Shown: piece after piece, positions 1-35,411 of the stretch
Layout: every line of letters starts with the position of its first letter
Position numbering within the stretch: the stretch's first letter is position 1
Translations under genes and position numbers: made by a program
Virus record (IMG/VR): IMGVR_UViG_3300025151_000134
Location: 1 to 35,411 of that record
Direction: 5' to 3' (one strand)
From: a virus
Length of the DNA stretch: 35,411 nucleotides
The notes under the pieces: generated by a model
Database searches by the model: none
Seen by the model: only the letters and a program-made list of their open reading frames with translations
What the model was told of the DNA's origin: nothing

Positions 1-443
1 CTCGCTATTCGTGGATATATTCTTTTATAAGCTTGAGACGATTTACCTATAAAACCGTCCTTCTTGATTTGGTTGTTTTCTTGGGAGTCTCCGACGAGAA
101 GACAGCCCGCAGTATGTTCGTCAGTATTGCCACAGTGAATAAGTATATACTCAAAATTAGGAACATCAAGCACGTGGAGCATACCAATGTGTATGTCGTC
201 AAAGCGTTTAGAATATTTTTGATGATATCCACCCTCCTTTCTAAGACCCAATTTATAAGTCCCGTCAGGTATTCTTGTCTCGCCAAATACTTTTTCATCT
301 CGTTGTTCATCTTCTAATGTATATGCTAAAAATTTTCTTTGCTTCCAACATCCATCTATTTCATTTCCTTGTTCTATTGATTCAAGTAGTATACCGTTTG
401 TACTATCAGTACCACTACTTATTCTAATTACTTCTAAATCCAT
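1..443 (-). CDS. DUF5675-like protein, partial (C-terminus beyond left edge)
   Basis: An open frame starts with ATG at 443 and runs off the window after 147 codons without a stop. It begins one base before the end of the preceding fibre-like gene, whose stop occupies 444-446. The protein contains YTLED (41-45), FGETRIPDGTY (53-63), a LDVPNF stretch (92-97) and the core IHCGNTDEHTAGC with His103, Gly105-Asn106 and Gly113-Cys114. This order of motifs is what I recall of the DUF5675 family, common in phages and in Bacteroidota. The His...Gly-Cys pair loosely recalls YkuD-type L,D-transpeptidases, so a cell-wall or lysis role is possible, but that is inference. The family is usually about 150 residues, so little is probably missing. 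Bases 61-120 are 48% G+C, well above the surroundings. Confidence 0.85.
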   Translation of the reverse strand, partial: MDLEVIRISSGTDSTNGILLESIEQGNEIDGCWKQRKFLAYTLEDEQRDEKVFGETRIPDGTYKLGLRKEGGYHQKYSKRFDDIHIGMLHVLDVPNFEYILIHCGNTDEHTAGCLLVGDSQENNQIKKDGFIGKSSQAYKRIYPRIA

Positions 444-749
444 TTATTTAATAATTACAGTTAGGTTTGGATTGCCAGATCCTGAGTCGTGTGCCATTCT
501 TAAACTATACTGACTAGAATCAAAACTTAAATTATCATCTAAAACCAGTGCTGCTCCTGATGGTATTTTTACATCTCTAATAAAATAAAATATATTTCCA
601 CTTCCATCATCAATCATAGCACATACACCTGTAGCAGTGCTACTGTTGTTATTTGATATAAGTATTTTACTGATACGACCACTAACACCAGTATTTTTAG
701 TTATTAATGTTGTAGTTGTTCCTGATGTTATATTTTTATATATTGCCAT
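444..749 (-). CDS. small beta-rich virion protein, tail-fibre associated (putative)
   Basis: A 101-residue protein starting MAIYKNITSG. It has no Cys cluster and alternates Thr/Ser/Asn-rich and hydrophobic strands, ending in LTVIIK, which suggests a small all-beta fold. The block from IFYFIRDVKIPSG through LVLDDNLSFD looks like small decoration or fibre-accessory proteins I have seen next to fibres in marine phages; no enzymatic motif is visible. It starts two bases after the stop of the tail fibre gene (752), so the two are probably co-translated and may assemble together. A capsid decoration protein is an alternative, but the position far from the capsid gene favours the fibre end of the tail. 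Confidence 0.75.
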   Translation of the reverse strand: MAIYKNITSGTTTTLITKNTGVSGRISKILISNNNSSTATGVCAMIDDGSGNIFYFIRDVKIPSGAALVLDDNLSFDSSQYSLRMAHDSGSGNPNLTVIIK

Positions 750-751
750 TA

Positions 752-1852
752 TTACGTTGTTTTTGTTATACTTATAAATCCTCCAAATAACACGTCAACG
801 GTATCACCGGGGTTCCACTCTATAACAACAGTTACAGCACCATTACCATCTACGTCATTAGCCCCAAAATCATGAGTAACAGATCCACTACTAAACGTAT
901 CAGCTGTAGCTAATGCAGTTGTTCCACCAGCTACAGTAGATCCTGAATAGCATCTTATAGTACTATCGTTATCGACGTCCGTACCGTACATGGTACACCC
1001 AGTTGCTGTATACCCATTAGGTATAATAACCTCAGCATAAGCGTTTATACTTGCGCTAGCCATTTTAATTCCACCAGCTAAAAGGTCATACTGTGGAGTA
1101 TATCTATAGTTTGCTCCTAAAAATTGAGTAGGTGATATAGGTATTTTACCATCTTGAATAACACCTATATTACTACCCCTAAATACACCCGTTGTATTAA
1201 TATAACTCGTTACTCCCCCAACCTCTAGTTCAACATCTCCAGCCGAATCTAAAGTTACTGTTGTTCCAGCTAATTCTATAGTTCCAGATCGTGATATTAC
1301 ACCGCCATCAATAGATGTGTCTTCCGCCTGTATAGCACTACCACCATTACCAGACAATATAGCGTTACTTGAAAATGTTGTAGCGCCAGTTCCTCCATTA
1401 CTTACAGGTAGTGTTCCAGTAACTTCATCTGTTAAATCAACACCTCCAGATTTTATTGTAACAGCACCTGATGATACAGCAAAATTGTCAGATGAAAATG
1501 AAGCTACACCTTTATTTGATGTCGTAGCCTCTTCACCGGTTATAGTAATTGTAGAACCAGTGGCACTAGTATCTATACCCTCGCCACCTGACATTATTAA
1601 ATCTAAATTACCAGCGGTATCGCTAGCGGTACCACTATCAGCTGCGACCGTTATACCAGTTACATCAGAGGCGGAAGAAGCTCCACCAATATCAGATAGT
1701 ACATCTGCACCAGATCTATAGGCTATTTTACCGTCTGATTTAGCAACTAAGAACTTATCTGTATCTTCACCAGCGTCAGAGATATCTTCTAAATAAACGT
1801 CTGAACGAAACCTAGATATAAAACTCCATATATGCTGACCTATCCATTTCAT
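752..1852 (-). CDS. tail fibre protein
   Basis: A 366-residue protein probably exposed on the virion for host recognition. The N-terminal segment MKWIGQHIWSFISRFRSDVY is followed by LEDI, an attachment-like start I recall in marine phage fibres. The centre (about 60-230) is a low-complexity shaft rich in Gly, Ser, Thr, Ala and Val, with short beta repeats and the fibre signature LPVSNGGTGATTF. The C-terminal 130 residues (from about FLGANYRYTPQYDL) are less repetitive and are the likely receptor-binding head; they include a DVDGNG loop at 333. There is no catalytic motif suggesting a depolymerase. The start lies three bases after the stop of the 58-residue gene. This is the only clear shaft-type fibre in the window. 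Confidence 0.85.
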   Translation of the reverse strand: MKWIGQHIWSFISRFRSDVYLEDISDAGEDTDKFLVAKSDGKIAYRSGADVLSDIGGASSASDVTGITVAADSGTASDTAGNLDLIMSGGEGIDTSATGSTITITGEEATTSNKGVASFSSDNFAVSSGAVTIKSGGVDLTDEVTGTLPVSNGGTGATTFSSNAILSGNGGSAIQAEDTSIDGGVISRSGTIELAGTTVTLDSAGDVELEVGGVTSYINTTGVFRGSNIGVIQDGKIPISPTQFLGANYRYTPQYDLLAGGIKMASASINAYAEVIIPNGYTATGCTMYGTDVDNDSTIRCYSGSTVAGGTTALATADTFSSGSVTHDFGANDVDGNGAVTVVIEWNPGDTVDVLFGGFISITKTT

Positions 1853-1855
1853 TTT

Positions 1856-2032
1856 TTATATCTCAAACCCAAGATTTAAGATCATAAATCTAAACTTAGC
1901 ACAATCTTTTTTGTCACAAACAGAACAAGGACAATACTTGATTTCAAATATAGTCCATGTACCTAATCTAAAATTTATTTCGTAAACTTCTTTTTTGTTT
2001 CCTGCTTTCCAGGAATTAATCCAATTTATCAT
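1856..2032 (-). CDS. 58-residue Cys-rich protein, unknown function
   Basis: Translated by hand: ATG at 2032, TAA at 1856-1858. It starts MINWINSWKAGNKKEVYEIN and has a four-Cys cluster, C34-P-C36-x2-C39-x4-C44, able to bind one metal ion. It fills the space between its neighbours almost exactly: the upstream gene stops at 2037 and the next gene starts at 1852. The start region is A/T-rich without a Shine-Dalgarno site, like the other genes here. No family is recognised. It could be a small zinc-binding regulator or a virion-bound peptide; I cannot tell which. Confidence 0.75.
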   Translation of the reverse strand: MINWINSWKAGNKKEVYEINFRLGTWTIFEIKYCPCSVCDKKDCAKFRFMILNLGFEI

Positions 2033-2036
2033 ATTT

Positions 2037-2411
2037 TTATTTTTTGTTTTTACTTTTTCTATATTTTTTCATTGCTTCTCTCTTGTTTTTACCTTTCTTC
2101 CAAGAACCGTGAGCAAATTTTTCTGCTTTCTTTTTATTCTTAAACTGATACATTTCCCCAGCTTCATAAGCTTGCTTAGGAGTTTGTTTTTTATATCCCT
2201 CCTTATCAGTTGTAATACTAGGCCAAACGTGATATATACCAGTTGGATTATCTTTAATATCGCTTACCATCAAATGGGTAGACACTGTATTAGGTTTTTC
2301 GCCTTCAACATGATGTGCATACTTTCGTATTGATCGAGCATGTTTTTTTCTCCGCTTTTTTACTACCCCATTTTTGTTAAACGGAGAAAAACCTCTCATT
2401 TTAAACGCCAT
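2037..2411 (-). CDS. basic protein with conserved THLM...GSWK phage domain
   Basis: A 124-residue, strongly basic protein. Residues 1-12 (MAFKMRGFSPFN) nearly repeat the start of its upstream neighbour (MAFKMKGFKPHN). A Lys/Arg-rich stretch follows (18-30). Residues 43-105 carry STHLM, a WPSI strand, an AYEAGEMYQF helix and KAEKFAHGSWK. This pattern of THLM, a short P-[ST]-[IL] strand, a GE-[VM]-Y turn and a final GSWK recurs in phage proteins of unknown function, also as a module inside giant phage proteins. The C-terminus is again lysine-rich. The charge fits DNA binding or packaging alongside the genome, but nothing shows this directly. Confidence 0.8.
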   Translation of the reverse strand: MAFKMRGFSPFNKNGVVKKRRKKHARSIRKYAHHVEGEKPNTVSTHLMVSDIKDNPTGIYHVWPSITTDKEGYKKQTPKQAYEAGEMYQFKNKKKAEKFAHGSWKKGKNKREAMKKYRKSKNKK

Positions 2412-2427
2412 AAGTGTATCATTTTAG

Positions 2428-2886
2428 TTAACATTTCCATCTACGTCTAGCAGCTCTACCTCTTTCACCGGTCCAACCCTTTGATCTAGCGCAGAATGAT
2501 TTTCTTCTTTTAGCAGCTTTACTTCCTGGTTTTACTTTTCCAGTTACCGCTGTTTTTAATTTACTACCTGGGTTTTTTCTTTTATATGCTCTTACACCAG
2601 CTTCAGTCATACCAGCACCTTCTTCTACTGTTCTAAAGTTACGACCTTTACCTTTTGTAGTTTTTCTAGGTTCGTTACTATTTAAAGGAGAAGATTTCTT
2701 ACAACTACCAGGCGCACAAGGTTTTGTACCAGGTACCCTACCGTAACCTTTCCAACAGTTACATTTCTTATTATAAGGACTATGATCATAACCCTTCTTT
2801 TCTAAAGCTAAATGCTCCTCATAGGTATTAGCTTTTTCTGTTTTATACATATTGTGAGGTTTAAACCCCTTCATTTTGAACGCCAT
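2428..2886 (-). CDS. basic Cys-containing phage protein (DUF6321-like C-terminus)
   Basis: A 152-residue basic protein in two parts. The N-terminus shares MAFKM[KR]GF with the next gene and then has four cysteines, C42, C44, C57 and C62, a plausible metal site. Residues 88-152 (GAGMTEAGVRAYKRKNPGSK, a KPGSKAAKRRKSFCAR block, C-terminal RRRWKC) match a short domain frequent in phage proteins, where the usual ending is SFCAR...RKW.C; I associate it with DUF6321 from memory. Function is unknown. The SSPLN motif at 65-69 joins the SP-x-[KN] set described in the findings. The gene begins 18 bases after the stop of the giant gene, with no Shine-Dalgarno site. Confidence 0.82.
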   Translation of the reverse strand: MAFKMKGFKPHNMYKTEKANTYEEHLALEKKGYDHSPYNKKCNCWKGYGRVPGTKPCAPGSCKKSSPLNSNEPRKTTKGKGRNFRTVEEGAGMTEAGVRAYKRKNPGSKLKTAVTGKVKPGSKAAKRRKSFCARSKGWTGERGRAARRRWKC

Positions 2887-2904
2887 AGTTATATTATTAC
2901 ATGT

Positions 2905-5900
2905 TTATTGATGAGCATAACATTTCTTATTTTTATTCTCAGTCTTGTTGTTACAACGTTTACCATTTGCCTTTATCGCTGTACATCTGTACTCCTTTAA
3001 TCCATCGCCATCTCTATCCATTCCATCTTTAAATTCCATATGGTGCGGACATTTCCAGGTTTTAGCTTTAGTCTCCGTTGTTAATCCACATCTTTCACCA
3101 TTTGATCTAATACCAGAGCATTGAACAGTTTTTATTCCCTCTCTCTTTTTTCTTTCTTCTTCAGCTTTCTTTTCTTCTGCTTTTCGTTTTTCTTTTTCTA
3201 TTTTTCTATTTTTAGCTCTTTCTTCTTTCGCTTCTGCTTTCGCCCGTTCTAGTTCTTCATCTCTAACGCCAACACTCCACATGCTCCAACCCGTTGACAA
3301 AGCAACACGTTTCCATAAATCATGGTTACCCGTTATTGCTTCTTCTAAGTTATTCATTTTATGTTGTATTCTAGCCATAGGGAAATTAGTTAAACCCTCT
3401 ACTAAACCGCTTGCTATAGATAAATTAGGGTTCTCTATTCTAAATCCTATTTTTTCTCCAACACCTTTATTATATTTTTCTGTTTTTATAGCTTGATTCA
3501 ACTTCCTGAGCTTACTACCCATAGGTGGAGATAAACTAATAGCTTGAAGAGCTATTCTCATATCATCTCTTTTAGCCCATGGTTGCTCTGTTTCATACTT
3601 CCATTGTTTTAATGTATTTTTTAATGCCGCTACAGCTGCCCCATAAACACCAGTTCCTCTTAATAGTGTATCTATTGCTCCATCTAAAACTCTTATACCT
3701 TGTGTTCTTTTTCTTTTATCGTCTTCTTCGTCACCTCCTCCAAATAAAGCAAACGCTAATCCAGATTGTAAGGCACCGAATATTAAGTTTTGAACAGCAC
3801 CGTAGTATATTATTTTAGATATATTACTTCTTACATCACCTCTACCATTCTTAAGATCTAATACAGCTTTTTTCATTAACCTTGTCATCTGCATTGGTGT
3901 ATTTTGAAAGGGTAATATTATTCTACCTAATACACCAGCTTGTTGTCCTGATATTAAATCTGGTCTAGAAGACTGTTGCGTTTCTTCTGCTACCTCTTGG
4001 AAATCTAAAAATGCTTGTGATTCAGCCTGTTTTTGTGACATTCCATTTTTAATGTATGTATTTATTCTGTTTCTATAGAAACTAGCACCACCAAAAGATA
4101 TAGCGAAACTATCTGCTATTCTTGTTGGCTCAAATCCCTTCTCTAACATCCACCTAATTACTGACTCTACTTTACCTCTACTCTGAGAAAACGCGTCAGC
4201 AAGTTCACTATGTGATATATCTATTTGCGAACCACCTCTACGCTGTTTCAACATGTCAGAGTTAAATATTGTAACAAAATCTCTAGAGAATTGAGGTAGA
4301 TTAGCAAAAGCTTTAGAAGCTTTAAATATATTATTATCTCCCCAATTAATAAAGTTAACAGTAGATATTGTTTGTAACGCTGCAGATCTTACGTTTAAGA
4401 ACATGATCGCTCCAACAGAACCATTAATCCAGTTAACAAATTTGTTAACCGTCTTATCTTTACCAATAACTCTATTAGTACCGTTTTCCATTCTGTACAA
4501 TATATTTTCTAAAGCCTCTCTATATCCAGAACCATGTATAGCTTCTATTTTGTTTAAATTTTCTTTTGAAAATATTGTATTTTTATTTTCAATCCAATCG
4601 TTTAAAAACCTTTTCCTACCATCTTTTACAGTACCAAATAAATCACTTGCTATACTTTGAACCATCCAGTTTTCAGTTGGCTGTATATAACCATTTGGAT
4701 CACGAGATATAACACTTAATGTTTCAGCAAAGTTAACTAAATCATTATTGTTAGTTACGTGGTTTAATAATTTCTTTTTTGTCACCTCAGCCATTCCAGG
4801 TATATCCATGCCATTCTTGTGCCACAAGTAGGTTCTTACAGCTGTATCAACAGTATAGTTTGTTCCTGGTACTTTTTTGTTTAAACTGTTTACTATTTTA
4901 GGATTTTTCTTTTTTAAAGAAGCATATTCATTAGACATGTTCTGCTTGTAAGTATTCCACATTCTAATACCTTTTGCAAATGGATCAAATAGGTTTTCTT
5001 TAAACCATTTCATATCCGCGTCACCCTGCTTCCCTTTTCCTAAAAACTTATACATTAAACCTTTAAAATCCTCAGCTGATGGTGGAACAAACAAATCCCA
5101 TCTACCTTTACCAGCACCTCTTACTACAGCTTCACCTTTTGAAAACACTTTTTTAGCTTCAACACCAGATGTTCTTTCTATCATGTCGTTAAACTCAGTG
5201 CTAGCTGTTTTACTAAATTTAATTCTAGCTTGAACAGAACTTCCTTTTATATCCAACTGCTCCATAACGTCTTTCACTGCTTGAACGTTAGGTAGTGCGT
5301 CATCTACGAAATACATGTCATTATAACCTTCAGCAAACTTCTCTAACATCCATTCAGCTTTTGCCGCTCCAGTACTGTTTCCTAATCCAGTTATGTTTTT
5401 TAATGGTATATCCACTCCTTTTGATTTCAACCAACCATGAATAGCTATGGCAGCTGCTTGTGGTCTTGCTGTTAATACAAAGTTGTTTTCTGTTCCATAC
5501 TTTTGAATTCTATTTAACAGCTTTTGAAACAAAGGTCCTTTAACACCACCTCTTACATTAACAAAATCATCAAAATTAAAATCCCAACCTTCGTTCATTA
5601 ATTCTGTACCTCTTGTTGGCCAGTCTTCAGAACTTATTTTTTCAGTTTGTTTTGTTTTTGGATTAGTGGCTATAACGAAATTTTTACCTTTTATAATTAG
5701 TGTTTCATCAAAGTCAAATGTAGACATACCTACATTTTCATCAATATTACTAGCAGCTTTACTGTGCATTATTGTTTGATTAATTTTCTTTCTACCTTCT
5801 AATCTATCTCTACCCTCTTTACTAATTATACTATTTATATCAGTATCACTTATTATATCTATAGAGTTTTCACTGGTAACTTCTTTTGCTACAGGTATAA

Positions 5901-8900
5901 ACCGCATACTCATAGTTACCAAATCATATTCTCTACCTCTTTTTGACTTAACAGAGTTCTTGCCGTGTCTCCATCTTCCGGTAAATGTTCCCTCTAATTT
6001 ATTTGTATTTAATCCTAATGGGTTATTACCTAAATGAAACAAACCTCTTCCCAACCAATACATATATAGAGAAGGATACTTCTTGTTAGCATACATATCT
6101 TCTATTAGAGTTTCAGAAAAATCACTAGATGTTGACATTTCATTTAACAATCCTTCTTGTTGGATTATTTCAAAAGCCCAATTAGGAATATGATTCTTAT
6201 TATTCTTAAAGTTTTCTAATAATTCTTTGTGTGTATCTATTATACCTTCAGTTTCTGATAACTCATTTAGTCTTCTCTTGATCTTTACCCAACCTTTTGT
6301 TGCTCCTTTTAATAAATCTAATATCTTATCCTTATCTCTAAAGTTGTCAAAGTTATCTGTAGTAATATTTATATTACCTGTATCAATATTAACACTACCA
6401 GTTATACTACCTAGTTGAGCTTTGAACATTTTAACTTCAACATTAAACATTTCGTTATAAAGCTTAGCATACACATCTGGTAATCCACCTTCTTCCGTTT
6501 GAAATTCCGATAACAGCTCAACTCCAGGTATTTTATCAAATCTATTTATAACCCATTGCTCAAAACCACCGCTACGCTCGTATCCAGCTTTAATTATATC
6601 TTTACCCGACTTGTCTTTGGCTTTTAATATTTTATCCAATATCAACCCCTCGTTTTGGAATATCTTATCTTTTACTACTAATTCATTAAATATCCAATCA
6701 GCTTCACTTTGAGTAACTCTCCCCTTGTACTTGCCTTTTAATTTAGGAATACCATCTTTAGTATTTAAGTTAAACACGTTCTGTATTCCAACGTTCCCTA
6801 TTTCAACAGCTAATTTATACATTCTATCTAACTTAATAGAACCCTCTTCCGCCTTAGAAAACATTAATCCAGAACTTCTATCTATTTTATCTACAAGTTG
6901 TTCTATTAGTATCTTGGATTCAAATTGATTTTTTATATCCTTTATCGTGGCATATTTGTTTATAAATTCAGGAGTTAATATTTGAGGTGTAGCATCCTTT
7001 CCAATAGCCTTAGCAGCTTCAGATATTAATTTAATCCTATTATTACCTTTCGTTCCAGATCGCTTACCAGTTTTAGGATTTATAGCTGGTGGATTAATAT
7101 AGTTTTCGAAATCCCTAGGATTAACATCTAATCTTTCATAAACAGTAACACCTTCTTTTCTTTTCTTTTTACTTATAGGGTTATCTTTATCTAATATTTC
7201 TTTTGGTAATAGTTTTTTTCTACCAGGATTTTTACCTGACTTATTCTCACCATAAACAAAATCATTTAATTGCTTAAGGTTTGTCATTCTACCGTGATTT
7301 TTAATAAATATATTTTCTGGTAAAAATTTCTGCATTTGAATTAATGTTTTTATCGGTATAGATTTTAGTATGACTTTTCTATACTTAAACATATTTATGG
7401 GATCAAGTATTTCTTCTAATTTATTATATAAGGCGTCTGATAAATTTTGTTCATATGAACTTAAAAAAGTTTCTGAACTAACTACATCTGCTGTAGTTAA
7501 TGCGGTTTCAACCTTATTAAATATATCACTCTTTTCAATATCTTCAATTCCTATTTCTTTTCTAAATTCAGATTCCTCAACAACATCTTCAACAGAAACA
7601 CTCTCAGTTTGTTGACTGTCACCTATTTTTATTTTATCAGTAATTTTTTCTAAACTGTAATCAACATCTTGTACTTGAACTTTTTGAAGTCCCTCATCCG
7701 TGTACTCATCTAAACTTTTGTCTTTTCTAGATTTGTATATTTGATTATAAACATTTCCTGCTTTTTTACTTAGAAAAGAATTTATCCACCCAAATAAACC
7801 GCTTTCATTTCTTCTTTCGGGTTTATAGTTACGAACATGTGACAAAAGCTCTCCATAAACTGTTTCAACAAAGTCTGGTGGAACTTTGTCAGCTTTGTAT
7901 TGACTATATATTAATGCGTCTAAAAGTCCCTCAGATTGAATCTTTTCAAGTATAGAATCAGCGTCAGCTTGCCACATTATATTACCGCCTTCTCCTTCGT
8001 AGTTTTGATCCTCTAGTAAACCTGATTTACCTAATTGATTTATTCTGGGTCCGTGATCTTTAGAGAATAAAAACCCACTTTCCTCAAGAGCTTCTATAGC
8101 AGTATCAGAAAGCCCTTCTTCTTTAAGTTTTGTTTTTACTTTATCCATCTCAGCTTTAATCTGCTGTGATCTAGCTTGCATTTCATCACCTATTTTAAAC
8201 TTCTTCTCAAAAGCGTTTAGTAGTGATTTAGACAAATCTCCTCTTTGTATATTAGAATTAAAATCTTTTAGGAAATTATAAACGTCTCTACCGTCATTTA
8301 ATTCTATATTAGCTCCAAATCTCTGACCAATATGTCTAACCACATCACCTATCTTTGTCATCACAGATTCATTGTAGTTCATAGAACCACTAGCTAAACC
8401 ATCTAAGAATATAGTCATTGCTTCCTCGCTTTGTTCAGCTAAAGGTTTCTTTCTATAATTGTTAAGTCTATTTCTAAACTCTCCATCTTTAATCATTCTA
8501 GGATCTAGATTAGCTAAATGGTTTTGAAAAGAACTTGATAATGCTATTTTCAACTCCGGATTATTTCCAAGAGCTTCATTTAAGTAATGATGTAAAAATT
8601 CATGTCCAGCTACGTTACCTCCCTTTTTAGTTATAGCCATGTCTTCGGTGACTATTATTTTACTTTTATTGTTTATAGATAAATTAGCTGGTATAATAAA
8701 TCCATGTGAAGTTTGTATTTCACCTAGTATACTCTCTATAGTATTTCCACCTATTTGCTCAACTTTGTTTCCTTTTATATCTACAAAACCATCTTTTACT
8801 CTAGTTATACCTAACTCTCTTAGAGCCCACTTTTCAGCTCTTGTGGTATTTTTAACAGCCTTTAAAGATACTTTCTTTTTTATTTTTTTATTTTTCTCTA

Positions 8901-11900
8901 TAATATTTTTAACACCCTTAACAGTATCTTTAAATTGTTTTGATGTTTTCTTTTTTATTATAGCGTCTTTTATTGGGTTTATTATACTATTCTTTTCTGC
9001 AGTAAGTTGGTTAATCTTATTTTGTATATTAGATATATTTTTTGCTTTTTGTTTTTTACTTTCGTTTCCAGATTTGCTTTTATTTTTCTCATTTTCAAGA
9101 TGAGTTAGTTCGTTTCCAATTTGACCTAATCTATCTCTAGTGTCTTGGTTTTCAATAGAATTTAATATCTCTACTTCTGTAGCTGTTATCTCCCCTTTGG
9201 ATATAGCGCCACCTTTTATTTGATCAGCCTTTAAGCCATTTTTCTCTAAATAAGCTGAAGCTTCATCATATGCTGCGAAATCATTTCTTATTTCAATATC
9301 AAGATCTTTATTTAAAAGACCTTTCCGTTTCATTGTTCTTAAATACTTATCAGCCTCTTTCCACGTTGAAAATCTGTGGTCATTTATATAATAAGTTGAG
9401 GTTAAATCTCCCTGAACTTTACTTATACCAGTTCCTGTAATAGAAAAAGCTCCATTCATAACGGCGACAGAATGTAGCATTGTTTTTAATCCACGGGTAT
9501 CTAAACCTAAGTTTTTTCCATCTTCGTCATACCTAAAAATACCTTCTAAGACATTATCATTACCATCAGCAAGGTTACTTAGAGGATAGTTTATTAACTC
9601 TTCCCCAACCTCTCCTATTATCCCATGCCAACCAGCATTCTTTTTAGCCCAATCCAAAACTTCTTGGGATGTTCTAAAACCCATCTTCCTCATAAATCTA
9701 CCAAGTGCTATACGTTGTAGCATGTCACTATTTACAATATTATCTAGAGGTGTTTTGCTAAGACCTTTCACTCCTAGTCTTCCTATACCAGGAAATAAAG
9801 CTCCTAATCTTTCCGTTAAAAGTTCTACACCATTAACACCAAAAGATCTACGAAGAGCTTGATCGAAAGACATGTCTGATTGTTTTAATCCCAGCTCCTT
9901 ACCCGCTTCATCACTAGCTGAAATACCTTCTATTCCAGTAATCAAACCATCACCATCTGTTGAAAAGGCGTGGACGTATTCATCTGTTAATCTTTCAGCT
10001 GCTCCTCCTGTAATTCTCCATGGAGTCATAGATGTTTGAGCAATTAATCCATTGAGCGTAGCCAATGCATCAACACCTTTTTCACTAACAGTTAGTTTTG
10101 CACCTGATTTAGCGAATAAAAGTTTACTACCATCTTTAGACACTCTAGCTCCATCGAACAATCTTTTAGTTAAATTTTTTCTAAAAGCTAATTTTGTAGC
10201 CGTACTAGCAGCTTTAAATCCTCCCCCGGTTAAAGCAAACTCAGATATAAATACAAAAGATTGAGCAGCCCCAATTCCAGCATTATACTTAGTTGATAGT
10301 TTACTTTTCAAACTATCTGATTGATCTTTTAAACTAGCAATCGCTAAAAACTGTTTTTCTAAAGCTGTTTTATTTTCTTTGTTTGCTATTTCTCTTAATC
10401 TTTCCTTATCATTAGCGTCTATCATACCACCAAAAACTGGCATGTATTGATGACCTTGAAGATCGAGAAATCCGCTGACAAAATGTGAAGTACCTAAATC
10501 TCTAATTGTTTCTGGATTCTCAGCTAATTGGTTAGCGTATCTTAACGCTTGATCTCTCATTGGTCTAATTTCCTCAAAGTATTTCCTAGCGACATATTGC
10601 TCTAATTGAAAATCTTTCAAACCCATTTTTTCACCCTCCTCTCTTATCTTTTCTAATTCAGGCGTATATTTGTTTATAGTATAAGTTGGAGTATCATACT
10701 TTGTTTGTCCAGCTACAACTGATATATCAGGTTTTGGTAAAGAATTTATTTGTTCAACAACCTCTTCACCCATTGTTTTTAAATAAAATTGAGTCGATTC
10801 ATCGTCTTCAGTTCCTTTTATACCATCTTTTCCTGCTGTTTTATTTAATTTCTCGTAAAAATAAGAGTAGTATTCGTTAATATACTCTTGTCTATCTTCC
10901 GTGCTAGTAAAAACACCCTCCTTTGCTCTCAACTGTCTCTGCAGTTCCATCTCTAGTATTTTAACTTTATCATGAGCGTTGGCGTTAGCAAAACCTTTAG
11001 AATCTAAATTATTTCCAATAGTATTTAACTCCCCCTCTTCCCATTTATCATAAGTCGGTTTAAACTCACTTATATAATCATTTACTTTTTTATCATAAGA
11101 CGACTCCCATTCTTTAAGTTTTTCATCAGTAAATTTCAAATACTCTTCATCTTCGTATATCAACTCGTTTAATCTATCGTTATATCTATTATTTATATTT
11201 GAGAAATATTTTTTCTCTAATTCTTTAGCTTCTTTTGAAAAAGCTTCCTCTATTAGTTCAATTTTTCTTTTATTTCTTTCTTCATCTCCTACACCAAGTG
11301 TTGGCATTCTTTTTTGATAGTATTGTGTTATTGCATTTAACTCTTCTTCAAATGCGGCTTGAGCCTCAGTCATTTCCTCCTCAAACTCTTTGTCAAGTTC
11401 TGGTATAACTCTATTTACAGCTTCCTGTATAATAGGTTTACGCTCTTCATCCATATTTGTTTCAAAGATAGAATACTCCTCAGCCATACTTCTAGTTAAA
11501 GAGGTAGTTAACTCTTGTCCTTTGTAGTTTTCAAAATCAGTTTGAGTAAATTTTAATTCAGAATCAGGTTCATATAGTGTTAGCTCTTGAGTTATATCAT
11601 TAACGTTTTGATTCTGTTGAACTATCTGAGCGTCAGACATGTCTTCTTTACCACCTATGGATCTAGATTTTATTTTATTTGCTTTTTGATGATTCTTATA
11701 TAAAAAATCTAATTCATACCAAAGTGTTGAATTTTCACTTTTGGTAAATCCAGCATATGTTTTAAGTTGTTTATCTACTTTGCCAGTTCCAGTTTTACTA
11801 TATGGATCTGGTATTGAAATAGTTTTAGAACCTGGCTTTAAATTTTTCAAAAATTCATCAGTAGATTGATCTTTTGGTTTATGTTTTTTTAATATGTTAT

Positions 11901-12189
11901 CATAGTTATCTAAACTAATTTCACTATCGTTTATATCAATAGTATTATTATTAGAATAATTATCTTCTAATGTATAAGTTGTGTTTTTTCGTTCTATTTT
12001 GCTTGTAAACTCAGATTGATCCACCTTCGCTTTATCAACTGTAGAATTTTGTTGATCTATTGAATTGTCTATTACTTCGACTTTATTGTCTTTAGCCTCT
12101 TGTCTAGCTTGTTTTTCATGTTCCTCACTAGTAACCATGAATGTATCACCATTTACGGTTATCTTTTTTGGATATTCGTTTTCTGCCAT
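2905..12189 (-). CDS. 3094-residue multidomain (polyvalent-type) virion protein
   Basis: By far the largest gene in the window. Residues 1-600 are charged, helical and coiled-coil-like. Residues 640-960 contain hydrophobic helices and an EF-hand-like loop STDGDGLITGIE (743-754). A zincin site HEFLH lies at 1196-1200 with a Glu pair, E1255-E1256, as possible third ligand. D1905-x12-E1918-V-K1920 fits a PD-(D/E)XK nuclease. HAD motifs follow: DFDET (2159-2163), T2240 in LTARP, and DD at 2296-2297. Residues 2580-2860 resemble the region I know as large-polyvalent-protein domain 38. A Lys/Glu coiled coil precedes two Cys/His knuckles (3024-3050, 3069-3093). The layout matches polyvalent phage proteins thought to enter the host with DNA. 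The position beside internal-protein genes supports a packaged protein. The catalytic assignments rest on motifs alone. Confidence 0.9.
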   Translation of the reverse strand: MAENEYPKKITVNGDTFMVTSEEHEKQARQEAKDNKVEVIDNSIDQQNSTVDKAKVDQSEFTSKIERKNTTYTLEDNYSNNNTIDINDSEISLDNYDNILKKHKPKDQSTDEFLKNLKPGSKTISIPDPYSKTGTGKVDKQLKTYAGFTKSENSTLWYELDFLYKNHQKANKIKSRSIGGKEDMSDAQIVQQNQNVNDITQELTLYEPDSELKFTQTDFENYKGQELTTSLTRSMAEEYSIFETNMDEERKPIIQEAVNRVIPELDKEFEEEMTEAQAAFEEELNAITQYYQKRMPTLGVGDEERNKRKIELIEEAFSKEAKELEKKYFSNINNRYNDRLNELIYEDEEYLKFTDEKLKEWESSYDKKVNDYISEFKPTYDKWEEGELNTIGNNLDSKGFANANAHDKVKILEMELQRQLRAKEGVFTSTEDRQEYINEYYSYFYEKLNKTAGKDGIKGTEDDESTQFYLKTMGEEVVEQINSLPKPDISVVAGQTKYDTPTYTINKYTPELEKIREEGEKMGLKDFQLEQYVARKYFEEIRPMRDQALRYANQLAENPETIRDLGTSHFVSGFLDLQGHQYMPVFGGMIDANDKERLREIANKENKTALEKQFLAIASLKDQSDSLKSKLSTKYNAGIGAAQSFVFISEFALTGGGFKAASTATKLAFRKNLTKRLFDGARVSKDGSKLLFAKSGAKLTVSEKGVDALATLNGLIAQTSMTPWRITGGAAERLTDEYVHAFSTDGDGLITGIEGISASDEAGKELGLKQSDMSFDQALRRSFGVNGVELLTERLGALFPGIGRLGVKGLSKTPLDNIVNSDMLQRIALGRFMRKMGFRTSQEVLDWAKKNAGWHGIIGEVGEELINYPLSNLADGNDNVLEGIFRYDEDGKNLGLDTRGLKTMLHSVAVMNGAFSITGTGISKVQGDLTSTYYINDHRFSTWKEADKYLRTMKRKGLLNKDLDIEIRNDFAAYDEASAYLEKNGLKADQIKGGAISKGEITATEVEILNSIENQDTRDRLGQIGNELTHLENEKNKSKSGNESKKQKAKNISNIQNKINQLTAEKNSIINPIKDAIIKKKTSKQFKDTVKGVKNIIEKNKKIKKKVSLKAVKNTTRAEKWALRELGITRVKDGFVDIKGNKVEQIGGNTIESILGEIQTSHGFIIPANLSINNKSKIIVTEDMAITKKGGNVAGHEFLHHYLNEALGNNPELKIALSSSFQNHLANLDPRMIKDGEFRNRLNNYRKKPLAEQSEEAMTIFLDGLASGSMNYNESVMTKIGDVVRHIGQRFGANIELNDGRDVYNFLKDFNSNIQRGDLSKSLLNAFEKKFKIGDEMQARSQQIKAEMDKVKTKLKEEGLSDTAIEALEESGFLFSKDHGPRINQLGKSGLLEDQNYEGEGGNIMWQADADSILEKIQSEGLLDALIYSQYKADKVPPDFVETVYGELLSHVRNYKPERRNESGLFGWINSFLSKKAGNVYNQIYKSRKDKSLDEYTDEGLQKVQVQDVDYSLEKITDKIKIGDSQQTESVSVEDVVEESEFRKEIGIEDIEKSDIFNKVETALTTADVVSSETFLSSYEQNLSDALYNKLEEILDPINMFKYRKVILKSIPIKTLIQMQKFLPENIFIKNHGRMTNLKQLNDFVYGENKSGKNPGRKKLLPKEILDKDNPISKKKRKEGVTVYERLDVNPRDFENYINPPAINPKTGKRSGTKGNNRIKLISEAAKAIGKDATPQILTPEFINKYATIKDIKNQFESKILIEQLVDKIDRSSGLMFSKAEEGSIKLDRMYKLAVEIGNVGIQNVFNLNTKDGIPKLKGKYKGRVTQSEADWIFNELVVKDKIFQNEGLILDKILKAKDKSGKDIIKAGYERSGGFEQWVINRFDKIPGVELLSEFQTEEGGLPDVYAKLYNEMFNVEVKMFKAQLGSITGSVNIDTGNINITTDNFDNFRDKDKILDLLKGATKGWVKIKRRLNELSETEGIIDTHKELLENFKNNKNHIPNWAFEIIQQEGLLNEMSTSSDFSETLIEDMYANKKYPSLYMYWLGRGLFHLGNNPLGLNTNKLEGTFTGRWRHGKNSVKSKRGREYDLVTMSMRFIPVAKEVTSENSIDIISDTDINSIISKEGRDRLEGRKKINQTIMHSKAASNIDENVGMSTFDFDETLIIKGKNFVIATNPKTKQTEKISSEDWPTRGTELMNEGWDFNFDDFVNVRGGVKGPLFQKLLNRIQKYGTENNFVLTARPQAAAIAIHGWLKSKGVDIPLKNITGLGNSTGAAKAEWMLEKFAEGYNDMYFVDDALPNVQAVKDVMEQLDIKGSSVQARIKFSKTASTEFNDMIERTSGVEAKKVFSKGEAVVRGAGKGRWDLFVPPSAEDFKGLMYKFLGKGKQGDADMKWFKENLFDPFAKGIRMWNTYKQNMSNEYASLKKKNPKIVNSLNKKVPGTNYTVDTAVRTYLWHKNGMDIPGMAEVTKKKLLNHVTNNNDLVNFAETLSVISRDPNGYIQPTENWMVQSIASDLFGTVKDGRKRFLNDWIENKNTIFSKENLNKIEAIHGSGYREALENILYRMENGTNRVIGKDKTVNKFVNWINGSVGAIMFLNVRSAALQTISTVNFINWGDNNIFKASKAFANLPQFSRDFVTIFNSDMLKQRRGGSQIDISHSELADAFSQSRGKVESVIRWMLEKGFEPTRIADSFAISFGGASFYRNRINTYIKNGMSQKQAESQAFLDFQEVAEETQQSSRPDLISGQQAGVLGRIILPFQNTPMQMTRLMKKAVLDLKNGRGDVRSNISKIIYYGAVQNLIFGALQSGLAFALFGGGDEEDDKRKRTQGIRVLDGAIDTLLRGTGVYGAAVAALKNTLKQWKYETEQPWAKRDDMRIALQAISLSPPMGSKLRKLNQAIKTEKYNKGVGEKIGFRIENPNLSIASGLVEGLTNFPMARIQHKMNNLEEAITGNHDLWKRVALSTGWSMWSVGVRDEELERAKAEAKEERAKNRKIEKEKRKAEEKKAEEERKKREGIKTVQCSGIRSNGERCGLTTETKAKTWKCPHHMEFKDGMDRDGDGLKEYRCTAIKANGKRCNNKTENKNKKCYAHQ

Positions 12190-12221
12190 TACTGTATCGT
12201 TAGTTACCCGTTATTAATATT

Positions 12222-13334
12222 TTAAACTTTTCTTCCAAGTGAAGCTGCTATAGCTCCTGGTGTATATGGTTTTGGCTTTTTACTAGCTTGTGTCGATGCT
12301 ATTTCAGTTTGTTTAACTGGACTTGGTCTACTACCTCTACCAGTATTCCATTGGTTTTTTAAGAAATTAACAAAATAATTAGTTAACTCTTCTTTTAATA
12401 ACTCATCGTGATCTGGATTTTCTATAACGTCTCTAGCTATAATATCAGCTTCTTCATCATTAATTCCATCTTTAGCGTTCACTCCATCTAAGTTAATACC
12501 TAAATCTCCATAAGTGTTTCTTTTTATCATTTCTTTAAAATCTTCAAAGAAAATTCTACCTGTTATCATTTCGTCGTAACAAAGTGATTTTATGTTATTT
12601 GTTTTACCAACAACACTAGCTTTAACCTGTCTTCTAGCAGCGTTTTCATTAAATGGTATATTGTCAGCTGGATTAGTTTGAGTAGATTGCGTTAGGTAGT
12701 TATTACCCATAGCTATTATGGTATCTTTAGTTCCTTGATCTTTAGATAAAATACCATTTTTAAGATTGTTTATAGAACTCCATTTGTAAGCGCCAAACTG
12801 AATAGTTTTATTCAATTTATCTCTTTCTTCTAAATAAGGTTTAGCATAAGCCATTTGTATCTCTGAATTTGCAGAACCATACTCCTTATCAAGATCTTTT
12901 AAAACTTGGTCAGCACTATCCATTGTTTCGAAATCAGGCATCATAATACCTAGTTCATTTTTATTACTACAATGAGCGTCTCCAGGTTCACATATTTTCT
13001 CTACCAACCTCTGGTCATTTCTTAATAAATTCATTGTAGCTTGACCTTCTCTAGTTTCACTCCAACCGTTCATTAAAGCTCCAGTATTGTAAGCTGCGGC
13101 TAAATCTTGTCTAAAGTTTTTATACTGCTTAAGAGATTGAGATGCCATATTTGTCCAAGCCATTATTTCACCTTTCCTTTTATTATCACCATCCATCGCT
13201 GCTTTGACATACTCATGCTTTTTATTCATAAGTACATCAGATAACATGTTGAATTCTGCAACAGGTAATTCGCCGTCAATATCTATTACAGCTTGAACTA
13301 ATTCTTGGTGTTCTGCGTTTATATCCTTTTCCAT
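12222..13334 (-). CDS. internal virion protein (putative), 370 residues
   Basis: The longest open frame begins with TTG at 13361 and would overlap the upstream gene by 8 bases. I choose ATG at 13334 (MEKDINAEHQ), which leaves a 19-base A/T-only spacer typical of this genome. The protein is mostly helical and charged. It has an Asp-rich calcium-loop-like stretch LDGVNAKDGINDEE around D283 and a basic, disordered tail with SRPSPVK (335-341). No catalytic motif is visible. It lies between a membrane/ejection-type protein and the giant polyvalent protein, so a structural role inside the capsid or tail, or as a partner in DNA ejection, is the best guess from context. The family is not recognised by name. 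Confidence 0.78.
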   Translation of the reverse strand: MEKDINAEHQELVQAVIDIDGELPVAEFNMLSDVLMNKKHEYVKAAMDGDNKRKGEIMAWTNMASQSLKQYKNFRQDLAAAYNTGALMNGWSETREGQATMNLLRNDQRLVEKICEPGDAHCSNKNELGIMMPDFETMDSADQVLKDLDKEYGSANSEIQMAYAKPYLEERDKLNKTIQFGAYKWSSINNLKNGILSKDQGTKDTIIAMGNNYLTQSTQTNPADNIPFNENAARRQVKASVVGKTNNIKSLCYDEMITGRIFFEDFKEMIKRNTYGDLGINLDGVNAKDGINDEEADIIARDVIENPDHDELLKEELTNYFVNFLKNQWNTGRGSRPSPVKQTEIASTQASKKPKPYTPGAIAASLGRKV

Positions 13335-13353
13335 TATATTAAAAAAATTATTA

Positions 13354-14088
13354 TTAAACAAGACCAGGGCATGGTGCTGGGTTATCTAAGTAACTTGGTC
13401 CCGACTGATCAAAAACCTCAGAATCTGGTTCTGGTGGTTCTTCCTCACCAAACTCTGGTTGACATGTCACACATGGTTGTGCGGGAGGAGTTGAGAACAT
13501 ATCACCAAGAGATTGTAAACCTCCAGATATAGCGTCCCACTTAGCTTGTTCTGCAGCGAAAGCTTGTTCTCTATATGCAGCAGTTTCAGCAGCTGACATA
13601 CCTAGTAGTGTTGCTGTCTTATCTCTCTCTGCATTTCTTGACCACACCTCACCTTCACGTTCTTTATATTGTATATTAGAAGCCATTTGTCTCTCTTTCA
13701 TCTGATTCTCTCTTTCTTGGGAACCTATTTTAGAAGCAGACTGTTGAGCGGCTAATTGTCCTTGATTTGCTAGTGATTGAGCCACTGCAGCTATTCCTGA
13801 TCCGCCTGCGGCTTCCCGTAAATCACCTAATATATTTCCTTGACTTTGTTGGAATTGTTGTTTTTCTAACTCAAATTGTCTCTGATTGATGGTTAAATCT
13901 TCCATCGTATTTTCTAAATCAGTATACGGGTTGCTAGTGTCTAAAGAAGAATAAGCCTCCTTTAAACGACCTAACTCTTGTGCCGCTATAGCTTCTTTAC
14001 GCTCAGCTTCCCTTTTCATCTTATCAGCACTTTTTACACCAATAGCAGTTCCACCGATTGTAGCCATCATACCGAATATCATTGACAT
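13354..14088 (-). CDS. internal/DNA-ejection protein (putative)
   Basis: A 244-residue protein. Residues 1-20 (MSMIFGMMATIGGTAIGVKS) form a Gly-rich hydrophobic helix that could cross a membrane or line a channel. Residues 20-180 are Gln/Glu/Ala-rich, amphipathic coiled coil, including an Ala/Gly-rich centre (AAGGSGIAAVAQSLANQGQ). This resembles the N-helix-plus-coiled-coil internal proteins of podoviruses that form the ejection channel through the envelope. The C-terminal 50 residues are acidic and Pro-rich, with a CVTC pair and a further Cys near the end. It ends 19 bases before the chosen start of the next gene. Assignment by architecture and context; no enzymatic motif is present. Confidence 0.78.
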   Translation of the reverse strand: MSMIFGMMATIGGTAIGVKSADKMKREAERKEAIAAQELGRLKEAYSSLDTSNPYTDLENTMEDLTINQRQFELEKQQFQQSQGNILGDLREAAGGSGIAAVAQSLANQGQLAAQQSASKIGSQERENQMKERQMASNIQYKEREGEVWSRNAERDKTATLLGMSAAETAAYREQAFAAEQAKWDAISGGLQSLGDMFSTPPAQPCVTCQPEFGEEEPPEPDSEVFDQSGPSYLDNPAPCPGLV

Positions 14089-14100
14089 ATCTAAATACTT

Positions 14101-14595
14101 TTATTTTTTAGTAGATCCTCTTTTACTTTTCTTAGCAAATATTTCACCAAGACTAGCACCGATTTCTGTTATAGATTTAGTTTTACCTTTTATAGTTTTT
14201 ACGATTTGACCATGACCTCTCATAGCGTCGGAATACGCTTTTATTAATGTAGCGTCAGCAGCTTTCATTGGACTTCTTCTTGCACATGCAATTCTTTTAT
14301 ATGGAGCTTCTTTTTTAGCCATTGGTCCACCACCCATTCCCATCATACCTCCACCACCAAATTTGTGTTGTAAGTTTTGAGCTAGCATACCAGGACCCAT
14401 TTGTCCACCCATTTGACCACCACTCATTGGGCCACCACCTCTTAATTGTGGTTGCGCACCACCACCTCTACCACCGAGCATATTAGCAGCCATTGTTCCT
14501 ACGTTTCTTAGAAATCCAAATTTATGTGGAGAGGGACGGTTACCTGATCTCATTTGAAATGCACTAACACCTCTACTTTTCTTTGTTCTTGCCAT
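14101..14595 (-). CDS. Gly/Met-rich basic protein, unknown function
   Basis: A 164-residue low-complexity protein. The N-terminus is basic (MARTKKSRG). Residues 40-92 are dominated by Gly, Met, Gln and Pro (GGG, GGQMGGQMGPGM, GGGGMMGMGGG), so the centre is probably disordered or a flexible hydrophobic linker. The C-terminal third is basic and helical. Two SP-x-K motifs occur, SPHK (22-25) and SPMK (108-111), both in Arg-rich context. It is downstream of a beta-rich virion protein and upstream of the ejection-type protein. A virion-internal, DNA-associated role is possible, but I recognise no family. Confidence 0.75.
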   Translation of the reverse strand: MARTKKSRGVSAFQMRSGNRPSPHKFGFLRNVGTMAANMLGGRGGGAQPQLRGGGPMSGGQMGGQMGPGMLAQNLQHKFGGGGMMGMGGGPMAKKEAPYKRIACARRSPMKAADATLIKAYSDAMRGHGQIVKTIKGKTKSITEIGASLGEIFAKKSKRGSTKK

Positions 14596-14637
14596 ATCGT
14601 TTAATTTTTCTTATTATATAGTTACATTTTTTGCTCA

Positions 14638-15093
14638 TTATTTACTACTTTCCGATATATCACATGTAGCCGCAAATAGTTCAGCAGGTTTTCTAGAATT
14701 GTTTTCAAACTTAAAATCTCCATAATAACCAATTATAGAAGCTTCATTAACATTTCTATCCTTACTAAAGAATAAAAAATCACCAATTGCTGGTGGATTT
14801 GTATTAGCACCTATTTCACATGTTAGCGTTATTGTTTCATTGGCCGCTTGATACAGGTTTGGTGCATTACCAAGCGCACCTGTTGTAAATGAAAAGTCTT
14901 CAGTGAAAACACCATCACCATTAATATCATTAAAAGTTATAGTTTGTAAAGTACCGATTTCAGTTATTTGATCACCTGGATTATCAGTGTAAAATTCGTC
15001 AACCTGATTACTAGCATCTATATAATAAATAGTATCACCTGCTTGAAGTGAGTTATTTAAGGGAGCTAATAATGTTAATTGTATTTCTGGCAT
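14638..15093 (-). CDS. conserved beta-rich virion protein, 151 residues (putative)
   Basis: Starts MPEIQLTLLAPLNNS. It is mostly beta strands. Residues 56-67 hold a calcium-loop-like DINGDGVFTEDF. The last third (DFLFFSKDRNVNEASIIGYY, then GDFKFENNSRKPAELFA) is the kind of conserved block I associate with small structural proteins of marine phages, but I cannot name a family. It lies between two long beta-rich proteins and the Gly/Met-rich protein, within the tail section. A tail or fibre accessory subunit is the most likely role. Confidence 0.77.
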   Translation of the reverse strand: MPEIQLTLLAPLNNSLQAGDTIYYIDASNQVDEFYTDNPGDQITEIGTLQTITFNDINGDGVFTEDFSFTTGALGNAPNLYQAANETITLTCEIGANTNPPAIGDFLFFSKDRNVNEASIIGYYGDFKFENNSRKPAELFAATCDISESSK

Positions 15094-15108
15094 GATTATT
15101 TATTTTAA

Positions 15109-16452
15109 TTATGATAGTGTTTTTATACTGTCAACATTTAAAGTTACGGTAACATCTTTCTTGCCCCATTTTAACACCTTAACTGTATACTTTAATGTTA
15201 ACGTGTCATTAGCTGACGATGTAGTACTTATAGCTGTAGATACATTGTTTATAAGCAATTGAGTTCCTCCATTACCAACTATACCGTTATCTGGATCATC
15301 TTTCCACACAGTGTTTGACCAATCTGATTCTTGACCTGTTAACGTAGAAAACTTTGGATCACCATATGTTCCCCCTGCTCCATCAGGTCCAGATCTAGCA
15401 CTAAATTCTTGAGAAGCAGACTTAAATACATGTACCACGTCTAGTTTCTTAAAGACTGTATTAGATGTTATAGACTCAGATCTTTTGTTATATACTCCAG
15501 TGTAAGATGTTGTTATTGGATTTGATGAATTAAATGTCACGTAGGATCCATCTCCATTACTGTCTACAGTTACTGTACTCCATGAGCTAGTTTCTGTTTT
15601 CAATGTTAATCTTGGATTTACAACTTGAGTAAGTACTTTACCATACCAACCAGCCCATTGACCCTCTAGCGTATCCCAAGATGTGTTTTTTATAAATGAA
15701 ACATGAGCGTCACTAGATAATAAATTTATACTATATCTAGTTTCACTGGAAACTTTGTCGAAAGTTTGATAAAAGGTGTAAAATCCAGAGCTTGGGATTG
15801 TTTGACTAATTATTGTTATGGTAGTACCATCACCTAGCGTAGCTGTTGAATTAGCATTGGTGGTTGATAATATAGAGTCTTCTGTGCTATTTACTATATT
15901 TAAAGCTGTGTCTTTATAGTCTGTATACTTAATTACAGCTAATTTAAACGTGGAATCTGGAACTCCTCTAACCACTATTTTTCTAGATTGTTTACTACTA
16001 GTTAATATCTCCCTACCAAACGATACACCATATATACCTGTTGTTCTAGTTATTATATCTTTAGTATCATTTGTTATTTTATAATTTAAAGCCTTACTTC
16101 TAGGAACATCTTCTTTGGATAAGTATATTAAATCATAAAGACAAGATGTTGTGTTTCCGCTTGAGTCTTTTTCTACACTAACTAGTCTAGTTCTTATATT
16201 ACTTTTATTACCGAATGATCTATTTATATTAGTTGGCTCTAATCCCGGATTGTTTCTAAAATGTTTATCACTAGCTGCTGTCACTTTCATGGTTCCAATT
16301 TTTCTACCACTTCTAAGTTTCATTCTACCAGATAAATTAAATACAGATCTTTCATTATCTAATCCAATATTTTCTGTAAATAAAGACACCTTAGTGTTAC
16401 CAATACCAAGCACTTCTACAATATTACCGTTTTTTAAAGTTTTTGTTGCCAT
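15109..16452 (-). CDS. beta-rich virion protein, 447 residues (putative tail/appendage)
   Basis: A 447-residue protein rich in Ser, Thr, Asn and Val, with repeated short strands and few charged helices, typical of tail-surface or appendage proteins. Residues 1-80 are more basic (RMKLRSGRKIGTMKVTAAS). The centre has long Thr/Ser runs, and a DSNGDG loop begins at D297. The C-terminus ends in KWGKKDVTVTLNVDSIKTLS, a plausible final beta domain. No lysozyme, sialidase or lyase motif is visible. The gene starts 10 bases after the stop of the 590-residue gene, without a Shine-Dalgarno site. It probably belongs to the tail or receptor-binding apparatus by position; the precise role is unknown. Confidence 0.77.
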   Translation of the reverse strand: MATKTLKNGNIVEVLGIGNTKVSLFTENIGLDNERSVFNLSGRMKLRSGRKIGTMKVTAASDKHFRNNPGLEPTNINRSFGNKSNIRTRLVSVEKDSSGNTTSCLYDLIYLSKEDVPRSKALNYKITNDTKDIITRTTGIYGVSFGREILTSSKQSRKIVVRGVPDSTFKLAVIKYTDYKDTALNIVNSTEDSILSTTNANSTATLGDGTTITIISQTIPSSGFYTFYQTFDKVSSETRYSINLLSSDAHVSFIKNTSWDTLEGQWAGWYGKVLTQVVNPRLTLKTETSSWSTVTVDSNGDGSYVTFNSSNPITTSYTGVYNKRSESITSNTVFKKLDVVHVFKSASQEFSARSGPDGAGGTYGDPKFSTLTGQESDWSNTVWKDDPDNGIVGNGGTQLLINNVSTAISTTSSANDTLTLKYTVKVLKWGKKDVTVTLNVDSIKTLS

Positions 16453-16462
16453 TTATTTATTT

Positions 16463-18235
16463 TTAATCTTCCGTTAAATCAGCACTAAAATTACCACATT
16501 CTGAATCATCGTTTAATATAGCTGAACCATTTATTTTTATACGTATATTTTTAGGGTGAAATACATCAATCCATATATTATTTGTTGAATCATACGTGTT
16601 TATAAGTTCACCTATTGGATAGTAAGCTCCAAAATTTCTTAAACCAACAATAACTGTATTTCCTTCAAAGTCAGATGGACAATAGTAATCAGGCATATTA
16701 CCAAGAACTAATTTATCTTCAGAACTTCCTGTTATATTATTACTTAATAATGTAGAGTCGTTTGTGTTATCCACAGTTACAGTTTCAGCCCAATCATAAC
16801 CTAATTGATCGTATGGGAAGTTATTAATTTGTCCTGCTTGAGCTTGTTGTTCGGTTATATTACTAGCACTATCTATTAACCATATACCATTCCAGACACC
16901 TAAATTACCACCTTGAGAATCCTCATCGTTACTTATTCCATTAAGATTTATAGCACTTAATGCTTCATATTTCCACAATTCTTTATATTGATTACATAAA
17001 TTCCAAGCACTTGAAAAACCCTCTGGGTACTCTAATTGAACTTTAGCATTCTTATAAACAGTAAAAGCGTATCCGGACGCAGTATCTAGTTCTGGTGTAA
17101 TTAAAAGACCATCGCCACTGACATTATTTTGATTTTGAGTTTCAGTTACAAAATCATTATTTAAATTATAGTTGTATTCATTTCCAAATGTACGACCAAA
17201 ATCAATAAGATTACTCCAATTATAATTTGAGTTATTATATGCTATAGTTTCATTTGGTACATGGCTATTCATGGCTGGATAGGTAGCCGCAATATTTAAT
17301 AAATCTAAATCCTCAGGATCGCAAAATCCATTGTCACCGTTGTTAAATACTCGCAGAGGATCTATTGATAACATGTGTCTAGATAGTGAATATCCTTGAT
17401 TTGGTGTTATATGAAACCAATTAGCCAACGCACTAAATGACGCTATAGAATCACCCATGTTACCACTTGATGGACCTAATACCGCTCCATTATAGTTATT
17501 CCAAGTTGCTCTAATTTTAGCTATATTCGGAGTCATACTAGTATTTAAAACTTCAAGAGTCCAATATGGAGCAGCATAATTTTGTAGTGCGAGCGGTAAA
17601 ATAGCATCAACACTACAGTTTGAATCATCACTTAATTCACATATTATGTCAAAATAATTATTATTCGCTGGTAGTGTTATTTCTAAAGCGTCCCCATCTA
17701 TATCTAATTTTATTATAGTGTCAATATTTGGTACGTAGTAATTTGGATCTATAAAAGCTAATACAACAACTTCATTTCCAACATAATTTTCTGTTACACC
17801 ATTATTATCTTGCTGTTGTCCACCTGCATTATTATTAAGAGATGGATTCCAATTATACATTAAAACCCTAGTTACTTCTGTTGGTAATGAAATTGCAGCA
17901 GTACTACCATCAGCAGAGGCTGCACCACTAGTCCACTCATACATTTCTATTATAGGTCCATTCCAACCTGGATATGGCATACCTTGAATAATAGAAGAAT
18001 AGTTTTGACCACCTACCAACCCCGCAGCACCTATAGTAAAATTACTAACCCCAACTACGTGTGTACCTGGGTTTCCAGGTCTAAGAATCATTCTTATAGG
18101 AACTTGAGCATTGTCAACGCTACCGTCCCCAGAAGCATCTCCTGGTAAGGCTATATCCTGGTTTGTCCATAGATTGTTTGCTATAGAGCTTGGTTGTGCC
18201 CCAACCGGATCGTTAACTACTACGTAATATGGCAT
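16463..18235 (-). CDS. beta-rich virion protein, 590 residues (putative tail protein)
   Basis: A large acidic protein starting MPYYVVVNDPVGAQ. It is rich in Asn, Tyr, Asp and Gly and has few basic residues, as in secreted or surface beta proteins. A dockerin- or EF-like loop DASGDGSVD lies at 33-41, and DIDGDALEI strands and an NNGDNGFCDPEDLD segment occur later. Several cysteines are scattered (FDIICELSDDSNCS, NGFCDP, YYCPS, ECGNFS), so disulfides or metal binding are possible. The gene follows the muzzle-like gene after 24 A/T-rich bases. I cannot assign a family. A tail-tip or host-contact protein is the best guess from position and composition. Confidence 0.77.
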   Translation of the reverse strand: MPYYVVVNDPVGAQPSSIANNLWTNQDIALPGDASGDGSVDNAQVPIRMILRPGNPGTHVVGVSNFTIGAAGLVGGQNYSSIIQGMPYPGWNGPIIEMYEWTSGAASADGSTAAISLPTEVTRVLMYNWNPSLNNNAGGQQQDNNGVTENYVGNEVVVLAFIDPNYYVPNIDTIIKLDIDGDALEITLPANNNYFDIICELSDDSNCSVDAILPLALQNYAAPYWTLEVLNTSMTPNIAKIRATWNNYNGAVLGPSSGNMGDSIASFSALANWFHITPNQGYSLSRHMLSIDPLRVFNNGDNGFCDPEDLDLLNIAATYPAMNSHVPNETIAYNNSNYNWSNLIDFGRTFGNEYNYNLNNDFVTETQNQNNVSGDGLLITPELDTASGYAFTVYKNAKVQLEYPEGFSSAWNLCNQYKELWKYEALSAINLNGISNDEDSQGGNLGVWNGIWLIDSASNITEQQAQAGQINNFPYDQLGYDWAETVTVDNTNDSTLLSNNITGSSEDKLVLGNMPDYYCPSDFEGNTVIVGLRNFGAYYPIGELINTYDSTNNIWIDVFHPKNIRIKINGSAILNDDSECGNFSADLTED

Positions 18236-18259
18236 AATTATTTATATTTTATATTTAAA

Positions 18260-21200
18260 TTATTCTGTTGCTGGATATCCAGGTAATCCTCCAAATGGTT
18301 GATCACTAGTATCATCTTCTAGAGATATTTGAACTGTTGTTGTTGGATCTCCAACTATCGCTACATTTGATAAACCTTGAACACTAAATTCATTTAGATC
18401 ATTATTTGTTATATCTCCTCTTTCTCCACCACCAATCTTATTAAACCATTTCCCTTCCTTTTTTATAAACTCAAGAACATCACCTTTTAGCGATTGATCA
18501 GTTGTTATATTACTCACCCACCATCCGTCTTTAGCACTTAAGTTGTGGAACTGTCCATCTGATAACTGACCTAATGAAGTACCATCTGGAGCATAAGCTT
18601 GTTCTTGAGAAAATTGTAATACTCTACTTTGAGATCCTTCATAATCAATAGAATTGAATGATTTTATTGAACTAGGTAAATCATTAAATAGTATATTTAT
18701 AGAAGACGATGTGAAATATGGATCTGCATTAGAACCATCGCCAGTCAGTATAAAACTAGTTGGTGAATAGAATATATTTCTATTTATTATTTCGTCATCT
18801 TGATTCTTTATATCAACATAATGTTCCCAAAGTGTAAATGATTCTTGATTTTCCACAACACCATCAGGAATTGTTGGTTTTGTTTGTTTTCCAGTTATAT
18901 ACTTTCCTCCAACAGTCAATCCTGATTGTGGAATAAACGACTTAAAACTAACCCAACCTTTAGAAGCTTCATTAAATGATACCGTTTTATCATCTTCCCT
19001 CATCTCTGGTAAATAATTTAATGTTAAATTATATTCTCCATTAACACCATCAAAACTACCTACCAAGTTATAAGTTTTTCTTAAGTTCTCTCTAAACCAT
19101 GTTTTCATTCCAACATTAGATATTGGAGTTATTCCATTACCTGATAATCTTAATACCGCACCTCTTTGCATATCTGTGAAGTATAATCTAAATTGATCCC
19201 AAGCTAATGATTCAGGATTATTAGATATTCCATAATCTCCAGCAAATGGAACTGCTGTACCTAAAACTCTATTAGAAGCTAATAACTGTGGATTACCATC
19301 AGCATTATATAAGGCATCTCTATTAGTTGTAACTTGTAATACTTTATCTTCTGTTAATACAACTACATTTGTATCTCTAGTTTTTAAAGCTTGAATAGAA
19401 CCATAAGATGGATTTAGATCTTTAGTTATTTTTTCTGCTTGATTAAATTCATTTAGATTGTTAACTCCAGATGTTGAATTGTATATACCGGAGTATATCA
19501 TTCCGCTACCTTTCTGTTCCTCTCCGTAACCTAAGAATGTAGTTGATACTTTTACACCATTATCTATTGTTGGTGCATTGAAATCATCTCTTATTCTATC
19601 TGATTCTATACCATTACCCCAAGAGTAGCAATTGAACCAACTTAAATTTACTGGCCATTTCCAAACATCAACATCGATAATAAAAAACGCTGTATTTTCT
19701 GTTAGTGTTAATCCCGCTGCGCTATATACTGCATCTAGTGGTGGTAATATATTACCCACGTTAACATTGCTACTATTATCGACTTTTAAAAATCTAACTT
19801 CAGAAATATTATCTAGTGGACTATTAAGACCATCGTCAGTTACATAATCTGCTTGAGCAGCGGCTGTACCAGGAATTAGAGGTCCAAAAAAACCAACTTT
19901 ATAATCATTACCTTCTGTGTCAATAGGTTTAGCTCTACCAACAACTTTAGCCATAGTTTGAGTCCCATCTTTATGTTCAAAAACAAAGAATGGTTGAGAT
20001 GCTGTTGGAATATTTAAATTAGTAGATCCTCCAGGACCTGCTCCAGCTGTTGGAATACTAGGATCATCTACAAAATATGGTTGAAATATATTAGTGTAAT
20101 TAATATTAGAATTATACTCTATTCCAACAACAACTTGATTTGAATATGGAGCTGATTGTGTTTGATGTATATGTCCTATATAAAATACTCTATGATTAAA
20201 CCCTGAAGCCCAATTAACATCTGCTCCAGGATTACCATTAGCGTCAGGAGTTTTTAATGTAACTTTAGAATGATATGGAGCAAAATCAGGAGCATTAGTA
20301 TCATCTAATCTCATTGGTATAGCATTTGAAGCTTCATACCATAAATCTAATCCAACATCTTCTTTTGGTTCTGTTTCAAATGTTGCTGCGTTAGATGTGT
20401 TTGCGTCTGCATTCATTGAAGCTGTACTAATAAACTTTTGAATACCTAACGCCTCTCTACCGTCGTGGCAAACCATACCTCTTGGATCCCATTCTGAAGG
20501 ATTAACACCTTGATCACCTGGATCAGCACCAGAGGTTGTTAACTCACCCGTTTCCTCATCATATCTTCTAAATTCAAATCTAAATCCTGATCTTTGACAT
20601 AGACCGTCTCCATCCCCAGTAGTCATTCCAGCGTACCAACCTTCACATTCACTACAATCAAATGGAGTTACAGGATCTTTTATTATTGAACCACCAATTG
20701 TTATCGCTGATAATCCTGAGGTTAAAAGATCTGCAAGTGATGGTCCTGAACCTCCTTGTATAGACAATAAAGTACTATCTCCATTCGCATCAACGCCATT
20801 TATATTAACACCATCATAATAAGAGAATGTGCTGTTTGCTGCAACAGGCTGATTACTATCATCTTGAACTTGATCCCATAATCCATCATTATCCCCACTA
20901 GCAACAAAATCATTATTTTTACTATAATTTCTAGCATAACGATTTCCATCAAAACCCACATAATCAACAGTACCAACAACTTGATACATGTATTCGTTTG
21001 GATCGCCTACAAATTTAAATTTGCTACCAGGTGTGGAAAAGTGGTTAAGGAACTCTAATGTTGATCCAGTGGTAAATCCTCCCCAACCATATTTATCTGC
21101 AAAAGTAGAAACAAACATTCTACCAAACTCTCCACCGCTTGTTTCAGAAAAGGTAGCACCGAACTGATAACCTTGATCTAAACCGGTTGGTTTGTAATAA

Positions 21201-24200
21201 AACTCTGATACCGTGTTTGCACCATTATCGTCGGTGTTTGCAGAGAAACTTTGATTAGAATCTTGAGGTTGAGACGCGCCATGAATCTGTGTCTGTCTAG
21301 TTCTACACGCATCGATAAATAATTCAGTACCTAAGACGGTTTTCGCACTCTCACCCCACCAATTCCAAAAATCTCTTGTTGGGCGAACAAAATTAACTAC
21401 TGGCGAACCAAGAGATGTATTATATGTATCTGAATTGTAAACGTTATTATTGGTAGGTGTATCTGCATCACACCCAAGTGCCATTAAATACGAGGAATTA
21501 CTTATTGTTAAGTCACTATCTAAACTCGCTATATCACCAGATCCCGGTATAGCGGTCTCACTAACCCACATACTATCAGTATTTTCCTCTCCTGCAGCTC
21601 CTACTATTTTAATAACATTCGTTTGTCCTTGATTCTGTAGATTTGCTAGAAGATCTTGATCAGTTGTACCATCAACTCCATTAGCATCTTGTTCGGCTGC
21701 TGTACCATTATTTTCAGTTGTATGCCACTTGTAATTTGCTCTTGGGTGAACAGGATTACCTAAGGCGTCTAATATTGTTTCGTCAGCTGGATTAACCTCT
21801 TGACTATCAATATAAGCTAAATTAAAAGTACTAGCAGCAAACCACATTGAATCATTGTTTCCTAAATTCATCACTTTGTTTTCTAGAATAGAATCTCTTT
21901 CTAGTTTAACAAAGAATTTACCATCAAATGTTGATATTGTATCTTTTACTACATCTTCTTTAAATTCCAACCAATATTCTATACCAGCTGCAGTACTACC
22001 ACCACCTGGAGCGAACTTTAACTTCATGTCAGCTTCAAAACCAAAGGTTCCATTCCATCTAACTATAGCTTGACTACTATCTTCAGCACCACTAGCATCG
22101 ACTCCTAGTTGAACACTACTAACATCTAGCCACTTGTTAGAATATCTCCATTCATCATTCATTTTACCAGCAATTCTTACCTTTAAATCTCCTTTAGGCT
22201 CATAGCTTCCTAAGAAGTTAGCCCATATTCTTATATGCTGCCCTGATTTTGTCATCAATCCTATCGGAGAATCGTTTTGAGTATCAACAGCAACTCCACC
22301 ACTCGCTGGATCTAGTCTATCAAACGCGCCACTAACAGCATCTGGAATTTCAAAAGCAGTACCACTTGTCGCTGTACCTAGATTATAATAGTCAGTATTT
22401 GGTCTTATTAAAACTTTACCCATTATTATGGGATCTACTTTTATAAAGTTAGGTGGTTCATTTTCTATAGCTATTACTTTATATCTAGCTTTTTCTATAA
22501 CTGGTTCACTTGATCCATGTCCTTTTTTAAGTAGTAAATATGTATTCTCATCTATTTTATTTCTTTCAGATGATGGGAAAGAAACCCAAACATTACCATC
22601 TTCAGCGTCATACCATCTATCCATTACTAAATTGTAGTATTCATTAGATGTTTCTTTTACGTAGTATTTTACATAAGACATCCAATCATCTGGTGAACCG
22701 GCGACTCCGTTATTATCCCAAACCTGTTTCAATTCAAATCTATTTCTCATTGAAGCAAATTCTTTTGCTACATTAACATCTCCTGCTACAATTTCTCCAT
22801 TTTTTAAATATCCAGAAGATACTACAGGTGTTTCTCTACCGTACCTATCTCCAAATACCATACCAAATGTATATTCTCTAATAGATTTTATAGATTTCTT
22901 TGGAGCTTCAGGATTAGCGTCATTGTGACTAATTAAATTTTGATGTAATCCAACTTGATTTTGTCTATCATATCCTTGGACATAATTACCAAATACAACT
23001 CTATTTGCAGCTATTTCTTGAGCTAATGCCATTCTTGGAACGTTATCCCAAGCTCTAAGAAGTTGATTCTTTTCTAAAACTTTATGGATCATTTCCGATG
23101 TTATAGATAATTCTCCGAACTTTAACTCATCAATTGTCGTACCACTAGAATTTACTATTGAACCTAAAGAAGAAACTTCCCATTCACCATCTAAATCTCT
23201 AGTTATAGTTTTTACAACATAAACATTTGGTGATTCCGTAGTCTTATATAATACATCGATAGCAACTATATCACCTTGCCTTATTCTTTGATGTGGAATA
23301 AAATCTTTTATTTTTAAACTTCTCACGGTATTGACCATACCTAAGTTGTAACCCTTTTTATGATTATAATCAAGTCTTCCAGGTAGGAAAGCTAGTTTAG
23401 ACCAAGGACTAAAACTTGAATATTCATTATTATCATATTTATAGCGATACGCAAATCTTCCAAATTTTAATTCAAACAATGGAGCTCTATCTTCTAATTC
23501 AACCTCCCAAACACCAGAATATTGTATATTAGGATTAGCTGCTGTATAGCCAACACTTATAGATAGTATAGTTATAGTTAAAGTTCCATTATCTTGATCT
23601 ATTTCATCAACAGTAGCTTTTATAATAGCTTTATCAGCTTCGTTTTCTACCATTTCCGTAAATGTCAATATGTCATTTTGCTGCCAAGATGTATTAGATA
23701 TAATATTTTCACCATTAGAATTAACAGCAGAAAAAGAAACTTGAGTTCCCTCACCAATAGTATTATCTATACCTAAGAAATCGTAATCTAAAAACGCTAT
23801 ACTTATTTCCCCATCTCTAGTTGAGCTACTCATTTCAAGTGTTGGAGCGTATCTTGGAGCAGGTCTGATAACAGTTACATGCTCTTCTTTTAAATCATTA
23901 TTTATTATTGGAGATATAGAGGTTTCTAGTTGAGGAGAGTTTGGATCGTTAGTTCCATCTCCATTTAAACTAGTAAAATTAGTTAATCCTGTTGGTGGAT
24001 CTAGTGGGTCAGATAATTTTATCTGAGTATGAGAAAGATAGTTAGCTGTTCCTTCTTTAGATTTCTTAATGTTTATTTTCTTTGGTTCAGTTCCTTCAAC
24101 CTTACCATTAATAGTTTTACCGTCAGTCCAAAATAATAAATCATCTATTATATTTATAGCTGATATTCTTCTTTTATTATTAAAGTTTAAAACCCTTGGA

Positions 24201-24940
24201 GTACTACAGTATATAATAGTTGAATCGTCCCATCCACTAAAAGTAGATTCACCATACAGTTTAACTATGTTTATAGCACCTTTTTCTAAATCGTGTATTC
24301 TACCTATCTCTCTTAATGAGTTTGGAGAGTTGGGTCCAGCAAATTGACCATATACCTGTATAGTCATACCTATTCTAAGATTTTCCATAGTTTCACTTGA
24401 AACTTGAAATTCTGTATAAGAGTTTCCTACTGGTGGTCCTATGTAGTTATCATTAGCGTCATTTCCCCAAAATCTTGTAACACCTTTTCCACTTACCAAA
24501 TATCCATATCTATCAACAACAACTGGACTTATAGTTGGGGAAGATTGTCCACTACCCGTATCAACTTCTATTATGTAATCTATAAATTTAAAACTACCTA
24601 TATCACTAGGATTATCCGCTAGTATTCTTGGCCAATCTAATCCAGCTACGAAAAAATAAGCTTTATTAACTTTTTCATCCGCAATACTACCAACAACAGT
24701 TGTTCTATTTAAATAAGGATCATTATCGATAGCATAATCTTCGTAATGAACCTCAGACATTATTGCTTTAGTACCTTGAATATTCTGAGCAGTACCAGCG
24801 TCACCCACTCCGTCACCTCCACCATCAGTAGTCCTTATCTGGATGTTCATCGCATCCCTATATTCACCATTAGGAACTAATCTCTCGTCGAGATCTTTGT
24901 TCATCTTGGCTCCAGCAAAAGTATGTTTAATATCTGGCAT
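18260..24940 (-). CDS. giant tail stabilisation / muzzle-like protein
   Basis: A 2226-residue protein. The N-terminus KDLDERLVPNGEYRDAMNIQ, preceded by FAGAKMN, is a signature I recall from the large stabilisation proteins of podoviruses and crAss-like phages, where they form the muzzle below the portal rings. Most of the chain is beta-rich and Asn/Asp/Gly/Ser-rich. Near residue 1920, YFTDMQRGAVLRLSGNG followed by ITPIS is a propeller-like repeat common to these proteins. A Cys-rich knot (C1429, C1432, C1448 with GDGDG between) sits in the middle. The following GEYNLTLNYLPEM strand is also typical. It comes five bases after the ring protein gene. It is longer than the few family members I remember, so inserted domains are likely. 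Confidence 0.85.
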   Translation of the reverse strand: MPDIKHTFAGAKMNKDLDERLVPNGEYRDAMNIQIRTTDGGGDGVGDAGTAQNIQGTKAIMSEVHYEDYAIDNDPYLNRTTVVGSIADEKVNKAYFFVAGLDWPRILADNPSDIGSFKFIDYIIEVDTGSGQSSPTISPVVVDRYGYLVSGKGVTRFWGNDANDNYIGPPVGNSYTEFQVSSETMENLRIGMTIQVYGQFAGPNSPNSLREIGRIHDLEKGAINIVKLYGESTFSGWDDSTIIYCSTPRVLNFNNKRRISAINIIDDLLFWTDGKTINGKVEGTEPKKINIKKSKEGTANYLSHTQIKLSDPLDPPTGLTNFTSLNGDGTNDPNSPQLETSISPIINNDLKEEHVTVIRPAPRYAPTLEMSSSTRDGEISIAFLDYDFLGIDNTIGEGTQVSFSAVNSNGENIISNTSWQQNDILTFTEMVENEADKAIIKATVDEIDQDNGTLTITILSISVGYTAANPNIQYSGVWEVELEDRAPLFELKFGRFAYRYKYDNNEYSSFSPWSKLAFLPGRLDYNHKKGYNLGMVNTVRSLKIKDFIPHQRIRQGDIVAIDVLYKTTESPNVYVVKTITRDLDGEWEVSSLGSIVNSSGTTIDELKFGELSITSEMIHKVLEKNQLLRAWDNVPRMALAQEIAANRVVFGNYVQGYDRQNQVGLHQNLISHNDANPEAPKKSIKSIREYTFGMVFGDRYGRETPVVSSGYLKNGEIVAGDVNVAKEFASMRNRFELKQVWDNNGVAGSPDDWMSYVKYYVKETSNEYYNLVMDRWYDAEDGNVWVSFPSSERNKIDENTYLLLKKGHGSSEPVIEKARYKVIAIENEPPNFIKVDPIIMGKVLIRPNTDYYNLGTATSGTAFEIPDAVSGAFDRLDPASGGVAVDTQNDSPIGLMTKSGQHIRIWANFLGSYEPKGDLKVRIAGKMNDEWRYSNKWLDVSSVQLGVDASGAEDSSQAIVRWNGTFGFEADMKLKFAPGGGSTAAGIEYWLEFKEDVVKDTISTFDGKFFVKLERDSILENKVMNLGNNDSMWFAASTFNLAYIDSQEVNPADETILDALGNPVHPRANYKWHTTENNGTAAEQDANGVDGTTDQDLLANLQNQGQTNVIKIVGAAGEENTDSMWVSETAIPGSGDIASLDSDLTISNSSYLMALGCDADTPTNNNVYNSDTYNTSLGSPVVNFVRPTRDFWNWWGESAKTVLGTELFIDACRTRQTQIHGASQPQDSNQSFSANTDDNGANTVSEFYYKPTGLDQGYQFGATFSETSGGEFGRMFVSTFADKYGWGGFTTGSTLEFLNHFSTPGSKFKFVGDPNEYMYQVVGTVDYVGFDGNRYARNYSKNNDFVASGDNDGLWDQVQDDSNQPVAANSTFSYYDGVNINGVDANGDSTLLSIQGGSGPSLADLLTSGLSAITIGGSIIKDPVTPFDCSECEGWYAGMTTGDGDGLCQRSGFRFEFRRYDEETGELTTSGADPGDQGVNPSEWDPRGMVCHDGREALGIQKFISTASMNADANTSNAATFETEPKEDVGLDLWYEASNAIPMRLDDTNAPDFAPYHSKVTLKTPDANGNPGADVNWASGFNHRVFYIGHIHQTQSAPYSNQVVVGIEYNSNINYTNIFQPYFVDDPSIPTAGAGPGGSTNLNIPTASQPFFVFEHKDGTQTMAKVVGRAKPIDTEGNDYKVGFFGPLIPGTAAAQADYVTDDGLNSPLDNISEVRFLKVDNSSNVNVGNILPPLDAVYSAAGLTLTENTAFFIIDVDVWKWPVNLSWFNCYSWGNGIESDRIRDDFNAPTIDNGVKVSTTFLGYGEEQKGSGMIYSGIYNSTSGVNNLNEFNQAEKITKDLNPSYGSIQALKTRDTNVVVLTEDKVLQVTTNRDALYNADGNPQLLASNRVLGTAVPFAGDYGISNNPESLAWDQFRLYFTDMQRGAVLRLSGNGITPISNVGMKTWFRENLRKTYNLVGSFDGVNGEYNLTLNYLPEMREDDKTVSFNEASKGWVSFKSFIPQSGLTVGGKYITGKQTKPTIPDGVVENQESFTLWEHYVDIKNQDDEIINRNIFYSPTSFILTGDGSNADPYFTSSSINILFNDLPSSIKSFNSIDYEGSQSRVLQFSQEQAYAPDGTSLGQLSDGQFHNLSAKDGWWVSNITTDQSLKGDVLEFIKKEGKWFNKIGGGERGDITNNDLNEFSVQGLSNVAIVGDPTTTVQISLEDDTSDQPFGGLPGYPATE

Positions 24941-24944
24941 AATA

Positions 24945-25841
24945 CTATTTTATTTGCTTACTCATTCCTTTAAGAACTTGAGTAAATTCTTCTATTTTAA
25001 TATTAGATAATCTAATTTTTGCTTTTCTAGTTTCAGCAAACCTTTCTCTTTTAAATCTCATTATAATACCCTCTGGTATACCTGATCTAACAGATAATAT
25101 ACCATAAGCTATCCACTTATATATTGCTTCTTCACAGAACTTATGTACAACCATTTCCTCGTCAGTACCTAATCCATCGCTAATATATTTTAATACAACT
25201 GTTTCACCAGCGACACTTGAACTAAAATGTATATATCCTCTTAGGTAATCTATATAGAATGAACCATGCTCGTGAGAATGTTGCGGATCTAATCCATATC
25301 TTCTACCTCTATAATCTAAATCTATATCTGTAGCGTCTGTAGCGTCTGTGTTACTAACTGGTGATAGTGATTGATAATCGGTCCATGAATCACTACCTCC
25401 TGGCTGCTCTACTAATGAATCAAGAACCCCATCTAAATCAGTATCTGCATATTGATATACACCAGCAGAATCCTGCTCTATAGCAAAAGGATTTGATGTT
25501 TTACCAGTTGGATATAAGTTCTTTTCAATACCATCACTTCCTATAGCAATTACTTTAACGTAATTAACATAATCTTGAGGCAATATCATAGTTAATGAAG
25601 CTGGTATCTCTATTTCTTGAGATTTAATAGACCTAAACACATCATATGATAATTCTTGAATAGCTCTCATCGCATGGAATTGAATATCAGTTCTGTTTAT
25701 TTTAGTAATTATCTTGCCTTCCCCAACATATGCAACCATGAAGGCGTTTATGATATTTTCTAATGTCACGAATTGATAATCACCATAACCACTTGGTGTA
25801 GTATAATAACTATATTGAGTTTGATTATCTAATAATCCCAT
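24945..25841 (-). CDS. neck ring / tail tubular protein (P22 gp4-like, putative)
   Basis: A 298-residue protein. The segment VTLENIINAFMVAYVGEGKI (27-46) and the helix MRAIQELSYDVFRSIKSQE with LTMILPQDYVNYVKV are typical of the adaptor or ring proteins attached below the portal in podoviruses, including crAss-like phages as I recall them. The C-terminal helices (FCEEAIYKWIAYGILS, RFKRERFAETRKAKIRLSN) fit the same fold. A calcium-loop-like DTDLDGVLDS lies at 133-142. The gene ends in TAG, the only TAG stop among the genes whose stops I checked. It follows the 237-residue ring gene after two bases and precedes the muzzle gene by four, so the three are probably translated together. Confidence 0.82.
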   Translation of the reverse strand: MGLLDNQTQYSYYTTPSGYGDYQFVTLENIINAFMVAYVGEGKIITKINRTDIQFHAMRAIQELSYDVFRSIKSQEIEIPASLTMILPQDYVNYVKVIAIGSDGIEKNLYPTGKTSNPFAIEQDSAGVYQYADTDLDGVLDSLVEQPGGSDSWTDYQSLSPVSNTDATDATDIDLDYRGRRYGLDPQHSHEHGSFYIDYLRGYIHFSSSVAGETVVLKYISDGLGTDEEMVVHKFCEEAIYKWIAYGILSVRSGIPEGIIMRFKRERFAETRKAKIRLSNIKIEEFTQVLKGMSKQIK

Positions 25842-25843
25842 AA

Positions 25844-26557
25844 TTAATCATTTTGTTCTTGTTTAGTATTTGCTCTCTCAACTGTACCAACCTCTATTAA
25901 TCCAGGTTTTTCTATTACCACTCCAGCTAATTGTAATATTCTAGAAACTAAATTCTCCTCTTCTGAAGCGTGAAGAGAAAAATCAGTACTATAACCCGCA
26001 CCGCTATTGTATAATGGTCTACCTTTTATAACAACATATCCCCATTGTGGAGTTGCTGGTTTCTTATAATAATCTAAAGTGTAAGTTGTTTGGGCGTCTG
26101 GAGTTGGATATAAGGTTAATCCATTACTAGCATTTCTAACATAAACTGGTCTGTTTTTAGTTGCTTTTGTTAATGGATTACTTTCTGTGTATAGAATATC
26201 TTTATTGTACATTTCAGTAACTTGAACCTTGTTGGAGTTGACAGTTACTTGTAGTGTGCTAATAAAATGCACACCAGTTGGTAAAACCAACAGTGGATCA
26301 TTTGCAGCTTGAACTATATTGCTGTTTTCATTAAATGGTTGAATCTTCTCTTTAACTAACTCCATATCATCAGCGTGAGTTTTATCAGTTTTTGATTTAT
26401 AAAACGCTGTTTTTATGTCGTGGAAATAATTATTAAAAATTTCACTTTGAGCTTTATCAGCCATTAAATTAAACTCTTGTGGAGTTAAATAACCTCTTTG
26501 CTCTTTACTAGTTAGAGTTAAAACCTTCTGATATACTGTGTCTATATTTACTGGCAT
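25844..26557 (-). CDS. neck ring / head-tail adaptor protein (putative)
   Basis: A 237-residue protein. The helix EQRGYLTPQEFNLMADKAQS followed by EIFNNYF (about 19-45) is a conserved start of podovirus neck or ring proteins from marine and crAss-like phages as I recall them. A beta-rich middle (VHFISTLQVTVNSNKVQVTE, LTLYPTPDAQTTYTLDYYKK) follows. The C-terminal helix HASEEENLVSRILQLAGVVI resembles the helix that ring proteins use to pack against neighbours. It lies five bases after the 52-residue gene and two before the second ring protein. Structural role by family resemblance and order; which ring it forms is not known. Confidence 0.8.
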   Translation of the reverse strand: MPVNIDTVYQKVLTLTSKEQRGYLTPQEFNLMADKAQSEIFNNYFHDIKTAFYKSKTDKTHADDMELVKEKIQPFNENSNIVQAANDPLLVLPTGVHFISTLQVTVNSNKVQVTEMYNKDILYTESNPLTKATKNRPVYVRNASNGLTLYPTPDAQTTYTLDYYKKPATPQWGYVVIKGRPLYNSGAGYSTDFSLHASEEENLVSRILQLAGVVIEKPGLIEVGTVERANTKQEQND

Positions 26558-26562
26558 TGTTA

Positions 26563-26721
26563 TTATTTTTTATAAGGAAATTGTTTATTGAGCCATTCCT
26601 TTCTTTTATTACAACCACAATCTTTTTTACCTGCAGATTTCACTATTAGATCTGCTAATGTTTTCAATCCTGTAGCTTTGGTCATTTTTTCTACAGAATC
26701 ACCTAATCCTTTTGATTCCAT
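26563..26721 (-). CDS. 52-residue protein with DCGC-KRKEW motif
   Basis: Translated by hand: ATG at 26721, TAA at 26563-26565, five bases before the next start. It begins MESKGLGDSVEKMTKATGLK and ends with C35-G-C37-NKRKEWLNKQFPY. This small protein, with a GLGD helix and a CGCNKRKEWLN end, recurs in marine phage structural clusters as I recall; its role is unknown. A single CxC is too little for a stable zinc site alone, so a dimer, disulfide or partner may be involved. It is the first gene after a terminator and a palindrome, so it may head the neck/tail transcription unit. Confidence 0.8.
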   Translation of the reverse strand: MESKGLGDSVEKMTKATGLKTLADLIVKSAGKKDCGCNKRKEWLNKQFPYKK

Positions 26722-26731
26722 AATAAATCTA

Positions 26732-26765
26732 TTTTACTTTATTATAGTTACATATTAAAGTAAAA
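26732..26765. promoter_or_regulatory. 10-bp palindrome upstream of the 52-residue gene
   Basis: TTTTACTTTA (26732-26741) and TAAAGTAAAA (26756-26765) are perfect inverted repeats separated by 14 bases. The spacer, read on the minus strand, contains CTATAAT, like a -10 element. It lies between a terminator and the ATG at 26721, so it may be a promoter/operator for the neck and tail genes. The arms are A/T-rich, and a weak RNA hairpin or chance is possible. I see no convincing -35 element. Confidence 0.4.
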
Positions 26766-26782
26766 GGTTAGCATTTAAATAA

Positions 26783-26811
26783 AAATAGCCACTCCTTTCG
26801 GGTGGCTATTT
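26783..26811 (-). terminator. rho-independent terminator after the 276-residue gene
   Basis: A 12-bp stem (AAATAGCCACCC on the minus strand, with one G-T pair) closes a five-base loop, GAAAG. On the minus strand it is followed directly by TTTATTTAAAT, giving the U-rich end of the RNA. It lies 20 bases downstream of the stop at 26831 and ends the capsid-side transcript. Confidence 0.9.
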
Positions 26812-26830
26812 CTACTAGTTTAAAAGATTA

Positions 26831-27661
26831 TTAATTTAATCTTTTTTCTATATTTGCATATATTTCCATTCCTTCATCAGTTTTAAACCAAGCAGCTAAC
26901 GCTGAATATGGATGTTCATCAAATGGAACAGTCATAATCTTTCTATCATTAGAACCCCACAAGAAATATCTTTGATCATTAGATAATTTGATTATATTAG
27001 CTTCAACAGCTTTTATACCAAAGTTTCTAAGTTGAACATTTTCATCTGTCGTCAACTCTATGAACAATTTAGGATTTCTCCTAGCAAATAATAACAAATC
27101 TCTTTTAAGCTCCTTAGAACTCAAGTTATTAACCTCAGATCCAATCTCTGCTCTCATAATAGCTTCAGCCATATCTATATCTAAATTCTTAGCTATACCT
27201 AATGCTTCAACTTCAAACTCCAACCAATCTAACTCATGTTCAGCTATTTTAACTGGTTCATATTCATAAAATAAACTACCTTTATGTGGGTGATATAAAG
27301 ATAAAAATTTTTGTAATGTAACCTTTTCCTTAGGTACAAATAAAGCTCCGCTTCTAAACACTATGTGCTCTAATCTTTGATCTCCTTTCATTTCATCAAC
27401 AAAACAAGTTCTTTGATTTTGACAATATTTTATCTCTCTCTCATAACCCTTTTCTTCATCAAACCAAAATAAATTAGAAGCTTTTATAGAGTAAGATAGT
27501 GGTTTCTTTTTTCCCTTTAAATAATAAACTCTATCTTTAATTTTCCATTTAGGTTTTTTAGGTTCAACTTCTATTTTAGGAGTTTTAACCTTCGGTTCTT
27601 CCATAACAACCGTTTCTTCAGTTGTAGTTTCTTCCACAACTTCTTTCTTTTTCTTTGCCAT
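26831..27661 (-). CDS. head-associated protein of unknown function, 276 residues
   Basis: The start MAKKKKEVVEE and residues up to about 40 form a Lys/Glu/Val/Pro-rich, probably disordered tail (MEEPKVKTPKIEVEPKKPKW). The rest is compact, with FWFDEEKGYEREIKYCQNQR, an FVPKEKVTLQKFLSLYHPH strand-helix unit and helical ends (KELKRDLLLFARRNPKLFIE). It is framed by two hairpin terminators and directly follows the capsid gene. The tail resembles the start of the scaffold (MAKKENKVEEPKVEE), hinting at a shared handling signal. A head-completion or capsid-associated role is plausible. No family is recognised. Confidence 0.8.
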   Translation of the reverse strand: MAKKKKEVVEETTTEETVVMEEPKVKTPKIEVEPKKPKWKIKDRVYYLKGKKKPLSYSIKASNLFWFDEEKGYEREIKYCQNQRTCFVDEMKGDQRLEHIVFRSGALFVPKEKVTLQKFLSLYHPHKGSLFYEYEPVKIAEHELDWLEFEVEALGIAKNLDIDMAEAIMRAEIGSEVNNLSSKELKRDLLLFARRNPKLFIELTTDENVQLRNFGIKAVEANIIKLSNDQRYFLWGSNDRKIMTVPFDEHPYSALAAWFKTDEGMEIYANIEKRLN

Positions 27662-27689
27662 AATATAATATAATAAAAATTAATAAAAA

Positions 27690-27718
27690 TATAAGGGCGA
27701 TACTAGACCGCCCTTATA
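27690..27718 (-). terminator. hairpin terminator / attenuator after the capsid gene
   Basis: A 10-bp stem (TATAAGGGCG with CGCCCTTATA on the minus strand) around a nine-base loop is followed on the minus strand by TTTTTATTAATTTTTATT. It lies 12 bases after the capsid stop. The next ATG is 29 bases further, which leaves little room for a new promoter, so it probably works as a partial terminator that raises capsid mRNA relative to later genes. Confidence 0.85.
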
Positions 27719-27729
27719 AATAAATAGTC

Positions 27730-29238
27730 TTACTTCATTAACATAAAGTTGTTTGCACCTTGTGTGATTAAACATCTTTCAGTTAAGAAATGTATAGACA
27801 TTGCATCAAGCGCTGATGTAGCAGCTCCAACCGAACCAGTAACCCAAGATTTAAATCTTCGATCATCAGTTTGAGAAGCTCTATATCTAACATGTAAGAA
27901 TGGTCTCTTCATGTTCGAACCAACTTGTTGGTCATAAACAGAAGACATTCCAGCAGGAACCATAACACCTCTAATAGCATTAGTTGCGTTAGCGTCATTA
28001 ATACTTCCTCTTGTAGCTTTGTCATTTAAGTATCTGAAGTCAGATTTGTAGAAGTCATAAGAACCTCTTCTAAATCCTGAGAAACCTAAGTTTAACGCCA
28101 TGTCCTCATCGTTGTCGAATACTCCATAAGAAGTACCTCCAGCTCCGTAAGAATTCATTGAAGCAAGCATATCATCGATAGCTAAACTAGTAGCACGATT
28201 AACAAACATCATGTATTCTTCAATAGCACCTTGTTTGTCGAACTCAGCTAAAATAGCATCGAATTCAGCTAAATCAGTAGCAGCATTAACACCAGTTACA
28301 CCGGAAGTTAAGTTACCTCTTTCCTCAATAGCAGCAAATAAACCTTCAGTACCAACAGCTCCAGCACCAGTCCCAGAACCAGCAACCAAATCAGAACCAT
28401 CAATAGTAGAATTAGCGGCATTTAACTCGCCTTCAATCATTGCCATTTCAATGTAATCAGTAAATCTTGCTCTAGTATCAGCTTCAGCTTTTAGATACCA
28501 TAAATATCCAGATTCTCCAGCTTCTGTAGAAACTTCAACCCAACCTACTCTAGCAACGTCAGATCCTGATACTTCGTAGTAATCTTTCATTATAATTGGC
28601 TTATTAACAAAAGTTTTGAAATCAGGTTCGTTACCGCCTCTCAAATCAGTATCAGCACTATTAGCCGCGTTTCTATAGCTCATGCCTTTTCCATACTCAG
28701 AACCATAAACTAATATTGTTGTAGTTTTTGATCCACCAGTTGTACTAAGACCTAAAACGTTTAAAGAAGCTTCAGCATAAGGTTGAATATCAATAACAGC
28801 ACCCGCTACCGCTTCTACAATACACTTAACCACACCTTCTGAGTTTGCTACAATAATTGTATCATTAACTCTAATACCATGATTAGCAGCTGTAAAACCA
28901 GCAGTTTCGTCAATATCAGCTTCAATTTCAATTTGTCCACCACTTGCTGTACCACCAGCATTTGATTCAACGTGTCCCTTATAAGATAAATGTAATCTAC
29001 CTTGTTCAGACCAGACGACTTGATCAGACGTCATAGCCTCTTCTGCACCAACTTGAGATAAGAAACCAGAAATTGTTCGTGGACCGAACACTTCAGCTTC
29101 TTGCTCCATTAAGTCAGGCAGGTATTGTTGCGCCCAGCCAGCTGTAGCTGTCGCAGTAAAATCTATATAGTTTGTAGATAGTGTTTGCTTTTGTGGAGCA
29201 GGTACACTATTCAAACTACTTCCCGCAGTAATTGCCAT
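27730..29238 (-). CDS. major capsid protein (HK97-type fold expected)
   Basis: A 502-residue protein. The N-terminal region LSTNYIDFTATATAGWAQQY, then LPDLMEQEAEVFGPRTISGF, and the C-terminal block FLHVRYRASQTDDRRFKSWV ending in LTERCLITQGANNFMLMK match, from memory, the capsid proteins of crAss-like and other Bacteroidota podoviruses. Residues 80-160 (SGGQIEIEADIDETAGFTAA, then VNDTIIVANSEG) look like an inserted beta domain. The E-loop and A-domain were not located precisely. Placement right after the scaffold gene and before a strong hairpin fits the most highly expressed late gene. No protease gene is visible nearby, and a cleaved delta domain is not evident. Confidence 0.92.
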   Translation of the reverse strand: MAITAGSSLNSVPAPQKQTLSTNYIDFTATATAGWAQQYLPDLMEQEAEVFGPRTISGFLSQVGAEEAMTSDQVVWSEQGRLHLSYKGHVESNAGGTASGGQIEIEADIDETAGFTAANHGIRVNDTIIVANSEGVVKCIVEAVAGAVIDIQPYAEASLNVLGLSTTGGSKTTTILVYGSEYGKGMSYRNAANSADTDLRGGNEPDFKTFVNKPIIMKDYYEVSGSDVARVGWVEVSTEAGESGYLWYLKAEADTRARFTDYIEMAMIEGELNAANSTIDGSDLVAGSGTGAGAVGTEGLFAAIEERGNLTSGVTGVNAATDLAEFDAILAEFDKQGAIEEYMMFVNRATSLAIDDMLASMNSYGAGGTSYGVFDNDEDMALNLGFSGFRRGSYDFYKSDFRYLNDKATRGSINDANATNAIRGVMVPAGMSSVYDQQVGSNMKRPFLHVRYRASQTDDRRFKSWVTGSVGAATSALDAMSIHFLTERCLITQGANNFMLMK

Positions 29239-29261
29239 AATAATTAATTTTTAAATTGTTT

Positions 29262-30440
29262 TTAATTCTTTTTTCTAATTTTAAAGGATCTGTTTTTTAT
29301 ATCAGAAGAAGAATCACCTAAAACTCTAACTTTTATACCACCAGCATTTATTTCACCATGTGTTTGACGTGGATCCATACTTACATTCTTATCTTTAGCC
29401 ACTTGGTCTTTGACTGCGTCAGCTTTTCCTTGTTCATAAAAATGTTTAGCAATAGCGTCAGCGTTCATAGCAGTAAATAAAGATTTGTGATATCCTTTAG
29501 CGTCCGCAATAGTAGTTTTATCATCTCCAACAAATTTGTTGACAAAATTATTTAAATCACTTTGCGTTTGCTTAACTTTGTTTACATCTTTTACATTAAA
29601 CCTAAATCTCTTGTCTCCAACTTGATAATCAAAACCTTTGAAATCTTCGTTAAAAACATTATCAGTTTTTTTCAAAAATGCGTCCTTAGTAGCTTTATTC
29701 AACTTATTCTGTTTTTCAGTCTCCTTATTGTATCTATTAAAGAAATCTATAGCTTTCTGTTGATCTTTTGTTAATCTACTTCCAGCTTTAATTTCTTCAT
29801 AGTATTTAGACTTTTGCCTGTCTAAGTGGGCTCTAGCCTCGGCAACTTGCTCTTTGAGGGCTATCTTTTTCCTCTTAATGTCTTTAGGATCGTCAACCTC
29901 TTCATCAACACCGTATCTTTCTTCTAACAAGAAATGTCTCTCTTCTGGTGTTAGATGAGATTTTGTTGTACGATAATATTCATCAAGTACGTCAGAGTCG
30001 TCCATTTTAGTAACATCTCTGTTTAAATTAACGTAGTCATTTATGTCACCACCCGTTTCTTCCATGAAACTTATAAGTTTTTCAACCTTTTCAGGTAGTG
30101 GCCTTCCAGTTTCTTGAGCTTCAACTATAGCTTCTTGTACTTCTTCTTCAACTTTAATTACCTCTTCATTGGTAACTTCCTGTATAGTTGGTACCTCTTG
30201 TTGTTTTTCCTCAACAACCTCCTTGACTTCTGGTTCAGCATTGACTACGACCACCTCTTCTTCGACGGGTTTTTCTTTAACCTCTTCGTCTTTTACTGGT
30301 GGTTTTGATAAATCAACTTTAGTAATAGTTTCTTTAGGTTTACTTTTTTTCACTTTAACCTTAGTAACATTATCTTTAGTTTTTTCAACTTTAGTCTCTT
30401 CGACTTTAGGTTCTTCAACCTTATTTTCTTTTTTTGCCAT
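29262..30440 (-). CDS. capsid scaffolding protein (putative)
   Basis: A 392-residue, highly charged, helical protein between portal and capsid genes, the standard scaffold position. Residues 1-120 are a low-complexity Lys/Glu/Val/Pro tail (MAKKENKVEEPKVEETKVEK, EEEVVVVNAEPEVKEVVEEK) and are probably disordered. Residues 175-260 are coiled coil (KRKKIALKEQVAEARAHLDR). The C-terminal part, with KDVNKVKQTQSDLNNFVNKF, a GYHKSLFTAMNADAIAKHFY helix and EQGKADAVKDQVAKD, resembles scaffold ends in marine phages. It ends with a basic tail, RSFKIRKKN, which could bind capsid subunits electrostatically. A capsid-processing protease role is unlikely because no catalytic triad is visible. Confidence 0.8.
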   Translation of the reverse strand: MAKKENKVEEPKVEETKVEKTKDNVTKVKVKKSKPKETITKVDLSKPPVKDEEVKEKPVEEEVVVVNAEPEVKEVVEEKQQEVPTIQEVTNEEVIKVEEEVQEAIVEAQETGRPLPEKVEKLISFMEETGGDINDYVNLNRDVTKMDDSDVLDEYYRTTKSHLTPEERHFLLEERYGVDEEVDDPKDIKRKKIALKEQVAEARAHLDRQKSKYYEEIKAGSRLTKDQQKAIDFFNRYNKETEKQNKLNKATKDAFLKKTDNVFNEDFKGFDYQVGDKRFRFNVKDVNKVKQTQSDLNNFVNKFVGDDKTTIADAKGYHKSLFTAMNADAIAKHFYEQGKADAVKDQVAKDKNVSMDPRQTHGEINAGGIKVRVLGDSSSDIKNRSFKIRKKN

Positions 30441-30466
30441 AATAAAATTTTATAAAATATTAAATA

Positions 30467-32866
30467 TTAACGAGGGCCAAATTCACCTAATCCTACTCCC
30501 CCTGTAACTATATCATTACCTGATGATTCAAAACCTTTACCAGAATCACCTGATTTTCTTTGCTCTATCATATCTCTTTGATGAGCAGCTTGTCTATCTA
30601 TACGTTCATCTTTTCTATCTTCTCTCATCATCTCTAACTTATTTGAAACCTCTGTTTCTTGAGCTCTTGCACTAGAATTTAATTTAAACTCTAACATCAT
30701 TAACTCTTTTTTAACTCTAGCTTCTTGTTGTAAGAATTGAATTTTTAAATTACTCTTTGTTTTCTCCAACTCTTGCTCTCCTTTTATTTTTGTTTGATTC
30801 TTCTCTATCTCAATTTTTGCCGCTTCTTGAGCTGCCATAGATTGAGATTGTGCTTGTGATTGCATATTTTGTTGAGCCATAATTTGATCTCTCTCCATCT
30901 TCTTCCTTCTCTTTAATTTTAGCAATTGATTAGCTAACTTAAGATTTCTAACCTCTCTTATATCTATAGCGTCATCAAGATCAATCATTTTCTGTCCTAA
31001 TGCAACTTGTATGTTGTTTTCAAGCATTTGTTTTTCTTCGTCGTCTGGTAATAACTCTATAAATATACCAAACTCATGGAGATGTAATTCGTTCATTTCA
31101 CCTAGAGTAGCAACGTTATGAGCACCTATCGCTTGTATAAATGATTCTCGTGTTGGAGAATATTCTATTATATCAGCAATTCTCAATGACATACACTCAG
31201 CCATTTCAGCTGTTAAATACAACATTGATTGTAGTATATGTCTAGTAGCTGTATTTGAATTAGCTGCAGCAAGTTTTTGAACTCCAACTAAAGTTTTAGG
31301 ATCAGGTACTGTGCCATCTCTAGCTTCAGTTAAACCTGTCACATCTCTTATCATTTGTAGATAGTAATTGTAAGTAGCTATCAAACTTTGTATTTTGTTT
31401 CCTCCACCACCATTTTGTATTTGTTGTATTGGTACTTTACCAGGATTTTGATCCCCCTCTGATGTAAAACTTCTACCAACAACACTACCAGTTTGGAAGA
31501 ACATGTTTAGAGCTTCTTGTGGATTATAGTTTGTTCCATTACCAAGATCAACTTCTGCTAAACCATCAACATCAAGATATACACCATCTGGTACCATTCT
31601 TGATAATACTTGTTGTAACTTTAAATGTGTCAACTGAATCATATCAGCAAAACCTGTTATTCTACCAACTAATGATTCTATTTTTCCATTATATATTCTA
31701 GGTGCAACAACTTGATATGTCATTTTAACTTTACTAAAATTAGATTGACTCCTCATCATATTAGGCATCATTCTCCATCTTAGTAATTTATTTGAGCCTA
31801 TAACATAAACACCTTCAAATAAAACCTCAACGCTTCTTTCTATTTTACTAAAATCTCCTTCTTTATCCTCAGGTGGATTAAATGTATCGTCTTTTTCTAT
31901 AACCTTTTCTCCTCCGGCTGCTGTTTTCTTTAACTTATAAACATTATTACCAAAAGTTTTATAATTAAAATATAAAACGTTTATTTTGTTTTTATCTCTA
32001 TGCGGAGTATGTCTTAATGGATCTGTTGATTTATCTGTTATTTCTTTTATTTCCTCCTCTGTTAAATCTGGAAATTCTTTTATTAATTCATTAACAGGTA
32101 TTTCTTTTACTTCTCCAATATAATATATATCATCAAAATAAGGAGATTCAGTGTAAGAATATATTAAATTAGCTGGATCAACGTATTGAACTTTAGCTCC
32201 ATCCGTGAAATCAAATGTTGTTTTTGTAGCACCTATACCTATCGTTGTTATATCATATAAACATCTTCTTCTTATTAAATCATAATCACTACCTTCCATT
32301 AATACATTTATAGCTTGTTCTTCAGCCATTTCAACAGCTTGCTTATAGTTAAGCTGCATGTGTAGTTGTAATTCTTCATCTGAATCAGGTAGTGTACTTT
32401 CATCATTCTCGTACAAATCTATATTAAACTGTTGCTTAACCATATCGTTAAACTCTCTAGCTCTCATATCTCTTAATATAGACTCCATATATTCTGTTCT
32501 CTTGTTAACTCCATGTATGTCTTGAGAAAAACATTTTATATCAAAAGATCTATTAGCCATTCCATTAACTACTATATCTACAAACTTAGGTATAATAGGA
32601 ACAGGTTTCCAATCTAAGTTTAAATAAGATAAATCACCATTTATAGATAATTCATTTTTATATTTTTGGATTGACTGTTCTCCTCTAGCGTACAATCTTA
32701 ATTGATGAAAACTATTTATATTGTTCAAATACTTATTGTTACTTCCACTAAACCATTCGCTATGAATAGCTTTAGCAACCTTGAGTCCATATTCTTCACT
32801 TAGTTTCTCTAAATCGCTAACCGCTTGAGACGGAAAACTGACGAAAGTATTTCGACTGTTATTCAT
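30467..32866 (-). CDS. portal protein
   Basis: A 799-residue protein that forms the dodecameric portal through which DNA is packaged and ejected. The segment YLNLDWKPVPIIPKFVDIVV, preceded by SINGDLS, is a landmark I associate with portals of crAss-like and related podoviruses. Long helices and a GLTEARDGTVPDP turn follow in the centre. Residues from about 650 to 775 are Gln/Glu/Lys-rich coiled coil, consistent with the barrel of long portals. The chain ends SSGNDIVTGGVGLGEFGPR. The ATG overlaps the TGA of the terminase gene (ATGA), so translation is coupled. The length is larger than P22-type portals and matches the long portals of this group. Confidence 0.92.
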   Translation of the reverse strand: MNNSRNTFVSFPSQAVSDLEKLSEEYGLKVAKAIHSEWFSGSNNKYLNNINSFHQLRLYARGEQSIQKYKNELSINGDLSYLNLDWKPVPIIPKFVDIVVNGMANRSFDIKCFSQDIHGVNKRTEYMESILRDMRAREFNDMVKQQFNIDLYENDESTLPDSDEELQLHMQLNYKQAVEMAEEQAINVLMEGSDYDLIRRRCLYDITTIGIGATKTTFDFTDGAKVQYVDPANLIYSYTESPYFDDIYYIGEVKEIPVNELIKEFPDLTEEEIKEITDKSTDPLRHTPHRDKNKINVLYFNYKTFGNNVYKLKKTAAGGEKVIEKDDTFNPPEDKEGDFSKIERSVEVLFEGVYVIGSNKLLRWRMMPNMMRSQSNFSKVKMTYQVVAPRIYNGKIESLVGRITGFADMIQLTHLKLQQVLSRMVPDGVYLDVDGLAEVDLGNGTNYNPQEALNMFFQTGSVVGRSFTSEGDQNPGKVPIQQIQNGGGGNKIQSLIATYNYYLQMIRDVTGLTEARDGTVPDPKTLVGVQKLAAANSNTATRHILQSMLYLTAEMAECMSLRIADIIEYSPTRESFIQAIGAHNVATLGEMNELHLHEFGIFIELLPDDEEKQMLENNIQVALGQKMIDLDDAIDIREVRNLKLANQLLKLKRRKKMERDQIMAQQNMQSQAQSQSMAAQEAAKIEIEKNQTKIKGEQELEKTKSNLKIQFLQQEARVKKELMMLEFKLNSSARAQETEVSNKLEMMREDRKDERIDRQAAHQRDMIEQRKSGDSGKGFESSGNDIVTGGVGLGEFGPR

Positions 32867-35097
32867 ACTTTTTGTTTTATTATTCTTGATGAAATTCCTT
32901 TGTTATTATATTTTGATATATTTAAATTTAATGATGATACCTTTCTATCAGGATTAGGTTTGTATAAATGTCTATTACAAGCCATTATCGCTAATCCAGA
33001 ACTTATAGAAGCATCATGCTTCGTTCTTTTTGTTATATCAAACTTAGACCAATCATTTAATGTTTCATTAAAATACATGGTACCATAAGTGCCGTCTTCT
33101 AATAATCCTACGTGATCATTAATATACATTTCAACAGCTGCGGCGTGTGCTTGTTTTATGTCTTCACTTGAATTAGGTATACCACCTACTTCTTTTTCTG
33201 ATACAGATAATTTGTTCCAAATCTTATCTGGTCTATTCATACTAAACTTTCTATAACCTCTTCTTCTTAGGTAATATAAAAGTCTAGGTTTGTTATTTTC
33301 CGCTAATAGTGGCATTCCATAAAATACCAATGCCATCAGTACGTCTTCAAAAAATATATCAGCTGTTTGAGGTCTTGCTATGTATTCTAAGAAGAATGTG
33401 TTTGCTGGAGCGTCTTCCATTGAAAACTTAGTTAATCCGTGTAAAGCTCCTTTTGATCCTCTACCATCTACTGTTCCTGATATATCATATGAGTCACAAC
33501 CAAATGCTCCCATATGTTCATTGCCTGGATATTTTACGCCATTTTTTAATATAACGTTATTTTGTAATCTTTGACCCGGAACCCAACTAACTTTAAACCT
33601 ACCATTTGGATCTGGATTAAAGACGACTTGAGTATCTTTAACTCCATTAGTCCATTGAAAGTTCCCAATTGTTAATACAGATGAATTTCTATTTCCTTCG
33701 TTATAATCTATTTGTTCGTATATCTTTACTAAGTTAAATAAACTATTTCCTGTTTCATCTCTAAACGCATGTTCTTCAGTTCTTGGAAACTGACGGTAAA
33801 ACTCATTCAAAGCGTCTTGGTCATCTTTTAATCCATCAGCTTCATTATCCCAGTGATCTATAACTCCATACTCTATTTCTACTCCATGTGGATCAAATGC
33901 TTGTTTTTCTGGAGAATTGAAAACAGGTTGTCCGAATTCATCAATGAATCCCTCGTAATTCCACTCCATAGGAATAAACAAAGAATATAGTCCCGACTTA
34001 GTTTGTCCATTTCTATTTCTTTTTGTAACATCTGAGTTGTAATATAAGTTCTTAAAATTATCCCCACCTTTATCTAATGCGTTACTTGTTGATCCCATCA
34101 TACACTTACCTATAATTCTACTACCTAATCGTAGACAAGTTTTTGTTACTCTCCAGTTATTTTTTATATTATCAGGTCTCTCCCACTTACCACTTTCATC
34201 ATGTACTAATAAAGAAAGTTTTTCACCATCATAACTATTATCACCTGTATTTTTCCAATCGATAGTTGTATCTAATCCCTCCATATCATCTTGTTCCTCT
34301 TTTTCCCTCATCTTTTTACGAGTAAACTTTTTAGCGGGTACCCTGTAAGCGAGTTCGGACTTCGGTCGGTCCATACCGTCTTGTATCGGTTTGAAGAAGA
34401 ATGGATAGTTTAAACTAATTGGCACCACTTTATCAGTAAACATCTTTTTAGCGTCGGCACCAGTTTTAGATAATATACCAAATCTACTATCACTTGCTAA
34501 TGTTGCTTGATTAACTGTTTCAGCTGAACTCATAAATGAAAAACCGGAACGTCTATTTTTTAAATAACACATTCCATAACATCTATTATCCGCCTTACAA
34601 GCTTCCCAAAATATAAAGAATAATCTATTTGCTTCTCTGAAATCAGGAGCTCCAACATCAATTTTACTCCATTGTAGATACATATAATGTGTACCGGTCA
34701 AATATGTTGGTTTACCGTTGTTCATAAACCAAAACCCTTCTTCTCTTCTCCTAAACTCCTCATCTATATAACCATAGTGTTTTTCCTTAAACTCATCAGG
34801 ATATCCTTGCCAATCAAATACGGTTTTAATTCTTTTAAAATCAGGGTTAGCAGGAAATTGTCTCCATTTTTGCTCTGATTTATTTTTGCTACAAGAATAA
34901 ACTTCTTTTGGTTCTTTTGGAAGCGCTATTTTAAAACCTTGAATTTCAAGTATTTCTCCTATCATTCCAGTTTTAGATATAACTACAACATCGTTTTCTT
35001 TATTATAACCATACTCCCACTTTTTAGATTTATTCAATCTTTTTATAGTGTTTAGCTTTATTGGTTCTATAACCTTATATAACGTTTGTTCGTACAT
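32863..35097 (-). CDS. terL: terminase large subunit
   Basis: A 744-residue packaging motor. The ATPase part has a Walker A-like loop K180-NRRSGFS (180-187) preceded by CYL, a Walker B ending in D300-E301 (LSLLVHDESG), and the coupling-type motif MMGSTSN. The nuclease part has D535 in FGCDSYD, and D695 in KHDASISSGLAIMA is a candidate acidic residue. The Walker A lacks the usual GK[ST], as in several crAss-like terminases. The ATG overlaps the upstream stop (TAATG), and the gene ends in TGA, overlapping the portal start. A 60-base island of 55% G+C lies inside at 34331-34390. Confidence 0.94.
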   Translation of the reverse strand: MYEQTLYKVIEPIKLNTIKRLNKSKKWEYGYNKENDVVVISKTGMIGEILEIQGFKIALPKEPKEVYSCSKNKSEQKWRQFPANPDFKRIKTVFDWQGYPDEFKEKHYGYIDEEFRRREEGFWFMNNGKPTYLTGTHYMYLQWSKIDVGAPDFREANRLFFIFWEACKADNRCYGMCYLKNRRSGFSFMSSAETVNQATLASDSRFGILSKTGADAKKMFTDKVVPISLNYPFFFKPIQDGMDRPKSELAYRVPAKKFTRKKMREKEEQDDMEGLDTTIDWKNTGDNSYDGEKLSLLVHDESGKWERPDNIKNNWRVTKTCLRLGSRIIGKCMMGSTSNALDKGGDNFKNLYYNSDVTKRNRNGQTKSGLYSLFIPMEWNYEGFIDEFGQPVFNSPEKQAFDPHGVEIEYGVIDHWDNEADGLKDDQDALNEFYRQFPRTEEHAFRDETGNSLFNLVKIYEQIDYNEGNRNSSVLTIGNFQWTNGVKDTQVVFNPDPNGRFKVSWVPGQRLQNNVILKNGVKYPGNEHMGAFGCDSYDISGTVDGRGSKGALHGLTKFSMEDAPANTFFLEYIARPQTADIFFEDVLMALVFYGMPLLAENNKPRLLYYLRRRGYRKFSMNRPDKIWNKLSVSEKEVGGIPNSSEDIKQAHAAAVEMYINDHVGLLEDGTYGTMYFNETLNDWSKFDITKRTKHDASISSGLAIMACNRHLYKPNPDRKVSSLNLNISKYNNKGISSRIIKQKV
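34331..34390. other. G+C-rich island inside terL
   Basis: 33 of 60 bases are G or C (55%), against about one third around it. On the minus strand the codons include CGA, CCG, TCC, CTC, AGG and CCC, which look uncommon in this A/T-rich genome. GGAC and GTCC arms are present. It might be a packaging-initiation site or a recombined patch. Confidence 0.35.
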
Positions 35098-35372
35098 TAT
35101 CTAGATCTTCCTTCTGCGAATCCTTTAAAAGTATTTTTCTTTTCTTCTTCTATTGGTTTTCCTTCAAGCATTGCTTCTTCTTCGTGGATTCTGTTTAATA
35201 TCTCAAAAGCGTCAAATATAGCTAGTTTTTTAGTAGCTGCAGCATTCTTTAATCTATCTGCTGATATATCTTCGTCTGAATCAACTATTTCTTCTCTAGC
35301 AACTTTAATTAGTTCTTCAACCGCTTTGTGCCCAGCTTGGATTATATTCTTCTTCGTTTCCTTGATATTCAT
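35097..35372 (-). CDS. terminase small subunit candidate
   Basis: A 91-residue, acidic, helical protein directly upstream of the large subunit and joined to it by a TAATG overlap. It starts MNIKETKKNIIQAGHKAVEE. The helix ADRLKNAAATKKLAIFDAFE and the tail ending in FKGFAEGRSR resemble small proteins that precede terL in marine phages as I recall them. Size, position and helicity fit a small terminase subunit that recognises DNA, but no helix-turn-helix is obvious. The last 39 bases of the window beyond its start are A/T-rich with no recognisable signal. Confidence 0.65.
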   Translation of the reverse strand: MNIKETKKNIIQAGHKAVEELIKVAREEIVDSDEDISADRLKNAAATKKLAIFDAFEILNRIHEEEAMLEGKPIEEEKKNTFKGFAEGRSR

Positions 35373-35411
35373 ATTTAATTGTAATAAATTTATTTAAAAC
35401 TCTATATAATC

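Follow-up and report, generated by a model that had tools for sequence, protein, structure and literature searches.

A giant protein with zincin-like, sigma-region-2-like and HAD domains in the third-ejection-protein position of a short-tailed virus, probably of marine Bacteroidota

The locus and its gene neighbourhood

The window (the whole stretch of viral DNA that was analysed, 35,411 nucleotides) is a 35.4-kb IMG/VR fragment in which every long gene lies on the minus strand, in one structural module. The module encodes the terminase large subunit (TerL), portal, major capsid protein (MCP), head-tail proteins, a 2226-aa protein, smaller genes and a giant protein. The genes that define the module and the position of the giant are:

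32863..35097, minus strand: terminase large subunit, 63% identical to that of podovirus ctfjg026 and ~46% to that of Elemovirus
30467..32866, minus strand: portal protein
27730..29238, minus strand: major capsid protein, which places the module and the phage group
13354..14088, minus strand: 244-aa gene with the position and look of T7 gp14, the first ejection protein (synteny)
12222..13361, minus strand: 379-aa gene directly upstream of the giant, in the position of T7 gp15, the second ejection protein (by synteny)
2905..12189, minus strand: giant gene, 3094 aa, ATG start, last gene of the structural module

The first-pass annotation had reported an open reading frame of 3094 residues at 2905-12189, and this gene is real; it is read from the minus strand, the plus strand there being full of stops. 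The motif positions reported with it are exact, namely HEFLH at residues 1196-1200, D1905, E1918-V-K1920, DFDET at 2159-2163, T2240 (in LTAR) and D2296-D2297, and a chance origin of these motifs is ruled out by their conservation across the family. The label 'virion cluster' was also right, because the neighbours of the gene are TerL, portal, MCP and other structural proteins.

Elemovirus comprises phages of Flavobacterium, and the similarity of the capsid protein extends to the Cellulophaga phages phi38:1 and phi13:2. Because the TerL and capsid kin include phages of these two genera, the host of this short-tailed virus is probably a marine member of the Bacteroidota. Many of the genome bins with relatives of the giant are Bacteroidota as well.

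The structural module also ends in a giant gene in ctfjg026 (3859 aa), Elemovirus (3694 aa), phi38:1 (1691 aa) and phi13:2 (1990 aa), and the counterparts in the last three carry a structural-protein annotation. In every related phage examined, the giant is the third and largest of three consecutive genes, following two small ones. The 244-aa gene of the window shows weak similarity to phi38:1 gp99 (E 0.02); for the 379-aa gene, no clear sequence match to the named related phages was found. Since a gp14-like gene and a gene in the gp15 position lie directly upstream, the giant occupies the slot of the third ejection protein, whose occupants include T7 gp16 and N4 gp50. Judged by this gene position, the giant is probably packaged and delivered into the host with the viral DNA.

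The family of the giant and exchange of its modules

No close relative was found when IMG/VR was searched with the whole protein, and relatives were reached instead via TerL and the gp14-like gene. Among 50 long relatives obtained in this way, 32 encode a homologue of the giant, and a profile of the C-terminal part matches at least 590 stretches in IMG/VR. Layouts were compared across about 130 giants. A tblastn search against 50,697 phage records returned solely a weak match to a 462-kb uncultured phage (LR756500.1, 143166-143669), where a 166-aa stretch is 26% identical to the HAD region. The layout is constant across the family. A variable N-terminus is followed by a single zincin-like domain; next come a middle part that varies and is several hundred residues long, the HAD slot and a helical C-terminus of ~670 residues. 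In the giant of the window, these and additional parts are placed as follows:

8800..12189, minus strand: variable N-terminal third, residues 1-1130 (coverage count of relatives)
9424..9675, minus strand: LPD14-like stretch, residues 839-922 (E 7.1e-5, 23.3 bits, below the Pfam cut-off of 27), seen in one relative too
8116..8715, minus strand: zincin-like metallopeptidase domain, residues 1159-1358, with HEFLH at 8590-8604 and the distal glutamate E1256
7678..8064, minus strand: sigma-region-2-like domain, residues 1376-1504 (homologue L212, hhalign, VIA-align)
6226..6702, minus strand: PD-(D/E)XK-like accessory domain, residues 1830-1988, with E1877, D1905, E1918 and K1920
5173..5799, minus strand: HAD phosphatase-like domain, residues 2131-2339 (motifs and predicted structure)
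3190..5202, minus strand: conserved all-helical C-terminal domain, residues 2330-3000
2911..3120, minus strand: two Cys3-His zinc-knuckle-like repeats at the very C-terminus (C3024..., C3069...), from sequence, with weak DUF5763/HGG_STG matches

None of the relatives covers residues 1-100 and few cover residues 101-1000; no transmembrane helix stands out at the N-terminus of the window's giant. L137 is the closest relative of this giant, with 82% identity from residue 2154 through to the C-terminus and almost nothing in common before that point. At the DNA level, the identity to L137 is 82.5% from 2882 to 5731, with none further upstream in the gene. The break at 5731 coincides with the start of the HAD domain and, from the sequences, looks like a module swap. 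As the similarity stops there, two thirds of the protein have been exchanged between close relatives; the alignments thus show that the N-terminus and middle of the giant are exchanged even at this short distance.

Four proteins of uncultured viruses (A0A218MLT5, A0A218MMX7, A0A218ML07 and A0A7S9STY3) belong to the same family, with Foldseek E values of 1e-82 to 7e-62 over the HAD domain plus C-terminus. None of them has been characterised; the name given to one, UDP-GlcNAc kinase, would suit the nested-kinase form described below. When models of 985 and 991 residues were compared by Foldseek alone, helical proteins dominated the results. Nothing meaningful emerged when PDB sequences were searched with profiles from the alignments of the HAD, zincin, PD-(D/E)XK, C-terminal and sigma-like regions, and the pentatricopeptide and designed-repeat matches that these searches returned were rejected as repeat artefacts.

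The zincin-like and sigma-region-2-like domains

The HExxH motif is present in 113 of 115 surveyed relatives, and its H, E and H are identical in all 18 aligned ones. A glutamate about 60 residues further on, E1256, is invariant in a 31-member alignment and is a putative third ligand; in the predicted model, both HExxH and E1256 lie on helices. The zincin profile also picks out two other giants, that of Elemovirus at 35 bits and, as a weak match, that of ctfjg026 at 17 bits. A structure search with the predicted model returned no zincin row. The protease site proposed in the first-pass annotation thus stands on its invariant residues and on the profile link to the Elemovirus and ctfjg026 giants, while the fold expected for it found no structural match.

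Directly after the zincin-like domain, a segment resembling sigma factors was found in 53 giants, always in this place. In the window it spans residues 1376-1504, and the top 21 rows of a VIA-align search with it are all sigma region 2, at modest Z scores of up to 6.8. The window's own segment has no Pfam match; it is related to the corresponding segment of L212 (E 4.9e-11), which matches Pfam Sigma70_r2 at 28 bits (curated cut-off 24), or at 22.4 bits within the whole L212 protein. With hhalign, comparison to an alignment of 35 sigma region-2 sequences gave a score of 28.3, with regions 2.2 to 2.4 in the register expected; the controls stayed lower, at no more than 15.9 for the giant's other domains and 11.9 for 60 column shuffles. 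An earlier, poor sigma alignment had given a weak hhalign result. The Pfam match of L212, the link from L212 to the window, the hhalign score relative to its controls and the structure ranking together make residues 1376-1504 probably a relative of sigma region 2.

The domain shares its fold ranking and the sequence pattern of regions 2.2-2.4 with the Sigma-70 family, and differs from Sigma-70 factors in that it sits inside a virion-cluster giant and that Pfam showed no region 4 in the window, L212 or L228. T4 gp55 is evidence that a factor with region 2 only can work. A separate sigma factor gene is present in 17 of 19 long relatives.

The HAD domain, its insertion slot and the nested kinase

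HAD motifs I (DxDxT), II (T), III (K) and IV (DD) are all found in the window's domain, and motifs I, II and IV are intact in 106 of 106 complete domains. The predicted structure is a HAD Rossmannoid fold with a small cap hairpin. In VIA-align, this model reached Z scores of up to 10.0, and HAD folds fill nearly all of the top 30 rows. The predicted structure and the invariant motifs bear out the HAD assignment that had been made from the motif set. Nearest folds include Pnkp1 (4xru, Z 9.7, 117 residues, 2.8 A) and T4 polynucleotide kinase (1ltq, Z 9.4, 122 residues, 3.1 A); both rank among the first four rows, but unrelated HADs such as Nir2 (Z 10.0) score within 1 Z of them.

The spot between HAD motifs I and II is a hot spot of domain insertion in the relatives. 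In about 21 of them, the phosphatase fold is interrupted and then resumed because a P-loop kinase of ~200 residues is inserted there. The nested kinase scores with AAA_33 (2e-14), Zeta_toxin (3e-14) and PHROG polynucleotide kinases (4e-8). In other relatives the kinase takes the HAD slot by itself:

Kinase nested in the HAD domain: L107, L108, L109, L127, L129, L141, L143, L144, L150, L152, L153, L156, L157, L159, L160, L162, L163, L174, L219, L232
Kinase alone in the HAD slot, HAD missing (7 relatives): L120, L133, L186, L191, L199, L206, L214

The giant of the window has the HAD domain alone, the P-loop kinase being absent; nested or alone, the kinase is present in about 28 relatives. On a tree of the C-terminus, presence of the kinase changes at least six times and the nested form at least four times. 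Other inserts were seen in the same neighbourhood. In the L122 giant, residues ~1475-1600 form an insert at the same HAD spot that by eye looks like an ADP-ribosyltransferase, and L166 and L220 carry, just after the HAD domain, a ~150-residue insert resembling an acetyltransferase.

An RNA ligase is encoded in eight of the 19 long relatives, including the closest, the record of L137, and its presence shows no strict match to that of the kinase. RtcB ligase is absent from these 19 relatives, and no standalone AAA_33 kinase gene was found in them, the matches being inside giants only. In the record of L137 (G056, 64045-66383), the RNA ligase and sigma factor genes lie ~2 kb apart, and the same pairing occurs in G002, G040, G049, G057, G058, G066 and G068.

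The phosphatase domain of the T4 polynucleotide kinase/phosphatase (PseT) has a fold like the giant's HAD domain (Z 9.4, 122 aligned); sister phages of the window add a kinase, and several genomes an RNA ligase. The arrangements differ, in that the kinase of PseT is N-terminal whereas that of the sister giants is nested inside the HAD domain, and the window's HAD domain is without kinase and part of a huge chain. In jumbo phages, HAD phosphatases fused to polynucleotide kinases have been described as RNA-repair enzymes, with kinase, HAD and ligase (PMC7824862).

The nuclease site that had been proposed upstream of the HAD domain fared less clearly. The pattern E...D...ExK is there: E1877, D1905, E1918 and K1920 are invariant in a 4-member alignment and can also be made out in L111, L114 and a small number of other relatives, and D1905, E1918 and K1920 are invariant wherever relatives align, although only ~9 do so. 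The region has no fold or profile match and its model is of low confidence. It is best described as PD-(D/E)XK-like.

The C-terminus and comparison with other giants

The helical C-terminus is the most constant part of the giant. Among predicted viral structures, its matches include many proteins that bear the names polyvalent, ART-PolyVal, MuF-C or nuclease (E 1e-13 to 1e-4). A region after the HAD domain had been likened to a known large-polyvalent-protein (LPD) domain; the resemblance to polyvalent proteins holds at the level of predicted structure, but the sole Pfam LPD signal, LPD14, precedes the zincin-like domain. With E values allowed up to 10, LPD38 (PF18857) matched neither the window nor any of 18 relatives, and no control genome matched it either.

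Phage polyvalent proteins carry many enzymatic domains plus a zincin, are injected and are proposed to be processed by the zincin (Iyer et al. 2017, PMC5512222). The giant likewise joins several disparate enzyme-type domains in one chain (zincin, HAD, sigma-2-like and PD-(D/E)XK-like, with the kinase in relatives) beside virion genes, and its helical C-terminus is structurally like LPD/PolyVal proteins. This anatomy and the genomic position support the polyvalent-protein class that the first-pass annotation had suggested. Its description of the combination as unusual was overstated, enzymatic domains with a zincin being the defining theme of the class (PMC5512222). A text search of the main text of the same paper found no naming of a HAD phosphatase, polynucleotide kinase or sigma factor. 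What is unusual is the sigma-2-like domain, along with the nested kinase that sister phages carry in their HAD domain; neither was part of the first-pass annotation.

The virion RNA polymerase of N4, gp50, is a third ejection protein in which a large helical domain comes after a HExxH domain (PMC12633501). Like the giant, it is long (~3,500 aa) and is the last and largest of three ejection proteins, with HExxH preceding a helical C-terminal part (PMC12633501). In contrast to gp50, no RNA polymerase domain was recognised in the giant at the sequence level (no Pfam or PDB sequence match for a single-subunit RNA polymerase), and a sigma-2-like and a HAD domain are found instead. No peptidoglycan-cleaving domain was found in it. 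The giants of Elemovirus, Callevirus phi38:1, Baltivirus phi13:2 and ctfjg026 occupy the same genomic slot, and the zincin is homologous in Elemovirus and weakly so in ctfjg026, but none of the four has detectable HAD or C-terminal homology to the giant of the window.

Proposed function and alternative explanations

The sequence shows that the gene of the giant closes the structural module, behind two small genes of ejection type, and that it encodes zincin-like, sigma-region-2-like and HAD domains and a conserved helical C-terminus. The reading that we favour, with a probability of roughly one half, is that it serves a Bacteroidota podovirus as third ejection protein and has the build of a polyvalent protein, one that cleaves itself and brings in modules for transcription takeover and nucleic-acid end healing. 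The helical ends would package the giant and help to form a DNA conduit, as in N4 gp50, and after entry the zincin would cut the chain into separate units. Ahead of all phage gene expression, the sigma-2-like unit would bind the host RNA polymerase and redirect or block it. The HAD unit would remove 3' phosphates from broken nucleic-acid ends, joined in sister phages by the nested 5' kinase, after which an RNA ligase of the phage itself could seal ends cut by host defence nucleases. The PD-(D/E)XK-like unit may be an optional extra nuclease.

The substrate of the HAD domain could be of another kind. With the nested kinase of relatives, it may act on small molecules, as a zeta-toxin-like UDP-GlcNAc kinase and a sugar or nucleotide phosphatase that disturb the host's wall precursors or defence signals. 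In the relatives, the scores of Zeta_toxin and AAA_33 are equally good, the close structural relative A0A218MLT5 is named UDP-N-acetylglucosamine kinase in UniProt, and the HAD domain ties in Z with small-molecule HADs. The PHROG polynucleotide kinase matches, the PNKP phosphatase domains among the nearest folds, the joining of kinase to HAD as in PNKP and the RNA ligase in the same genomes all argue for nucleic-acid ends, and we regard action on small molecules as possible but doubtful.

Somewhat less probable still, and unlikely on the whole, is a giant that is mainly mechanical, a virion core or conduit in which the zincin is a maturation protease and the other enzyme-like domains are scaffolds for assembly or ejection. 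The Cellulophaga counterparts (1691 and 1990 aa) lack HExxH and have no HAD match, so the slot itself needs neither, and the constancy of the helical C-terminus fits such a role. A mechanical part would not be expected to keep catalytic residues invariant over a diverse family, nor to gain, lose and swap enzyme modules as frequently as this one does. That the giant is a late-expressed, unpackaged factor working inside the producing cell is very improbable, given its place as the last structural-module gene directly after ejection-type genes, the structural annotation of its positional counterparts and the resemblance of its C-terminus to polyvalent proteins.

Significance

Short-tailed phages without a packaged RNA polymerase must begin transcription and survive defence nucleases before any gene expression. 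For the delivered polyvalent protein favoured above, the strongest form of the proposal is that a single virion-delivered polypeptide does both: its sigma-2-like domain would seize the host RNA polymerase at entry and its end-healing phosphatase, with the kinase nested in sisters, would undo the work of defence nucleases, the units being freed by the built-in protease. We put this forward tentatively, as having a minor chance of being correct in full. If it is true, an abundant group of aquatic Bacteroidota phages solves transcription start and nuclease survival with one exchangeable protein, and the HAD slot is a natural record of early counter-measures swapped in and out.

Ejection and polyvalent giants with a zincin are known already. 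What is new are two concrete parts that can be tested, one a domain of sigma-2 type inside a virion giant and the other, in relatives, a kinase enclosed by a phosphatase. If the proposal holds, these would to our knowledge be the first sigma-type factor known to be injected and the first end-healing enzyme in which a kinase lies within a phosphatase; a limited search of the open-access literature found no paper on a HAD-nested kinase or an injected sigma factor.

Other genes of the window

The 2226-aa structural protein (18260-24940) is probably part of the tail tip or nozzle, and counterparts of ~1300-1600 aa lie in the same place in related phages. At the edge of the fragment, positions 3-443 encode a protein of the phrog_1501 family (unknown function). 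Downstream of the giant are two small, very basic proteins (2428-2886 and 2037-2411) with the common start MAFKM(K/R)GF, which are possible DNA-binding paralogues.
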